Below, piece after piece: positions 1-64,000 of a stretch of 64,000 bases of DNA. Positions within the stretch are counted from its first letter, which is position 1; each line of letters starts with the position of its first letter. Source of the stretch: Maribacter vaceletii (GTDB lineage: Bacteria; Bacteroidota; Bacteroidia; Flavobacteriales; Flavobacteriaceae); NCBI RefSeq assembly GCF_003634105.1, contig NZ_RBIQ01000007.1:496001-560000 (forward strand), written 5' to 3'. Below the pieces are notes generated by a model, which was not told where the DNA came from, searched no databases, and saw only the letters and a list, made by a program, of their open reading frames with translations. The position numbers and the translations under genes were made by a program.

Positions 1-1070
1 ATTATTGGGAGGTTTTACCTGGGCAAGGAAAGTACTACAATCCCCAATTTATCACAGAAGAAGGGGAAACCAATTATAAAGACCGTTATGTTACAGAAGT
101 TATAACAGAACGTGCCTTAAATTGGTTAGAAAAAGAACGTGATAAAAGTAAACCATTTATGGTAATGGTACATCACAAAGCACCGCATCGTAATTGGGAC
201 CCTGCTAAACAGCACATGGAATTATATGAAGATATAAAAATACCTGAACCCGATAATTTATTTGATGATTATAGCACCAGAGCTACCCCAGCTCATAATC
301 AAGAGTTAGACATTGCAACGAGTATGAATCTAGATAGAGATTTAAAAGCTTCTGGAAAACTTTATGCAAAGGACCCTAGATTTACAAAACGTTATAAGAA
401 AATTGCAAGCGGTGAACTAAAAGGGAAAGAATTAACAAGGTGGAAATACCAAAACTATATGAAAGATTACCTACGATGCATTAAATCTGTAGACGAAAGT
501 GTAGGACAAGTAGTAAAATCTCTTAAAGAACAAGGTTTAGATAAAAATACAATAGTAATATATTCTTCGGATCAAGGGTTTTATATGGGAGAACATGGTT
601 GGTTTGACAAACGTATGATGTATGAAGAATCTTTTAGAACTCCATTAATAGTAAAATGGCCTGGAAAAATTAAAGCCGGTAGTGTTAATACAGATTTAGT
701 TCAAAATATTGATTTCGCAGAAACTTTTTTAGACATAGCAGGTGCTCCAATTCCAAACGATATGCAAGGAAAAAGTCTTGTCCCATTATTAGAAGGAGAA
801 ACACCAAAAGACTGGAGGAAATCTTTATACTATCACTATTATGAATATCCAGGGGCACATGCCGTTAGAAGACATGAAGGAGTTGCTACAAAGCGTTATA
901 AACTTATTCGTTTCTACGGTCCAGGTGTTTTAAACAATGAGGAATGGGAATTTTACGATTTAGAGAAAGACCCATCTGAAATGAATAACATGTATAGTAA
1001 TACTTCCAACACTGTATCTAAACTAAAAAAAGAACTTAGTAAACTCCGTAAAGAATATAAAGTAGAATAA
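1..1070 (+). CDS. S1-family sulfatase, 5' end outside the window
   Basis: The reading frame is open from the first complete codon at position 3, so the gene starts before the window; the ATG at 159 is internal. The visible part is the C-terminal two thirds of a formylglycine sulfatase. The formylglycine motif itself lies upstream and cannot be checked. Conserved parts seen are HHKAPHRNW (metal/substrate-site histidines), SSDQGFYMGEHGWFDKR (the metal-binding D-Q and GEHG loop), the FRTPLIVKWPG segment and a C-terminal YDLEKDPSEMNN. This combination resembles the N-acetylglucosamine-6-sulfatase / mucin-desulfating group (about SulfAtlas S1_11), a family that also contains an L-galactose-6-sulfate porphyran sulfatase; the subfamily is a guess. 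It would act on exported or imported oligosaccharides in the periplasm. The next gene follows after 152 bp. Confidence 0.88.
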   Translation, partial: YWEVLPGQGKYYNPQFITEEGETNYKDRYVTEVITERALNWLEKERDKSKPFMVMVHHKAPHRNWDPAKQHMELYEDIKIPEPDNLFDDYSTRATPAHNQELDIATSMNLDRDLKASGKLYAKDPRFTKRYKKIASGELKGKELTRWKYQNYMKDYLRCIKSVDESVGQVVKSLKEQGLDKNTIVIYSSDQGFYMGEHGWFDKRMMYEESFRTPLIVKWPGKIKAGSVNTDLVQNIDFAETFLDIAGAPIPNDMQGKSLVPLLEGETPKDWRKSLYYHYYEYPGAHAVRRHEGVATKRYKLIRFYGPGVLNNEEWEFYDLEKDPSEMNNMYSNTSNTVSKLKKELSKLRKEYKVE

Positions 1071-1222
1071 AACTAGCTAAAAACTATACAATACCGCAAA
1101 ATAACTAATAGTAATAGTCTTTGTTAGGACTAGACATATACTATAATAACAAAACCATTTGTTTAAGTAGTACTTATTTGTATAAGATAACTTTACGATT
1201 ATACTAATAGTAAAATATAATC
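1071..1222. promoter_or_regulatory. Intergenic spacer with an AAACCATTTGTT motif
   Basis: This 152-bp AT-rich gap lies between the first sulfatase and the beta-propeller lipoprotein. It contains AAACCATTTGTT at 1152-1163, a 12-mer with an inverted-repeat shape (AAAC-CATTT-GTTT) that also occurs twice in the spacer before susC1. It may be an operator for an internal promoter. No terminator-like hairpin was seen. Confidence 0.35.
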
Positions 1223-3814
1223 ATGCTAAAGTTACAATATACTAGCCTCTTAATTTTGTTAGCTATTTTTCAGTTACAGTGTCAAAATAAAGAAACCTCA
1301 ACAAGTTCTTTTTTTAAAAAAATAAAAAATGAAAGAGTAACTTCAAATCAATCCGTAGAATGGAAAAACTTCGGGCCTGGAATGTCTGGTTATAATGAAG
1401 AGTTTTGGTGTCACCCAACAGATGAAAATGTGATGTTTATGGGGCCAGATATGCATGTGAGTTACGGTACATGGGATAATGGTAAATCATGGCATTCTAT
1501 TAAAGATTATGATGGTGATGGAAAATGTATGGAGCGTGTTCTAGATATTGTGTTTTCTATACAGAATCCAGATTTTGGATTAGCTCTAGAAAGGCGAGGG
1601 AAAATTTTTAAAACTACAAATAGAGGTAGAAATTGGGAATTAGTGTATACCATTCCAAGAGCTGAAAAATCGGCTTATAATGCCCATACTAAAATGGCTA
1701 TTCACCCCACTAATGATGCTATTTGGTTTGTGGGAGCGGGCGATTTTTGGAATGTCAAGAATAACCACCGTTCAGAAAAATTAATTCATGGGAAAAAGCA
1801 TTCAAGAGCAAGTTATGGTTATGTGTTAAAAACCACAAATGCCGGTAAAACATGGAAAAAAGTAGCTACTAATATTTCAGAAGATTTAGATATTGCAAGA
1901 ATTATAGTAAATCCTGTAACACCAAATCAGATGTACATTGCTACTAATTTTGGTTTTTTTGTAAGTAATGATACAGGAGAAACTTGGGAATCTAGTGGAA
2001 AAGGACTTCCAAATAATTTACCTAGAGATTTAACATCTTATTATAATCCTAAGACAAAAGAATTTATTTTATACCTAGTTGAGCAAACAGTTTATGAACC
2101 TAACGGAAAATCAATTGCAACTAAAGGAGGCGTTTTTAAAAGCAACAATGGCGGAAAAACTTGGGAGAATATTACCGGTAATTTAGGCGTAAACTATAAT
2201 AAAATAACAGATAAGTCTCACAGAAATAACTACCATAGAGTATTAAGCTATTGGTTTGATGTAGAATCTAGAAAGGTATATCCAGAATTTCCAGAAAACA
2301 CTTATTCTATTTTTAACAGAATTGCTGTAAACCCCTTAAATAAAAACGAGATATATTTAGTAGCAAATCAGCGTCATGATAAAAGTTTTGGTCCTGGTGA
2401 TGCTTGGAAAACCGAGGACGGTGGTCAAACTTGGAAAATATGCGCACGTGCAGGAAACTATTGGAATCAAAATAAAGATAAAACCTATTGGGAAAGCAAA
2501 GGGTTTGACAAAGGAGCAAACGTAGAGTTTGCACATGTTGGAATTGCCAATGCTGAACAAAATGAGGTGAGATTTGGTAGTAGGAGTTTAGCAATTAATT
2601 CTAAAGGAGAAGTGTTTATAGGGGTGCAGCAGCAAACACAACGCTCAAATGATGGAGGTAAAACATGGAAACAAGTAGATGATTATGAAACGGCACCGGG
2701 CAGTAATATTTGGGTTGGTCGTGGAGATAGTAATTTACCCGGACGTCAAATGTTACTAGAAACAGGTATTAAAGATCGTTATTTGCTTTGTAGTGGAGAA
2801 CATGGTTTATGGGAAACTGCACCTTTAGGAGATTACCCAGATAAAGATGCCGTGGCAGTAAAACAAATTGAAGGTCAAGTGCATGACCATAGTGGCAATC
2901 ATGGTTTGCATTCTGCATCTACAGTGGCTGTACATCCTAATAATCCTAATATCATTTACACTATTGGTTGGAGACAGGAGCATCGTGGAAAAATGCGCAG
3001 ATCTAAAGATAGGGGTAAAACTTGGGAAAACATTTCAACTATTTTTAAAGGTAAAAACCCAGAATACAGAGGTATTGCATTTCAAGGATCATTAATAATT
3101 GCCCCAGAAGTTCCAGACAATATGTATTTCACCGCCATTCGCCATGTAGTTCAAGAGGTTGGTGCGTCTCCAAAAGAAAGTGTAATGTCTAAAGGGAAAT
3201 TTGGTGTGTATCGCTCAAATGATGGTGGTTATAATTGGGAATTAAGTAATAAAGGACTTCCTAAACTAGTTAGTGTGCGTCGTTTAACTATGGATTCTTC
3301 GAATTCCAAAGTAATATACGCCTCGGTTAATCAAAGAAACAAACATCAAGAAGGAGGACTATACAAATCTTTAGATGGAGCATTAACTTGGGAAAAAGTG
3401 AAGATTCCTTCTCAAATACAATCCGTTAATAACTTATTTATAGATAGGCATACAAAAGATATGTATATGTCTACAGGTTCAAGTTTTGGCTCATACGAAG
3501 CAGGAGGTGTTTGGAAAAGTACTGATAATGGAAAAAGTTGGAAGAAATTCTTCAAAGCGCCTTATGTGTGGCAAGCAGAAGTCTCTCTGGTAAACCCAAA
3601 ACTTATTGTAGTAAATGTGCCTTATCATTCACAATTTAAAAATCCAGGTTTATACTTAACACAAGACGCTGGTAAAAGTTGGTCTAAGATTAATAAAGGT
3701 ATTGGGCAACCAGATAAAATGACAGATTTTAAACCAGATCCATATAACGAGAATATACTTTGGTGTGCTGCCTGGGGCAGTGGATGGTTTAAGGCTAAAT
3801 TAAAAAAATTATAA
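1223..3814 (+). CDS. Asp-box (BNR-type) beta-propeller lipoprotein, possible glycoside hydrolase or lyase
   Basis: An 863-residue protein with a lipoprotein signal (lipobox ending at Cys20, FQLQC), so it is membrane-anchored. It carries about twelve Asp-box repeats of the form S/T-x-D-x-G-x-T-W, for example TTNAGKTWKKV, SNNGGKTWENI, TEDGGQTWKIC, SNDGGKTWKQV, SNDGGYNWELS and STDNGKSWKKF, spread over the whole length. This predicts one or two consecutive beta-propellers, as in sialidases, GH74 enzymes and sortilin-like proteins. I see no sialidase Arg-Ile-Pro motif, so sialidase activity is not supported. Its place between sulfatases, 10 bp before the next one, suggests a role on the same glycan, either as an enzyme of an undescribed family or as a binding protein. 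Confidence 0.8.
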   Translation: MLKLQYTSLLILLAIFQLQCQNKETSTSSFFKKIKNERVTSNQSVEWKNFGPGMSGYNEEFWCHPTDENVMFMGPDMHVSYGTWDNGKSWHSIKDYDGDGKCMERVLDIVFSIQNPDFGLALERRGKIFKTTNRGRNWELVYTIPRAEKSAYNAHTKMAIHPTNDAIWFVGAGDFWNVKNNHRSEKLIHGKKHSRASYGYVLKTTNAGKTWKKVATNISEDLDIARIIVNPVTPNQMYIATNFGFFVSNDTGETWESSGKGLPNNLPRDLTSYYNPKTKEFILYLVEQTVYEPNGKSIATKGGVFKSNNGGKTWENITGNLGVNYNKITDKSHRNNYHRVLSYWFDVESRKVYPEFPENTYSIFNRIAVNPLNKNEIYLVANQRHDKSFGPGDAWKTEDGGQTWKICARAGNYWNQNKDKTYWESKGFDKGANVEFAHVGIANAEQNEVRFGSRSLAINSKGEVFIGVQQQTQRSNDGGKTWKQVDDYETAPGSNIWVGRGDSNLPGRQMLLETGIKDRYLLCSGEHGLWETAPLGDYPDKDAVAVKQIEGQVHDHSGNHGLHSASTVAVHPNNPNIIYTIGWRQEHRGKMRRSKDRGKTWENISTIFKGKNPEYRGIAFQGSLIIAPEVPDNMYFTAIRHVVQEVGASPKESVMSKGKFGVYRSNDGGYNWELSNKGLPKLVSVRRLTMDSSNSKVIYASVNQRNKHQEGGLYKSLDGALTWEKVKIPSQIQSVNNLFIDRHTKDMYMSTGSSFGSYEAGGVWKSTDNGKSWKKFFKAPYVWQAEVSLVNPKLIVVNVPYHSQFKNPGLYLTQDAGKSWSKINKGIGQPDKMTDFKPDPYNENILWCAAWGSGWFKAKLKKL

Positions 3815-3824
3815 CTAGAAAACT

Positions 3825-5324
3825 ATGACGCGAAAACTCTTTTTTTTATTGGTACTAACCATAATGTTTAGTCCATTTATGTTAGGTCAAGAAAAACCAA
3901 ATTTTATTGTTATTGTAGCCGATGACCTAGGGTATAATGACCTTGGTTTTACGGGGTCAAAAGAAATTGAAACACCAGCTTTAGATAAACTAGCAAAAGG
4001 AGGTGTAATATTTACAAATGGTTATGTAACGCATCCATATTGTGGGCCATCTAGAGCAGGATTAATTTCTGGGAGATATCAAGCTAGATTTGGTTTAGAA
4101 ATCAATTTAACCAATTCTCATTTTGATTCGCATAACGGTTTACCAACGACAGAAACTACATTTGCAAAAAGATTAAAAACATCGGGTTACAGAACTGGAA
4201 TGATTGGTAAATGGCATTTAGGTGCTTCTTATCCTTTTCATCCTAATAATAGGGGGTTTGATTATTTCTATGGATTTTTATCTGGCGGACACACCTATTG
4301 GCCCAAAAATGTAACTACAACATATCCTTTATACTTAAAAAACGGGAAACCACATTATACTGCTAATGAAGGAGGGTATTGGCCATTATTAAGAAATAAC
4401 AATGCTGCGGAATTTAATGAGTATTTAACAACTGCATTAAGTAGAGATGCTGCAAAATTTGTTAAAGAAAGTGATAATCCTTTCTGCCTTTATTTAGCCT
4501 ATAATGCACCTCATGCGCCATTAGAGGCACCAAAAGAATTAATTGATAAATATGCGCATATTAAAAACAAGCAACGTAGAATATATGCGGCTATGGTTGA
4601 TGCTATGGATCAAGGAATTAGTATGGTAGTAAAAGCACTTGAAGATTCTGGTAAATTAGATAATACTCTTATTTTCTTCATTTCGGATAATGGAGGAATT
4701 GTAGATAAAACAAGAAAAGAATTTGAACCTCGAAGAAAAACAAAAGATTGGGGAGATAATACTCCATATAGAGGTGGTAAAGGAAGTATGTTTGAAGGAG
4801 GACATCATGTACCCTTTATAGCACATTGGCCAAAAGGAATTTCTAAGGGTAGTACATATGAGTTACCTATTTCGGCATTAGATATTGCCGCAACTCTAGT
4901 CGATTTAGGTAAAGGAGATACCTCAGGAAAACCTTTAGAAGGAGTTAATCTTATTCCATATGTGCAAGGTAAAAATAAAGGAGTACCCCACGAAGCATTA
5001 TTCTGGAGAATGGACAGCGGAAAAAAATGGGCTGTAAGAACTCCTGAAGCAAAATACTTTCTACCACGTGATGAAACAGGATTGAATGGTGGTTTTCTAG
5101 TAGACATGGTTAAAGATCCTTACGAAAGCACTAACATTATTGAAAAGAACCCTAAGCTTAGAAAAAAACTTGCCAAACTTTGGAATGAATGGAACACTAA
5201 AAATGAGCCTAACAAATATTTACAAGCAGGTAGTTATCAAAAAGCACGATTAAAATTCTATCAAGAACTTAGAACGAAACTAGATATCGAAGCAAAAAAA
5301 GAAAAACCATTGGTTATTAAATAA
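3825..5324 (+). CDS. S1-family sulfatase, exported
   Basis: A 499-residue sulfatase with an N-terminal signal peptide (about 1-21, ending MLGQ). The formylglycine motif is [13 protein letters not shown] with the modified Cys at residue 73. The first metal-binding pair is VADDLGYND near residues 30-40, GKWHLG carries the active-site Lys-His, and FFISDNGG carries the later Asp-Asn metal ligands. A C-terminal domain ends with DMVKDPYESTNI. The layout is that of arylsulfatase A / N-acetylgalactosamine-sulfatase types, close in feel to S1_19, a subfamily with several carrageenan sulfatases; that placement is not certain. It is the third gene of the operon, 10 bp after the propeller gene and 16 bp before another sulfatase. 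Confidence 0.92.
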   Translation: MTRKLFFLLVLTIMFSPFMLGQEKPNFIVIVADDLGYNDLGFTGSKEIETPALDKLAKGGVIFTNGYVTHPYCGPSRAGLISGRYQARFGLEINLTNSHFDSHNGLPTTETTFAKRLKTSGYRTGMIGKWHLGASYPFHPNNRGFDYFYGFLSGGHTYWPKNVTTTYPLYLKNGKPHYTANEGGYWPLLRNNNAAEFNEYLTTALSRDAAKFVKESDNPFCLYLAYNAPHAPLEAPKELIDKYAHIKNKQRRIYAAMVDAMDQGISMVVKALEDSGKLDNTLIFFISDNGGIVDKTRKEFEPRRKTKDWGDNTPYRGGKGSMFEGGHHVPFIAHWPKGISKGSTYELPISALDIAATLVDLGKGDTSGKPLEGVNLIPYVQGKNKGVPHEALFWRMDSGKKWAVRTPEAKYFLPRDETGLNGGFLVDMVKDPYESTNIIEKNPKLRKKLAKLWNEWNTKNEPNKYLQAGSYQKARLKFYQELRTKLDIEAKKEKPLVIK

Positions 5325-5340
5325 TATAGTAATAAAACAG

Positions 5341-6948
5341 ATGAAAACAATTAACACATATTTCTTAACATTAGTTCTTGCATTTTCAACGTTTTTAGGG
5401 TTTTCACAGAAACAACCTAACATTGTTTTGCTTTTTGCAGATGATATTAGCGCAAGAGAATTACCAATTTACGGCTCAACAGTTTGGAGTCCGCCAACAG
5501 GAGGAACAACATCAGATCCAAAATACAAGGCAGTAACTCCTGTGCTAGATAAAATAGCAGAAGAAGGTTGTTTTGTAAAAACAGCTTGGGCATCAACAGT
5601 TTGTGGTCCAAGTAGAGCAATGATGATGACGGGGCGTTATGCACATTTACATAAGTGGTGGCATAATAAAGACAAAGGAAAAGCACCAAACGGTAAAGGA
5701 AGTTGGAATTTATATGATAGTTCGCCACACAGTATAGCTCATGTAGCAAAAGCAGGTGGTTATGCCACATTTTGGGCAGGAAAAACCCAAATGAATATTG
5801 AAGGATTTCCGTTTGATGAAGGTTGCTTTACTCCTGGAGAAGGCTCTTATAATAAAGCTATTCACACCACAGATTTTAGATTAGAAACCAGAAAAATAGA
5901 TGGCAAAAAAGTAATTTATAATGCAGATACCAATAAGCCTATTCACAAGAAAAGTTATGTGCAATCTGGCTGGTACTGGAAACCACATGTACAGTTAATG
6001 AATCACCCAGATGCAAAAGAAAAATTTGTTTGGTGGCCTAATGATAAGAAGTCTAAGAAAACATTTGGGTTAGATACTTTTGGTCCAGATGTAGAATTAG
6101 AATTTACTTTCGATTTTATTGAAAGAAAAGTAAAAGAGAACAAACCGTTTTTTGTTTATCACACAAGCCATTTAGGACACGATGCTTGGGATTTTCTTCA
6201 TCCAAGTACAAAAGGTAAATGGCCAGGGACGCCAAAAATTAATTGGGATGGTAAAAAATATAAACGCACAACACCAAAAGTTACTGGAGATAATGGTGTT
6301 TACAATGACTATGGCACTATAACCGAAAATGGTATTCACACACATATTAATTATTTAGATTACCAAGTCTGGCAATACCTTAACAAGTTCAAAGAATTGG
6401 GTATTGAAAACAATACTATTTTCATTTTTTGTGCAGACAATGGAACAAGTGGTTACGGAAAGTCAAGTCCAATTTCTCAAAAAGGGACGCATGTACCATT
6501 AATTATTTATGCGCCAGGAATGAACTTAACTAAAAAAGGAGCGCAGGATGCCTTAGCTAATATGGCAGATTTAATTCCAACTATAGCCGATTTAGGAGGT
6601 GTTGAAATTCCAGATTCTTATGAGATGAATGGAGAAAGTTTAATACCTTTCTTAACTACAGACAAACCTAAGCATAGAGAGTGGGTTTATGGGTATCATA
6701 AAGAAACTACCATGATTAGAGGCGATTTAGTCATGAAAGACGGAAATAATGTTTGGTATAATGTAAGTACATATCCGGAAGATTTAATTAATTTTCCTAA
6801 GATAAAAGATTGGAGTAAAGTATCTGAGGCACATAGAAAAGAACGTGATGAATTAAAAAAAGTGGTGCCAAGGTTTGATCAACATGCAACGGCACATGAC
6901 GCTCCAAAAGGAGGGTATGGTAAAGTTGCTCCTTTAGTGAAGAAATAG
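5341..6948 (+). CDS. S1-family sulfatase, exported
   Basis: A 535-residue sulfatase with a signal peptide (about 1-22). The formylglycine motif is CGPSRAMMMTGRY, with the modified Cys at residue 88. FADDIS gives the first metal ligands and CADNGTSGYGKS the second set. The segment before the active-site Cys is longer than in its neighbour (an insertion with SPPTGGTTSDP), and the motif is followed by an unusual basic, Trp-rich stretch (HKWWHNKDKGK), so the substrate pocket should differ. It is only distantly related to the sulfatases on either side, consistent with attack on a differently placed sulfate. The next gene starts 15 bp downstream. Subfamily not assigned. Confidence 0.9.
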   Translation: MKTINTYFLTLVLAFSTFLGFSQKQPNIVLLFADDISARELPIYGSTVWSPPTGGTTSDPKYKAVTPVLDKIAEEGCFVKTAWASTVCGPSRAMMMTGRYAHLHKWWHNKDKGKAPNGKGSWNLYDSSPHSIAHVAKAGGYATFWAGKTQMNIEGFPFDEGCFTPGEGSYNKAIHTTDFRLETRKIDGKKVIYNADTNKPIHKKSYVQSGWYWKPHVQLMNHPDAKEKFVWWPNDKKSKKTFGLDTFGPDVELEFTFDFIERKVKENKPFFVYHTSHLGHDAWDFLHPSTKGKWPGTPKINWDGKKYKRTTPKVTGDNGVYNDYGTITENGIHTHINYLDYQVWQYLNKFKELGIENNTIFIFCADNGTSGYGKSSPISQKGTHVPLIIYAPGMNLTKKGAQDALANMADLIPTIADLGGVEIPDSYEMNGESLIPFLTTDKPKHREWVYGYHKETTMIRGDLVMKDGNNVWYNVSTYPEDLINFPKIKDWSKVSEAHRKERDELKKVVPRFDQHATAHDAPKGGYGKVAPLVKK

Positions 6949-6963
6949 TAAACCATATATAAA

Positions 6964-9126
6964 ATGAATCTTAAAAATTTAGTTTTTGCAGCTGTTAGTT
7001 TATTCTTTTTAACAGTAAACTCACAGTCAAGAGGTGTTTTTGTATCCACAGAATCAGATGTTACAAAAATAGCTCTAGAAAAGTTAGCCACTCAAATTAG
7101 TTTTTCAAAATCTAATATTGAAGCAGTTAAGAAATCTAAATTAATTGATTCAAAAATTATTTTACTTAATACTGAAAAAGATAAGGCTTGGATAAAAAAG
7201 TTTAAGCTTAACACTAGTGATATTAAATCTGAAGGTTTTCAAATTATCAATAAAGAAAATGATACATACCTAATAGCTTCTGATGAGGCTGGTTTAATGT
7301 ATGGTATTTTAGAGCTAAAAGATCAGCTTAAACTTTACGGTGTTAACTCAAAATTTAAGGAGAAAACAGAAAATCCGCATTTCTCATTCAGGGCTGTTAA
7401 ATTTAATCTACCATGGTCTTCTTATAGAATAGGTGAGTCGTTACATCTTCATATGAAAACGGTAAAAGACACTGTGTTTTGGGAAGGTTATTTAGATATG
7501 ATGGCTGAAAATAGATTGAATGCTTTGACGTTATGGAATTTGCATCCATTCACGTTCATGATTCAACCTGAAAAATTTCCTGAAGCAACACAATTTACAG
7601 GGCAAGAGTTTAAAGATTGGCAAAAATTCTGGAGAACCTTGTTTAAAATGGCAAAAGACCGAAATATAGAAACCTATATTATAAACTGGAATATTATTAC
7701 ATCACCTGGTATAACAGAAACGCATGATGTAGCTAATTATAAAGACGATTTAGAATGGCATTATGGTTTTACACCTGCAGATACCTCGCAGGTAATTGTA
7801 GACTATATGCGTGAAACCATAACCCAAACCATTAATGAATATCCAAATTTAACAGGCTTAGGAGTTAGCATTGGTGAGCGTATGAAAATGCCAATGGAAG
7901 ATGCTATGAAATGGGTGGAAAGCACCTTTATTGAAGGTATGAAGAATGCCGATAGAAAGGTGAAGTTTATTCATAGAGCACCTTTTAAGGTAGAACCAGA
8001 AGTAGCTAGAGAATATATTGAGTCTTATACCGATACTGAAGGACCAATAATTATGGAGTTTAAATTCAATTGGTCTCATGGGCATTCTACACCTAATTTG
8101 GCTATTACGCATGGCGGTAAAGTATCAGACCAATATTGGAATCCTAAACCCAAAAACTACAAAATGGCGTGGATGATGCGTAATGAAGATTTTATTATGC
8201 TTAATTGGGGAAATACAGCATTTATTAAGGAACACATTAAAGTAAATGATTTTCCAGATATCACCATGGGCTATTTTATTGGTTCGGAAACTTACATTCC
8301 AGCAAAAGAATACAGGATGAATCTCAATGTAAAATACAACTGGAAATATGCCTATGAAAAAGATTGGGAATTCTACCAAATGTGGGGCCGTTTAATGTAT
8401 GACCCAAAAACTAGTGATGATTATTTTATTAAAAACTTCAAGTACAGATATGGTGATGAGGTAGGAGAACCTCTTTTTAAAGCCTTACAGTTAGGTAGTG
8501 AAATGCCATTAAGGTTTTCAACATTCTATAGAGGTACTTGGGATTTTACCATTTATGCTGAAGGGTTTTTAAATGGAAAACAACTGTATCGAAATTATAA
8601 AGAAGCAGAAGATGCATTTATCAGAATTGATGAAATGATTACCCATCCAACCTTAGATCCATTATATCTTAATATTGATACATATACGAATCTGAAATTG
8701 AAAGGGGATTCAATTTCAGAAGAACAAGTTTCTCCGCTAGAAATAGCTAAAGAAATGGAACAAAACGGATTGAAAATTTTACAGTTATGTGAATCAATGA
8801 AAGATAAGAATACCAAAGATGAAGCTAATTTTAATATTGAAGTTAATGATGTAAAGTCATGGGCAAACATGAGTCTTTATTTTGCAGATAAACTTATGGC
8901 GGGTATATATTTAGACGAGGCTATTAAAACTAAAAGCGAAGTAAAGAGAGTAAAAGCAATTCAATACTTAAAAAAAGCATCAAAACACTGGTTAGATCTT
9001 ATAGATTCAACAAAACAATATCAAGAAGTGTCTTTACTGCATATTAGGTCTTTTAAATTTTCATGGGAACTTTATTATCCAAGGGTTTTAAAAGATATTG
9101 AAATAGCAGAAAACATTAAATTTTAA
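6964..9126 (+). CDS. Putative exo-glycosidase with hexosaminidase/glucuronidase-like layout, family unrecognised
   Basis: A 720-residue protein with a signal peptide (about 1-20, ending NSQS). Residues about 25-125 look like the alpha/beta accessory domain found before the catalytic barrel in GH20, GH67 and related enzymes (GFQIINKENDTYLIASDEAG followed by GLMYGILELKDQL). From about residue 140 a TIM-barrel-type region starts with FSFRAVKFNLPW and contains NALTLWNLHPF, IETYIINWNI and LTGLGVSIGERM, where an acidic residue could be catalytic. The C-terminal 150 residues are mostly helical. I cannot place it in a numbered GH family; alpha-glucuronidase-like is the nearest impression. It sits between two sulfatases in one operon, so an exo-acting role after desulfation is reasonable. 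Confidence 0.65.
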   Translation: MNLKNLVFAAVSLFFLTVNSQSRGVFVSTESDVTKIALEKLATQISFSKSNIEAVKKSKLIDSKIILLNTEKDKAWIKKFKLNTSDIKSEGFQIINKENDTYLIASDEAGLMYGILELKDQLKLYGVNSKFKEKTENPHFSFRAVKFNLPWSSYRIGESLHLHMKTVKDTVFWEGYLDMMAENRLNALTLWNLHPFTFMIQPEKFPEATQFTGQEFKDWQKFWRTLFKMAKDRNIETYIINWNIITSPGITETHDVANYKDDLEWHYGFTPADTSQVIVDYMRETITQTINEYPNLTGLGVSIGERMKMPMEDAMKWVESTFIEGMKNADRKVKFIHRAPFKVEPEVAREYIESYTDTEGPIIMEFKFNWSHGHSTPNLAITHGGKVSDQYWNPKPKNYKMAWMMRNEDFIMLNWGNTAFIKEHIKVNDFPDITMGYFIGSETYIPAKEYRMNLNVKYNWKYAYEKDWEFYQMWGRLMYDPKTSDDYFIKNFKYRYGDEVGEPLFKALQLGSEMPLRFSTFYRGTWDFTIYAEGFLNGKQLYRNYKEAEDAFIRIDEMITHPTLDPLYLNIDTYTNLKLKGDSISEEQVSPLEIAKEMEQNGLKILQLCESMKDKNTKDEANFNIEVNDVKSWANMSLYFADKLMAGIYLDEAIKTKSEVKRVKAIQYLKKASKHWLDLIDSTKQYQEVSLLHIRSFKFSWELYYPRVLKDIEIAENIKF

Positions 9127-9131
9127 AGCTT

Positions 9132-10976
9132 ATGAAAAACATGAAATTAAGACTATTTATAATTTTAACCTTCTTATTATTTGGTAAACTAGTCTTAGGT
9201 CAAGAACAACAACCAAATGTTCTATGGGTATTAACAGATGATCATAGATATGATGCTATTCGTTCCTTTAACAAAATGCTTACTAATAATGAAATGAGTA
9301 ATTTAGGTTATGTTGAGTCTCCCAATATTGATCGTCTAACCAAAATGGGAACAACTTTTTTAAACACCTATTCTCAGGCTCAAGGCTGTGCACCATCTCG
9401 CGCTTCCATACATTATGGGCGTTACCCTTTCCGATCTGGTGTTTATGAATTTGAGTATCATAATAATAACACAGAAAACTCATATCCTCACTTACCTCAG
9501 CAGATGGAAAAATTAGGATACCAAACAGTTCATATTGGAAAATTAGGGGTTAGATTAAGAACTATAAAAAATGGCAAAGCTGTTGATCCAAAAATGTATC
9601 AAACAGATATTAGTGCAAAAATTCTTGCAAATGAAGGTCTTGCAGAATGGGGAAAAATTTCTTTACTCAAAGAAATTAATGGGCAAAAATTAGTTAAGCC
9701 TTTTAGAAACATTAAGTATTTAAAAACCGAAGATGGAAAATATCATTTTTTTAATAAAGAGCTAGAAAAGAAAAATCCTCAATTCGCCGGAATGGCGAAA
9801 AATATATATGAAAAGTTAGATTTACTACGTAAGCATACACCAAAAAAACCAGAAACTGAATTTAGTGATGGTATTTTAGGAGGTGTAAGCCCAAGACCTG
9901 CAGGTAAAACGCGCGATGGTTATTATAACTCTTCTTTTAAAGACTATTTATTTAATGAAAATAAAGAGTTTAATTTGGGAAATGCAACATTTAAAGGAGT
10001 AGACCCATCTAAACCTTTATTTTGCCATATTGGTTATGATTTTCCTCACACACCTGTTTTACCACCAAAAGAATATCGGGAACGTTTTAAAAAACATAAA
10101 TATAAAATTCCTGAAATGACAAAAGAGGAATGGGCTAAAATGCCAGCTCAACTTAAGAAACAAGTGAATAATGCTTATTCTAATGATTTTACAAAGGAGC
10201 AGAAACAAAAAATGATTCAGGATTATTATGCCTTTTGTGCATATGGAGATGCTTTGGTAGGAGAAGCTATTGATACTTTCATTAAATATAGTAACAATAA
10301 GAAACAACCTTGGTTAGTTGTTTATGTTAATGGAGACCATGGATGGAAATTAAATGAACATGGTGCTTATTCAAAATTTACTCCTTGGGATATTGATGCT
10401 CACAATCCAATTGTTGTCGTATCATCAGACAAAAAAGCATTTTCAGAAGGAAAAGTTGTTAAGGATTATACGGAGTTTGTAGATATAGCACCTACAATTT
10501 TAAGTGCCGCAGGAGCAGATATTAATACAGAGCAATTTAATTATTTAGACGGAATTAACTTAGCAAATGTTGCTACTGGAAAAGCCCCTAAGAGAGATTA
10601 TGTTATAGGAGAAAGCCATGCCGTTACAGGACCTAGAGCTTTTATTAGAACCAAAGAATATGTGTTTTCTATGCAAACAAGACCAAGTAAAAAGCGTGGT
10701 GAGAATATGAATTGGGCACTAACTGCTTCTTATAAAGATTTAGACCCTGCATTTTATGACATGACAGTAGACCCTAATGAAACTAATAACCTGGCTTTCA
10801 ATAAATCATATCAAAAAATTGCACTTAAAATGAAAGAAAAACTCATTAATATTGTATTAGGAGACAATAGAGCTGAAGTTAATTGGGGTAAAGGAACTAA
10901 AGCTATTGGTACTAAGGTTTATAAAAGCAATTTTGCTCCTGGAGCTCATGATTATAAATTAAAGGTTAAAAAATAG
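9132..10976 (+). CDS. S1-family sulfatase, exported, iduronate-2-sulfatase-like
   Basis: A 614-residue sulfatase, longer than its neighbours, with a signal peptide (about 1-23). The formylglycine motif is CAPSRASIHYGRY with Cys86 as the modified residue. The first metal site is VLTDDHRYD. The later site NGDHGWKLNEHGAYSKF has Asp-His in place of Asp-Asn and is the pattern of iduronate-2-sulfatase-like enzymes (about S1_7), which includes sulfatases acting on 2-sulfated sugars; this is a family-level impression only. The extra length is an insertion around residues 150-260. It is 5 bp after the TIM-barrel gene and 1 bp before the SGNH gene, so the three are probably co-translated. Confidence 0.9.
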   Translation: MKNMKLRLFIILTFLLFGKLVLGQEQQPNVLWVLTDDHRYDAIRSFNKMLTNNEMSNLGYVESPNIDRLTKMGTTFLNTYSQAQGCAPSRASIHYGRYPFRSGVYEFEYHNNNTENSYPHLPQQMEKLGYQTVHIGKLGVRLRTIKNGKAVDPKMYQTDISAKILANEGLAEWGKISLLKEINGQKLVKPFRNIKYLKTEDGKYHFFNKELEKKNPQFAGMAKNIYEKLDLLRKHTPKKPETEFSDGILGGVSPRPAGKTRDGYYNSSFKDYLFNENKEFNLGNATFKGVDPSKPLFCHIGYDFPHTPVLPPKEYRERFKKHKYKIPEMTKEEWAKMPAQLKKQVNNAYSNDFTKEQKQKMIQDYYAFCAYGDALVGEAIDTFIKYSNNKKQPWLVVYVNGDHGWKLNEHGAYSKFTPWDIDAHNPIVVVSSDKKAFSEGKVVKDYTEFVDIAPTILSAAGADINTEQFNYLDGINLANVATGKAPKRDYVIGESHAVTGPRAFIRTKEYVFSMQTRPSKKRGENMNWALTASYKDLDPAFYDMTVDPNETNNLAFNKSYQKIALKMKEKLINIVLGDNRAEVNWGKGTKAIGTKVYKSNFAPGAHDYKLKVKK

Positions 10977-10977
10977 A

Positions 10978-12192
10978 ATGAAACAACTAATACCACTTTC
11001 AATCTTGTTTTTCGGAATCTTTTTATTCCCTAAACTATTAAACGCTCAATATATATACAACCCAAAAACTACAGAAGAATTACGTACTAGATCTGGCTTA
11101 CCAAATTTCTTTAAAAAATTAAAAGAAGGGAAAGATGTAAAAGTGGGATACATTGGCGGTAGTATTACAAATGGAGGGTTGTGGAGAGCAAAATCAATAG
11201 AATGGCTTAAGAATGAATACCCTAAGGCAAACATAACTCAAGTTAATGCCGCAATAGGTGGTACAGGTCCAGAATATGGTGCTTGTAGAATTCAGAATCA
11301 TTTGTTAAATCATAATCCAGATATGGTATTTATTGAGTACCGAGTGAATAATGGTGGAGCATACAAGGGAAGAGCCTTGGAGGGACTTATACCCCAGATA
11401 TGGAAAAACAACCCTAATACCGAGATTTGTTTTATTTACACTATTTCTAAAGGAATGATCCCGGATATTTCTGAAGGACACCAAACCAATGCAGGGGTTA
11501 ACATGGAACCTGTAGCAAATCATTATGGTATTACGTCTATAGAATTTGGGTTAGAGGTTGTTAAATTATTAAAAGAAGACAAGCTTGTGTTTAAAAAAGG
11601 AGACAGTCCGGCGAAAAGCAAAATTATTTTTTCAAATGATGGTACACATCCACTAGAGGCTGGCCACAATATTTATAGAGATGTTTTGGTAAGATCATTA
11701 AAGGCAATAGAAAATTACGGCACCACAGGTCCCAATTTAATCCCAAAGCCATTAAAGAAAAACATATTTTCAGGAGCCTCATTAGTACCCATTAAAAAAG
11801 CTAAATTTAGTTCTAAATGGAAAGATGTTGATTTAGGTGATGAAGTTGCTATTAATGATGATTTAACCGATAAAAATGGCGGTATTAAATCGTTATTTGT
11901 TAAAGCAAAGAAAACCGAAACTTTAGGAGAATCTTTTACTATTAAATGGGATGGTTTTTTATTGGGTCTTACAGCTTTATTAGAGGAAAAAGGGGATATC
12001 CAGATTGAGGTAATCACGGATGAAGGGCCTAGTAAAATTTATGATTTAAAATCAAGAACAGGTAAAACGCAGTCTAAATATTATTTTTTGAATGAAATAG
12101 GGGCTGGATCACATACAACAACAGTAAAGTTAATAAAACTTGCTCCTGGTAAAATTTTACAAATAGGTCAGTTTTTGGTTGTAGATAATTAA
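10978..12192 (+). CDS. SGNH/GDSL-type hydrolase, probable carbohydrate esterase
   Basis: A 404-residue exported protein (signal peptide about 1-23). The SGNH blocks are visible: GYIGGSITNGG with the nucleophile Ser62, a glycine block at AAIGGTGPEYG, an asparagine block at EYRVNNGG, and the catalytic Asp221/His224 pair in NDGTHPLEAGH. After about residue 245 there is an extra beta-rich C-terminal domain of roughly 150 residues, seen in several marine SGNH proteins and possibly a binding domain. The likely role is removal of an ester such as acetyl from the sugar chain. The ATG lies 2 bases after the sulfatase stop codon. Confidence 0.85.
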   Translation: MKQLIPLSILFFGIFLFPKLLNAQYIYNPKTTEELRTRSGLPNFFKKLKEGKDVKVGYIGGSITNGGLWRAKSIEWLKNEYPKANITQVNAAIGGTGPEYGACRIQNHLLNHNPDMVFIEYRVNNGGAYKGRALEGLIPQIWKNNPNTEICFIYTISKGMIPDISEGHQTNAGVNMEPVANHYGITSIEFGLEVVKLLKEDKLVFKKGDSPAKSKIIFSNDGTHPLEAGHNIYRDVLVRSLKAIENYGTTGPNLIPKPLKKNIFSGASLVPIKKAKFSSKWKDVDLGDEVAINDDLTDKNGGIKSLFVKAKKTETLGESFTIKWDGFLLGLTALLEEKGDIQIEVITDEGPSKIYDLKSRTGKTQSKYYFLNEIGAGSHTTTVKLIKLAPGKILQIGQFLVVDN

Positions 12193-12244
12193 CATGTCAT
12201 CCCCATAAAACATTTACAAAACATTAAAAAAAGTTTTATACTTT

Positions 12245-13177
12245 ATGAAAATCAACACTAAATATTACTATGCCGGATTATTCTTATTACTCAATGTCTC
12301 AATTTTTGTAGGATGCAAATCTAGCAAGAAGCTACAGTACAAAAACACTTCAAATATTGAAGAATGGATATCATTATTTAATGGAAAAAATTTAGAAGGA
12401 TGGGATATTAAATTTACAGGAAAAGAGCTTAATGATAATTATAAAAATACCTTTGTTGCGGAAGATAGCATGTTGCGGATTAAATATGATGCATACTCGA
12501 AATTCAACAATGATTTTGGTCATTTATACTACAAGAAACCCTTCGCTTACTACAAATTAAGTTTTGACTATAGATTTACTGGTGAACAAACTAAAGGAGG
12601 ATCTACTTCTAACAATAGAAATAGTGGTATAATGCTTCACTCCCAATCTGCTATAAGTAATGAATTTGACCAGCAATTTCCTGTTTCTGTAGAACTGCAA
12701 CTTCTAGGAGGATTAAAAGACAAAAAAGCAAGACCAACTGGTAATGTATGTACACCAGGAACGCTAATTGTAACTGGAGAAAACATTAATTACAAACATT
12801 GTGTTTCCTCTAGTTCCAAAACTTATTACGGGGATCAATGGGTACATGCAGAAGCTATTGTTTTAGGAGGAGAATCTATGGCTTTTATAGTAGAAAACGA
12901 TACTGTATTAAAATTTAAAACGCCACAAATTGGCAGTTTAGAGAAAAACAAACAATACAGAGGTGAAAATTGGAAAAAATGGAAAATAAACAAGGAAACA
13001 TGGAGTTCTAAAACTGGTGAAATTTTAAATGAAGGTTATATAGCTTTACAAGCCGAAAGTCATCCAATAGATTTTAAAAACTTAAAGGTATTAGACTTAT
13101 GCGGTTGTAAAGACCCAAAGGCAAAAAATTATAAAACGTATTATATAAAAAACAAGCCTGAGTCTTGCTACTATTAA
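12245..13177 (+). CDS. DUF1080-type (3-keto-disaccharide hydrolase family) lipoprotein
   Basis: A 310-residue lipoprotein (lipobox SIFVGC, Cys24). The start of the mature part, WISLFNGKNLEGWDIKF, is the signature of DUF1080, a concanavalin-type beta-sandwich domain. Family members have been linked to hydrolysis of 3-keto-glycosides and to carbohydrate binding; which applies here cannot be told. NSGIMLHSQ and the C-terminal GYIALQAESHPIDFKNLKV are also typical of the family. The last 30 residues are rich in Cys and Lys. It follows the SGNH gene after 52 bp and precedes the acetylesterase-like gene. Confidence 0.82.
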   Translation: MKINTKYYYAGLFLLLNVSIFVGCKSSKKLQYKNTSNIEEWISLFNGKNLEGWDIKFTGKELNDNYKNTFVAEDSMLRIKYDAYSKFNNDFGHLYYKKPFAYYKLSFDYRFTGEQTKGGSTSNNRNSGIMLHSQSAISNEFDQQFPVSVELQLLGGLKDKKARPTGNVCTPGTLIVTGENINYKHCVSSSSKTYYGDQWVHAEAIVLGGESMAFIVENDTVLKFKTPQIGSLEKNKQYRGENWKKWKINKETWSSKTGEILNEGYIALQAESHPIDFKNLKVLDLCGCKDPKAKNYKTYYIKNKPESCYY

Positions 13178-13246
13178 TTTAAGATGAAAAGAATGGAAAT
13201 CAGCTTAAATGAGATTAAAAAAATTAAACTTATAAACTTCAATAAT

Positions 13247-14686
13247 ATGAATCGCACAATAGTGACACTTAATTTTTCTCCTATAAAAAAGCTACTATTT
13301 ATAGCCTTATTCTTATTTACGATTTTTTGCCAATCACAAACTAAGATTGCCCCTATTTTTAATGATCATATGGTGTTACAATGTAATACTGAGGTTCAAA
13401 TTTGGGGAAAAGACTCTCCTAAGACTACCATAGAAATTACAGGAAGTTGGGGGGCAAAGATAAATACCAAAACAGACAAGAATGGAAAATGGAAAACAAC
13501 ATTAAAAACTAAAAAAGCAGGAGGTCCTTATACACTTACAGTAAAAGGTACTGAAACTATAATTCTTAAAAACATTCTTTTAGGAGAAGTTTGGCTATGC
13601 GGCGGACAATCTAACATGGCAATGGCTCTTAAAGGAGGCCCTGGACAACATATTGAAGGTAGCAATAAAGCAATCTTAAAAAGCAAAAACTCTAACATCC
13701 GCTTTTTTACTGTTCCAGATACAGTTAGCTCTACTCCTTTAGACAACTGTAAAGGAACTTGGAAACTATCTAATCCAGAAACATCTGCAAATTTTAGTGC
13801 GGTTGCTTATTCATTTGGTAAAATGCTTCATGAACATTTAAATGTTCCTATTGGTTTAATATCAAGTAATGTTGGAGGCACACCTGCGCAAGCTTGGACA
13901 TCTAAAGAAATAATAACCTCTGAGTTTCCTGAGTTTACCAAGGACTTAAAAAAAGAATACAATACAAAAACTGCAACGAGCCTGTATAATGGTATGATTA
14001 ACCCCTTAATACCCTTTACTATAAAAGGCACAATATGGTATCAAGGAGAAGGTAACAGATGGAACCCCGAGCAATATTCTAGGCTATTTCCTGCAATGAT
14101 TAAAAACTGGAGAGATAAATGGAAACAAGGAGACTTTCCTTTTTATTTTGTTCAATTAGCTCCTTTTGGAAACAATATAGACGGTTGGGTAGGAATACAG
14201 CTAGCCCAATTAAAAACTATGTTAACTGTACCAAATACCGGAATGGCAGTAATAAACGATATTGGTTACAAAACCAGAATTCATCCTCCAAAAAAGATAC
14301 AAGTAGGGGAACGCTTGGCCTATTGGGCTTTAGCAAAAGATTATAATGTTACTGGTATTGTTCATTCGGGTCCTGTTTATAAATCTATGAAAATAGAAGC
14401 CAGTAAAATAGTCTTGCAATTTAAAGAAGCCCCATTAGGAATTACAAGTCTAGGAAAACCTTTAAATAATTTTGAAGTTGCTGGTGAAGATGGCATATTT
14501 TATTCTGCAGAAGCAAAAATCATAGAAAAAGGAAAAAAATTAGAAGTCTGGAGTGATAGTGTTATAAATCCAAAAAATGTACGCTATGCATGGAAAAGCT
14601 ATGTAGAAGGAAGTCTGTTCAATACTGCAGGACTACCTGCTTCTGCCTTTAGCACCCAAAACTGGGAAGAAGTATTTAAAAAATAA
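13247..14686 (+). CDS. Sialate O-acetylesterase-like carbohydrate esterase (SASA domain)
   Basis: The open frame reaches back to an ATG at 13184, but the signal peptide (MNRTIVTLNFSPIKKLLF...CQSQ) begins at the ATG at 13247; the longer form would put about 20 charged residues before it, so I prefer 13247. The mature start IFNDHMVLQ and the following Ig-like domain are typical of bacterial sialate-O-acetylesterase homologues. The nucleophile motif is GGQSNM (Ser122), and DIGYKTRIHPP supplies Asp338 and His346. There is no other sign of sialic acid use in the window, so it more likely removes acetyl groups from an algal glycan. It may work with the SGNH protein two genes upstream. Confidence 0.85.
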   Translation: MNRTIVTLNFSPIKKLLFIALFLFTIFCQSQTKIAPIFNDHMVLQCNTEVQIWGKDSPKTTIEITGSWGAKINTKTDKNGKWKTTLKTKKAGGPYTLTVKGTETIILKNILLGEVWLCGGQSNMAMALKGGPGQHIEGSNKAILKSKNSNIRFFTVPDTVSSTPLDNCKGTWKLSNPETSANFSAVAYSFGKMLHEHLNVPIGLISSNVGGTPAQAWTSKEIITSEFPEFTKDLKKEYNTKTATSLYNGMINPLIPFTIKGTIWYQGEGNRWNPEQYSRLFPAMIKNWRDKWKQGDFPFYFVQLAPFGNNIDGWVGIQLAQLKTMLTVPNTGMAVINDIGYKTRIHPPKKIQVGERLAYWALAKDYNVTGIVHSGPVYKSMKIEASKIVLQFKEAPLGITSLGKPLNNFEVAGEDGIFYSAEAKIIEKGKKLEVWSDSVINPKNVRYAWKSYVEGSLFNTAGLPASAFSTQNWEEVFKK

Positions 14687-14727
14687 ACATCAAAAAAATA
14701 ACAAGAATTATTTATATCCTTAAACAT

Positions 14728-16044
14728 ATGCCACTAAAAAACGTTTACTTAAAATCATTTTATTTTACTTTAATTGGATGCATGATTATCTCCTGTTCGG
14801 AGCAATCAAAAAAAGAACCCAAACAAGAAGCAACAATCAGTAAAGAAAGCACAAGTAACTTTCCTTTTTTTATTCCTGAAGAAAAGCCTAACATTCCCTT
14901 AAGTGTGGCAATGGAAAGAAATTATGACAAATATATGTCTGCAAGACCAGACCATAATGAGTTATACACACAATTTAAATATACAGAGCTAAAAGGTTTT
15001 GATTATAATAATAATGATGGCACTATATCTCGCCGTGATCCATCAAAAGTTATTTTAGAAAATGGAAAATACTATGTCTGGTATACGCATAGAGATACTA
15101 AAACTGCTCCTGTAGGTGGTAAAAACGCACATTTATCTACAGATGAAATACCTTCAGCGGACTGGGATTTAGCAGATATTTTTTATGCTACCTCTAAAGA
15201 TGGTTTCACTTGGGAAGAGCAAGGTGTTGCTGTTCCTAGACCTCCTAAACCAAATGTTGGTTGGCGCTCAGTAACAACTACTGATATCCTTAAATGGAAA
15301 GGAAAGTATTATTTATATTATCAAGGTTTTAGTGAAGCTAGTGGCAAAAGTGGTGGGGACAATTGCCCTGTTGCCGTTTCTTATGCAGACTCTCCTGATG
15401 GTCCTTGGACAGCGGCAAATAAAGTTGTAATTCCAAATGGTGCGGAAGGTGAATGGGACCAATATTCTATTCATGATCCTTATCCTCTTGTTCATAATGG
15501 AAAAATATACTTATACTATAAATCTGATTTTGATCGCAATCCAAAATTAAGTCGCATGCATGGTCTTGCTATTGCAGACAATCCTTTAGGGCCCTTTAAA
15601 AAGCATAATTTAAACCCTATCATGACTTCTGGGCATGAGACAACCTTATTCCCTTTTAAAGAAGGAGTAGCAGCATTAGCTATACGAGATGGCATGGAAC
15701 ATAATACAATACAATATGCAAAGGATTGGGTAAATTTTGAAATTGCTTCTATTGTAGAATTAATGCCAGATGCTGGAGGGCCTTTTGTTCCAGATGCCTT
15801 TACTAATACTACTAATGGGAGAGGTATTACTTGGGGAATATCTCATTTTACAAATGCGGCTGGAAATTATAAACAAAACCACGCAATTTTAACTCGTTTT
15901 GATTGCGATTTAAGCCTAGATGTAGATGACCAAGAAATGAAAAGATCATACATTCTTTATTCCCCAAAGGAACACTACAAACACGGCCTAAATAAGAAGC
16001 AAAAAAATCGGATTAATAATGAAAATAAAAAATTAATGGAGTAA
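14728..16044 (+). CDS. Divergent GH117-like glycoside hydrolase, lipoprotein
   Basis: A 438-residue lipoprotein (lipobox MIISC, Cys23) with a five-bladed beta-propeller pattern. The GH117 hallmarks line up with the second GH117 gene of this window: RRDPSKVI with Asp104, IHDPYPL with Asp250, and SGHETTLF with His303 and Glu304. Known GH117 enzymes remove terminal 3,6-anhydro-L-galactose from neoagaro-oligosaccharides. The N-terminal region differs from the AhgA type (no KWPMDL...EWF element), so this is another clade, and its terminal sugar could be different. It is followed 30 bp later by a DUF5060-type hydrolase. Confidence 0.82.
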   Translation: MPLKNVYLKSFYFTLIGCMIISCSEQSKKEPKQEATISKESTSNFPFFIPEEKPNIPLSVAMERNYDKYMSARPDHNELYTQFKYTELKGFDYNNNDGTISRRDPSKVILENGKYYVWYTHRDTKTAPVGGKNAHLSTDEIPSADWDLADIFYATSKDGFTWEEQGVAVPRPPKPNVGWRSVTTTDILKWKGKYYLYYQGFSEASGKSGGDNCPVAVSYADSPDGPWTAANKVVIPNGAEGEWDQYSIHDPYPLVHNGKIYLYYKSDFDRNPKLSRMHGLAIADNPLGPFKKHNLNPIMTSGHETTLFPFKEGVAALAIRDGMEHNTIQYAKDWVNFEIASIVELMPDAGGPFVPDAFTNTTNGRGITWGISHFTNAAGNYKQNHAILTRFDCDLSLDVDDQEMKRSYILYSPKEHYKHGLNKKQKNRINNENKKLME

Positions 16045-16074
16045 TATTTCTAACAAAGACTAACCTATCTTAAA

Positions 16075-17754
16075 ATGAAAAAAATAAACTTTTCTTTATT
16101 ACTTACCATACTACTTATACAATCTAGTATGGCACAAATAACAGTTTGGAATTCTTCAAAATTAAATAAAAACATTATTTCATCTCAATGGGAAGTGAAT
16201 GACATTTTGTATACCGTAAACGAAAATATAACTAACCCATTCAGTGAAAGTATTTTTGCTATTGTAAAGGAGGAACAAGAGGAACAAAGAATTCCTTTAT
16301 TTTACAATGACAATAACCAATGGGTATTTAGATATTCTAGCTCTAGAATCGGTAAAAAAAAATATATTTTAGAATCTAGCATTAAAGAGCTTAATGGTAA
16401 AAAAGGGAAGATTACAATAACCGAAAACAAGAAAAAAGAAAGACACGGTGGTATTGTAAAAAAAGAAAATGATCCAAGACATTTTTATTATGAAGACGGA
16501 TCGCACTATTTTAATCTAGCATTTGAGTGCGATTGGTTATTTGCATTAGACTATGGGCAAAAAGAAATTCCTAAAACGGAACATCTATTAGGTTTAATAA
16601 ACAAAAACGGGTTTAACCAAGTAGTCATGAACGTTTATGCCTACGACCCAGATTTAGATTGGGTTAAGGATAAAAGACTAAAAGAAAACCCGCAACATGA
16701 TTATGGGGCTCGAGAAGATATATTTCCATTCTTAGGTTCTAATTCAGAACCGGACTACAGTGCCTTGAATATTGATTTTTTTAAACATTTTGATAAGGTA
16801 ATTGCAGAAATGCATAATAAAGAAATAGTGAGTCATTTAATGATTTACGTATGGAATAAGCGCGTTGCATGGCCAGAAGCAGGTTCTAAAGCTGATAACA
16901 TGTACTATGACCATATAATTAAACGTTATCAAGCATTTCCAAATATTATTTGGGATGTATCTAAGGAAGCAACAAATAAAATTGCCGTTTCTCAAAATAA
17001 AAACATAGTACAACACATTGAAGAGCGAATTACACGAACTAGAAAACTAGATGCATATAATCGTTTATTATCTGTACACGCTTATAGTTTTTGCAAAAAT
17101 CATAAAGACGATGTAGATTTTATTTCTACACAAGATTGGAAACTATCACTTCATCAAAGCATGATGAATGTCTATAAACTTTTTCCAGACAAACCTGTTT
17201 TTAACATTGAACATGGGGGTTATGAAAAATCTCCTTATTCTGTTTTCCCTGGAGGATATGAAAGCCCAGAAGAATGTTTAAGAAGAAATTATATGTGCCT
17301 ATTTGCAGGAGTATACACTACTTATTATTGGCAAGCGGCTTCATGGAATGCAATTATTCACAATCCGTTTGAGCAAAATGACGATTTTATAAAACCTAAT
17401 TTTGCTTATTTTAAGCATATGCGGAAATTATTTAATCAAGTAAACTATGAGAATTTTAAACCAGTTACAAAATATAATCCAAGGTCATACACTCTAGTTA
17501 ATAATAAAGAAGGTGTTCTTATGCAATACTTTCCTAAAGAAGTACATAGTGATGATATAAAAAGACATTTAGACACGGAGTTTAATTATGAGAACGCAAC
17601 TAAAAAATGGTTTAATACTATTACTGGCGAGTTTACTAAAGAAGTAAAATTAGAGTTTAAACATAAATACGGCTTTTGGGATTATAGACCTTGGAGAAAT
17701 AAAGCGGATGCTATTCTTATAATTAAAAATATAACCCCAAAAACTAACAAATAA
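16075..17754 (+). CDS. DUF5060/DUF4038-type putative glycoside hydrolase, exported
   Basis: A 559-residue protein with a signal peptide (about 1-20, ending SMAQ). The first roughly 120 residues form a beta-rich domain like DUF5060. The next part resembles the GH140-like DUF4038 TIM barrel: FYYEDGSHYFNLAFECDWLF, a helix-strand pattern, WDVSKEATN with Glu298 and FNIEHGGYE with Glu379 as a plausible acid/base and nucleophile pair. The C-terminal end, WFNTITGEFTK, is the small sandwich domain often found after such barrels. Characterised relatives act on apiose and other side-chain sugars, but the true substrate here is unknown. It sits between the GH117-like and GH43-like genes. Confidence 0.75.
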   Translation: MKKINFSLLLTILLIQSSMAQITVWNSSKLNKNIISSQWEVNDILYTVNENITNPFSESIFAIVKEEQEEQRIPLFYNDNNQWVFRYSSSRIGKKKYILESSIKELNGKKGKITITENKKKERHGGIVKKENDPRHFYYEDGSHYFNLAFECDWLFALDYGQKEIPKTEHLLGLINKNGFNQVVMNVYAYDPDLDWVKDKRLKENPQHDYGAREDIFPFLGSNSEPDYSALNIDFFKHFDKVIAEMHNKEIVSHLMIYVWNKRVAWPEAGSKADNMYYDHIIKRYQAFPNIIWDVSKEATNKIAVSQNKNIVQHIEERITRTRKLDAYNRLLSVHAYSFCKNHKDDVDFISTQDWKLSLHQSMMNVYKLFPDKPVFNIEHGGYEKSPYSVFPGGYESPEECLRRNYMCLFAGVYTTYYWQAASWNAIIHNPFEQNDDFIKPNFAYFKHMRKLFNQVNYENFKPVTKYNPRSYTLVNNKEGVLMQYFPKEVHSDDIKRHLDTEFNYENATKKWFNTITGEFTKEVKLEFKHKYGFWDYRPWRNKADAILIIKNITPKTNK

Positions 17755-17764
17755 TATTAAAAAA

Positions 17765-18760
17765 ATGCTTACTAGAACTCTTATATTTCTTTTTACAATA
17801 AGTTCATTTACAATATGTTGTTCTCAAAACAAAAAACGCAAAAAAAACCTAATTCCAAAACAAGCTAATAACTTTGTAGAAATTTACAAACCAGACGGAG
17901 ATATCTTTTTTGGCCCAGATACTAAAGAACTTAAAGAGGGTAAATTTTATGAAAGATGGATTCCTAACGACCATACTTTTGTAAAAGCTGAGGATGGTAA
18001 ATGGCATATTTTTGGAATTACCCACCCATATACAGACCCCAAGTTAGGTAATATTCATCAAGGCGAATTTGCTTCTTTCCATGCTATATCTTCTGTAACC
18101 AATTTTAAAGAATCTATAGCAGTAGATCATTATGCCGATTTACCAAAAATACTCCCACCAAAAGAACGTCCTGGAGAAATAACAGCTAACCATGCTCCTT
18201 ATATTTTAAAAAAAGACAAACTATATTATATGGTTTATGGTCATAGTCCTATACGGTTAGCTACCTCTCCTGACTTATATACATGGACTCCAAAAGGAGA
18301 ACTATTTAAGGAAGAAAAAGGAGCAAGAGACCCAAATTTGTTACTGCATAATGGAACGTATTATATGTCATATTGTTCTGAAAAATGTGTTAGAATGAGG
18401 ACTTCTAAAGATTTAATAAACTGGAGCAAGGCAGAAACTATTTTAGTAACTAATGAATTTGACCCAGAATCGCCTACGGTTATTTTTCATAATAACGCAT
18501 TCTATTTGTTTGTATGCTCCTGGAAAAAAGGACAATGGGATAAAGTTAGTTTAATGGGAGCATATACCCACGATGCTCATGTATATTTATCTTATGATTT
18601 AAAAGACTTTGGATCGGATAATGAAAAAGAAATAGCAATCTTAAATGCCCATGCGCCAGAAATATTTCAAGGTGAAGATAGTCAGTGGTATATTTCCAGT
18701 GTTGTATGGCCAAACTATGGCGTTAATGTTGATAAACTAGAATGGGTAGAAAAAGAATAA
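17765..18760 (+). CDS. GH43/GH32-superfamily five-bladed propeller lipoprotein
   Basis: A 331-residue lipoprotein (FTICC near residue 18). Repeated blades end in patterns such as DGKWHIFGI, DKLYYMVYG, NGTYYMSYC and NNAFYLFVC, with GARDPNLLL and ESPTV near the places where GH43-type enzymes hold their catalytic acids. It is the last gene of the degradation operon, 10 bp after its neighbour. It probably trims a terminal sugar, but the family number and linkage cannot be fixed from the sequence alone. Confidence 0.72.
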   Translation: MLTRTLIFLFTISSFTICCSQNKKRKKNLIPKQANNFVEIYKPDGDIFFGPDTKELKEGKFYERWIPNDHTFVKAEDGKWHIFGITHPYTDPKLGNIHQGEFASFHAISSVTNFKESIAVDHYADLPKILPPKERPGEITANHAPYILKKDKLYYMVYGHSPIRLATSPDLYTWTPKGELFKEEKGARDPNLLLHNGTYYMSYCSEKCVRMRTSKDLINWSKAETILVTNEFDPESPTVIFHNNAFYLFVCSWKKGQWDKVSLMGAYTHDAHVYLSYDLKDFGSDNEKEIAILNAHAPEIFQGEDSQWYISSVVWPNYGVNVDKLEWVEKE

Positions 18761-19067
18761 AAACTTCTCTAGACTTACTGTTTTATCTTAAATTAAATTT
18801 AAGATTCTGTAAAAACAAAATCTACTTTTTTTAATCAAAAACCATTTGTTTTAACTACTTGTTAATTAAGAAAAACTTAGTTAACACCCATAAAATGGAT
18901 ATAATGACAGGAAACAGGGCCTAATTTTATAAATATTCTTATTCTATAAAAAATTACACCAGAAACCATTTGTTATCCATTTTTAAATATCTGTTTCCCA
19001 AAATCAATAATTTCAAAAATATATTTGTCATACAACATACAAATTGTTTAACTAACTTAAACTCGAA
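18761..19067 (+). promoter_or_regulatory. Promoter region of susC1 with repeated operator-like motifs
   Basis: This 307-bp non-coding gap is rich in repeats. A perfect 21-bp palindrome (ATCTTAAATT/AATTTAAGAT around one A) lies at 18785-18805. AAACCATTTGTT occurs at 18839-18850 and 18963-18974. TATATTTG at 19020-19027 fits the Bacteroidota -7 element TAnnTTTG, and CATACAA is repeated in tandem at 19029-19042. The leader then reads TTTAACTAACTT before the start codon. I see no clear -33 element and no classical terminator for the upstream operon. Confidence 0.5.
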
Positions 19068-22000
19068 ATGCTTATGAAATTAGTAAAGTTTATTAAAAAG
19101 AAATGCCAACCGCGCACTTTTCTACTTGCACTATTTTGGATTGCAAGCTCATCATTGGGACTTGCACAAGATAGTACAATTAGCGGAACGGTTAATGACA
19201 ACACAGGGCAACCACTACCAGGTGCCAATGTTTTGGTAAAAGGAACTACCAATGGAACACAAACAGATTTTGATGGTAATTTTACACTTAATGCTCCAAG
19301 TAATGGGACAATATCTGTAAGTTATATTGGATTTGTAACCCAAGATGTAGCAATTAACAACCAATCCACTTTTACAATAACCCTAGAAGAAGATGCTAGC
19401 CAACTTGATGAGGTTGTTGTTGTTGGTTATGGTTCGCAAAAGAAATCAGATTTAACTGGTGCTGTAGCAAGCGTAGGTAGTAAAGATATTGACAAATATA
19501 CTTATACGAGTGCTGCAAATGCCTTACAAGGAAGAATGGCTGGTGTTAGAGTACAATCAAGTGGTGGTGCTCCTAACGGTAGCCCAAATATTGTTATTAG
19601 AGGAAGTGGAACACTATCAGATGCAGGACCACTTTATGTAATAGATGGTATGATTACTGGAAATATGAATACACTTAACCCTGCCGATATTGAATCTATA
19701 TCTGTCTTAAAAGATGCTTCCGCAAGTGCAATTTATGGTTCTCGTGCAGCAAACGGAGTTGTAATTGTAACGACTAAAAAAGGGCGCGACGGAAACGTTA
19801 GTATCGATTTTGAAACTAGTGTTGGTGTAAATAAAGCTATCAATGAATTAAATTGGGCGAATGCTAGGCAATATGCTGATATTGTAAATATGGCGAATGA
19901 TAATGACGGGTTACCAAGATATCCTGCTAACGATACGCAGTTTGACCCAAACTACTCCAGTGATTTGTACGGAGAGTCATTACGTAGCGCCACTGTTATA
20001 AATACAAGTCTTAGATTGTCAGGAGGTTCAGAAAATTTAAGATATAGTCTTTCCATGAATAATTTTGATAATGAAGGTGTTGTTAGGTATTCAGATTTTA
20101 AAAGAACTACAATTAGATCAAATGTTAATTTCTCAAAAGGAAAGTTTAAATTGGATAATACTATTGGTTTAAATAAAACAGTTAATAATCCAAACCCTTA
20201 TTTTGGTAAGGAAAGGAATATGGTTCCAACTATTCGTTTAAGAGATAATGAAGGTAATTGGAGTGTAGATGATAGAGCTGTTAGAGGTATAACCGATACA
20301 TTTAGTAACTTTTACGGTGTAAGTACAAATAATACCAGACATGAACTTGCGGAAGCAGCTTTAGAAGATAGAACTATTACTAGATACACTGCTATTGGAA
20401 ATATAGCGGCTTCATATGAGTTTTTTGATGGACTTACCTATAAAATTAATGGAGGGTTAGAATATTATTCTGACAATAATTATAAGTTTACGCCAACGTA
20501 TCCACTAATCCCAAACAATAGTGGTGGTTTTGATTATCAAAATACTGCTGGAGGTTTAAGAGAAACTAATACAAATTTTATCTCAACATTATTAGAGCAT
20601 ACTTTAAATTATAAGAAAACTTTTGGAAAGCATACAGTTGATTTATTAGGTGGTTTTTCAGAGCAAATTAATAAATCAAGATCTTTAGGTATAGTAGCCA
20701 CAGGTTTTGTTGATGAAAACGTAAGAGTAGCTTCTGCTGCCAGCAACTTGGAACAAGCACCACAGCAAGATAGAACAAGTTCACTTCAGTCTTATTTTGG
20801 AAGATTCAATTACAATTTTGATGACCGCTATTTGTTAACTGCTACGCTTCGTAGAGATGGTTCTTCATTATTTAGAAAAGAATTACAATGGGGTACCTTT
20901 CCATCTTTTGCAGTAGGTTGGAATATTAGTAATGAAAAGTTTATGGAAGATGTAACTTCAATTACTGATATAAAACTTAGAGGAAGTTATGGGGAAATAG
21001 GTTCTAATAATGTAGCAATATATTCTATAGATCCATCACTAAACTTATTTAGTACATATGTTCTTGGTACAGGGGATCAGCAAAGAGTTGATGGTTATGC
21101 TATTACAAATGGTGTAAATGCAAATATTATTTGGGAGACAACAAAAACGACAGATGTAGGATTAGAATTTAGACTTTTAGATAGTAGATTAGGAGTTACT
21201 TTAGATTATTTTATAAAAGATTCTGAAGATGTATTAGTAAGTTTAGACCCGGCTTTTTACACTGGATTTGGTAATACTATTCCAGAGAATTCAGCAAGTA
21301 TTAGGAATAAAGGTTTTGAATTCACAGCCAATTATTCAGGTAATGTTGGAGAATTGGGATTCAATGTTTCGGCTAATTTTTCTACTTTAAATAATGAAGT
21401 AACCTCATTAGGAGCTAGAGGAACTCCAGTTATTGCAGGATCTTTCACATCAAATACTATCAACTCAACAAAAACGGATATAGGTCATCCAATTTCTTCA
21501 TTCTTTGGTTATATCGTTGATGGAATTTACCAAACGGATGCTGAGGCTGCTGCAGCTAATGATACTGGAGGAAACCAAGTAGCTGGTGATTTAAAATTCA
21601 AAGATATTGCGGGCCCTGATGGTAGTGCTCCTGATGGTATGATTGATGAGAATGATCAAACATTTATAGGGAACCCAACTCCTGATTTTGAATATGGAAT
21701 TAACTTAGCTTTAGATTATAAAAACTTTGATTTAAACCTATTTTTTAATGGAGTTTCTGGAAATGAAATATTAAATGGATCTAAGTATAGAGGAATTTTT
21801 GATACAGATGGAAACTATTTAACGGATGCTTTAAACGCATGGACACCATCAAACACAGACACTAACATTCCTAGAATGACACAATTAGACCAAGGTAATA
21901 ATAGAAGAATGTCTACATTTTATTTAGAAAATGGTTCTTTTTTCCGTTTAGCAAATGCTCAAATAGGATATTCTATTCCAAATCAAATTCTGGATAAAAT

Positions 22001-22190
22001 AAATGTTAGTAAGATAAGATTATTTGTTTCTGCTACCAACTTGTTTACTATTACTGATTACACAGGATATTATCCAGAGGTAGGAAACAATAGCCGTACA
22101 GGTTCTGTTAGATTATTTAACTCAGGGGTTGATGAGGCCGCTTATCCAACACCAAGAACATTTCAGGCTGGTTTACAGGTGTCGTTTTAA
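19068..22190 (+). CDS. SusC-like TonB-dependent outer-membrane transporter 1
   Basis: A 1040-residue receptor that forms the outer-membrane pore of a glycan importer, opened by TonB. In order: signal peptide (about 1-34), carboxypeptidase-regulatory-like domain (about 37-113, SGTVNDNTGQPLPGANVLVKG), the DEVVVVGYG box at about 114-122, plug domain (about 120-235, ending SAIYGSRAANGVVIVTTKKG) and a long beta-barrel ending in a C-terminal Phe (QAGLQVSF). The ATG at 19074 (MKLVKF) could equally be the start. SusD1 follows after 15 bp. It is a paralogue of the receptors at 35582 and 48828; the first two share the TNGTQTDFDGNFT stretch. Confidence 0.96.
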   Translation: MLMKLVKFIKKKCQPRTFLLALFWIASSSLGLAQDSTISGTVNDNTGQPLPGANVLVKGTTNGTQTDFDGNFTLNAPSNGTISVSYIGFVTQDVAINNQSTFTITLEEDASQLDEVVVVGYGSQKKSDLTGAVASVGSKDIDKYTYTSAANALQGRMAGVRVQSSGGAPNGSPNIVIRGSGTLSDAGPLYVIDGMITGNMNTLNPADIESISVLKDASASAIYGSRAANGVVIVTTKKGRDGNVSIDFETSVGVNKAINELNWANARQYADIVNMANDNDGLPRYPANDTQFDPNYSSDLYGESLRSATVINTSLRLSGGSENLRYSLSMNNFDNEGVVRYSDFKRTTIRSNVNFSKGKFKLDNTIGLNKTVNNPNPYFGKERNMVPTIRLRDNEGNWSVDDRAVRGITDTFSNFYGVSTNNTRHELAEAALEDRTITRYTAIGNIAASYEFFDGLTYKINGGLEYYSDNNYKFTPTYPLIPNNSGGFDYQNTAGGLRETNTNFISTLLEHTLNYKKTFGKHTVDLLGGFSEQINKSRSLGIVATGFVDENVRVASAASNLEQAPQQDRTSSLQSYFGRFNYNFDDRYLLTATLRRDGSSLFRKELQWGTFPSFAVGWNISNEKFMEDVTSITDIKLRGSYGEIGSNNVAIYSIDPSLNLFSTYVLGTGDQQRVDGYAITNGVNANIIWETTKTTDVGLEFRLLDSRLGVTLDYFIKDSEDVLVSLDPAFYTGFGNTIPENSASIRNKGFEFTANYSGNVGELGFNVSANFSTLNNEVTSLGARGTPVIAGSFTSNTINSTKTDIGHPISSFFGYIVDGIYQTDAEAAAANDTGGNQVAGDLKFKDIAGPDGSAPDGMIDENDQTFIGNPTPDFEYGINLALDYKNFDLNLFFNGVSGNEILNGSKYRGIFDTDGNYLTDALNAWTPSNTDTNIPRMTQLDQGNNRRMSTFYLENGSFFRLANAQIGYSIPNQILDKINVSKIRLFVSATNLFTITDYTGYYPEVGNNSRTGSVRLFNSGVDEAAYPTPRTFQAGLQVSF

Positions 22191-22205
22191 CATAAAAAAA
22201 TAATT

Positions 22206-23762
22206 ATGAAAAAAATAAATATAAAATTATCAATTACTACTATGTTTTTTCTAAGCATAGTAGGTATTGTGAATATTAATTGTTCTGATGATGTATTAGA
22301 ACAAGTGAACCCTAATGTTATTACGCCATCGGGCTTTTGGAAAACACCAGAAGATGCTAAAAAAGGCATAATAGGAGCGTATGCACCATTTACAAATATC
22401 TGGTATTATACTAGATTTGAAATTTTTACAAGTGATTATAGAGATGATTTAGTAAATGGGTTTAATGTGTCTGAAAGAACTGCTGTTGGTCGTTTTGGTG
22501 GTACACCAGGTGCTAATGGAACTATATGGGTTTGGAGAGCAATGTTTCAAGGTGTAAATAGAGCAAATGAAGTTATTTTTCATGTGCCTAACATAGATAT
22601 GAATGCAACAGATAGAGATAATATAGTAGGTGAAGGTTATTTCATAAGAGGATTTAATTATTTCAACTTATTAAATAACTGGCTAAATGTTCCTTTGATT
22701 ACATCTCCTATTTCAGAAATTGAAAAGCCTAGTGAAATCCTTCAAGCACCACCGGCAGATGTTTGGGCTCAAGTTGAGGCAGATTTAAAGCAAGCTCAAC
22801 AATTATTACCTGCGTCATGGCCTGATAGTGAATTAGGTAGAGTAACATCTGGAGCAGCAACAGGAATGTTAGGAAAAGTGTATTTATATCAAGGAAAATA
22901 TGCGGAAGCTAAAGCTGAGTTTTCGAAAATCATGAATAGCAGTTATGAGCTTATGGATAATTATGCTCATAATTTTACTGAGGAATTTGAAAACAATAAA
23001 GAATCATTATTTGAAATTCAATTTACAGCAGATGGTATAAATGGTTGGGGAGCTGATAATGCAAACTCAAGAAAAGCTGCTGCATACACTATGGATTTAG
23101 CACCAAAAGGATTTACTGGTCAAGATGGTTTTAGAATAAATAATTGGGCTTTGGATCTCTTTTTAGATGAAAGAACAATTAATAATGAGATAGACCCTAG
23201 AGCATATACTACCTTGTTTTGGGATAATGATGAAACAACTACTTATGAAGGTAACGTATTAGCTTCAAGGACATATGAAAATAAAACTTGGGATGAAGCT
23301 TACCCTAGTGGAGATACAAATGTTTATGCTAATAAATTCTTAGATTGGGAATATAAAGGTTTTAGCGCAGCAAGTTTTAACAATTCTGGCAACAATTTCA
23401 GAGTATTGAGATATGCAGATGTTTTATTAATGTACGCTGAAGCAGAATTTATGTTAAACGGGTCTACTCAATCAGCTTTAGATGCAATTAATGAGGTAAG
23501 AGAAAGGGTAGACATGCCTGCTTTTACTACAATTACGATGCAAGAAATAGAAGAAGAGAGAATAAAGGAATTGAGTTTAGAAAAAACAAGGTACTATGAT
23601 TTGTTACGTTGGGATAAAGTAAAATCTAGAATTGTAGATAATTCGGAATTTAAATCAGAAAGTGGAGGTACAAGTGCTTATCAAGAAGGAAGAGAATATA
23701 TTGCTATTCCACAAAACGAATTAGATAGAAACCTAAATTTTAAACAAAATCCAGGTTACTAA
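22206..23762 (+). CDS. SusD-like surface glycan-binding lipoprotein 1
   Basis: A 518-residue partner of SusC1 that caps the transporter and binds oligosaccharide at the cell surface. It has a lipoprotein signal (IVNINC) and the standard SusD start EQVNPNVITPSGFWKTPEDA. TPR-type helices occur at GYFIRGFNYFNLLNNW and MLGKVYLYQGKYAEAKAEF, and the family signature RYADVLLMYAEAEFML is near the C-terminus, followed by RYYDLLRWDKV. It ends at a strong terminator (23788-23814). Confidence 0.95.
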   Translation: MKKINIKLSITTMFFLSIVGIVNINCSDDVLEQVNPNVITPSGFWKTPEDAKKGIIGAYAPFTNIWYYTRFEIFTSDYRDDLVNGFNVSERTAVGRFGGTPGANGTIWVWRAMFQGVNRANEVIFHVPNIDMNATDRDNIVGEGYFIRGFNYFNLLNNWLNVPLITSPISEIEKPSEILQAPPADVWAQVEADLKQAQQLLPASWPDSELGRVTSGAATGMLGKVYLYQGKYAEAKAEFSKIMNSSYELMDNYAHNFTEEFENNKESLFEIQFTADGINGWGADNANSRKAAAYTMDLAPKGFTGQDGFRINNWALDLFLDERTINNEIDPRAYTTLFWDNDETTTYEGNVLASRTYENKTWDEAYPSGDTNVYANKFLDWEYKGFSAASFNNSGNNFRVLRYADVLLMYAEAEFMLNGSTQSALDAINEVRERVDMPAFTTITMQEIEEERIKELSLEKTRYYDLLRWDKVKSRIVDNSEFKSESGGTSAYQEGREYIAIPQNELDRNLNFKQNPGY

Positions 23763-23787
23763 TAATCGAGAGTTAGTAATTATAATA

Positions 23788-23814
23788 GGAACCGTTTAAC
23801 AGCGGTTCCTTTTT
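23788..23814 (+). terminator. Intrinsic terminator after susD1
   Basis: A 7-bp perfect stem, GGAACCG (23788-23794) with CGGTTCC (23803-23809), and an 8-nt loop are followed by a run of T. It separates susC1-susD1 from the FG-GAP gene, which begins 21 bp later. Confidence 0.85.
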
Positions 23815-23834
23815 AATTATATTTATATTTAGCT

Positions 23835-26800
23835 ATGAAAAAGATAATTATACCTTTTATTATTTTATTTATAGTTTTTTCTTGCACTAAAGAAAGCACT
23901 ATAAATAAGCAATTTATAGCGCTAGACAATACTAAATCTGGTGTAAATTTCTCTAACAATATAGTAGAGAATGATACTTTAAACTACTTCTCTTTTCCAT
24001 ATTTATACCTTGGAGCTGGAGTATCTGTTGGAGATATTAATAATGACGGATTATCCGACATTTATTTTACAGGCAACCTTACCCCTAATAAATTATATCT
24101 TAATAAAGGTAATTTACAATTTGAAGACATTACAGAAAGAGCCGGTGTTGCAGGAGATAATAGATGGTATTCTGGAACTACAATGGCCGATGTAAATAAT
24201 GATGGCTTTCTTGATATTTATTTAAGTGTTTCTGGTAAGTTTAACACCACAGCAAACCAACTGTTTATTAATAATGGGGACAATACTTTTACAGAAAAAG
24301 CTGCCGAATATGGTATTGCTGATGAAAGTATTTCTATACAATCTACTTTTTTTGATTATGATAATGATGGTCTCTTAGACCTTTTTGTTGCTAACTATCC
24401 AAATGTTTTAGTAAGCATGGGCAATCGTTATTATAAAAACAAAATGAATCTTAATGCTCATGAAGATTCTGGGCACTTATACAAAAACAACGGAGACGGA
24501 ACATTCTCTGATATTACCCAGAAATCTGGGGTTCAAAATTTTGGCTTAACATTAGGTTTAGTAGCCTCTGATTTTAATAATGATGGCTTCAAAGATTTAT
24601 ATTTAAGTAATGATTTTAATGTGCCAGACTATTTATATCAAAATAATGGCGATGGTACATTTACTGAAATTTCCGAAAAAACTGTAAAACACACCTCTAT
24701 GTTTGGTATGGGGTTAGATGTTAATGATTTTAATAATGATGGTTTAGCAGATATTCTTCAGGTAGATATGACTCCATCAGATTATAAGCGCTCTAAAACC
24801 AATATGGCTAGTATGAGCCCTGAGACTTTTTATGAATCTGTTGCTTTAGGTTTTAATCACCAATACATGCAAAATTCTTTGCAATTAAACAACGGTATTT
24901 CTAGTAATAACACCCCTGTTTTTAGTGAACTTTCTAGATTTTCTAACATGTCTAACACAGACTGGAGTTGGGGAGCCTTGTTTGCAGATTTTGATAATGA
25001 TGGGTGGAAAGATGTTTTTATATCTAACGGCGTAAAAAGAGATGTAAATAATAACGATGTAAACGTAAAATATAAGTCTGAAAACATCTTTGGAGAAAAT
25101 AAAAATAAAGACTTTAGACTAATGCCTAGTACCCCTATTGGCAACTTTGCTTTTGCTAATAATAAAAATCTTTCTTTTTCTAACGTAAGTAAAGAATGGG
25201 GATTAGATACGCCAGGGTTTTCTAATGGTTTTGCCTACGCAGATCTAGATTTAGATGGTGATTTAGATTTGATTATAAATAATTTAGACACCCCAGCAAC
25301 TATCTATGAGAATAAAAATAGTAATACTAGTAATTATCTAAGAATACAACTTCAGGGAACAAAAAATAATCCATTTGCTTTGGGAGCAAAGGTTATTATT
25401 AATGAAAATAGGGCAAAACAAAGTCAAGAATTAACCCTAACAAGAGGATATCAATCCAGTGTTGAACCCATTGTACATTTTGGTTTAGGAGAATCTAAAG
25501 AAAAAAATACTATTAAAGTTATTTGGCCCAATGGAAAAATACAAGTTCTAGAAAATGTAACTCCAAATCAGCTTCTTCTAGTAAAATATGATTCGCTAAA
25601 AAATACTTTTATACCTGAGGCTAAAAAGAAAAATAATTTTGTAGATATTTCTAATAAAATTACACCAAGTTTTAAACACAATGAAGATGTTTATGATGAT
25701 TTTAAAACAGAACCTTTATTACCTCACAGATATTCTCAACTAGGAGCAAAAACAGCAGTAGGAGATGTAAATTCAGACGGATTAGAAGATTTTTTTATTG
25801 GTAATGCAAAGGGGAGTTCTGGTGCTATGTATATTCAAAATAAAAATGGAGAATTTACATTAGAAACTGGTCCCTGGGAACAAGATTCACAATATGAAGA
25901 TACTGGCGTATTACTTTTTGATGCCGACAATGATAAAGATTTAGATTTATATATTGTAAATGGCGGTAACCATACTTCTATCAGCCCAGATTACTACCAA
26001 GACAGACTTTATATAAACACTCCTACTGGTTTTATAAAAAGCACAAGAACACTTCCCAAGATAACCGCTAGCGGACAGGAAGTTATTAGTGCAGATTACG
26101 ATAATGACGGAGATTTAGATTTGTTTATAGGAGGAAGAGTTGTACCAGGAAAATATCCATTTCCTGCAGAAAGTTATATTCTAAGAAATGATGGCGGTAA
26201 AGATTTAGAAGCAAGATTTACAAATATTACAAGTAAAATAGCACCTGAACTTTCTAAACCAGGAATGGTCACTTCTGCTATTTGGGATGATTTTGACAAT
26301 GACAATAAAATAGACCTAATAATAACCGGAGAATGGATGCCTATAAGGTTCTTTAAAAACAATGGGGAGATTTTTAAAGAAGTAACAAATGATTTAGGCT
26401 TCACGAACACCACAGGGTGGTGGTATAGCTTACAAAAAGTAGATATTGATGCAGATGGTGATATGGATTATTTTGCAGGAAACCTTGGACTAAACTATAA
26501 GTATAAGGCCAGTAAAAAAGCCCCTTTTGAGGTATTCGCAAATGATTTTGACGAAAATGGAAGTATGGATATTGTTTTAAGCTATAAAAAATACGGAACA
26601 CAATTACCTTTACGAGGAAGAGAATGTTCCTCGCAACAAGTGCCTGCTATAAAAAAAAGATTTGAAACTTTTGAGTCTTTCGCAAACGCAGATTTAAATG
26701 ATATATATGGAAAAAAAATGCTGGAGTCCTCTTTACACTATCAAGCGCAAACCTTTGCTCACCAATGGATAGAAAATTTGGGAGACGGCAACTATAAAAC

Positions 26801-27122
26801 TCATAAACTTCCAAATAGAGCGCAGACTTCTTCTATAAATAAATTTCATATTTTTGACTATAATGGAGATAAATATCCCGATGTTATATTGGCAGGTAAT
26901 TTATACCAATCTGAAGTAGAAACCCCCCGTAATGATGCTAGTATAGGATTAATTCTTATAGGAAATGCAAAAGGCTACTCTATTGTTTTACCCGAAGAAA
27001 GTGGTTTATTCTTAGGCGGAGATATTAGAGATATTACTTCTATTAAAGTAGCTGCTGATGAAAAATCATCTTTTTTAATAGCAAAAAACAATCAAAATTT
27101 ACAATTGTTAAACCATAACTAA
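23835..27122 (+). CDS. FG-GAP/VCBS-repeat lipoprotein with UnbV (ASPIC) domain, 1
   Basis: A 1095-residue lipoprotein (IVFSC near residue 17). It contains about fourteen calcium-binding FG-GAP loops of the form D-x-N-x-D-G-x-x-D, for example DINNDGLSD, DVNNDGFLD, DYDNDGLLD, DFNNDGFKD, DVNSDGLED and DYDNDGDLD, arranged in two blocks. Between them (about residues 500-575) is a UnbV/ASPIC domain ending in IKVIWPNGKIQVLENV. This predicts two propellers on the outer surface. Such proteins often follow SusC/SusD pairs in Flavobacteriia; no enzymatic role is established, and polysaccharide binding or adhesion is a guess. A close paralogue of the same layout is at 40417. Confidence 0.88.
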   Translation: MKKIIIPFIILFIVFSCTKESTINKQFIALDNTKSGVNFSNNIVENDTLNYFSFPYLYLGAGVSVGDINNDGLSDIYFTGNLTPNKLYLNKGNLQFEDITERAGVAGDNRWYSGTTMADVNNDGFLDIYLSVSGKFNTTANQLFINNGDNTFTEKAAEYGIADESISIQSTFFDYDNDGLLDLFVANYPNVLVSMGNRYYKNKMNLNAHEDSGHLYKNNGDGTFSDITQKSGVQNFGLTLGLVASDFNNDGFKDLYLSNDFNVPDYLYQNNGDGTFTEISEKTVKHTSMFGMGLDVNDFNNDGLADILQVDMTPSDYKRSKTNMASMSPETFYESVALGFNHQYMQNSLQLNNGISSNNTPVFSELSRFSNMSNTDWSWGALFADFDNDGWKDVFISNGVKRDVNNNDVNVKYKSENIFGENKNKDFRLMPSTPIGNFAFANNKNLSFSNVSKEWGLDTPGFSNGFAYADLDLDGDLDLIINNLDTPATIYENKNSNTSNYLRIQLQGTKNNPFALGAKVIINENRAKQSQELTLTRGYQSSVEPIVHFGLGESKEKNTIKVIWPNGKIQVLENVTPNQLLLVKYDSLKNTFIPEAKKKNNFVDISNKITPSFKHNEDVYDDFKTEPLLPHRYSQLGAKTAVGDVNSDGLEDFFIGNAKGSSGAMYIQNKNGEFTLETGPWEQDSQYEDTGVLLFDADNDKDLDLYIVNGGNHTSISPDYYQDRLYINTPTGFIKSTRTLPKITASGQEVISADYDNDGDLDLFIGGRVVPGKYPFPAESYILRNDGGKDLEARFTNITSKIAPELSKPGMVTSAIWDDFDNDNKIDLIITGEWMPIRFFKNNGEIFKEVTNDLGFTNTTGWWYSLQKVDIDADGDMDYFAGNLGLNYKYKASKKAPFEVFANDFDENGSMDIVLSYKKYGTQLPLRGRECSSQQVPAIKKRFETFESFANADLNDIYGKKMLESSLHYQAQTFAHQWIENLGDGNYKTHKLPNRAQTSSINKFHIFDYNGDKYPDVILAGNLYQSEVETPRNDASIGLILIGNAKGYSIVLPEESGLFLGGDIRDITSIKVAADEKSSFLIAKNNQNLQLLNHN

Positions 27123-27160
27123 TGGTATTAAAAAAATAAAGTAAAAATGAGAAAAGTAAA

Positions 27161-27182
27161 ATTTGTATGATGTCTTATAAAT
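27161..27182. promoter_or_regulatory. Candidate operator before the GntR regulator
   Basis: An imperfect 22-bp inverted repeat (ATTTGTATGA / TCTTATAAAT, 8 of 10 pairs matching) lies 28 bp before the start codon of the GntR gene. It contains TTGTATG, the complement of the CATACAA motif that is repeated before susC1. Autoregulation by the GntR protein is the simplest reading. Confidence 0.35.
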
Positions 27183-27210
27183 TAGTACCTTAAATTTTTA
27201 AATATAAAAT

Positions 27211-27942
27211 ATGTTTTCACCTGTAGGAAATTCAAAGTCATTATCGCAACAAATTGAAGAGAAAATAACAGAAGCGATACGTAACGGACAATATCTTCCA
27301 GGTCAAAAAATACCAACAGAAAAAGAACTTTGTGAAATATTTAAAGTTAGTAGAACCGCGGTAAGAGAAGCTATAAAAACTTTGGCTGCTCGCGGCATTA
27401 TTGTTGTAAAAAAAGGGAGTGGCGCCTATGTGTCTGAAGTAAGTATACAAAATGCATCCGAAAGTTTAAATATGTTTTTTGAACTTTCCTCTAACAAAGA
27501 TTTAATCTTACAGACTATTAAAACTAGACAATTAATAGAACCTATTATTGCATCAGAAGCTGCAAAACATAGAACTAAAAAACATATTACTTTACTTCAA
27601 AAAAATCTTGAAGACATAAAAAAATGTGATTTATTAGATTCTAAAACTGAGGCCGAATTAGATAATGCATTCCACAAAATTCTTGTTTCCATACCGCAAA
27701 ATAATATTTTAGAACTTTTATTAAGTCCTATCTTTAATCTTATGCCAAAATTTAAAGAAAGTGTTTTTGCAAAACCTACTGATGGGGATTTACTTAAAGA
27801 AAAAGAAATGATGATAATTCATCATAGTAATATATTAAATGCCATCATAGATCAGAATGGAAATTTAGCATCACAATCTATGAAAAACCATTTAGCAACA
27901 ACACATGCTAATTATATTAAATCACAAGCATTAAAAAAATGA
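27211..27942 (+). CDS. GntR-family transcription regulator, FadR/FCD subgroup
   Basis: A 243-residue regulator. The N-terminal winged helix-turn-helix (about 10-75) contains PGQKIPTEKELCEIFKVSRT then AVREAIKTLAARG, followed by a beta-wing (VVKKGSGAYVSE). The all-helical FCD effector domain covers about 85-235. Its stop overlaps the start of the galactonate dehydratase by 4 bp (ATGA), so the two are translationally coupled. Relatives next to dgoD genes (DgoR-type) respond to galactonate; the same effector is plausible here but not shown. Confidence 0.92.
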   Translation: MFSPVGNSKSLSQQIEEKITEAIRNGQYLPGQKIPTEKELCEIFKVSRTAVREAIKTLAARGIIVVKKGSGAYVSEVSIQNASESLNMFFELSSNKDLILQTIKTRQLIEPIIASEAAKHRTKKHITLLQKNLEDIKKCDLLDSKTEAELDNAFHKILVSIPQNNILELLLSPIFNLMPKFKESVFAKPTDGDLLKEKEMMIIHHSNILNAIIDQNGNLASQSMKNHLATTHANYIKSQALKK

Positions 27943-29096
27943 AAGACCTAAAGATTGAAAAAATAGAACTCTTTAAAGTCCCTCCTAGATGGTTATTCTT
28001 AAAAATAACTACCAAATGTGGTATTATAGGTTGGGGAGAACCCGTTGTAGAGGGCAAAGCAGATACTGTAGCTGCTTGTATTAAAGAACTAGAACAATAT
28101 ATAATCGGTAAAGATGCTAGTGCTATAGAAGATATATGGCAAATACTCTATAGAGGTGGTTTTTATAGAGGCGGCCCTATTTTAATGAGTGCCATATCTG
28201 GTATAGACCAAGCATTATGGGATATTAAAGGAAAACACTTAAATGTTCCTGTACACCAATTATTAGGAGGTGCTGTTCGTAACAAAATGAAAATGTATTG
28301 TTGGATTGGTGGAGATAACCCAGACGTTATCTTAGAACAAGCACAAGAAAAGGTAAACGCTGGTTACAAAGCTGTTAAAATGAATGCCACAGGTGGCATG
28401 GAATGGGTTTCTTCTTTAAAAGATATAAAGACTGTTTCTAATAACATTAAATTGTTAAGAGAAGAATTTGGGTATAATTTAGATATAGGTTTAGACTTTC
28501 ATGGTAGGGTTCATAAGCCTATGGTTAAAAAATTAATATCAGAGTTAGAGCCTTATGAACCCATGTTTATTGAAGAACCTGTTTTAAGTGAAAACAATGA
28601 CGCTTTAAAACACATATATTCTTATACTAATATTCCTATTGCAACTGGGGAACGTATGTTTTCTAGATGGGATTTTAAAGATATTTTACACCAAGGTGTT
28701 GTTGATATAATTCAACCAGATTTAAGTCATGCTGGTGGTATTTCTGAAGTAAGGCGTATTGCTGCAATGGCAGAAGCTTATGACATAACGCTTGCTCCAC
28801 ACTGTCCTTTAGGACCTATCTCTTTAGCCTCTGCTCTACAAGTAGATTTTGTTTCCTCTAATGCAATTATTCAAGAAAGCAGCTTAGGAATACATTACAA
28901 CCAAGGCTGTGACCTTTTAGATTATATGGAAAATCCTGAGGTTTTTAACTTAGAAGATGGTTACATTAAACTTTTAGAAAAACCTGGTTTAGGGGTAGAT
29001 ATTAATGAAGAAAAACTTCGTGAAGGGAATAAAATAGGTCATAATTGGTCTAACCCTATTTGGCGTACTAAAGATGGTAATTTCTCGGAATGGTAA
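27939..29096 (+). CDS. dgoD: D-galactonate dehydratase (enolase superfamily)
   Basis: A 385-residue cytoplasmic enzyme that converts D-galactonate to 2-keto-3-deoxy-D-galactonate. Similarity to the Enterobacteria DgoD is evident over the full length: PPRWLFLKI near the start, FYRGGPILMSAISGIDQALW, GLDFHGR with metal ligand Asp186 and catalytic His188, FIEEPVL (Glu212), TGERMFSRWDF (Glu238), LAPHCPLGP with catalytic His288, and LGIHYNQG. Length is normal for the family. It is coupled to the GntR gene and followed 40 bp later by the sulfatase-lactonase fusion, which suggests an oxidative route for galactose or a derivative. No galactose dehydrogenase is present in the window. Confidence 0.92.
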   Translation: MKDLKIEKIELFKVPPRWLFLKITTKCGIIGWGEPVVEGKADTVAACIKELEQYIIGKDASAIEDIWQILYRGGFYRGGPILMSAISGIDQALWDIKGKHLNVPVHQLLGGAVRNKMKMYCWIGGDNPDVILEQAQEKVNAGYKAVKMNATGGMEWVSSLKDIKTVSNNIKLLREEFGYNLDIGLDFHGRVHKPMVKKLISELEPYEPMFIEEPVLSENNDALKHIYSYTNIPIATGERMFSRWDFKDILHQGVVDIIQPDLSHAGGISEVRRIAAMAEAYDITLAPHCPLGPISLASALQVDFVSSNAIIQESSLGIHYNQGCDLLDYMENPEVFNLEDGYIKLLEKPGLGVDINEEKLREGNKIGHNWSNPIWRTKDGNFSEW

Positions 29097-29136
29097 TTAT
29101 TATTAAAAATTAAAAGAATTTTATTAAACACTTAAA

Positions 29137-31425
29137 ATGTCAAAAAAAATTAAAACTTATTATATAAGTTGTGTAGTACTTTTTGGTTTTCTTCTAATTA
29201 GTTGTGCTCCAAAAGTTACTGCTCAAAAAGAAAACAAAAAACCAAATATTATTCTAATAATGTTAGATGATTTAGGTTCCGAAGCTATTGGAACATACGG
29301 TGGCACATCTTACAAAACACCTAATTTTGATAAACTTGCTGCAACAGGCATGCAATTTAACCAAGCATATGCACAACCGCTTTGCACACCTTCTCGTGTA
29401 AAAATAATGACTGGAAAATACAATTTTAGAAACTGGGAGGCCTTTGGAATTTTAAATAAAAAACAAAAAACTTTTGGTCATTTAATGCAAGATGCTGGCT
29501 ATGCAACATGTATGGTAGGCAAATGGCAATTACAAAGCTATGACCCTGAAGATTATCCGGGATCCGAATTTAGAAGAGGTACTGGAATGAAAGTAGAAGA
29601 TGCTGGTTTTGATGAATATAGTATGTTTCATGCATTACATACGGAAGATAAAGGCTCTCGTTTTGCAGACCCTACTATTTATCAAAATGGAGCTTATTTA
29701 AAAAATACAAAAGGTAAATATGGCCCAGATATATTTTCTGACTACTTAAATGAATTTGTAAACAAACAAAAAGACAAGCCATTTTTTGTGTATTACCCTA
29801 TGGCGCTTACACATGACCCCTTTTCCCCTACCCCAGATAGTGATATTTGGAAAGAGGAAGAAAGAAGATTAGATGATGACCCTATATATTTTAAAGATAT
29901 GGTTGTTTATTCTGATAAAATTATAGGGAAAATTATAAAGAATTTAGAAGAAAAAGGAATACGTGATGAAACACTAATTCTAATTTATTCTGATAACGGA
30001 ACGCACCAAAAAATAACCTCAAAAATGGGGGATAAAACTATACAAGGCGGCAAAGGGCTAACTACAGAAAACGGAATTAAAGTTCCTTGTATTGCTAATT
30101 GGCCTGGCGTAATTAAAGAAGGTATGGTTTCTAATGAATTTATAGATGCGATAGACTTTTTGCCAACTTTATTAGATGTAAGCAAAACTCCAATTCCAAG
30201 TAATTTTAAAACAGACGGACAAAGCTTTTTACCTGTAATGAAAGGAGAACCTACTAATCGTAGAGACTGGGTTTATATTAGTTATAATCCAAAACCTGGC
30301 GTAGGAAAAGACCATTTTCATCCTGCAGAGTTTGTACTAAATGAAAATTATAAGTTATACGGCGACGGAAGGTTTTACAATATTGCAAATGATAAATTAG
30401 AAAAAGATACGCTTACCATTTCTAAGAATGATCATAAGTTAGCAAACACAAAAAAACGTTTTAATACCATAATAGATTCTCTAAAAAAATATCCTTCCTT
30501 TGGTTTTATAGAAAGATTAGACCCTTCTTTAGATACTATTATATCTAAAAATGCAAGGATAGATTTAGTTGCGGAAGGCTTTAATTGGTCAGAAGGACCA
30601 GTTTGGCAACCAAAAGGACAAAAATTATTATTCTCTGATGTTCCTGAAAACAAAATGTACCAATGGAATGATATTGATGGTCTAAGTTTATACATGTCTC
30701 CTTCAGGCTATACTGGAGATAATAAAAAAATTACTAAAGGATCCAATGGTTTAACTCTGGATCCAGAAGGTAATTTAATACTATGTCAAGTTGGGGATAG
30801 AAGAATCAGTAAATTAGTTAGTTTAAAAGATTCTTTAAATCCAGTATTTAAATCTTTAATAACCAATTACAAAGGCAATATTTTTAATTCTCCTAATGAT
30901 TTAGTTTATGACTCTAAAGGCAACCTATATTTTACAGACCCAGCCTTTGGTTTAGGAAAAGAGAAAAGTGCTATTGGTTTTAACGGGGTATACTTTTTAA
31001 GTAAAAGTGGAAAACTAACTTTATTAGATAAAAAAGTACAAGCCCCTAATGGCATAGCAGTATCTCATGATAATAAAACACTTTATGTTGCAGACTCCCA
31101 TAAAACCAAACCTTCTATTTGGGCTTATGATATTGTAAAAGACGGAAAAATAAAAAATAAAAGGATATTTTTTGATGCAACTATTCTAAGAGAAAAAAGT
31201 ATTGAGAAACAATCTCCAGACGGTATAAAAATAGATAAGAACGGGAATTTATTTTTAGCGGGGCCAGGAGGAGTTCTTATTATCTCACCATCTGGCAAAC
31301 ATTTAGGAACTATACGCACTGATAAAAATACTGGGAATTGTGAATTCACAGATGATGGCAGATTCTTGTTTATTACCTGTGATGATTACCTTTTAAGAGT
31401 TAACCTTAGACCTTATGCAAAATAA
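29137..31425 (+). CDS. Exported fusion: S1 sulfatase + SMP-30/gluconolactonase domain
   Basis: A 762-residue lipoprotein (lipobox LLISC, Cys23) with two enzyme domains in one continuous frame. Residues about 30-440 are an S1 sulfatase: IMLDDLGSE metal site, CTPSRVKIMTGKY with formylglycine precursor Cys83, GKWQLQ (a Gln where His is usual) and IYSDNGTH. Residues about 470-760 are an SMP-30/gluconolactonase six-bladed propeller: WSEGPVW (Glu486), SPNDLVYD (Asn587) and SPDGIKID (Asp695) are the three metal ligands of that family. The linker runs through a Lys-rich segment near 445-470. Lying between dgoD and another sulfatase, it could desulfate a sugar acid lactone and then open the lactone. 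The lipoprotein signal places both activities outside the cytoplasm, unlike the neighbouring dehydratase. Confidence 0.88.
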   Translation: MSKKIKTYYISCVVLFGFLLISCAPKVTAQKENKKPNIILIMLDDLGSEAIGTYGGTSYKTPNFDKLAATGMQFNQAYAQPLCTPSRVKIMTGKYNFRNWEAFGILNKKQKTFGHLMQDAGYATCMVGKWQLQSYDPEDYPGSEFRRGTGMKVEDAGFDEYSMFHALHTEDKGSRFADPTIYQNGAYLKNTKGKYGPDIFSDYLNEFVNKQKDKPFFVYYPMALTHDPFSPTPDSDIWKEEERRLDDDPIYFKDMVVYSDKIIGKIIKNLEEKGIRDETLILIYSDNGTHQKITSKMGDKTIQGGKGLTTENGIKVPCIANWPGVIKEGMVSNEFIDAIDFLPTLLDVSKTPIPSNFKTDGQSFLPVMKGEPTNRRDWVYISYNPKPGVGKDHFHPAEFVLNENYKLYGDGRFYNIANDKLEKDTLTISKNDHKLANTKKRFNTIIDSLKKYPSFGFIERLDPSLDTIISKNARIDLVAEGFNWSEGPVWQPKGQKLLFSDVPENKMYQWNDIDGLSLYMSPSGYTGDNKKITKGSNGLTLDPEGNLILCQVGDRRISKLVSLKDSLNPVFKSLITNYKGNIFNSPNDLVYDSKGNLYFTDPAFGLGKEKSAIGFNGVYFLSKSGKLTLLDKKVQAPNGIAVSHDNKTLYVADSHKTKPSIWAYDIVKDGKIKNKRIFFDATILREKSIEKQSPDGIKIDKNGNLFLAGPGGVLIISPSGKHLGTIRTDKNTGNCEFTDDGRFLFITCDDYLLRVNLRPYAK

Positions 31426-32923
31426 AAACATTGTACTATATACTATTCTATTAAGCATTTTAATTACAAGCTGTAATTCTAAAAGTAAAAATGTAGTAGA
31501 AAAAGACACCTCCCCTAATATTATTTTAATAATTGCGGATGATATGGCTTGGGATGATAGCGGCGCTTATGGACACCCAAAAATAAAAACTCCAAACATA
31601 GACAAACTTGCAAGAGAAGGTATGCGGTTTGATCAAGCTTTTTTAACAGCAAGTTCCTGTAGCCCAAGTAGAACAAGTATTATAACAGGACTATACCCGC
31701 ATAACACAAATGCGGAACAGCTACACTGGCCTTTAACACCAGATAAAGAAACATTTGTAGAAAACCTAAAAGCTTCTGGCTATTGGACTGCACAAGCAGG
31801 AAAATGGCACTTAGGAGAAGCTATCAAAGATAGGTTTAACAAAGTATATGATGTTGGTACATCTGGGTTTCAACTTGCTCCTGATGGTAAAAAAGCAATA
31901 CAAAAAGGAGATGGAAGTGGTTGTGAGAATTGGGTTCCTTTAATAAAAGAAACACCAAAAAACAAGCCTTTCTTCTTATGGCTAGCAGCTGTAGACCCCC
32001 ACAGACCTTATACAGACAGCATAATTAGTAATCCGCATGAATTAAGTGATGTTATTTTACCACCATACTTTCCAGATACTAAGGATGTTCGTGAAGATTT
32101 TGTTTATTACTATAATGAAATTACAAGGCTAGATAATTATGTTGGTGAAGTAGTTTCCCAATTAGAAAAGCAAAACCTTACTGAAAACACTTTAATATTA
32201 TTTATAAGTGATAATGGAAGACCATTTCCTAGAGATAAAACTACGTTATATGACGGTGGTATAAAAACCCCATGGATTGTTAAATGGCCTGCAAAAATAA
32301 AACCAAACTCTGTTTGCAAAAGTCTAGTTAGCTCTATTGATATTGCACCAACATTTTTAAAACTTGCTGGCCTAAAACCAAGAGAAAATTTTGAAGGTAA
32401 AGATTTTTCTAAATTACTTACTAATCCTAAAGAGAATATTAGAGATAATATTTATGCGGAGGATCATTGGCATGATTATGAAGATTATACTAGAGCTATT
32501 AGAACCAAAGAATATAAATATATAAAGAATTTCTATCCAGATTTGCCAAATACACCTTCTGCCGATGCTTTTACAAGTGGGACATTTAAAAGTATGCTAA
32601 GTTTAAAAGAAAAAGAAGAATTAAATGAAGCTCAATTAGCTTGTTTTAAAACACCAAGAGCAGTTGAAGAGCTTTATAATACTATTAAAGACCCTAATGA
32701 GTTAAACAATTTAGCACTAAAGCCTGAGTATACTAATATCTTAAAAGACTTAAGGAGCAAAATGAAAAAGACGAGAACTAGGACTAAAGACAGTCTTCCG
32801 GAATTTAGAACACCAGATGAGTTTGACAGAGTCACTGGAAAACCAAATTCTTTTAGAAAAAGGCCTAGGCCTTCTAAAAAAGAAATGACTCAGATTATTT
32901 TAGAAATGCACAAAACCAAATAA
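31415..32923 (+). CDS. S1-family sulfatase, lipoprotein
   Basis: A 502-residue sulfatase lipoprotein (ILITSC, Cys20). The formylglycine motif is CSPSRTSIITGLYPHNT with Cys82; IADDMAWDD is the first metal site, GKWHLGE the Lys-His site and FISDNGRPFPRDK the second metal site. The start LTASSCSPSR plus HNTNAEQLHWPL resembles the S1_8-type group, but this is a weak call. It overlaps the preceding fusion gene by 11 bp and ends 12 bp before a strong bidirectional hairpin. It completes the gntR-dgoD-fusion-sulfatase unit. Confidence 0.9.
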   Translation: MQNKNIVLYTILLSILITSCNSKSKNVVEKDTSPNIILIIADDMAWDDSGAYGHPKIKTPNIDKLAREGMRFDQAFLTASSCSPSRTSIITGLYPHNTNAEQLHWPLTPDKETFVENLKASGYWTAQAGKWHLGEAIKDRFNKVYDVGTSGFQLAPDGKKAIQKGDGSGCENWVPLIKETPKNKPFFLWLAAVDPHRPYTDSIISNPHELSDVILPPYFPDTKDVREDFVYYYNEITRLDNYVGEVVSQLEKQNLTENTLILFISDNGRPFPRDKTTLYDGGIKTPWIVKWPAKIKPNSVCKSLVSSIDIAPTFLKLAGLKPRENFEGKDFSKLLTNPKENIRDNIYAEDHWHDYEDYTRAIRTKEYKYIKNFYPDLPNTPSADAFTSGTFKSMLSLKEKEELNEAQLACFKTPRAVEELYNTIKDPNELNNLALKPEYTNILKDLRSKMKKTRTRTKDSLPEFRTPDEFDRVTGKPNSFRKRPRPSKKEMTQIILEMHKTK

Positions 32924-32935
32924 CCAAAACCAAGA

Positions 32936-32966
32936 AAAAAAGGAGGCTTTAAAAACCTCCTTTTTT
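32936..32966. terminator. Bidirectional terminator between convergent genes
   Basis: AAAAAAGGAGG (32936-32946) pairs with CCTCCTTTTTT (32956-32966) around a 9-nt loop. The run of A on one side and T on the other lets it act for both the + strand sulfatase and the - strand GH29 gene that converge here. Confidence 0.85.
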
Positions 32967-32985
32967 CACCTATTATTTAAGTATA

Positions 32986-34509
32986 TTATTCTAGTTCAAA
33001 CTTAAAGACTGTAGCTATAGCATCCATTTTAGCATTAGGTACTGTTAACTCAAAATATTCATCATTTAAATCATAAGCAACTTCCTGCTCAGTACCTAAA
33101 AGAACTATTCTTTTTATTTTAGAATGAGGGCTGTATCTATGTTTTGCTAATAATCTTAGGTTAATTTTTTTACCAACTTCCGGTTTTCCTAAACATATTA
33201 AATATAAACTTTTTTCATCTTTAGATTGTGTAAATCTTATATCATTAGCAGTATATTTTACAGTTGCAGATTGTCCTCCAAAATGCCCTTCTCCAGCTTT
33301 TGCATCCCCAAAACCAAATAAATCCCAAGGTTTTGTATCGTAAATAGCTTCTCCATATTTTGAAAACCAATCTCCCATTTCATATAAAACTTCTCTTTGC
33401 TCCTTAGGAATACTTCCATCTGCTTTAGGAGATACATTTAATAAAACCACTCCGTTTTTGCTTACCACATCTATAAGATTTCTAATAACTAAACCTGCAG
33501 GTTTATAAGTTTGTCCCTGAATATAACTCCAAGATTTATTGCTTAGAGTAATATCTGTCATCCAAGGTCTTTCGGTAATATCTCTCCTACCCCCTTGTTC
33601 TATATCTTGTACACCAACCTCTTTTGGCAAATCCCATTGCTTATAACCAATTAAAACATCTTGGTTATTTTTCTCTGCAGTATTAAAATAATCTGCACAC
33701 ATTTGCTGCACTCTCTTCTCTGGTATAAAATTAAACCACGAATCAAACCAAATAGCATCTGGCTTATATTGCTCCACTACTTCTGTTATTTGATCAGACC
33801 AGTATTTATGAAATTCTTCGGTTGGAATATTACCATATAACTTACTTAATTCTGGATCTGTAGAGGAAGTATGATATTTAGGATTATAGGTGAAATGACT
33901 ATCAAACTTTCCCCAATTTTCTGGAGTTTTTGCATTTCTCTGTAAATTACGAGCATGATGAAATGTTGTAATTAATTTCATGTCATTTTTCCTGACCGCA
34001 TTTGCTAATTCCCCAGTAATATCTCTTTTGGGCCCTTTTTGAACAGAATTCCAAGGGTTAACTTTACTATCCCACATTGCAAAACCATCATGATGTTGCG
34101 CCACTGGCCCAGCAAATCTTGCTCCTGCACGTTTAAAAAGTAAAACCCACTCTTCTGCATCAAAATTTTCTGCAGTAAACTTTGGAACAAACTCATGATA
34201 TCCAAATTCCTCTTGAGGTCCATAATTTTTTTTATGGTACTCATATTCCTTAGTTCCTTTTATATACATTTTACTTGGGTACCATTCACTTCCAAATGCA
34301 GGAACGGAATACACCCCCCAATGAAAATAAATTCCCAATTTTGCATCTTGGAACCATTGAGGTGCCTCTTCATGTTCTGATAAGGATTCCCAATTAGCTT
34401 CATATTTCTTTTGCTCAATTACCGGTTCTTCTGTTTTATCTTTATTAGATTCTTTACAAGAATAGACCTGCAATAAAACAATAATTGTACATGTAACTCT
34501 TTTTAACAT
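32986..34509 (-). CDS. GH29 alpha-L-fucosidase family enzyme, possibly an alpha-L-galactosidase
   Basis: A 507-residue lipoprotein (lipobox LQVYSC, Cys18). GH29 marks are clear: WFQDAKLGIYFHWGVYSVP, GSEWYPSKMY, FAGPVAQHHDGFAMWDS with the paired histidines, and AIWFDSWFN, where Asp256 is the expected nucleophile. The C-terminal beta domain is present and the length is normal. GH29 usually removes alpha-L-fucose; some members from porphyran-degrading systems act on alpha-L-galactose, which would suit a galactan system better. It is the only - strand gene in this part. GGA lies shortly before the start codon on its own strand, a rather strong ribosome site for this genome. Confidence 0.9.
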   Translation of the reverse strand: MLKRVTCTIIVLLQVYSCKESNKDKTEEPVIEQKKYEANWESLSEHEEAPQWFQDAKLGIYFHWGVYSVPAFGSEWYPSKMYIKGTKEYEYHKKNYGPQEEFGYHEFVPKFTAENFDAEEWVLLFKRAGARFAGPVAQHHDGFAMWDSKVNPWNSVQKGPKRDITGELANAVRKNDMKLITTFHHARNLQRNAKTPENWGKFDSHFTYNPKYHTSSTDPELSKLYGNIPTEEFHKYWSDQITEVVEQYKPDAIWFDSWFNFIPEKRVQQMCADYFNTAEKNNQDVLIGYKQWDLPKEVGVQDIEQGGRRDITERPWMTDITLSNKSWSYIQGQTYKPAGLVIRNLIDVVSKNGVVLLNVSPKADGSIPKEQREVLYEMGDWFSKYGEAIYDTKPWDLFGFGDAKAGEGHFGGQSATVKYTANDIRFTQSKDEKSLYLICLGKPEVGKKINLRLLAKHRYSPHSKIKRIVLLGTEQEVAYDLNDEYFELTVPNAKMDAIATVFKFELE

Positions 34510-34837
34510 AGTAGTCCTTTTTTAAATTTAATTAGGCCTTAAGCCTCCTTTCTTTAATTACAAAAAAATACTCTTTATCCTAATAGTCAAAGGTTGAAAA
34601 AATTAAAAAAAATATTAGTATTATTTGATTTATTTACTATCATAAATGGTCTTAAGCCCTTATATTTTCCTACGTATTTTAATTTTAATGGGAAAAAATA
34701 CATAAACTTCAACAATATCACATCAATAAATAATAAACGTAAATTTTACGGTATTAAAAATAAATACGCTATATTTAATTGAAATTCAAAAAAAATCACA
34801 GCTATTTACTCAAAAATGTGATTTGTGACGCTCAAAA

Positions 34838-34855
34838 CATACAATGCTTTGTATG
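34838..34855. promoter_or_regulatory. Palindrome CATACAA-TGCT-TTGTATG
   Basis: Perfect 7-bp arms around 4 nt. The arm CATACAA is also found twice in tandem before susC1 and once (reverse) before the GntR gene. It lies 46 bp upstream of the relic start at 34901, so it may be the operator of a lost promoter. Confidence 0.4.
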
Positions 34856-34876
34856 GTTATTTTAAACTCAAAAAAA

Positions 34877-34927
34877 TATTAACTCAAAACAACAATTCTT
34901 ATGAAAAACTACCCAACAAAAACTTGA
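34877..34927 (+). pseudogene. Relic of a susC leader and start codon
   Basis: TATTAACTCAAAACAA at 34877-34892 is identical over 16 bases to the leader directly before susC2 (35566-35581), and both are followed within 10 bases by TTATGAAAAA. Here the frame from the ATG at 34901 encodes only MKNYPTKT and then stops at 34925-34927. The simplest reading is the remains of a deleted TonB-dependent receptor gene, or a duplicated leader. A short leader peptide is an alternative. Confidence 0.5.
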
Positions 34928-35392
34928 GGAAAAATTCTCACAAAAGCTATAATTTATTAAAAAAAGTGGTTATGGTAAAATAGTGTCAATTTAGGTTAAA
35001 ATTAGCTTATATTATTTTACTGATAAATTTAGTTAGTAGATTCTAGTATGAATCTATATGACTATATAATTTTTTATACACTAAAAATAGCTTTAAAAAT
35101 CCATTTCATCTAAGTATCAAGTATATTTCTTAAATGGTATAGATAGTTAAAAAATTAACAAGCTATATCTATAGGCTGGATTCCTATGTCTTTTTTTATC
35201 TCAAAAAAATTAATTAAATACTGGAATTACAACTAAAACTATATCTAATATTTTTTAAACCCTAAATGTTTATTAACCATGAAAGAAAATTATTAATTTA
35301 TAAAATTACAAAAACCAAAAAAAAATTGATTAAAAAAAAGTAATTCACAAAAAAAGCCCCCTAAAACCTTGATTTTCTTATTTTTTTCAAGA

Positions 35393-35411
35393 ATTGTCTA
35401 TTTATTGTCTA
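35393..35411. promoter_or_regulatory. Direct repeat ATTGTCTA spaced 11 bp, upstream of susC2
   Basis: ATTGTCTA occurs at 35393-35400 and 35404-35411, one helical turn apart and about 170 bp before the susC2 start. A same-face repeat like this is typical of an activator site. It resembles the TTGTCAA boxes in front of susC3. Confidence 0.35.
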
Positions 35412-35581
35412 GGAATAATTCTCAACACCATTTGCCTCTATCCCTACATTTACAAATAGAATTTTTAACTCTATATACTATCCGCAAAGTGTGTAAATAG
35501 AAATTAAAATTAACTAAAGAATGTTGTTGTTACCTAACAGTAATATTCTAAATACTCGAACAATTTATTAACTCAAAACAA

Positions 35582-38500
35582 ATGATTATGAAAAAAAGAT
35601 TTAATGATCTATTAAGAAACAGTTTCCTTTCTGGGCTTTTTCTTATGTTTATGGGCATACAATTTTCGTATGCACAACAAACAGTTACTGGTACAGTAAC
35701 TGATGAACTTGGTCCTGTTGCAGGTGCCAATATTGTAATTAAAGGTACAACAAATGGAACCCAAACAGATTTTGATGGTAACTTTACAATCTCTGCTTCT
35801 TCCTCTGATGTATTAGTCATTTCCTATTTAGGATATGCAACGCAAAGTGTTCCTGTAGGAGACAAAAATACATTGAATGTTAAACTAGAAGAGGACGCTA
35901 GTCAATTAGAAGAGGTAATAGTAATTGGTTATGGTACTGCTAAGAAAAGTGACTTAACTGGTGCAGTATCAAGAGTAACTACAGAGTCTTTTGAAGCACA
36001 ACCTATTACAAGAGTAGAAGAAGCTTTACAAGGTAGAGCATCTGGGGTAACAGTAGCAAAAGCAAATGGACAACCGGGTGGAGCTATTAAAGTTCGTGTA
36101 CGTGGGGTAAACTCTATTGATGGAGATAATAGTCCTTTAGTAGTTATAGATGGTATACAGGGAGGAGATTTAACTTCCTTAAATCCAAATGATATAGCCT
36201 CCATGGACATTTTAAAAGATGCTTCAGCAACAGCTATTTATGGTGTACGTGGTTCTAATGGTGTTATCATCATTACAACAAAAAGAGGTTCAGGTAAGGG
36301 AAAAATTGCTGTAGATTTCTTTACAACGGTATCCTCAACACCAGAATTTTTACCCACACTTGCGGATAATCCTGATCAGTTTGCAATTATTGAAAATGCA
36401 AGGAGAGTATCGACCGGAGGTAGCCCAATATTTTCGGATCAGGAAATAGCAGATTTGGCCTCAAACGGAGGAACAAACTATCAGGATGAAATTTTAAGAA
36501 CAGGAATAAGTAAGAATCTTCAAATTTCGGCAAGTGGCTCTGAAGGTAATATTAGTTATTTCTTATCAGGAAATTATAGAGATGAGGAAGGTATTGTTAT
36601 TAATACTGGCTTTCAACAATTAGCTGCAAGATCTAATTTATCTGCTCAAGTATCGGACAAACTTAAAGTTAGTCTTAATATCGCGGCAAGTCGTGGTGAG
36701 CTTAAAAATGATGCGCAAGCATTGGGTAACGGCCAAGGAAGTTTTATGTATAAGGCGTTAACTTGGGATCCAACAACTCCGGTTTTTGATGCTGATGGTA
36801 ACTATAATTTACGTTCCTTAAAGGGTATTGCATCGTTAAATGATAACCCTGTGCGTACATTAAACGAAACGGATATTACGGATATAAGAGAAAGATTGTC
36901 AACTGCGCTTAATGTAAGTTATAATATCACTGATAATTTTACATATACTTTTGTAGCAGGTACACAATTGGTTAATAATAACCGTCAGAGGTATGCTGTA
37001 GAGGTTGGAGATGATCAATTACCACATACGAGCTTCTTTAATAATAAAACAACTTCTTACCAGATAACAAATATTTTTACTTGGAATAAAAATTTCAATG
37101 ACCTGCATAATCTTAAGTTAACGGGTGTTCAAGAATATTCTAATTCTAAATTTATTGGAAATAATTATGAAGCAGAAAATTTACCTGCTGGCAGTAACGG
37201 ATTTTACTTTGCAGAATTAGCTACAGGTTTAAAAGATATTGGCAATACTCTTGAGCCAAGAGAATTATCATCCTACATGCTGCGTGCGGAATATATTTTA
37301 GCTGATGATTTATTCTTAACGGCAACGGGTCGTTATGATGCTTCTTCGGTTTTTAGAGAAACAAGTAGATGGGGATTCTTCCCTTCTGTAGCTTTGGCAT
37401 ATAGTCTAAATGATTTAATAGAAGATTCAGAAAGTATTAGCAGTTTAAAATTAAGAGCAGGATGGGGGCAAGTAGGTAATCAAAATGTTGATCCTTTTGA
37501 CACCTATACAACACTTACTACTAATGCTTACTCTTTTGATGGCAATTCTCCCCAGCCAGGAGCTCGACTAGACAGAGTGGGTAATCCTGACTTAACTTGG
37601 GAAACCACCTCTCAAGTAAATGTTGGTATAGACTTAGGTTTTCAAGGCGGCCGTGGAAATATTACTCTAGAAGGGTACAAAAAAGTAACGGAAGATATTT
37701 TACTACCTGTTGCTTTACCAGAAACTTTTGGTGGTAATAATTCACAAATTACTGTAAGTAGAAATGTTGGTGAGGTAGAAAATGTTGGTTTTGACCTAAC
37801 ATTAGGATATGATATTATAGCAACTGATAATTTAAACTGGAACTCTAATTTTTCTTTATCTTATGTAAAGAATGAAGTAACTTCTTTATATGATGGTTTA
37901 ACAGAAATACCAGGAAGGTTTACGGCACCAGGTGGTCAAGGAAATATTTTAAATGGTATTGAAGTCGGTCAGCCATTAGGTCAATTTTTTGGAGCTACAT
38001 TTTTAGGCACCTGGAAATCTACCGATAATATTCCAACAAACTCTGCCGGAAATGCTGTTGCGCAACCAGGAGATGCAAAATATTTGCTGGATGAGAATAA
38101 TGACATCGTTTTTAGTTCAATTGGTAATGGTACGCCAGATCTAACATGGGGTTTCAATAACTCTGTAAACTATAAAGCATGGGATATTAATATATTTTTA
38201 CAAGGGGTTCATGGTTTTGATGTATATAATGTAATGCAAGGTGGTATTACCGGTGGAGCAGGTGATTCTAGAAGTTTCTTAGCATCTGATCATGTAAATG
38301 CTTGGACGCCTACCAATGAAACAGATATTCCTGCAACTGCTCAATTATATGGCTCTTCTCGTTATGTAGAAAAAGGAGATTTTATAAGGTTAAGTAATTT
38401 ATCTGTTGGATATACTATGAAAGATGTAGCTGGTTTAGAAAACACAAGTGTTAAAATTTATGCTAGTGGACAAAATTTATTCTTAATTACAGATTATTCT

Positions 38501-38629
38501 GGTTTTGATCCAGAAGCAACATCTAGAAGGACTAATAATCAAGGAAACTCAGATGCTGCATCAGGTATAAATATTGGTGCATACCCTAACCCAAGAACGC
38601 TTTCTTTAGGAGTTAAAGTGGGATTTTAA
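35582..38629 (+). CDS. SusC-like TonB-dependent outer-membrane transporter 2
   Basis: A 1015-residue receptor: signal peptide (about 1-32), carboxypeptidase-regulatory-like domain (TGTVTDELGPVAGANIVIKG), the EEVIVIGYG box at about 110, plug domain ending AIYGVRGSNGVIIITTKRG, and a barrel ending in Phe (GVKVGF). The ATG at 35588 (MKKRF) is an equally possible start. SusD2 follows after 34 bp. It is closer to SusC1 than to SusC3 in its N-terminal domain, but the barrel differs, so it should import a different oligosaccharide. Confidence 0.96.
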   Translation: MIMKKRFNDLLRNSFLSGLFLMFMGIQFSYAQQTVTGTVTDELGPVAGANIVIKGTTNGTQTDFDGNFTISASSSDVLVISYLGYATQSVPVGDKNTLNVKLEEDASQLEEVIVIGYGTAKKSDLTGAVSRVTTESFEAQPITRVEEALQGRASGVTVAKANGQPGGAIKVRVRGVNSIDGDNSPLVVIDGIQGGDLTSLNPNDIASMDILKDASATAIYGVRGSNGVIIITTKRGSGKGKIAVDFFTTVSSTPEFLPTLADNPDQFAIIENARRVSTGGSPIFSDQEIADLASNGGTNYQDEILRTGISKNLQISASGSEGNISYFLSGNYRDEEGIVINTGFQQLAARSNLSAQVSDKLKVSLNIAASRGELKNDAQALGNGQGSFMYKALTWDPTTPVFDADGNYNLRSLKGIASLNDNPVRTLNETDITDIRERLSTALNVSYNITDNFTYTFVAGTQLVNNNRQRYAVEVGDDQLPHTSFFNNKTTSYQITNIFTWNKNFNDLHNLKLTGVQEYSNSKFIGNNYEAENLPAGSNGFYFAELATGLKDIGNTLEPRELSSYMLRAEYILADDLFLTATGRYDASSVFRETSRWGFFPSVALAYSLNDLIEDSESISSLKLRAGWGQVGNQNVDPFDTYTTLTTNAYSFDGNSPQPGARLDRVGNPDLTWETTSQVNVGIDLGFQGGRGNITLEGYKKVTEDILLPVALPETFGGNNSQITVSRNVGEVENVGFDLTLGYDIIATDNLNWNSNFSLSYVKNEVTSLYDGLTEIPGRFTAPGGQGNILNGIEVGQPLGQFFGATFLGTWKSTDNIPTNSAGNAVAQPGDAKYLLDENNDIVFSSIGNGTPDLTWGFNNSVNYKAWDINIFLQGVHGFDVYNVMQGGITGGAGDSRSFLASDHVNAWTPTNETDIPATAQLYGSSRYVEKGDFIRLSNLSVGYTMKDVAGLENTSVKIYASGQNLFLITDYSGFDPEATSRRTNNQGNSDAASGINIGAYPNPRTLSLGVKVGF

Positions 38630-38663
38630 GTTAATGTCAGAAATAAAAAATTAGATATAAAAT

Positions 38664-40256
38664 ATGAAAACAATAAAATTATATAAATCATTAAAAGCTA
38701 GACTTTTCCTGATTGCTATTATGGTAGTTGCATTTACTTTTAATAGTTGCGAACAATTTGATTTAGAAGAAGATCCAACGGAATCGTTACTTGCGGTTGT
38801 ACCTTATACTAACATTGGTGAGTTAGATTTAGCAGTTACAGGTATTTATGGGCAGTTAAATAAAGCCGCTTGGATGACAACCTTTTATGTAAATGGTTGG
38901 TCTGGAGATGACATGACTACACATAGAGCAAGTAACAAAGCAGATTTTAGAGAATATGACCAAAGAAATGTGTTGCCGTCAAACGGAAGGTCTCTGGAAA
39001 ACTGGAGAGGTGTTTATTCTATGGTGTTAGCCGCTAACACGGTACTGGCAAACTTAGAAGGAGTTGAGTTAACAGATGCTGCAGGGCAAGACCAATTAAC
39101 AGGAGAAACCTACTTTTTAAGAGGGTTAATGTTTTACCATTTAGCACGTGTATTTGGTGAAATTCCATTGCCATTAACTTTAGAAGTAGATACTGAAATC
39201 GGAAAATCGACTCAAGAGGAAGTATACGCACAAATAGAAAGTGATATGCTATTAGCAGAATCACTACTACCTACATCTTCTAATGTTGGTGCATCAAGAC
39301 CTAATAAAGGATCGGCAAGAGCCATTTTAGCCAGATTATATTTAGATTGGGCAGGATATCCGGTTAAAGATAACAGTAAATATGCGCAAGCGGCTTCTAG
39401 TGCAAAACAAGTTATAGACAATGCAGGATCTCATGGTTTTGGTTTGGTAGATGATATGGCTAGCTTATATACTGTTGCTGGAAGAGAAAACATAGAATCT
39501 TTATTTACAATTGTATATTGTGCTTCATGTGGACTACCTAATCGTAAACATGGAAAATTAGGGTTACCTGGTGGAGCTCCAACAAATGGTTGGCAAGAAA
39601 CTTTTGCTGAAATTCGTTTTTATGAAGATTTCCCAGAAGGCGCAAGAAAAGATGCTACTTACCATGATGAAATGCCTCTAGATGCAGCTGGAGATATGAC
39701 ATCTGATGTAGCAAACGCAGATTCATTTTTACCATGGACAGAATTTAAAGATCAGCAAAACCCTATATTCAGAAAAATAGTAGGTCCTTTTGAAGAAGGA
39801 ACTTGGAATGGCTTCGAAAGTGATCGTAACGATTACTATATGAGATACGCTGAATTACTGTTGATTTACGCAGAAGCTTCAGGAGAAGCTGGTACTGCAG
39901 GAACAGATGCTTGGGAGGCGTTAAATATGGTTCGTAGAAGAGCTGGTCTTGCAGATGTTAGTTCTGCAGATGGAACAATCCAAGATCTTGCTTACCAAGA
40001 ACGTAAGTGGGAATTAGCAGGAGAGTATTTAAGATATAATGATTTAGTACGTAAAGAACAGGTTGAAGCTGCTTTAGGTGGCACTTCAAGAGACCCGCAA
40101 ACGACTATAGGTACTATGTTTGATGGTGATGGAAATCCTACGCCTACTCCATTAACAGAACCTTCTAACCCTATTTTAGGAACATTAGATCAAAGCAATT
40201 ATTTTGCTCCTATCCCACAATCTGAAATAGATAGGCTACCAAATCTAGCAAACTAA
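38664..40256 (+). CDS. SusD-like surface glycan-binding lipoprotein 2
   Basis: A 530-residue SusD family lipoprotein (FTFNSC near residue 29) that partners SusC2. Visible family features are the start FDLEEDPTESL, YFLRGLMFYHLARVFGEIPL, ARAILARLYLDWAGYP, YMRYAELLLIYAEASGEAG and the end IPQSEIDRLPNLAN. It terminates 35 bp before a 13-bp hairpin. Confidence 0.95.
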   Translation: MKTIKLYKSLKARLFLIAIMVVAFTFNSCEQFDLEEDPTESLLAVVPYTNIGELDLAVTGIYGQLNKAAWMTTFYVNGWSGDDMTTHRASNKADFREYDQRNVLPSNGRSLENWRGVYSMVLAANTVLANLEGVELTDAAGQDQLTGETYFLRGLMFYHLARVFGEIPLPLTLEVDTEIGKSTQEEVYAQIESDMLLAESLLPTSSNVGASRPNKGSARAILARLYLDWAGYPVKDNSKYAQAASSAKQVIDNAGSHGFGLVDDMASLYTVAGRENIESLFTIVYCASCGLPNRKHGKLGLPGGAPTNGWQETFAEIRFYEDFPEGARKDATYHDEMPLDAAGDMTSDVANADSFLPWTEFKDQQNPIFRKIVGPFEEGTWNGFESDRNDYYMRYAELLLIYAEASGEAGTAGTDAWEALNMVRRRAGLADVSSADGTIQDLAYQERKWELAGEYLRYNDLVRKEQVEAALGGTSRDPQTTIGTMFDGDGNPTPTPLTEPSNPILGTLDQSNYFAPIPQSEIDRLPNLAN

Positions 40257-40291
40257 ATGTTGTATTAAGTTAGTTTTATATTTTTAAAATT

Positions 40292-40334
40292 CACAGCGGT
40301 AAGGAAACATATAACCTTATCGCTGTGTTATTTT
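40292..40334 (+). terminator. Intrinsic terminator after susD2
   Basis: CACAGCGGTAAGG (40292-40304) pairs with CCTTATCGCTGTG (40315-40327), 13 bp with one G-T pair, 10-nt loop, then TTATTTT. It separates susC2-susD2 from the FG-GAP gene and its regulator. Confidence 0.85.
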
Positions 40335-40416
40335 CATATACTTCAAAAAACAATTTTACCACTACATTCTACTACAATATTTTTCTTTGTATTTTTAGTT
40401 TATAAACTCCACCTCA

Positions 40417-43400
40417 ATGAATTTTTATAATCTTCTTTTTAAACTTAGATTAATTTACCTATTTATCGTTCTATTAACTATTGCTAACAGTTCCTGTAAA
40501 AAAGCTAAAAAAATAGTTAAAAAAGAAACTGCCAAAAAAATTAAAGTATTTGAAGCTGTGCCAAGTAATAAATCTGGCATCGCATTTACAAATACCTTAG
40601 AAGAAACATTAGAATCTAACTATTACCAATATTTATACACCTACATTGGTGGAGGTGTAGCTGCAGGCGATATTAATGATGATGGATATGTAGATTTATA
40701 TTTTACTTCCAATTCTTCAGAAGACAAATTATATCTTAATCAAGGAGGTTTATTTTTCAAAGATATTACAGAAGAAGCTGGTATTACATTTAATGACGGA
40801 TTTAACACAGGAGTTACTATGGCCGATGTTAACCAAGATGGATTTTTAGATATATATGTATCCAGAGGAGGTTGGAAAGATGAGGATAATAAATTTGCCA
40901 ATCTATTATATATAAACAATGGCGATTTAACTTTTACTGAAAGTGCTAAAAAGCATGGACTAGATGATACAAACAGAACCATACAAACCACCTTTTTTGA
41001 TTTTGATAATGATAATGACTTAGATGCTTATATCTCTAATAGTCCTGATATATCTGGTAGAGCGCAAATAACCAATTTAGAAAAAATTCATACAGATCCA
41101 AAAACTTTAAACTTAAAAGGAAGTGATAGGCTTTATGAAAATGATGGCAGCGGTAATTTTAAAGACATTTCTAAAAAAGCTGGTTTATTAAATGATATTG
41201 GTTTTGGATTAAACCCAATTATAGGAGATTTAAATAATGATGGCTTTCAAGACATATACGTCTGTAATGATTTTAATTATCCAGACCTAGCTTACATTAA
41301 TAATGGTAACGGGACTTTTACGGAATCTAGTGACAAATTAGTAAAGCACATGTCTTTTAATAGTATGGGTAGTGACCTAGCAGATATTAATAATGACGGC
41401 TTTTTAGACTTAATGACTTTAGACATGAATCCTGAAGATTATGTAAGGTCTAAAACAACTATGGGAATGACCTCTATTTCTAGTTTTGAAGATATGGTTA
41501 AAAAAGGATATCATTACCAGTATATGCACAATATGTTGCAATTAAATAACGGTAATGGAACTTTTAGTGAAATTAGTAAAATGGCAGGTATTGCTAATAC
41601 AGATTGGAGTTGGTCTTTACTTTCTGCCGATTTTGATTTAGATGGTTATAATGATATTTATATTACAAATGGTGTTTATAGAGACGTTATAGATCGTGAT
41701 AAAAACAATGAAATTTTAGAAATTTTAAGAGCAAATAAAAGAAAACCAACAAAAGAAGATTTTTTAAAATTTGCCAAAATGTTGCCGCAACAAAAACTAT
41801 CAAATTATATATTTAAAAATAATGGAGATAGAACTTTTACAGATGCCACAGAAGATTGGTCTAATACCAAACCCACATTTTCTAATGGAGCTACCTATGC
41901 CGACTTTGATAATGATGGCGATTTAGATATTGTAGTAAACAATATTAATGAAGAAGTTACTTTTTTAAGAAATACTACTATAGAACAAAAAAGAATCTAT
42001 TTCTTAAAGATTGACCTGGCTGGTCCTGAAAAAAACTTTTTTGGAGTAGATACAAAAGTAAATTTACATTTTAAAGATGGTTCTATACAAACAAGACAGG
42101 TTACAAATTCTAGAGGGTTTCTTTCTTCTACCCCTACAACACTTCATTTTGGAATAAATAAAAACATGTCTGTTCAGAAGCTTGAAGTAATTTGGCCAGA
42201 TGGTAAAACTCAAATTTTAAATGATGTAAAAGCAAATCAATCCTTATTACTAAATTATGCTTTTGCTACAGAAAAAGAGGAAAAAGAGGAAACTAAAAAA
42301 ACCATTTTTAATCTTGTAAAAACAAAGATTAATCATAAAGACCCATATTTTAATGATTATGATTTACAAGTTCTTTTGCCACACAAACTTTCGCAAACTG
42401 GTCCTTCTATTGCTAAAACAGATTTAAATAAAGATGGATATGACGATATTTTTATAGGTGGTGGAAAAGGGCAACCATCGCAACTTTTTTTTGGAAGACC
42501 TAATTCTAAATTTACAAAAAAAAATATTCCTGATTTTGATAAAGATAAAGGTTTCGAAGACCAAAGTGCTGTGTTTTTTGATGCAGATAATGATGGCGAC
42601 CAAGATTTATACGTAGTTAGCGGTAGTTATGAGTTTTTTAGATCCCCAACCCTACTCCAAGATCGTTTATATATTAACACAGGAAACGGAAATTTTAAAA
42701 GAGAATTAAACTCTTTACCTCAAATACAAAGTTCTGGATCTATTGTAAGTGCATCAGATTATGATAAAGATGGGGATATAGATTTATTTATTGGCGGTAG
42801 AGTTGTTCCTGGAGAATATCCTTATGCTCCAAATAGTTATTTACTTGTTAATGAAAATGGAAAATTCACAAACCAAATAAAAGAGATTAGCCCAGAATTA
42901 GAAAAAATTGGCATGGTAACAAGTGCACAGTGGGTAGATATAAATAAGGATAACAAATTAGATTTAGTAGTTACTGGAGAATGGATGGGAATAGAAATAT
43001 TCATTAATAAAAACAATAAACTTATAAAAAGCAAAGAGTATTCTACACTCCATAAGAGCGTAGGATGGTGGAACAAGATAGTTGTAGAAGACATTGATAA
43101 TGATGGAGACAAAGACATTATTGCAGGTAACTTAGGCCTTAATTATAAATTCCATGCATCTACAGAAAAACCATTTCATATATATACAACAGATTTTGAT
43201 TTTAATGGAACGGAAGACATTGTATTAGCAAAAAATTATAATGGAAGAGAAGTTCCTGTAAGAGGTAAAGGTTGTATGACACAACAATTACCTCACCTCG
43301 CTAGAAAAATACCTTCTTATACAGATTTTGCAAATAAAGACGTAAAAGATATTGTTGGTAATCGCATAGAATCTGCCTTACACTATCAAGCAACTGAATT

Positions 43401-43758
43401 TAAATCTGGCATATTTATCAACAATGGCAGTAATGGGTTTTCCTTTGAGCCTTTTACTAATGAAGTACAACAGTCTCCCATTAATAGTATTGCATATCAA
43501 GATTTTGATAAAGATGGTTTAAAAGACTTACTATTAGCTGGTAATAATTATATGTCTGAGGTAGAAACTACAAGATCAGATGCTGGTGTAGGTACTTATT
43601 TAAAAGGAACTACAAACGGGGATTTTAAATATATTGATAATGCAGAATCTGGCTTTTATGCTAATAAAGATGTAAGGTCTATTATTGTGCTAAATAATGA
43701 AACTTTAATGATAATTAACAATAACGATTATCATGAAATGTATCGAATAAAAAAATAA
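40417..43758 (+). CDS. FG-GAP/VCBS-repeat lipoprotein with UnbV (ASPIC) domain, 2
   Basis: A 1113-residue lipoprotein (TIANSSC near residue 27) and paralogue of the protein at 23835. It shows the same order: FG-GAP loops (DINDDGYVD, DVNQDGFLD, DFDNDNDLD, DLNNDGFQD, DINNDGFLD, DFDNDGDLD), a UnbV/ASPIC domain at about 525-605 ending LEVIWPDGKTQILNDV, then a second block of loops (DLNKDGYDD, DADNDGDQD, DYDKDGDID, DIDNDGDKD). Its position after a SusC/SusD pair and terminator repeats the layout of region 2. The role is unknown; a surface glycan-binding function linked to the transporter is the working idea. Its stop is 3 bp before the regulator start, so the two are co-transcribed. Confidence 0.88.
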   Translation: MNFYNLLFKLRLIYLFIVLLTIANSSCKKAKKIVKKETAKKIKVFEAVPSNKSGIAFTNTLEETLESNYYQYLYTYIGGGVAAGDINDDGYVDLYFTSNSSEDKLYLNQGGLFFKDITEEAGITFNDGFNTGVTMADVNQDGFLDIYVSRGGWKDEDNKFANLLYINNGDLTFTESAKKHGLDDTNRTIQTTFFDFDNDNDLDAYISNSPDISGRAQITNLEKIHTDPKTLNLKGSDRLYENDGSGNFKDISKKAGLLNDIGFGLNPIIGDLNNDGFQDIYVCNDFNYPDLAYINNGNGTFTESSDKLVKHMSFNSMGSDLADINNDGFLDLMTLDMNPEDYVRSKTTMGMTSISSFEDMVKKGYHYQYMHNMLQLNNGNGTFSEISKMAGIANTDWSWSLLSADFDLDGYNDIYITNGVYRDVIDRDKNNEILEILRANKRKPTKEDFLKFAKMLPQQKLSNYIFKNNGDRTFTDATEDWSNTKPTFSNGATYADFDNDGDLDIVVNNINEEVTFLRNTTIEQKRIYFLKIDLAGPEKNFFGVDTKVNLHFKDGSIQTRQVTNSRGFLSSTPTTLHFGINKNMSVQKLEVIWPDGKTQILNDVKANQSLLLNYAFATEKEEKEETKKTIFNLVKTKINHKDPYFNDYDLQVLLPHKLSQTGPSIAKTDLNKDGYDDIFIGGGKGQPSQLFFGRPNSKFTKKNIPDFDKDKGFEDQSAVFFDADNDGDQDLYVVSGSYEFFRSPTLLQDRLYINTGNGNFKRELNSLPQIQSSGSIVSASDYDKDGDIDLFIGGRVVPGEYPYAPNSYLLVNENGKFTNQIKEISPELEKIGMVTSAQWVDINKDNKLDLVVTGEWMGIEIFINKNNKLIKSKEYSTLHKSVGWWNKIVVEDIDNDGDKDIIAGNLGLNYKFHASTEKPFHIYTTDFDFNGTEDIVLAKNYNGREVPVRGKGCMTQQLPHLARKIPSYTDFANKDVKDIVGNRIESALHYQATEFKSGIFINNGSNGFSFEPFTNEVQQSPINSIAYQDFDKDGLKDLLLAGNNYMSEVETTRSDAGVGTYLKGTTNGDFKYIDNAESGFYANKDVRSIIVLNNETLMIINNNDYHEMYRIKK

Positions 43759-43761
43759 GGT

Positions 43762-45384
43762 ATGTTCTCAAAAAAAATAGGTGCTAATATACTCCTCCTA
43801 CTTGTATATATAGCTACATTTTCGCAAAGCTATTCCCAAGAAGAAGACAGTACATTAAAAGCATTTAATAGAGCCATTGAAATTAGATACCATAATCCAG
43901 ATAGCACACTATATTTATTAGAAAAAGTATATAAAGAATCCTTAATTAAAGGGGATACATTAAGAGCTGTAAATGCTCTTTTAGAGATGCCAAATATTGA
44001 TGGACAATTAATAGATTATTCTAAAACGTATGATGACCTATGGCAAGCTTTATTCCTTTCTGAAAATTTAAACGACCCTAAATTAACAGCTTCAATTTAT
44101 TGTTATTTAGGTCGTGTGCATAGTTACTTTAAAAGAAAAGAAAAAGCTTTTCAATATTTAAACACGGCATTAAACCTAAAAAAAGATTTAGTACAAAAAA
44201 ATATACTAGACAAAAGTGAACTAACTTATAACTATTACACTATTCTTGCTACGCATAGAGAAACTAACCAACATGTTCTAGGAAGAAAATACTTAGATAG
44301 CTGCCTATTATACGTAAAGCCTTCTAACTCGCCAATTGCTATTACCTATTTAAAGTTTGAAGAGGCTTTTATTTTATTAAAAGAAAACAAGTTTAATGAA
44401 GCGTTGGCTTTGTTTAATGAAATTGAGCCCTGGTTTATAAAAAAAAGACCTTCTTATTTAGTTTTAGTTTACACCTATTGGGGAGATACATTTAAAGCAA
44501 TGAACCAGAATAAAAACTGCGAAAACATGTATCACAAAGCTTTAGATATTTCTAAAACTTATAATAGTCATAAAGACTTTACTGTTCTTATTCATGAAAG
44601 ATTATCTGATTTTTATTTAGAACATGGAAATTATAAAAAATCTTATGTTTATTTAAAAAATGCAAAGAATTTAGACGCCCTTTTTTTTGATAGTAGAAGC
44701 GAAAAAAACAAATCCTTTTTAGGTATAAGAGATGAATATAGGATAGAAAAAGAAAGACAAGAGAAGGTAATTCAAAAACAACGCCTGGCACAACTAGAAC
44801 AAGAGGACAAAATATCTTTACTACAAAGAATTATCTTATTGGGCTCCTTAATTTTTGGTGTTCTTATAGGCTTAATTTATGTGAAACAACTTAGAATTAA
44901 ACATAAGGCAGAAAAATCATTAATTAGAAAAAATAAAAGATTAGAAATACAAAAAGCAAAAGAATTACTAGAGTTAAAAAATAAAGAATTAGCAGCTTCT
45001 GCTTTACAATTAGTCGAAAAAGATGAGTTTTTAAGACAATTAAAGAACAATCTAAAAGAAAACAAAAGCAGCGCTACTAATACCGAAATAAATAAGGTAA
45101 TAAAATCTATATCTATTAGTAATGACCAAAGTTGGGAAGAATTTAAATTAAGGTTTACTGCTGTTAATGAAAAATTTTATAAGAAATTAACTTCTCAATT
45201 TCCAAAGTTAAGCCAAGGGGATCAAAAAATATGCGCTCTTATTAAACTTAACTTTTCTAGTAAAGACATGGCTCGTCTATTAGGCATTTCTGTAGAATCC
45301 GTACACACAACAAGGTATAGATTGCGCAAAAAAATGGGGCTACCCAGAAGTACCAATTTAGAAAACTTTATTGCATCCATTTAA
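43762..45384 (+). CDS. Membrane-spanning TPR regulator with C-terminal LuxR-type HTH, 1
   Basis: A 540-residue protein. After a signal-like N-terminus (about 1-26), residues about 30-340 are helical TPR-type repeats (for example LTASIYCYLGRVHSYF and YYTILATHRETNQH). One membrane helix is at about 356-373 (IILLGSLIFGVLIGLIYV), followed by a highly charged coiled coil (about 375-430). The last 60 residues form a LuxR/GerE-like helix-turn-helix: LSQGDQKICALIKLNFSSKD, then MARLLGISVESVHTTRYRLRKKMG. There are no histidine kinase or receiver domains. The topology suggests an extracytoplasmic TPR sensor directly tethered to a DNA-binding domain. It is co-transcribed with the FG-GAP gene and probably controls the nearby susC2-susD2 operon. 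Confidence 0.82.
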   Translation: MFSKKIGANILLLLVYIATFSQSYSQEEDSTLKAFNRAIEIRYHNPDSTLYLLEKVYKESLIKGDTLRAVNALLEMPNIDGQLIDYSKTYDDLWQALFLSENLNDPKLTASIYCYLGRVHSYFKRKEKAFQYLNTALNLKKDLVQKNILDKSELTYNYYTILATHRETNQHVLGRKYLDSCLLYVKPSNSPIAITYLKFEEAFILLKENKFNEALALFNEIEPWFIKKRPSYLVLVYTYWGDTFKAMNQNKNCENMYHKALDISKTYNSHKDFTVLIHERLSDFYLEHGNYKKSYVYLKNAKNLDALFFDSRSEKNKSFLGIRDEYRIEKERQEKVIQKQRLAQLEQEDKISLLQRIILLGSLIFGVLIGLIYVKQLRIKHKAEKSLIRKNKRLEIQKAKELLELKNKELAASALQLVEKDEFLRQLKNNLKENKSSATNTEINKVIKSISISNDQSWEEFKLRFTAVNEKFYKKLTSQFPKLSQGDQKICALIKLNFSSKDMARLLGISVESVHTTRYRLRKKMGLPRSTNLENFIASI

Positions 45385-45431
45385 TATCCTTTTTAAATAA
45401 AAAATTATTTATCTATATACAGAATAAAAAA

Positions 45432-45465
45432 GAGCCCTTAAATGACTCAACACATTTAAGGGCTC
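45432..45465 (-). terminator. Terminator for the minus-strand susCD3 operon
   Basis: GAGCCCTTAAATG (45432-45444) pairs perfectly with CATTTAAGGGCTC (45453-45465) around an 8-nt loop. The run of A at 45426-45431 becomes a T run on the minus strand, so its main job is ending the - strand operon; it may also stop the regulator transcript. Confidence 0.85.
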
Positions 45466-45503
45466 AAACTTAACTTAAAACTACTAACTCAACTCACTCT
45501 ATT

Positions 45504-47084
45504 TTATGGTCTAGTTGTAAGCTTTACAACCGATATATTATCCATATATAATTTTACTGGTAAAGAATTACCATTATTTATTCCACGAATCATATAGCTT
45601 ACTTCACCAGATTCTGCAAACTGTACTATAGTAGAACTATACACCCATTCACCTATCACAAAATCATCTGTAAGAGCTGGGTTAGGCGCTATTCCCCAGT
45701 TCGTTCCTGGTGCCCAGTAAAATCTAAGGTCAGGAATTTCTCCTCCATTTATTTCTCCTAAATCTGTAACATAAACCCATACACCCATTTCATATCTTTC
45801 TCCAGATTCTACAGGAAAAGTAAGGTCATTACCAGCATCATCTCTATGGCCAATAATCATTCCTCCATTTGGCCTAAACTCTAAATAAGCACTACTAGTA
45901 CCATCTTGGGCCTGATCTCTAGAAATTGCAAAATCGTATTCTCCCCATTGGCCTCCCCACCATAAATATGGCCAATTGCCAGCGGTTGATGTTTCAAAAC
46001 TATAATCTACAGAAGTATTCTTTAAAATATTTTCTCCTTGTGCAAATACTAATTCCGCGTCTGTTAAAACATCTGCAGCAACACCATCTAAAGTCATTAA
46101 TGCCCCTGGTGTATAGGAAACTTTTATAACATCGTCATTATAAATTGTTTCTCCATCTAATTCTAAAATAACTATGTTACCATCTACAGCATCTACAGAA
46201 ACTTTAGAGATTGCAGGATTAAGAACAGCCCCTGCAGTAGTTTCTATTGTTACTGCAAAATCATTTTTATTTAAAGAACTTTCATCCATTTCTCGGCTGT
46301 ATTCTATAGCAATATTAACATCTTTGTTTGTTACTTTATCTACCACTACTGGTTCTGTAGAAGGAATTACTTTAATAAACTTTTTAATGTTAACAGTATC
46401 TGCACCACCTGGTCTTGCTCTTGAAGCAATAAATTGTAAATCCCAAGATCCAACTTTATTATACCTTACATCTGCTGCACCACCAGGATTAGTTATTTGG
46501 TCAGGTTTACCTCCATCTAAATTCCAAACAAAATTACTTGGCTCTCCTTGAGATTCATAGGTTAGTTGTATGTACTTACTTGCCGTAAGTACATTTTCAG
46601 CATTATCAGACATATTTAACTCAGCCCCAACACTTCCATCATCATTTAAGTAATATGCTTTAAGAACAGATGAAATAGGCCCCAAAACTGTAACAACTAT
46701 AGTAGTGTCTAGCACTTTTCCATCAATAGGAGTTGTACTATCTTCATTTGGGTAAACATTTCCTTTAAACACCTGATTAAGTGTTACGTTATGCTCTCCT
46801 GGAATGTTAAAAAACCCTTTAATAACATCTTTACTACTAGTATTTCCTTTTTCACCAACTATAGTTGCCCCTTCAGGAAAAGTCCATGTTCTAGATTCTA
46901 TTCCTCTAGAAACATCGCCAAAATCTATGTGTCCGCCAATATTAATTGTGTTTTCAACACTCGCCTCAGAGGTAACAATAACTCTATGGTTAGCCTCTAC
47001 TATTTCTATATCGTTTTCTTCATCACAAGCCATAAATGATATAGCTGCTATGAAAACTAACATTATTTTTTTTATGTTTTTCAT
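45504..47084 (-). CDS. Surface glycan-binding lipoprotein (SusE/F position) with PKD/Ig and CBM-like domains
   Basis: A 526-residue lipoprotein (ISFMAC, Cys20). Domains run from PKD/Ig-like modules (NIGGHIDFGDVSRGIESRTW near 47-66, then FVWNLDGGKPDQ) and an Ig-like bacterial domain (about 245-345, SREMDESSLNKNDFAVTI) to a C-terminal jelly-roll resembling CBM4/CBM22 (about 350-526), with Trp-rich NWPYLWWGGQWGEYDF and YMDNISVVKL. No catalytic motif is visible. As the last gene after susC3-susD3 it occupies the position of SusE/SusF-type binding proteins. It starts 9 bp after the SusD3 stop. Confidence 0.85.
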   Translation of the reverse strand: MKNIKKIMLVFIAAISFMACDEENDIEIVEANHRVIVTSEASVENTINIGGHIDFGDVSRGIESRTWTFPEGATIVGEKGNTSSKDVIKGFFNIPGEHNVTLNQVFKGNVYPNEDSTTPIDGKVLDTTIVVTVLGPISSVLKAYYLNDDGSVGAELNMSDNAENVLTASKYIQLTYESQGEPSNFVWNLDGGKPDQITNPGGAADVRYNKVGSWDLQFIASRARPGGADTVNIKKFIKVIPSTEPVVVDKVTNKDVNIAIEYSREMDESSLNKNDFAVTIETTAGAVLNPAISKVSVDAVDGNIVILELDGETIYNDDVIKVSYTPGALMTLDGVAADVLTDAELVFAQGENILKNTSVDYSFETSTAGNWPYLWWGGQWGEYDFAISRDQAQDGTSSAYLEFRPNGGMIIGHRDDAGNDLTFPVESGERYEMGVWVYVTDLGEINGGEIPDLRFYWAPGTNWGIAPNPALTDDFVIGEWVYSSTIVQFAESGEVSYMIRGINNGNSLPVKLYMDNISVVKLTTRP

Positions 47085-47093
47085 AATATTTAA

Positions 47094-48806
47094 TTATAAA
47101 TTATCATTTGTTTGCAATTCCTGAGAAGGAACAGGGAAATAATTATGCTTAGCCGGATCATAATTTGCCGAAGACAATACAAAGTCTGGTCTAATTCTAC
47201 CTGGAATATTTAATGGAGCAGCATTATATACCTCATCAGTATTTGCCAAACGCCATACTTCATCTGCATTTAATTCATTAAACACCTCTTTAACAATACC
47301 CCAACGTACTAAATCTTTCCATCTGTGCCCTTCAAAACATAACTCAACCGCTCTTTCTACACGTTGTAAATGAGTTAAAACTGTTTCTGAACTAGCTGCA
47401 ACCATTGGGTGCGCTCCATGTACTTGCTGACTTACGTGTAATTGAGGGAATGTTCCGCCATTATCATCCATATATTGCTGTAATGTTATTACTCCTGCTC
47501 TACTTCTTATCATATCTATATAATCTATAGCGGTAGTAAAATCACCATCGGCTTCAATAAGTGATTCGGCATACATTAATAAAACATCAGCATATCTAAT
47601 ATGTCTAAAGTTTATCCCTGATCTACTTTGCGTTGGTTCTGCAGATAAATGATACCAGTTAGAATGTTTTTTAACATAGGCACTTTGTCCAAATCCAAAA
47701 CCTTTTACTTCATCAGATTCAAAACCATAATACTGCCCTTCCATACCGCTAACAGCAATTGTAGAGTTCATTCTTCTAGACTCAATATTACCATCATTAA
47801 TAGGGTTATTAGGATCTACTTCATCATAAACCAGCATTTCATGTAAATTGTATGAAGCTAAAACCGTATTAAAAGCACCATAATTTAATTGACCAACTGC
47901 GGTCGCCAAAGTACTAGACTCTGCACCAGATTCATTTACATTATCATCAACCGCAGCACCAGGTACTCCAGGAGCAATATCAAAAGAATAATTAACTTCA
48001 AAAATAGATTCTGAGTTAAACTCATTTTGGTGCCAAAAGTTATCTGTTATATCATTAGTTAAGCTATACACATTAGAATCTATAACTTCTTTAAATAAAT
48101 CTCTTGCAGTAGGCCATTCTTCTTTATATAAATATACTTTACCAAGTAAAGATGTTGCTGCTCCCCAAGTTGCTCTTCCTTTATTAGTTTCATTCCAAGA
48201 CAAAGGTAAATTAGCTCTTGCAAATTGTAAATCTGGAACTATAATAGCCTCATTTATTTCTTCTATTGTTGAAAACGTTTTTGACCTATCTTCTTTTGTT
48301 TCTGCAACCCTATCATGGATCATTCCTCCACCATAAGTATGTGCTAATTGAAAATAAAAGAAAGCTCTTAAAAAACGTGCTTGTGCTTCAATTTCTAATT
48401 TAGAATTTCCAAGAAATATATCGTTTTCTGCTTCTTGAATAAATTGAATTACTTGATTGGCTCTAAAAATACCAATGTAAAGTTCGTTCCACTTATCAGT
48501 AACGTGATATAAACTTGCATTATACGTTAAATTTCTAAAAGCATTAGGTCTATACCAAGATTCTGTTCCTGCTATATCTCCCATTACAAATTCGTGTTGT
48601 AATAGTCCGCCACTAACACTTTGAAATTGTAGTGCAGAATAAACAGTAGTTAAAGCACTATTAAACTGTTTCTCAGACTCCCAAAAAGTCTCGGTTGTTA
48701 TGGCATTGGGGTTAATTTCTTCCAAAAAACTATCTTCGTTACATCCTATAAAAAATAGAGAACATACGCAGATTGCTATTGAAATTTTATTTTGTAATAA
48801 TTTCAT
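47094..48806 (-). CDS. SusD-like surface glycan-binding lipoprotein 3
   Basis: A 570-residue SusD lipoprotein (SLFFIGC near residue 22) with the family start FLEEINPNAITTETFWESE. Also seen are ARFLRAFFYFQLAHTYGG, LLGKVYLYKEEWPTARDLF, FRHIRYADVLLMYAESLIEA and the C-terminal NYFPVPSQEL. It is longer than SusD1/SusD2 because of insertions in the middle (around GVPGAAVDDNVNESG). It lies 21 bp after SusC3 and 9 bp before the glycan-binding protein. Confidence 0.95.
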   Translation of the reverse strand: MKLLQNKISIAICVCSLFFIGCNEDSFLEEINPNAITTETFWESEKQFNSALTTVYSALQFQSVSGGLLQHEFVMGDIAGTESWYRPNAFRNLTYNASLYHVTDKWNELYIGIFRANQVIQFIQEAENDIFLGNSKLEIEAQARFLRAFFYFQLAHTYGGGMIHDRVAETKEDRSKTFSTIEEINEAIIVPDLQFARANLPLSWNETNKGRATWGAATSLLGKVYLYKEEWPTARDLFKEVIDSNVYSLTNDITDNFWHQNEFNSESIFEVNYSFDIAPGVPGAAVDDNVNESGAESSTLATAVGQLNYGAFNTVLASYNLHEMLVYDEVDPNNPINDGNIESRRMNSTIAVSGMEGQYYGFESDEVKGFGFGQSAYVKKHSNWYHLSAEPTQSRSGINFRHIRYADVLLMYAESLIEADGDFTTAIDYIDMIRSRAGVITLQQYMDDNGGTFPQLHVSQQVHGAHPMVAASSETVLTHLQRVERAVELCFEGHRWKDLVRWGIVKEVFNELNADEVWRLANTDEVYNAAPLNIPGRIRPDFVLSSANYDPAKHNYFPVPSQELQTNDNL

Positions 48807-48827
48807 AGTTGATAATTTTTTATTTTT

Positions 48828-51800
48828 TTAAAAACTTAATTGAGCACCTAACATAAATTGACGGCTAACAGGATAATTACCGCGATCCACGCCACGGAAA
48901 AATAGCCCATCTCCACCAACTTCTGGGTCATAACCATCGTAATTAGTAAATGTAAAAGGGTTCACAGAGGTCACATATATTCTAGCCTTTTTAATACCAC
49001 TTTTTTCTAAATCAGGAATAGTATACCCAACAGTAAGTGATCGTATTCTTAAGTAAGTACCATCTTCTAAAAATAAGTTAGAACCGGCCCTTACATTAGA
49101 ATGAAATGAATTTTGTCTGAAAGTAGGAATATTAGAAGTTGGGTTTTGCGGACTCCACATGTTAACTAAATCTTTGTGTCTTCCTCCACTATAAGCATAT
49201 AATTTTGCTCCATTGTAAACTTCTGCGCCATAAGAAAGGTAACTTTGTATACCAAAATCAAAACCTTTATAATTCATATCTAATCCTAGTCCAGCCTCAA
49301 ATTCTGGCTGTCCAGAGCCAGAATAAGCTCTATCATTTTCATCAATAATATTATCATTATTAACATCTTTATATCTCATATCTCCAAGTTGAGGAGTACT
49401 AACACTTCTTAAATCTAATTGCGAATACTCTTCTAATTCTTCTGGAGTTTTAATTACTCCGTCTTGCTGATATAAGAAAAATGCTCCCGCCTCATAACCT
49501 TCGGCTAAAAAAGTTGTAAACTCTGTATTGTTACCGCGAGAAATAAGTGGTCTACCATTAGCATACCCTCTTTCTACTCCATTTAAATCTAAAACTTCGT
49601 TTCTGTTTTTTGTAAAAGTTCCGTTTAAACTATACTTAAAATCATTACCTATTTGGCCTTTATAATTTATAGATATTTCTATACCCTCATTAACCATATT
49701 ACCTGCATTCACAAATATTTGATCATATGTGCCTGAAGCTCTTGGTTGTGAAGTTCCTGTTGAAGCAGGAATACTTTGCCCCAGTAACATATCTTTTTTA
49801 TCATTTTGATATACTTCTGCTGTCAAGCTTAATTTATCCTTAAATAAGGATAGATCTAAACCTATATTCTTAGAAATTGTAGTTTCCCATTTAATATTTG
49901 GGTCTACATAACGTCTTTGCGTTTGTCCAAATAATAAATCTTCATCTGGTCCAAAAGGATAATTGGCACCTGCCTCAATAAGAGGTGTAAATAAATAAGA
50001 AGGAATTCTATTGTTTCCAACTTCAGCCCAACTTGCTCTTAACTTTAAATTACTAACCGCTGGAATATTAAACCAATTTTCTTCATGAATATTCCATCCT
50101 GCAGAAAAACCAAAAAAGTCTCCATACCTATTTGCTTTAGAGAATTTTGATGAACCATCTCTTCTATAACTGGCCGATAATAAATATTTATCATCATAGT
50201 TATATTGGATTCTTGCCAATTTACCAGAAAGAGTACTTGTTTCATTATATGTAGCAGGTTTAATTCCTTCTGCTCCAGAACCTAAAGTTTGCAAACTATT
50301 ACTTGAGTTATCACTAAAAACAACCCCTACTCTTACATCTTTACGATTAAACTCTTCGTATGATAGTACTCCTGTAAAATTTAGCTTATGCTTATTTAAC
50401 GTAATAGAATAATTAAGAACATTTTCTATTGTACTTCTTTCTGAAGTATTATGAGTTTCATCTAATAATGCTTGAGGTACTGATGCAGTTTCATTTAAAG
50501 TTCCATCACCTCGGATAGCCAAATATTGAGGTCTAAAGAATTTTCTAAAATATTTTGAATCATTTCTACCAAGATTTATACTATATTTTAAACCGTCTGC
50601 AATTTCATAATCTAACTTAAGAGCTAAATTTGTTCTTTTAGTTTCTCTTTCATCTATATTATTTAAAGTACGAGATATAAAGCTGTAAAAAATATCATTA
50701 TCTACACTCTCGTCTAGTAAAAAACTATTTTCTCCTGCACTTGGGATTTCATTGAATGGTCTTGCCCAAGGAGCTTGCCCAATACTATATTCATATAATG
50801 CAAATGGTTCTTGGTCTCTATTCTCAACCGTATAACCTACAGAAGCAAATGCCTTAAACTTACCTTTTGTAAACTGCCCTGTAAGTCTATTGGACAATCT
50901 ATTAAAACCAGAATTTATTAATACCCCTTCTTGTTTAAAGTAATTAGTATTAAAGTTTAAAGTTAAATTCTCAACCCCTCCAGAGATATTAATCCCATGG
51001 TTTTGAATTATTGCATTATCATTTTGAACATCAGGCACAAACTCTGTATCAAAATCTAGTGCATTTGGATTAAAGAAAAATGTTTGCGGTTGATTTCCTA
51101 ATTGTTCTGTTACTACCTCTAAAGTATACAACTGTTCAACCGTATTCATTAAAGGAGTACCTGAAGTAATATTCTGAACACCAGTATATGAATTAACATC
51201 TACCTGAACTTTACCAGCTTTCCCTTTTTTAGTAGAAATTAAAATAACACCATTAGATGCTCTATTACCATAAATTGAAGTTGATGCTCCATCCTTTAAA
51301 ACATCAATACTTTCAATTTGTTCTGGTGCAATATTTGGATTTCCCTCGTAAGGAATCCCGTCAACAACATAAAGAGGTTCTAAACCAGCACTAAGAGAAC
51401 CTAATCCACGTATTTGAATATTCGCAGACTCCCCTGGTCTACCACTAGCTGCCTGCACATTAATACCAGCAACCTTACCTTGTATTGCGGCACCTAAATC
51501 TGAAACTGCAGTTTTAATAATTTCATCTGCTTTAAGGTTAGCAACAGCTCCAGTAACTTCCTTTTTCTTTTGTGTACCGTAACCTACCACTACAACCTCT
51601 TCCAAAGCTTCGGTGTCTGTAAATAACTTTACATTAATAGTAGAACTATTTACCGTCTTTTTTACTGTTTTAAATCCTATATAGGAAAAAACCAAAACAG
51701 CTCCTTTTTTTGCAGACACGGTATAATTACCATCAATATCTGCTACCGCACCTGTTGTTGTACCGTCTACAACGACACTTACTCCAGGTAAAGGTAATCC

Positions 51801-51920
51801 TAGGTCATCTACAACCTGACCGCTAACATTTTCTTGTGCATAGACTTTAGGAATGCATAAGAATAGAAAAAACAACATTATAAAAAATGTGTTTCTCCAC
51901 AAATCATTAATTCTTTTCAT
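48828..51920 (-). CDS. SusC-like TonB-dependent outer-membrane transporter 3
   Basis: A 1030-residue receptor: signal peptide (about 1-28), carboxypeptidase-regulatory-like domain (GQVVDDLGLPLPGVSVVVDG), the EEVVVVGYGT box at about 106-115, plug domain ending SIYGNRASNGVILISTKKG, and a barrel ending GAQLSF. Its N-terminal domain differs from that of SusC1 and SusC2 (TGAVADIDGNYTV instead of NGTQTDFDGNFT), so it probably came from a different lineage. It heads the three-gene - strand operon; the upstream gap carries TTGACAAA boxes and the regulator at 52279. Confidence 0.96.
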   Translation of the reverse strand: MKRINDLWRNTFFIMLFFLFLCIPKVYAQENVSGQVVDDLGLPLPGVSVVVDGTTTGAVADIDGNYTVSAKKGAVLVFSYIGFKTVKKTVNSSTINVKLFTDTEALEEVVVVGYGTQKKKEVTGAVANLKADEIIKTAVSDLGAAIQGKVAGINVQAASGRPGESANIQIRGLGSLSAGLEPLYVVDGIPYEGNPNIAPEQIESIDVLKDGASTSIYGNRASNGVILISTKKGKAGKVQVDVNSYTGVQNITSGTPLMNTVEQLYTLEVVTEQLGNQPQTFFFNPNALDFDTEFVPDVQNDNAIIQNHGINISGGVENLTLNFNTNYFKQEGVLINSGFNRLSNRLTGQFTKGKFKAFASVGYTVENRDQEPFALYEYSIGQAPWARPFNEIPSAGENSFLLDESVDNDIFYSFISRTLNNIDERETKRTNLALKLDYEIADGLKYSINLGRNDSKYFRKFFRPQYLAIRGDGTLNETASVPQALLDETHNTSERSTIENVLNYSITLNKHKLNFTGVLSYEEFNRKDVRVGVVFSDNSSNSLQTLGSGAEGIKPATYNETSTLSGKLARIQYNYDDKYLLSASYRRDGSSKFSKANRYGDFFGFSAGWNIHEENWFNIPAVSNLKLRASWAEVGNNRIPSYLFTPLIEAGANYPFGPDEDLLFGQTQRRYVDPNIKWETTISKNIGLDLSLFKDKLSLTAEVYQNDKKDMLLGQSIPASTGTSQPRASGTYDQIFVNAGNMVNEGIEISINYKGQIGNDFKYSLNGTFTKNRNEVLDLNGVERGYANGRPLISRGNNTEFTTFLAEGYEAGAFFLYQQDGVIKTPEELEEYSQLDLRSVSTPQLGDMRYKDVNNDNIIDENDRAYSGSGQPEFEAGLGLDMNYKGFDFGIQSYLSYGAEVYNGAKLYAYSGGRHKDLVNMWSPQNPTSNIPTFRQNSFHSNVRAGSNLFLEDGTYLRIRSLTVGYTIPDLEKSGIKKARIYVTSVNPFTFTNYDGYDPEVGGDGLFFRGVDRGNYPVSRQFMLGAQLSF

Positions 51921-52278
51921 AAAATTGAGAGTTAGTTAAATTAAATTTTACGAAACACATAACATAAACACTAATAGATTATGATATTCGTATTATAATG
52001 ATGTAAAATTAGGAATTGCATTATTTTTAAGAGTCATTTAACACTTAACCAAAACTTAACATTTTGGTTTTTTTTGCCAATTTGTCAAGTAAAAACAAAA
52101 CAAAATAACTGAACTTGACAAAATGTAGAACATTTGACAAAAGAATAGTCAAATACCATTAAAGTGTATATTTTCTTAAAGAGACAGTAAAACTTACAAC
52201 TAAATTTTACCTAAAATTGCAGGGTAATTTATATAAACCTGTACCGTTTATAGTATTTAATGATTATTAACAAGAATT
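51921..52278 (-). promoter_or_regulatory. Promoter region of susC3 with TTGACAAA boxes
   Basis: A 358-bp gap. ATTTGTCAAGT (52080-52090) and ACTTGACAAA (52113-52122) form an inverted repeat, and a third copy ATTTGACAAAAG lies at 52132-52143. A hairpin AACCAAAA/TTTTGGTT at 52047-52069 is followed by T on the + strand, where no gene ends, so it is probably not a working terminator. The leader before the start reads TTTAACTAACTC, as in the other susC genes. The adjacent TPR-HTH regulator is the obvious candidate to bind here. Confidence 0.5.
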
Positions 52279-53913
52279 CTAGAAGGTTGCAATAAAGTCT
52301 ACAAGGTTCTCACCCCTTTTTAATTGCAGTTTTTTTCTTAATCTATGTCTAGAAGTATGTACACTTTCAATAGTAATACCTAACAAAGAAGACATTTCTT
52401 TACTAGAGAAATCTAATTTAACTAAAGCGCAAAGTTTTAGATCAGTCTGTCCTAAATCTGGAAAATTATCTCTAATTTTTTTATAAAAACTTTGATTTAT
52501 AGAAGTAAATCTTGCCTCAAACTCTTTCCAATTACTTCCAGGAGAGCTCTGAATACCTTTAAGCATTCTATTTATTGTCCTAACATCAATAGTGTCACTT
52601 TTAGAAATACTTTGCTTTAACTTTATAATAAACTCCTCTTTCTCTATTAATTGTAACGCAGAAGCCGTTAGCTCTCTATTTTTAAGCTCCATTACCTCCC
52701 TAGTCTTTTGCTTTTCTAAACGTCTTTTCTCTAATAATGTTTCTTTTTCTAATCTATGTTTTCTTCTTAAATTTCTAAAGAATAGGACACTGTATAGCAA
52801 TATAAAAAGCACTACAACTCCCATTAAAATGTTCTTCAAAAATCCAATTCTTTTTTCGTCTTCTAATTTTTCAATATGTCTCTCTTTCTGTAAAGCTTTT
52901 TCGTTTTCCTTTTGAAGCCTATATTTATCATTTATCTCAAAAAGGTGGCTATTATGTTCACTTGTTCTCCCAAATATTTTTTCATTTACATTGGCCGCAA
53001 TGTTTCTATGATAATACGCCTTTTCATATTCTTGTTGTTCAGAATATATATTTGCTAAAGATTCATTTCCTTTTAAAATATAATTTGAATGCCGATTATA
53101 ATCATCTGTTAAAGCCAAGGTTTTTTTATACGCCTCAATGCTCTTATTTAATTGGCCATTTTTCTCATGAACTTGACCGTATAAATAGTTTATTATAATC
53201 ATGTAAGATGGATTATTTTCTTTAAAATAATCAGCAGCTTTATCTAAAAGCGCTATGCCTTTTTCATATTCTCCAGAAAAACCTTTAACGTAACCCAATT
53301 CTGAAACTAAATAAAAACTACCGGTTCCAAGCCTATTCTGAATAGCTATAGCGCTATCTAAATATTCCGAAGCTTTCTTTAGATTACCTCTAGTTCTATA
53401 ATAATTTATTAAAGCAAAATAATCACTAAGCAATAAACTTTCATGTATCTTTTTTTCTTTAAGTAATTGTTTATTTAATGATAATGCAAGTTTAAAATAT
53501 TTTAAAGCCTCTTCATCTCTCCTAAAATATAAATATAACCAACCCAACCCTTGATAAATTTTTGGCTTTAACTTTTCATTGTTAGACTTATCTGCCAAAA
53601 TAAGAGCCTCCCAATGTCCCTCATAAGCATTACCGTAGTCTAGATTATGAGAATAATAATTAGACAATTCACAGATAGTATATACAAGATTTACAGTGTC
53701 TCTTTCTCTTGAATAATATTCAATACCCTTTTTTAAATAAAAAAAAGCACTGTCATTATTTTTACCAATAAGCAAATGTACCTTATCAATATATTCATTA
53801 GTATTATAAGGTTTTTGAGCTTTAATGTTAGAACTAAAAAAAATGCAACATAAAAAAAATATAATAAAAAAATTAAGCCAAATTACTTTTGTATATTTTA
53901 ACCCTATACTCAT
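52279..53913 (-). CDS. Membrane-spanning TPR regulator with C-terminal LuxR-type HTH, 2
   Basis: A 544-residue paralogue of the protein at 43762. An N-terminal hydrophobic segment (about 12-32) precedes TPR-like helices (about 40-340, for example KIYQGLGWLYLYFRRDEEAL, SIEAYKKTLALTDDY). A membrane helix at about 361-383 (NILMGVVVLFILLYSVLFF) leads into a basic coiled coil (RRKHRLEKETLLEKRRLEKQ) and a LuxR-like HTH: TDLKLCALVKLDFSSKEM, then SSLLGITIESVHTSRHRLRKK. No phosphorelay domains are present. Located 358 bp upstream of susC3 on the same strand, it is the probable local regulator of that operon. Confidence 0.82.
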   Translation of the reverse strand: MSIGLKYTKVIWLNFFIIFFLCCIFFSSNIKAQKPYNTNEYIDKVHLLIGKNNDSAFFYLKKGIEYYSRERDTVNLVYTICELSNYYSHNLDYGNAYEGHWEALILADKSNNEKLKPKIYQGLGWLYLYFRRDEEALKYFKLALSLNKQLLKEKKIHESLLLSDYFALINYYRTRGNLKKASEYLDSAIAIQNRLGTGSFYLVSELGYVKGFSGEYEKGIALLDKAADYFKENNPSYMIIINYLYGQVHEKNGQLNKSIEAYKKTLALTDDYNRHSNYILKGNESLANIYSEQQEYEKAYYHRNIAANVNEKIFGRTSEHNSHLFEINDKYRLQKENEKALQKERHIEKLEDEKRIGFLKNILMGVVVLFILLYSVLFFRNLRRKHRLEKETLLEKRRLEKQKTREVMELKNRELTASALQLIEKEEFIIKLKQSISKSDTIDVRTINRMLKGIQSSPGSNWKEFEARFTSINQSFYKKIRDNFPDLGQTDLKLCALVKLDFSSKEMSSLLGITIESVHTSRHRLRKKLQLKRGENLVDFIATF

Positions 53914-54300
53914 ATCTTAACAATTTGATATATTATTTATTCCAAAAAAAAACTAAACTCACATGCAGCTGTAACTAAACATACAAAGAACAACATAGTA
54001 TAATCCAATATAACACTTGTTCAGTTATATATCATTAAAATTGCAGGATATTATAAAATGTTGAGTTTTTATCTAGTAGTAAATTCACATATTTATCGCC
54101 ATATATATTCATATTTGTGAAAACTAAAGTACATATACTACAAATATTATATTCAACCACTCTATACACGTGTTGCTTTATTATTATACTGATAAGTATT
54201 TTAATTTTTCGAATGAGTATTTAATAATTGAATACCAATTAGTATTAAGGTATTATTCAGCTTAATAACATTTCTTAGAAAAACCATTTAGATATATAAA
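53914..54300. promoter_or_regulatory. Divergent promoter region between regulator 2 and the GH2-GH117 operon
   Basis: A 387-bp AT-rich gap between divergent genes. CATACAA is at 53980-53986, CATATTTG near 54110-54117 is one base from the TAnnTTTG promoter element, and an inverted pair AATACC/GGTATT lies at 54231-54254, about 50 bp before the GH2 start. AAAAACCATTT at 54280-54290 is a partial copy of the AAACCATTTGTT motif. No gene is seen. Confidence 0.4.
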
Positions 54301-56832
54301 ATGACTAAAGTAGTTACACGAATTTTAACGGTAATATTAGTTACAGTAATAGTTGCTAGTTGCTCATCAAAAAAAGAAACAACATCTATTAGCTCTATTT
54401 CTGATTTTAATTTTAATTGGGAATTTAGTCTTACGGATTCTACTAAGAAAAATAAGGTCTGGCGAAAAGTAAATTTACCACACGACTGGAGTGTAGAACA
54501 TTCTTTTGACTCTATAAATGGTGAAGGAGCAACTGGTTATCTTCCCGGTGGAATTGGTTTCTACAGAAAAAAATTCTCTTTAAACATACAAGATAATGAG
54601 GTGGCTTATTTATTATTTGATGGTGTATATAATAATGCTGATGTAATATTAAATGGTAGTAAATTAGGCTTTCATCCTTACGGATATTCTCCTTTCTTCT
54701 ATGATATTACTTCTAATTTAAATAATGGCACTGAAAATATTATAGAAGTTAAGGTTGACAGAAGTAGATTCGTAGACAGCCGTTGGTATACAGGTTCTGG
54801 AATATACAGAAACGTAAAATTAATTACTAAAAATAAACTTCACATTCCGGTTTGGGGTACGTTTGTAACCACACCAAAAGTCTCTGAAAATGAAGCAAAA
54901 GTTAATTTAGAGATTAAGGTTAAAAATAATTATACAGAAGATAGTTCATTTAAATTAGTGACAGAATTGTATAATCATAATAACATAAAGGTTGGTGAGC
55001 AATCTGACGAATTATCAGTACAAAAGAATTCTCAAGATGTTTTTACACAAGAAATTGTTGTTACGTCTCCAAGTTTATGGGGAGTAGATAGTCCATCATT
55101 ATACAAAGCAATTACCACTGTATTAAAGGGCGATGAAGTTTTTGATGTAAACGAAACTACTTTCGGAATTAGAAGTATCGTTTTTGATGTAGATAAAGGA
55201 TTCTTTCTTAATGGTGAGAATATGAAAATCAAGGGTGTGTGCTTACACCATGATGGAGGATTAGTTGGTTCTGCGGTTCCAAAAGGAGTTTGGAGAAGAC
55301 GCTTTGAAAAACTAAGAGAAGGTGGCTGTAATGCTATTAGAGTATCTCATAACCCAGCATCTGAAGAGTTTTTAGAATTGTGTGACGAAATGGGATTCTT
55401 AGTGCAGGATGAATTTTTTGATGAGTGGGACAACCCAAAAGATAAAAGACTTAATAAATGGGAAACCAAGGTAGATTCCGTTACCCAAGGATATGGTCAA
55501 CATTTTCAAAAATGGGCAAAAAAAGATTTAACAAATACAATGTTAGCACACCGTAACCACCCTTCTATCATACAGTGGAGCATAGGAAATGAAATAGAGT
55601 GGACATACCCTAATAGTTCAAAAGCAACCGGTTTTTTTGGAAATATGGAATGGACTGGAAACTATTTTTGGGAAAAATCACCTTACACCATAGAACAAGT
55701 TAAAGAAAAGGTAAGGACGTTACCAAAAGGTAAATACGATATAGGTAAAACGGCTCAAAAATTAGCAAGATGGACCAAAGAATTAGATACTACCAGATAT
55801 GTAATTGCTAATTGTATATTACCAACAGCAAGTTACGAAACAGGTTATGCAGATGCTCTTGATATAATAGGCTTTAGCTACCGCAGAGTACTATATGATT
55901 ATGGCCATGAAAACTATCCTAATTTACCATTAATGGGCACGGAGAATCTAGGACAGTGGCATGAGTGGAAAGCTATAGAAGAGCGTCCGCATGTTTCTGG
56001 TACATTTTTATGGACAGGCATAGATTATATGGGGGAATCTAACGGACAATGGCCAAGAAAAACATTACCTTCTGGCTTGCTAAATCAAGCTGGTTTTGAA
56101 AAGCCATCGTTTCATATGTACAAAACTTTATGGTCTAAGGAGCCATCTGTTTATATAGCAACACAACAACTAGATAAGTCTATTAATAAAATAAATGAAA
56201 AAACTGGTGAAATAGTGGCTAAAAACTCAGAAGCATGGAAAACAGCAATGTGGATTTGGCATAATGTAAACAACCATTGGAACTACACTGAAGATGAGAT
56301 GGTATCCGTAGAAGTATATTCTAATTGCGAAGAAGTAGAGTTGTTTTTAAATGACACTAGTTTAGGTGTAAAAAAATTAGCTAATTTTGAGGACCACATA
56401 TATAAATGGGCAGTACCATTTAATGCCGGAAAATTAGAGGCAAAAGGAATAGCAAATGGTAAAACAGTAACAACTACTTTAACAACGGCTAAAAAGCCCA
56501 CGACAGTAAAACTAACGGTAGACAAAAAAGAGCTAAATGCAGATGGGTATGATGTTTCTCATGTTGTAGCCCAATTAGTGGATGAAAACGGAAACCTAGT
56601 AAAGAATGAGAATACTAAAATTACTTTTAGCTCTCAAGGAGATATAAAAATTCTAGGCGTAGATAACGGAGCCGCTACAAACGTACAAGATTTACAGTCA
56701 AATACGGTTAAAACAGACAAAGGCAGATGCTTATTAATTGTGCAATCCTTAAAGGACGCTCCTGGAAAAGTAACTATAACAGCAAATGCTACTAATTTAA
56801 AAAGTGAATCAATATCCATATCAATTAAATAA
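54301..56832 (+). CDS. GH2 family beta-galactosidase, lipoprotein
   Basis: An 843-residue lipoprotein (VIVASC, Cys21). GH2 domains in order: N-terminal sugar-binding sandwich ([41 protein letters not shown]), Ig-like domain (about 190-295), TIM barrel (about 300-640) with [40 protein letters not shown], acid/base Glu431 in SIGNEIEW and nucleophile Glu548 in MGTENLGQW, then C-terminal Ig-like domains (about 650-843). Together with the GH117 gene 10 bp downstream it mirrors the GH2/GH117 pairs of agar- and porphyran-degrading systems, where the two alternately remove D-galactose and 3,6-anhydro-L-galactose from the non-reducing end. The exact galactoside preference is inferred. Confidence 0.92.
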
Positions 56833-56841
56833 CAAATAAAA

Positions 56842-58074
56842 ATGATTTTAAAAACCAAAATATTTATTTATCTATCTTCGATTGCATTATTAGCTTCATG
56901 TAATTCTAATACAAATATGAACACCAACGAGAAAAATCAAAAAGAAGAATCCGTAGAAATAACAGAAGCTCAAATAGACCATTTAGGAATTACAGATGTT
57001 AATCATCTTAGCGCAGCATCTAAAAGGGCTTTAAAATGGCCTATGGATTTAGGGAATGAATGGTTTATCCAATTTGGCCCCCTACAGCCTTTAAAAGGAG
57101 ATTTAGCATATGAGGAAGGTGTGGTACGTAGAGACCCTAGTGCCATGATTAAAGAAAATGGAAAATATTATGTATGGTATACAAAAAGCACTGGCCCTAC
57201 ACAAGGCTTTGGTGGCGATATAGAAAATGAAAAAGTTTTTCCATGGGATCGTTGCGACATTTGGTATGCAACTTCTGAAGACGGAGAAACTTGGAAAGAA
57301 GAAGGTTTAGCCGTAGCCAGAGGAAAAAAAGGAGAATATGATGACAGATCTGTATTTACAGTAGAAATCATGAAACATGAAAATAAATATTATCTGTGCT
57401 ACCAAACCGTAAAGTCTCCTTATAATGTAAGAGTAAAAAACCAAGTAGGTTTGGCTTGGTCAGATTCTCCAAACGGCCCTTGGACAAAAAGCAAAGAACC
57501 TATACTTAGTCCTGCAGATAATGGTATTTGGGAAGGAGAAACTCAAGATAGATCTTTAGTAAAAAAGAAAGGGGATTTTGATAGTCACAAAGTTCATGAC
57601 CCATGTATTATTCCTTACAAAGGTAAATTCTATTTATACTACAAAGGGGAACAAATGGGAGAACAAATTACTTTTGGCGGAAGACAAATTCGTCATGGAG
57701 TAGCAATAGCTGACAAACCAGAAGGACCTTATGTAAAATCTCCTTACAATCCCATAAGTAATAGTGGTCATGAAATTTGTGTTTGGCCATACAATGGTGG
57801 TATTGCAGCTCTTATAACAACAGATGGCCCAGAAAAAAATACTATACAATGGGCTAAAGATGGTATTAATTTTGAAATAATGTCCGTTATTCCTGGTGTT
57901 AATGCACATGCAATTGGACTTAATAGAGATGCAGATAACGAAAAGGAACCAACAGAAATTCTTCGTTGGGGCTTGTCACACATATACAACAATAGCGACT
58001 ACCAAAGCATTATGAGTTATACATCTGCAAGAAAAACAAAACACGTAGCCAAAGGAGCAAAAAAGAGCAAATAA
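56842..58074 (+). CDS. GH117 alpha-1,3-(3,6-anhydro)-L-galactosidase, AhgA type, lipoprotein
   Basis: A 410-residue lipoprotein (LLASC, Cys20). It carries the full set of AhgA-type GH117 marks: the N-terminal dimer-exchange region ending SAASKRALKWPMDLGNEWF, GVVRRDPSAM with Asp98 (base), FPWDRCDIWYATSEDGETW, HKVHDPCII with Asp253, and NSGHEICVW with His310 (the unusual acid) and Glu311. These enzymes release 3,6-anhydro-L-galactose from the non-reducing end of neoagaro-oligosaccharides. This is the best single clue to the substrate of the locus. It shares its transcript with the GH2 and ends at a strong terminator. A short basic tail (KTKHVAKGAKKSK) follows the propeller. Confidence 0.93.
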   Translation: MILKTKIFIYLSSIALLASCNSNTNMNTNEKNQKEESVEITEAQIDHLGITDVNHLSAASKRALKWPMDLGNEWFIQFGPLQPLKGDLAYEEGVVRRDPSAMIKENGKYYVWYTKSTGPTQGFGGDIENEKVFPWDRCDIWYATSEDGETWKEEGLAVARGKKGEYDDRSVFTVEIMKHENKYYLCYQTVKSPYNVRVKNQVGLAWSDSPNGPWTKSKEPILSPADNGIWEGETQDRSLVKKKGDFDSHKVHDPCIIPYKGKFYLYYKGEQMGEQITFGGRQIRHGVAIADKPEGPYVKSPYNPISNSGHEICVWPYNGGIAALITTDGPEKNTIQWAKDGINFEIMSVIPGVNAHAIGLNRDADNEKEPTEILRWGLSHIYNNSDYQSIMSYTSARKTKHVAKGAKKSK

Positions 58075-58097
58075 TATCAAAAAAAAGTATCTTAAAA

Positions 58098-58131
58098 AAG
58101 GCGACAATCTATAATTGTCGCCTTTTTTTAT
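58098..58131 (+). terminator. Intrinsic terminator after GH2-GH117
   Basis: AAGGCGACAAT (58098-58108) pairs with ATTGTCGCCTT (58114-58124) around a 5-nt loop, followed by a T run. It ends the GH2-GH117 operon 24 bp after the stop. Confidence 0.92.
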
Positions 58132-58167
58132 AAATTGCCAACTAAATTGAATATCACTTAACAAATC

Positions 58168-58962
58168 ATGAATAAGCCAAAAGCCGATTTAAAAACTGCG
58201 TATAATGTTCCAAATCTAGAAAGGGGCTTATTAGTAATAGAACTACTGGCTACAAAAAAAAGTGGGCTAACTCTATCGGAAATAACCGAAACACTGTCAT
58301 TAACAAAAACAACAGCGTTTAGAGTAATAAGCACTTTAATTTTTAAAAATTATTTGCAAAAAAACGAGACCACAAAAAAAATTACACTCTCTAGAAAAAT
58401 GCTAAGCCTTGGAATCTCTTCCATGAATGAGCAAAGCATTGTTGAAATGTCTATAGATGTAATGCGTGCATTAAGAGATGAATTAAAAGAATCGGTTATG
58501 CTAGGTGTTTTACTAGGCACTAAAGGCTCCATTCTAGAACAAGTTGCATCTTCCTACCCTGTAAAGCTTTTTGTAGAGCAAGGAACTCAATTTAGCATTC
58601 ATAGCTCTGTAGGCGGAAAAAGTATTTTGGCATTTTTACCAGATGAAGAAACAAATGAAATTTTAAAAAAAATTACACTAACAGAGTATACAAAAAACAC
58701 AATTACCTCTAAAAAAGAATTTAGAGAGCAACTTAAAGAAATTAAAAAACTAGGATATGCTATAGATAATGGAGAAGATATACGAGGAATTCACTGCGTA
58801 GGCGCCCCTATTTTTAATGAATACGGCCGTCCTGTAGCTGCCTTATGGATTACAGCACCACACGGTAGGCTTCCCCACGAACAATTTCATGAAAAAGGAG
58901 AAATTATAGCTAAATATGCTCTAGAAATTTCTGCGAAATTAGGCTTTCTACAACTGCAATAA
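58168..58962 (+). CDS. IclR-family transcription regulator
   Basis: A 264-residue regulator. The winged HTH (about 12-75) contains SGLTLSEITETLSLTKTTAF then RVISTL. The C-terminal effector domain (about 90-260) shows the family's SSVGGKSILAFLPDEE and GIHCVGAPIFNEYGRPVAALWI. IclR regulators related to KdgR control use of 2-keto-3-deoxy sugar acids, which are the intermediates expected for the genes that follow, so the effector may be such an acid. It precedes the catabolic genes by 157 bp, where a 34-bp palindrome lies. Confidence 0.92.
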   Translation: MNKPKADLKTAYNVPNLERGLLVIELLATKKSGLTLSEITETLSLTKTTAFRVISTLIFKNYLQKNETTKKITLSRKMLSLGISSMNEQSIVEMSIDVMRALRDELKESVMLGVLLGTKGSILEQVASSYPVKLFVEQGTQFSIHSSVGGKSILAFLPDEETNEILKKITLTEYTKNTITSKKEFREQLKEIKKLGYAIDNGEDIRGIHCVGAPIFNEYGRPVAALWITAPHGRLPHEQFHEKGEIIAKYALEISAKLGFLQLQ

Positions 58963-59070
58963 ACTTTACAGCAATAAAACATATACTAAGCTAACTACCT
59001 TTAAGTTACAACTACTACAACTTTAATTATCTACGCTAATTTTTTAACAAATAGTAAACAATAAATATTG

Positions 59071-59111
59071 TATATTTGTTTCAAATGAGAAACTAGTTTA
59101 TTATTTGAAAC
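59071..59111. promoter_or_regulatory. Promoter element and 34-bp operator palindrome of the catabolic operon
   Basis: TATATTTG (59071-59078) fits the Bacteroidota -7 element. Directly on it begins a 34-bp palindrome (59078-59111) centred on CTAG: arms GTTTCAAAT(G/A)A(G/T)AAACT with 15 of 17 pairs matching. It ends 8 bp before the dehydrogenase start. A protein bound here would block transcription, so a repressor is likely, most simply the IclR protein next door; its GAAAC-type half-sites resemble KdgR boxes. Confidence 0.7.
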
Positions 59112-59119
59112 TTAAATAA

Positions 59120-60136
59120 ATGAAAGCGACAAGATACGAAGGGAATAAAACCTTCAGTGTAATAGAAACAGAAATTGAAAACCCAAAAAAAGGCGAAGTA
59201 CGTATAAAAGTAGCTTATTCGGGTGTGTGTGGTACAGATGTACATATTTATCATGGAATGATGGATAAAAGAGTTGCAATGCCACAAACTATTGGACATG
59301 AAATGTCAGGAACAATAGACGCGGTTGGAGCAGGTGTTACAGGCTATGCCGTAGGAGACAAAGTAGTAGTTCGTCCACTAGATGACACTAAAGTAAAACC
59401 GTCTGACAAAGGATTTAATCATATCTGTGAAGAATTAAACTTTATAGGAATAGACAGTCCTGGGTCTATGCAACAATACTGGAATGTTCCAGCATTTACT
59501 CTGCACAAATTAAAAGAAAATACCGACTTAAAATTAGCTGCATTAATAGAGCCCTTATCAGTAGCAACACATGATGTTCGTTTAAGCGGTTTAGTTGCAG
59601 GTGAAACAGCTGTTGTTTTAGGTGGTGGACCAATTGGTTTATTAGTTGCTATGGTTGCTAAAGAAGTTGGCGCAAAAGTAATAATATCTGAAGTAAACCC
59701 AATACGTATTGCTAAAGCTAAAGAATTAGGATTTGATGCAGTTAGCCCTATAGATGTTGACTTGGTGGAGTATGTTCACGGAAAAACAGAAGGAAGAAAA
59801 GCAGATGTTGTTTTTGAAGTTGCGGGTGTACAACCAGCACTTGATGTAATGACAGAAGTTGCAGGTATAAGAGGTCGTATTTTAATGGTAGCTATTCACG
59901 GAGAAAAGAAACCAATTGATTTATTTAAATTCTTTTGGAAAGAATTAAAATTAATAGGTGCTCGTGTATATGAAAAAGAAGATTATGAAAAATCTATTGC
60001 TTTAATTACAGCAAATGAGTTGCCATTTGAAGATATGATTACAGATGTACAACCACTATCAAACATTCAACAAGTTTTTGAAAATATAGATAAAAACCCT
60101 GACGGATTAAAAGTCTTAATGGATTGTCAATTATAA
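59120..60136 (+). CDS. Zinc-type alcohol dehydrogenase, candidate 2-keto-3-deoxygalactonate 5-dehydrogenase
   Basis: A 338-residue medium-chain dehydrogenase. The catalytic zinc site is intact: GVCGTDVHIYHG (Cys37), GHEMSG (His60, Glu61). The Rossmann motif AVVLGGGPIGLLVA gives NAD(P) binding, and SEVNPIRIAKAKELG follows it. The structural-zinc loop is degenerate: the region RPLDDTKVKPSDKGFNHICE keeps only the last of the usual four Cys. Nearest relatives by pattern are sugar-alcohol/galactonate 5-dehydrogenases. With the KduD-like SDR 52 bp downstream it fits the two-step C5 epimerisation of 2-keto-3-deoxy-L-galactonate described for 3,6-anhydro-L-galactose catabolism; this assignment is by context. 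Confidence 0.85.
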   Translation: MKATRYEGNKTFSVIETEIENPKKGEVRIKVAYSGVCGTDVHIYHGMMDKRVAMPQTIGHEMSGTIDAVGAGVTGYAVGDKVVVRPLDDTKVKPSDKGFNHICEELNFIGIDSPGSMQQYWNVPAFTLHKLKENTDLKLAALIEPLSVATHDVRLSGLVAGETAVVLGGGPIGLLVAMVAKEVGAKVIISEVNPIRIAKAKELGFDAVSPIDVDLVEYVHGKTEGRKADVVFEVAGVQPALDVMTEVAGIRGRILMVAIHGEKKPIDLFKFFWKELKLIGARVYEKEDYEKSIALITANELPFEDMITDVQPLSNIQQVFENIDKNPDGLKVLMDCQL

Positions 60137-60188
60137 AATAACAAACAAGCCAATTGCCAAAAGCAAAAGGCTATTAGCATAAAAAGAA

Positions 60189-60959
60189 ATGAGTATTTTA
60201 AATAGTTTTAACCTAGAAGGTAAAGTAGCCATTGTAACTGGTTGCAAAAGAGGAATTGGAAAAGGAATGGCAATAGCTTTAGCAGAAGCTGGAGCAGATA
60301 TTATTGGTGTTTCCGCAACCTTAGAATTACAAGGGAGTTCTATAGAAAAAGAAGTTGTTGCTAGGGGTAAAAAATTCACAGCCTACCAGTGCGATTTTTC
60401 AGACAGAAAATCACTTTACGCTTTTATAAAAGAAGTAAAAGCAAATCATTCTCAAATAGACATTTTAATAAATAACGCGGGAACTATTCTTAGAACGCCA
60501 GCTGCAGAACACCCAGATGATATGTGGGACAAAGTTATTGAAGTAAACCAAAATGCACAATTTATTCTAACTAGAGAAATAGGAAAAGACATGATTGCTC
60601 GAGGTTCTGGAAAAATAGTGTTTACAGCGTCTCTACTAACTTATCAAGGCGGTATTACTGTTCCTGGTTACGCCGCTAGTAAAGGTGCCATAGGACAAAT
60701 GATTATGGCTTTTGCTAACGAATGGGCAGGTAAAGGGGTAAATGTAAATGGTATAGCTCCTGGTTACATTGCTACGGACAATACAGAGGCATTACGTAAC
60801 AACCCAGAAAGAGCAGATTCTATTTTAGCACGTATTCCTGCAGGTCGCTGGGGAGAACCAGCAGATTTTGCTGGCCCAGTTGTATTCCTAAGCTCCAAAG
60901 CTTCAGACTACATGCATGGTTCTATTACGCTAGTAGATGGCGGTTGGATGGGTAGATAA
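60189..60959 (+). CDS. kduD: KduD-like SDR (2-keto-3-deoxy sugar acid 5-dehydrogenase/reductase)
   Basis: A 256-residue short-chain dehydrogenase. Cofactor motif TGCKRGIG at residues 17-24, NNAG near 93, and the catalytic Tyr161 and Lys165 in GYAASKGA after the serine of FTASLLTYQGG. FTASLLTYQGGITVPGYAAS and the end SDYMHGSITLVDGGWMGR are highly typical of KduD, which interconverts 2-keto-3-deoxygluconate and the 2,5-diketo acid. In a 3,6-anhydrogalactose pathway such an enzyme acts as the reductase making 2-keto-3-deoxygluconate. Cytoplasmic; second gene of the catabolic unit. Confidence 0.9.
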   Translation: MSILNSFNLEGKVAIVTGCKRGIGKGMAIALAEAGADIIGVSATLELQGSSIEKEVVARGKKFTAYQCDFSDRKSLYAFIKEVKANHSQIDILINNAGTILRTPAAEHPDDMWDKVIEVNQNAQFILTREIGKDMIARGSGKIVFTASLLTYQGGITVPGYAASKGAIGQMIMAFANEWAGKGVNVNGIAPGYIATDNTEALRNNPERADSILARIPAGRWGEPADFAGPVVFLSSKASDYMHGSITLVDGGWMGR

Positions 60960-60996
60960 TTAAACTCTCAACTATTATTCACATTGTCAAACTAAG

Positions 60997-62427
60997 ATGA
61001 AAACAAAAAAACCAAAAATAAAGTCCATTTTTAAACAAAAAATTGTTTGTATAGGCTTGCTTTTAATTAGCTTTTCTACCTCTATTTATGGTCAAGAACA
61101 GCCTAATATTGTTTTCATCTTGTCTGATGATGCTGGTTATGCAGATTTTGGGTTCCAAGGAAGTAAAGATTTTAAAACACCTAATTTAGACACCTTAGCA
61201 AAAAGTGGTGTAAAATTTACACAAGCCTATGTTTCTGCTGCAGTATGCGGACCATCAAGAGCTGGACTTTTAACTGGAAAGTACCAACAAAAATTTGGTT
61301 ACGAAGAAAATAACGTACCAGGTATAATGAGTGCTTCAGGTCTACAAGGTGATGAAATGGGGTTACCATTACATCAAAAAACAGTCGCAGATTATCTTAA
61401 AAAATTAGGATACAAAACAGCTGTTTTTGGGAAATGGCACATGGGTAATGCAGACCGTTTTCACCCAACAAAAAGAGGTTTTGATGAGTTTTATGGCTTT
61501 AGAGGTGGCGCACGTAGTTATTACGAAATTACAAAACATAGCAAAAAACAAAGAAAAGAAGACCGTTTAGAAAGAGGGTTTGAAGAGTTCAAAGAAAGTG
61601 AATTGTATTTAACTGATGCATTAGCAAAAGAAACAATGAGCTTCATGGAACGTAATAAAGACAATCCGTTTTTTGTGTATTTATCTTTTAATGCTGTACA
61701 CACTCCTATGGAGGCCAGAGAAGACGACTTAAAAAAGATACCTTCTCATTTAAAAGGAAAACGAAGAACATTGGCTGCAATGACAATAGGATTAGATAGA
61801 GCCTGCGGACAAGTGCTTCAAAAAATAAAAGATTTAGGCATAGAAAAAAACACATTAATTGTTTTTGCAAATGATAATGGAGGCCCATCAGATTCAAATG
61901 AATCTAATAATCATCCATTAAGTGGAACAAAAGCTAACCATTTGGAAGGCGGAATAAGAATTCCTTTTTTAATGTCTTGGAAAGGAAAACTAAAAAAAGG
62001 AACAACCTATAATAACCCAATCTCAACTTTAGATTTATTACCAACTTTTGTTTCTGCAGCAAGCGGAGATGTTAGTACTATTAAAGACATAGATGGTGTT
62101 AATATATTACCGTATTTAGAGAAAGGTAATGAAGAAAAACCACATGAAACTTTATACTGGAAAAAAGAAAATAGAGGAGCTATACGTCATGGAGATTATA
62201 AGTTAATTAGATTTCCTGACAGACCTGCTGAATTATACAATATTGAGAAAGATATATCAGAAATAAACGATTTAGCTTCCAAAAATCCTGAAAAAGTAAA
62301 AGAAATGTATAAGATGTTATTTCAATGGGAACTAACATTAGAAAGACCTCTTTGGCAACTCGAAAGAAAATTTGAAGGTAAGGCCGCTACGAGAATGGAT
62401 AACTTCAGAAAAGAAAAAATAAAATAA
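60997..62427 (+). CDS. S1-family sulfatase, exported
   Basis: A 476-residue sulfatase with a signal peptide (about 1-32, ending IYGQ). The formylglycine motif is [13 protein letters not shown] with Cys84; [10 protein letters not shown] is the first metal site, GKWHMG the Lys-His site and [14 protein letters not shown] the second metal site, followed by [13 protein letters not shown]. The pattern is that of N-acetylgalactosamine-6-sulfatase-like enzymes. It lies inside an otherwise cytoplasmic catabolic operon, 37 bp after the SDR and 11 bp before the aldehyde dehydrogenase, which links removal of one particular sulfate to use of the released sugar. Confidence 0.92.
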
Positions 62428-62438
62428 AAACTATCAAC

Positions 62439-63893
62439 ATGTCACAAATTAAAGAGTACAAATTATTCATCAATGGAGAGTGGGTAAAATCTACCTCTGG
62501 AGAAACTATTGATATTATTAGCCCATCTACAGAAGAAGTAGTGGCGAGAGTACAAAATGGTACAGCAGAAGAAGCAATACAAACTTTAGAAGCGGCCGAT
62601 AAAGCTCAAAAAGAATGGAAAAAATTACCTGCAAGAACTCGTGCAGATTTATTGTACAAACTAGCAGACGAAATAGATGCTAACAATGAGGAATTAGCGC
62701 AATTATTAGTAAAGGAGCAAGGAAAGCTTTTAAAAGTAGCTCGTTTTGAGGTAGCTGTAGGAGCATCTTTCATAAGATATGCTTGTGAAGGAGCAAGAAG
62801 AATCGAGGGAGATATTATTCCTTCAGATAATCCTAATGAACAAATTTGGATACAAAAAGTACCAAGAGGAGTTGTTGTTGCAATTACAGCATGGAACTTC
62901 CCTTTTGCATTGGCCGGTCGTAAATTAGGTCCCGCTTTGGTTGCTGGTAACTCTATTGTAATTAAACCTACATCTGAAACACCTTTAGCAACTCTAGAGT
63001 TAGGAAACTTGGCTAACAAAGTTGGAATACCAGCAGGAGTTATTAATATCTTAACAGGCCCTGGTAGAGCTATGGGTAATGCATTAGTAGAAAGCCCAAT
63101 TTGTAAAATGGTAACAATGACAGGTTCTACTCCTGTAGGGCAACAAATTGCTCGCAATGCTGCTCAAAATTTAACACACGTACAATTAGAATTAGGAGGT
63201 AAAGCTCCTTTTATTGTTTTTGAAGATGCAGATATTGATGCTGCTGTAGATGCAGCTTTACATTCTCGTTTTGATAACTGTGGACAAGTTTGTACTTGTA
63301 ACGAACGTATGTACATTCACGAAGGTATTTATGATACTTTCATGAAAAAATTTCTTGCTAAAGTAGCCGAAATAAAAGTTGGAGATCCAATGTTAGAAGA
63401 AACTGATATGGGACCTAAAGTAAACGGTTCGGAGTTAAAACATATGGAACATTTAGTAGAAGTTTCTGTAAAAGAAGGAGCTACAGTTGCTGCAGGTGGT
63501 AAACGCCCAGAAGGAGCTGGATTTGAAAAAGGTTTCTGGTTTGAACCTACTGTTCTAACGAATGTTACACAAGACATGACTATAGTTCATGAAGAATCTT
63601 TTGGTCCTATATTACCTGTTCTAAAATTCAAAACATTTGAAGAAGTAATTGGTTTCGCTAATGATTGTGAATATGGTTTGGCTGCAATGGTATTTACAAA
63701 TGATATGAATACCATCATGAAATGTAATGACGAATTAGAGTACGGAGAAATATATGTAAACCGTGGACATGGAGAGCAACACCAAGGTTTCCATAATGGT
63801 TATAAACTTTCTGGTTCTGGCGGAGAAGATGGTAAATATGGTTTTGAACAATATATGGAAAAGAAGACTTTCTACGTAAGACATAAAGCATAA
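62439..63893 (+). CDS. AldA-like NAD(P)-dependent aldehyde dehydrogenase, candidate 3,6-anhydrogalactose dehydrogenase
   Basis: A 484-residue cytoplasmic ALDH. The cofactor segment TAWNFPFALAGRKLGPALVA, then GNSIVIKPTSETPL, the catalytic Glu251 in QLELGGKAP and Cys285 in NCGQVCTCNERMY are all present; EESFGPILPV is also conserved. The Cys-x-Cys after the nucleophile is shared with AldA (lactaldehyde/glycolaldehyde dehydrogenase). In this context (GH117, KduD-like SDR, possible cycloisomerase next) oxidation of 3,6-anhydrogalactose to 3,6-anhydrogalactonate is the most sensible role; lactaldehyde oxidation is the main alternative. Confidence 0.88.
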   Translation: MSQIKEYKLFINGEWVKSTSGETIDIISPSTEEVVARVQNGTAEEAIQTLEAADKAQKEWKKLPARTRADLLYKLADEIDANNEELAQLLVKEQGKLLKVARFEVAVGASFIRYACEGARRIEGDIIPSDNPNEQIWIQKVPRGVVVAITAWNFPFALAGRKLGPALVAGNSIVIKPTSETPLATLELGNLANKVGIPAGVINILTGPGRAMGNALVESPICKMVTMTGSTPVGQQIARNAAQNLTHVQLELGGKAPFIVFEDADIDAAVDAALHSRFDNCGQVCTCNERMYIHEGIYDTFMKKFLAKVAEIKVGDPMLEETDMGPKVNGSELKHMEHLVEVSVKEGATVAAGGKRPEGAGFEKGFWFEPTVLTNVTQDMTIVHEESFGPILPVLKFKTFEEVIGFANDCEYGLAAMVFTNDMNTIMKCNDELEYGEIYVNRGHGEQHQGFHNGYKLSGSGGEDGKYGFEQYMEKKTFYVRHKA

Positions 63894-63902
63894 TACAATG
63901 CA

Positions 63903-63939
63903 AAAGCAGCTTATAAATAATACCATAAGCTGCTTTTTT
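63903..63939 (+). terminator. Intrinsic terminator after the aldehyde dehydrogenase
   Basis: AAAGCAGCTTAT (63903-63914) pairs perfectly with ATAAGCTGCTTT (63925-63936), 10-nt loop, followed by T. It would reduce read-through into the next gene, which begins 21 bp later. Confidence 0.85.
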
Positions 63940-63959
63940 ACATTTTATAACTAAAGAAG

Positions 63960-64000
63960 ATGAGTACAAAAATTTCAAACATTAAAACAAGATTGTTTAC
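63960..64000 (+). CDS. 5' end of a probable enolase-superfamily cycloisomerase (3' end outside the window)
   Basis: Only 13 codons are visible: MSTKISNIKTRLF. The pattern KI-x-x-IKTRLF is how many mandelate racemase/muconate-lactonising-type proteins begin, including 3,6-anhydro-L-galactonate cycloisomerase. That enzyme would complete the route from the aldehyde dehydrogenase product to 2-keto-3-deoxygalactonate. With so few residues this is a context-led guess. Confidence 0.4.
   Translation, partial: MSTKISNIKTRLF

Follow-up and report, generated by a model that had tools for sequence, protein, structure and literature searches.

A conserved sulfatase–gluconolactonase fusion protein in Flavobacteriaceae and its possible role in the use of red-algal galactans

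We observed that, in Maribacter vaceletii, a single gene encodes an S1-like sulfatase joined end to end to an SMP-30/gluconolactonase propeller, and that the same fusion recurs in other genera of the Flavobacteriaceae. Its carriers include marine bacteria that degrade seaweed. At a probability of roughly 0.6, our best explanation is that the product is an exported enzyme with two active sites, that it works in loci for sulfated red-algal galactans, that its halves serve one route, and that the fusion has a single origin. In the sea, the sulfated galactans of red algae store carbon on a large scale, and the usual assumption is that their galactose is imported by cells as such. Loci that encode a conserved enzyme combining desulfation with aldonolactone opening outside the cytoplasm would be ones where galactose is oxidised first.

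Results

The fusion gene and its locus

The gene lies in a 64,000-nucleotide stretch of the genome (contig NZ_RBIQ01000007.1, positions 496,001 to 560,000), hereafter the window. Its features, in window coordinates and with their basis in brackets, are as follows.

14728..16044, + strand: relative of 4u6d and 4u6b and, more distantly, of GH117 enzymes (similarity)
19068..27122, + strand: SusC, SusD and an FG-GAP/UnbV_ASPIC protein, upstream (Pfam)
27211..27942, + strand: GntR-family regulator, overlapping dgoD (profile searches)
27939..29096, + strand: dgoD, D-galactonate dehydratase family, enolase superfamily (profile searches)
29137..31425, + strand: sulfatase–lactonase fusion gene, 762 aa (ORF, Pfam, relatives, structure model)
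29137..29205, + strand: export signal with candidate lipobox LISC (C23), residues 1–23 (sequence, by eye)
29242..30426, + strand: S1 sulfatase half, about residues 36–430 (PF00884, PF16347; Foldseek 9fo1, 7stv)
29383..29397, + strand: CTPSR, formylglycine maturation motif with Cys83 (alignments)
29527..29529, + strand: Gln131 in GKWQLQ, His in other S1 sulfatases (alignments)
30559..31407, + strand: SMP-30/gluconolactonase propeller, about residues 475–757 (PF08450; Foldseek 3dr2, 3e5z)
30592..30594, + strand: Glu486, presumed metal ligand (alignments)
30895..30897, + strand: Asn587, presumed metal ligand (alignments)
31219..31221, + strand: Asp695, presumed metal ligand, Gly in the relative L040 (alignments)
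31415..32923, + strand: Sulf2, a second S1 sulfatase, overlapping the end of the fusion gene (Pfam, ORFs)
32986..34509, − strand: GH29, alpha-L-fucosidase family (Pfam)
56842..58074, + strand: GH117-type 3,6-anhydro-L-galactosidase (3p2n, 795.7 bits)
59120..63893, + strand: zinc alcohol dehydrogenase, KduD-like dehydrogenase, sulfatase and aldehyde dehydrogenase (profile searches)
L078:2-1054: cycloisomerase at the window end, continuing the anhydro-L-galactose genes

Because a GH117-type 3,6-anhydro-L-galactosidase is present, together with an anhydro-L-galactonate cycloisomerase (both by similarity to solved enzymes), the window is classified, from sequence, as an agar/porphyran-type galactan locus. 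The genes at 59120..63893 and the cycloisomerase probably form an anhydro-L-galactose route, an assignment that we presume from general knowledge of this route. The fusion start codon lies 40 nt after the end of dgoD, and 11 of the 18 fusion loci have Sulf2 as a direct neighbour of the fusion. DgoD scored 631.8 bits against the NCBIfam galactonate dehydratase model PRK14017 (cut-off 311) compared with 259.4 bits, under the cut-off, against the bifunctional gluconate/galactonate model. The same genome carries, in a row, a permease of the D-galactonate transporter family, a dehydratase relative, a putative KDG-type kinase and a KDPG-type aldolase. The aldolase (L079) exceeded the cut-off of the eda model TIGR01182 (164.6 against 156.05 bits), and the pfkB-like kinase gene directly before it matched the Arenibacter kinase at 60%, with its best kinase models under their cut-offs. 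The galactonate dehydratase and the KDPG-type aldolase of a De Ley–Doudoroff-type route are, in this way, both present in the genome.

One frame, two domains

The fusion frame opens with ATG and runs for 762 codons with zero internal stops. Pfam placed Sulfatase at residues 36–348 (E 5.8e-47; 160.9 bits, cut-off 25) and SGL (SMP-30/gluconolactonase) at residues 484–747 (E 8.4e-41; 140.6 bits, cut-off 26.3), bearing out the original prediction of an S1 sulfatase and a gluconolactonase in one uninterrupted frame. Structure prediction, proposed at that time as a check, agreed: the AlphaFold2 model (mean pLDDT 89.0, pTM 0.80) and Foldseek gave a sulfatase fold and a propeller. In the model, the halves appear to be joined end to end without a flexible linker, the residue blocks from 421 to 490 standing at pLDDT 86–92.

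The fusion was lined up with 7stt for the sulfatase half and 3e5z for the lactonase half. Cys83 in CTPSR, Gln131 in GKWQLQ, Glu486, Asn587 and Asp695 were all found where they had been predicted, and we take Cys83 and the latter three to be catalytic or metal-ligand residues, as is known of these families. S1 sulfatases mature at a CxPxR or CxAxR motif, and their full sulfate-site set includes the His after GKW. The fusion sulfatase has Gln131 in place of this His, and it keeps D44, D45, R87, K129, H226, D286, N287 and K306. The Gln had been taken to point to an unusual substrate, a view that the relatives do not support: Gln131 is present in 18/18 fusions and, among the nearest standalone sulfatases, in all 21 aligned rows (19 distinct places). 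In a wider tally of the 50 sulfatase rows closest to the fused sulfatase, 49 had it and the remaining row had no GKW motif; of the rows closest to the other window sulfatases, 0 had it. Since the nearest standalone relatives have the same exchange, the Gln is uninformative about the fusion and is ruled out as its mark, and we class the N-terminal half, on its fold and its domain, as an S1-like sulfatase of predicted activity.

Read by eye, N-terminal signals were found in all of the relatives that were inspected. The lipoprotein signal that had been proposed stood in part: LISC with C23 is there in the window protein, but the lipobox is not conserved, and the Arenibacter protein (L037) has an ordinary-looking signal without one. 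The dgoD product, also read by eye, begins without an evident signal sequence, in line with the cytoplasmic location that had been supposed.

Distribution and origin of the fusion

A database search for the two-domain architecture, also proposed earlier, gave 34 rows, which merged into 18 distinct full-length fusion proteins from 17 genomes (two in one genome). The carriers belong to Maribacter, Zobellia, Arenibacter and other Flavobacteriaceae, and both halves are conserved. Because the same fusion occurs in independent genomes, it is not a product of chance or misassembly; the 18 full-length copies across several genera rule out an artefact or a frameshift between the domains, and the chance that two genes were brought together by a mistake in sequencing or assembly is negligible. 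Phylum-wide, the fusion was found only in G000 and G001, which belong to the same family as the window, among matches at E 1e-60 in 395 genomes, a lower bound in that two candidates were scored per genome, as also in the family-level genome search. The plasmid search gave no full fusion, and the sole record that covers more than 80% of the query at a single place (H1) holds two separate genes.

The listed catalytic and ligand residues are kept in the 18 fusions, except that five have CTNTR instead of CTPSR and one has Asp695Gly. All three ligands are thus present in 17/18, and the exception, the Zobellia uliginosa paralogue L040, keeps its sulfatase. dN/dS was 0.03–0.20 over the 14 pairs with computable dS, and 0.04–0.16 in the sulfatase half; in about half of the pairs dS exceeded 1.5, which makes those ratios rough.

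On the trees, the fused sulfatases form one clade (100/100), and so do the lactonase halves (100/100), whose clade holds the 18 fusions and two members without a sulfatase. The three changes on the trees are read as one gain of the fusion and two losses of the sulfatase half. In a genome of the same genus (G775, L076), the lactonase is 84% identical and adjoins dgoD (90%) in a syntenic locus. What it retains of the sulfatase is an N-terminal stub of 47 residues (score 122, compared with 47 for the best of 1000 shuffles), and the DNA alignment has a gap of ~1.1 kb. The stub is a decayed sulfatase remnant left by a deletion of ~1.1 kb. The other sulfatase-less lactonase (G017 C7, L051) adjoins a dehydratase relative and a KDPG-type aldolase. 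The fusion would have arisen once, when a standalone sulfatase was joined end to end with the lactonase from a lactonase–dgoD module.

Natural forms with and without the sulfatase half thus occur at the same locus within one genus, and such variants offer a concrete, testable handle.

Link to aldonate catabolism

Aldonate genes were found at 7 of the 17 fusion loci with wide flanks compared with 0 of 22 standalone-sulfatase loci. They occur in several arrangements, for instance fusion–Sulf2–GntR–KDG kinase–aldolase–dgoD–GntP in Arenibacter (L037). Similarly, a close dgoD orthologue was present in 6/11 fusion genomes compared with 16/386 others. Of the 22 family genomes with such an orthologue, 14 have either an SMP-30 lactonase (11) or the fusion (3) no more than 1.6 kb from it and on its strand. 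On the other hand, no aldonate gene was found near 10 of the 17 fusion loci, including all six Zobellia loci with wide flanks. dgoD lies elsewhere in three Zobellia carrier genomes or genus mates (G001, G236 and G388), and no orthologue was found at E 1e-120, with four candidates scored per genome, in G017, G036, G169, G213 and G246. Among hand-picked standalone-lactonase loci, 29/34 are not beside aldonate genes by the thresholds used; at L105, an unfused lactonase relative adjoins a gluconokinase–6-phosphogluconate dehydrogenase gene and a GntP permease.

Which enzyme could make the lactone? No such enzyme was identified among the fusion's neighbours in the window. Candidate dehydrogenases lie elsewhere in the genome, namely a GSDH with a cytochrome c at C6 and Gluconate_2-dh3 at three places. 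Across 13 genomes, a strong GSDH match occurred in 10 and Gluconate_2-dh3 in 12, and no tested dehydrogenase was common to all carriers. A PQQ-type GSDH is not supported as a universal lactone maker, G002 having no match and G774 and G036 weak ones. The supposed pairing of standalone SMP-30 relatives with PQQ dehydrogenases was also dropped; at L043, the 739-aa neighbour begins like a sulfate permease (by eye).

Discussion

The evidence suggests a route in which the N-terminal S1 sulfatase would remove sulfate from galactose-type sugars or short oligosaccharides. The metal-dependent C-terminal propeller would open an aldonolactone made in an oxidation step, with D-galactono- or D-glucono-lactone as the likeliest substrate. 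A DgoT-type or GntP-type permease would then import the aldonate, which DgoD, a KDG/KDGal-type kinase and a KDPG-type aldolase would convert into pyruvate and glyceraldehyde 3-phosphate. Lactone opening outside the cytoplasm followed by aldonate import is plausible, because it fits the export signal, the link to aldonate genes and the permease, kinase and aldolase genes in a row. Of the original proposal that a sulfated aldonolactone is processed in the periplasm, the two-domain protein, the export signal and the aldonate-gene link are supported, and a sulfate on the lactone itself is no more than possible. The two halves probably serve one route, and not necessarily one molecule. Overall, the fusion appears to represent a functional variant, met repeatedly, of a known route: oxidation of a sugar to the corresponding acid ahead of its uptake.

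Could both halves act on the same compound? This might be a sulfated galactonolactone, or else an aldobionolactone whose other end bears a sulfated sugar. The end-to-end joining of the halves in the model would suit such coupling, as would the sulfatases described for single sulfated galactoses in a lambda-carrageenan locus (in the available text of PMC12549532) and the absence of Sulf2 from the G775 locus, which also lost the sulfatase half. However, because the sulfatase half was lost twice with the lactonase kept, and the L040 paralogue lost a lactonase ligand with the sulfatase kept, the two activities look separable in evolution; each half persists without an intact partner, so neither needs the other. 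The absence of a recognised lactone-making neighbour in the window also weighs against coupling, which we consider unlikely. A fuller version, in which a periplasmic dehydrogenase oxidises galactose to the lactone, this galactose being itself sulfated or forming the reducing end of a sulfated disaccharide, and the fusion both desulfates the product and opens its ring, is a distinctly doubtful one. If it were true, galactan-degrading flavobacteria would take up galactonate rather than galactose and bypass the Leloir route.

It is also possible, though unlikely, that the substrates of the lactonase and DgoD are D-gluconolactone and D-gluconate, with the sulfatase an unrelated passenger of the locus. 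Laminarin induces the Zobellia galactanivorans lactonase–dgoD unit, and the authors of that study favour gluconate as the DgoD substrate (available text of PMC5613140); the gluconokinase and permease genes beside the L105 relative point the same way. The profile scores of the window's DgoD, over the cut-off for galactonate and under it for the bifunctional model, argue against this, and the loci that carry the fusion in the window and in Z. uliginosa both resemble galactan loci. That one half is inactive, the sulfatase being a relic or a binding domain, appears improbable. Gln for the usual His, CTNTR in five members and the two lineages from which this half has gone altogether would fit a relic, but the low dN/dS of the sulfatase half does not (0.07–0.11 between CTNTR members, rough values at a dS of 1.75–2.8); all other catalytic residues are kept, and the nearest standalone sulfatases share the Gln. 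We retain the exported enzyme with two active sites as the preferred reading.

Comparison with known systems

A literature search, in which candidates were judged by title and the start of the abstract, did not turn up a sulfatase–lactonase fusion enzyme. The C-terminal half shares its fold and ligand residues, at 25–27% identity, with the exported gluconolactonase XC5397 (3dr2; Foldseek TMt 0.88) and the putative gluconolactonase 3e5z (TMt 0.89), both of which, unlike the fusion, are single-domain proteins. The N-terminal half shares its fold and most catalytic residues, at 24–27% identity, with the carrageenan sulfatases S1_16 (9fo1) and S1_19 (6psm/9hh2) and with the Pedobacter sulfatase 7stv, which have no lactonase half; 7stt/7stv and 9fo1 carry GKWHL, whereas the fusion has GKWQL. 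The closest relatives found for the fused sulfatase are standalone GKWQL sulfatases of Bacteroidota (for example L052, L053 and L016; 42–49% identity), which share its Gln but have neither a lactonase nor, in any of the 22 loci, aldonate genes nearby. On a plasmid of the archaeon Halomontanus rarus (NZ_CP119798.1), sulfatase and SMP-30 genes lie ~1 kb apart on one strand; unlike the fusion, they are two separate genes (24.9% identity).

The carrageenan PUL 7 of Pseudoalteromonas carrageenovora holds, along with sulfatases, a D-galactonate dehydratase and a sugar lactone lactonase, two genes that its authors assign to a De Ley–Doudoroff route, but there, from the available text, the lactonase and sulfatases are separate genes (PMC6262041). 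In Z. galactanivorans, ZGAL_587-589 encodes a gluconolactonase described as periplasmic, the gluconate transporter GntT1 and dgoD in one transcriptional unit, for which periplasmic lactone opening, aldonate import and dehydration were proposed in that order (PMC5613140). By its description, this unit shares that order of events with the route suggested here, and the available part of that source mentions no sulfatase. The lactonase–GntT1–dgoD unit was already known, and what is new here is the sulfatase in front.

Structure and join of the fusion

The original prediction of one uninterrupted 762-codon frame was borne out: window positions 29137–31425 encode 762 amino acids with no stop, and the residue numbers assigned to the fusion then proved correct on the alignment. 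Pfam places a Sulfatase domain at residues 36–348 and an SMP-30/gluconolactonase domain at residues 484–747. The structure prediction proposed as a check was run with AlphaFold2 from a 37-row alignment (A1) and gave a model with a mean pLDDT of 89.0 and a pTM of 0.80. In Foldseek comparisons against the PDB, the sulfatase half matched S1 sulfatases (9fo1, 7stv, and others) at 26–27% identity, and the lactonase half matched the gluconolactonases 3dr2 (TMt 0.88) and 3e5z (TMt 0.89).

How are the two halves joined? By eye, the standalone sulfatase relatives examined carry a tail of the 'KKHPK' or 'QKHPK' type, three of the examined standalone lactonases have a 'Y.T.G' segment ahead of the propeller, and at the join the fusion has the sequence '...SLKKYPSFGFIERL...'. 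As judged from the sequence, the junction is tight, and, given these tail and segment types, two nearly whole proteins seem to have been joined end to end. In two Arenibacter and one Zobellia, a preceding gene of 612–614 amino acids overlaps the fusion start by 4 bases:

L039:8169–10010, PhoD-like phosphatase (Pfam)
L035:8175–10013
L037:8169–10013

Occurrence and constraint

Full-length fusions occur in at least 11 of 397 family genomes (the window's own counted), at no fewer than 12 places, and none was found outside the family among the matches listed for the phylum sample (395 genomes, E 1e-60); with the best two candidates per genome scored, both counts are lower bounds. Of 18 loci in the genome collection, 9 are fusions, from an uncultured Maribacter, five Zobellia genomes (6 places), and Arenibacter (2). 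Merging duplicates among 34 rows left 18 distinct fusion proteins from 17 genomes.

Residues D44, D45, C83, R87, K129, H226, D286, N287, K306, E486, N587, and D588 are conserved in all 18; D695 is conserved in 17, with L040 having Gly there. In five fusions (L008, L009, L010, L011, and L013), the maturation motif CxPxR is replaced by CTNTR, with Asn at residue 85 (window numbering) for the usual Pro or Ala, and the other catalytic residues are retained. Pairwise dN/dS over 14 fusion pairs, from our own Nei–Gojobori script in which pairs with saturated dS yield no ratio, was 0.04–0.16 for the sulfatase half and 0.03–0.20 for the lactonase half; among the CTNTR members, the sulfatase half gave 0.07–0.11, ratios that are rough because dS is 1.75–2.8. 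Both halves look constrained. Gln131 is present in 18/18 fusions, and the nearest standalone sulfatases have it too (21/21 rows, from 19 distinct places); both other window sulfatases with the GKWxL motif have His. Gln131 is a feature of a wider sulfatase group, not of the fusion.

Origin and losses

In the sulfatase tree (41 rows), all fused sulfatases group in a single clade (support 100/100); in the lactonase tree (49 rows, with 5 of the 34 standalone-lactonase loci, L044, L045, and L047–L049, left out), the fusion lactonase halves likewise group in a single clade (100/100), together with two sulfatase-less members. On the lactonase tree, the fusion label requires three changes, which we interpret as a single gain followed by two losses. 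One of the sulfatase-less members comes from a genome of the same genus (G775), where the locus shares its gene order with the window: SusC-SusD-FG-GAP-GntR-dgoD-lactonase-TPR gene, followed by GH2-GH117-IclR-ADH-KduD-AldA. Its 414-residue lactonase protein retains an N-terminal signal and has a 47-residue stub that aligns with residues 26–72 of the window protein (score 122; best of 1000 shuffles 47), followed by linker and lactonase. At the DNA level, the match covers positions 31–212 and 1308–2289 of the fusion gene, with the ~1.1 kb between missing; this locus also lacks the second sulfatase, GH29, and the following SusC/SusD set. The lactonase thus stayed beside dgoD when the sulfatase was lost. 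For the other sulfatase-less member (G017, contig C7, locus L051), no stub was found, and the putative loss rests on the tree.

The reverse case is a Z. uliginosa C3R17 paralogue (L040:10001–12286), which has lost the metal ligand Asp695 and retained the sulfatase; no aldonate genes were seen near it (locus L055). One sulfated aldonolactone may serve both sites; that the halves can part in evolution argues against their being strictly coupled.

Aldonate genes

We counted dgoD, its relative MRMLE2, KDG kinase, KDPG-type aldolase, and GntP/DgoT-type permease as aldonate genes. They lie close to the fusion in 7 of 17 loci with wide flanks (window, L033, L037, L083, L084, L085, and L086; the eighteenth, L006, has only 1.5 kb each side) vs 0 of 22 standalone-sulfatase loci; the Fisher p of 0.001 is only a guide, given the relatedness among rows and the shorter sulfatase loci (mostly 15 kb vs about 20 kb). 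At the same thresholds, 5 of 34 hand-picked standalone-lactonase loci have such genes close by (L051, L056, L057, L058, and L111); in a further one, L105, a gluconokinase fusion occurs together with a GntP relative. This hand-picked set missed many aldonate-linked cases. When gene positions were compared in the 22 genomes that carry a close dgoD orthologue, 14 proved to have a lactonase on the dgoD strand no more than 1.6 kb away, either an SMP-30 lactonase (11) or the fusion (3). Such an orthologue is present in at least 6 of 11 fusion genomes and, among the remaining 386 of the family, in at least 16 (Fisher p 5.5e-6, genomes related).

Elsewhere in the window's genome (C1:580241–584368, L079), a permease of the D-galactonate-transporter family (TIGR00893, 413.8 bits, cut-off 395), MRMLE2, a KDG/KDGal-type kinase (below its models' cut-offs), and a KDPG-type aldolase (above its model's cut-off) follow in succession. 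The DgoD substrate may be gluconate.

Three further loci were recorded. An unfused counterpart (L058:8072–12679) has the second sulfatase (59–60%), a DUF6786 protein, the lactonase (45%), and a KDPG-type aldolase adjoining; near the fusion, G129 has an L-fucose permease FucP over its cut-off (L084:2643–3959) and G036 has an L-fuconolactonase relative under its model's cut-off (L086:14520–15347).

Target polysaccharide and lactone source

The window genes bearing on the polysaccharide are as follows:

56842–58074, GH117-like gene; 796 bits to 3,6-anhydro-alpha-L-galactosidase 3p2n; GH43 by Pfam
14728–16044, 4u6d relative; 686 bits to 4u6d, GH117 enzymes more distant; GH43 by Pfam
Window end, enolase-superfamily gene; 3,6-anhydro-L-galactonate cycloisomerase by similarity (5xd7, 619 bits)

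Taken with the genes for an alcohol dehydrogenase, a KduD-like dehydrogenase, and an aldehyde dehydrogenase, these genes fit an anhydro-L-galactose route, so the locus is probably for agar/porphyran-type galactans. The single Zobellia locus that was extended, from Z. uliginosa DSM 2061, has two GLAA-B-domain proteins (GH110-type) and several sulfatases in the fusion region. GH2 adjoins the fusion in Z. barbeyronii (L034), and similar genes are next to it in L036, L039, and L041 and not in L038.

Between sulfatase genes lies a 720-residue protein with no Pfam match (window 6964–9126; 37% relative at L083:17547–19646). Large FG-GAP/UnbV_ASPIC proteins (23835–27122 and 40417–43758) adjoin SusC/SusD pairs, and such proteins also adjoin several fusions in other genomes.

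Where would the lactones come from? At C6, a GSDH-type dehydrogenase has a cytochrome c gene beside it. Among 13 genomes surveyed (12 fusion carriers and G775), strong GSDH counterparts (at least 436 bits) are present in 10, those in G774 and G036 are weak, and none was found in G002; Gluconate_2-dh3 genes are present in 12, with none found in G036. The Z. uliginosa DSM 2061 fusion region itself contains the following:

L136:15061–17333, GMC oxidoreductase and Gluconate_2-dh3 small subunit

This oxidoreductase is a candidate for a sugar dehydrogenase located outside the cytoplasm. Alternatively, the lactones may come from the medium.

Comparison with known systems

The sulfatase–lactonase fusion stands as a real and conserved finding that has not been explained away. 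As far as our searches reach, it is a new domain architecture that combines two known families in a module of known kind. Where an SMP-30 lactonase lies near dgoD (11 genomes), the gap between them is about 1.5 kb in 9, space for one permease gene, as in L057; this arrangement resembles the ZGAL_587-589 unit, for which a periplasmic gluconolactonase, import by GntT1, and DgoD have been proposed (PMC5613140). A carrageenan locus of P. carrageenovora likewise holds a galactonate dehydratase and a lactonase (PMC6262041).
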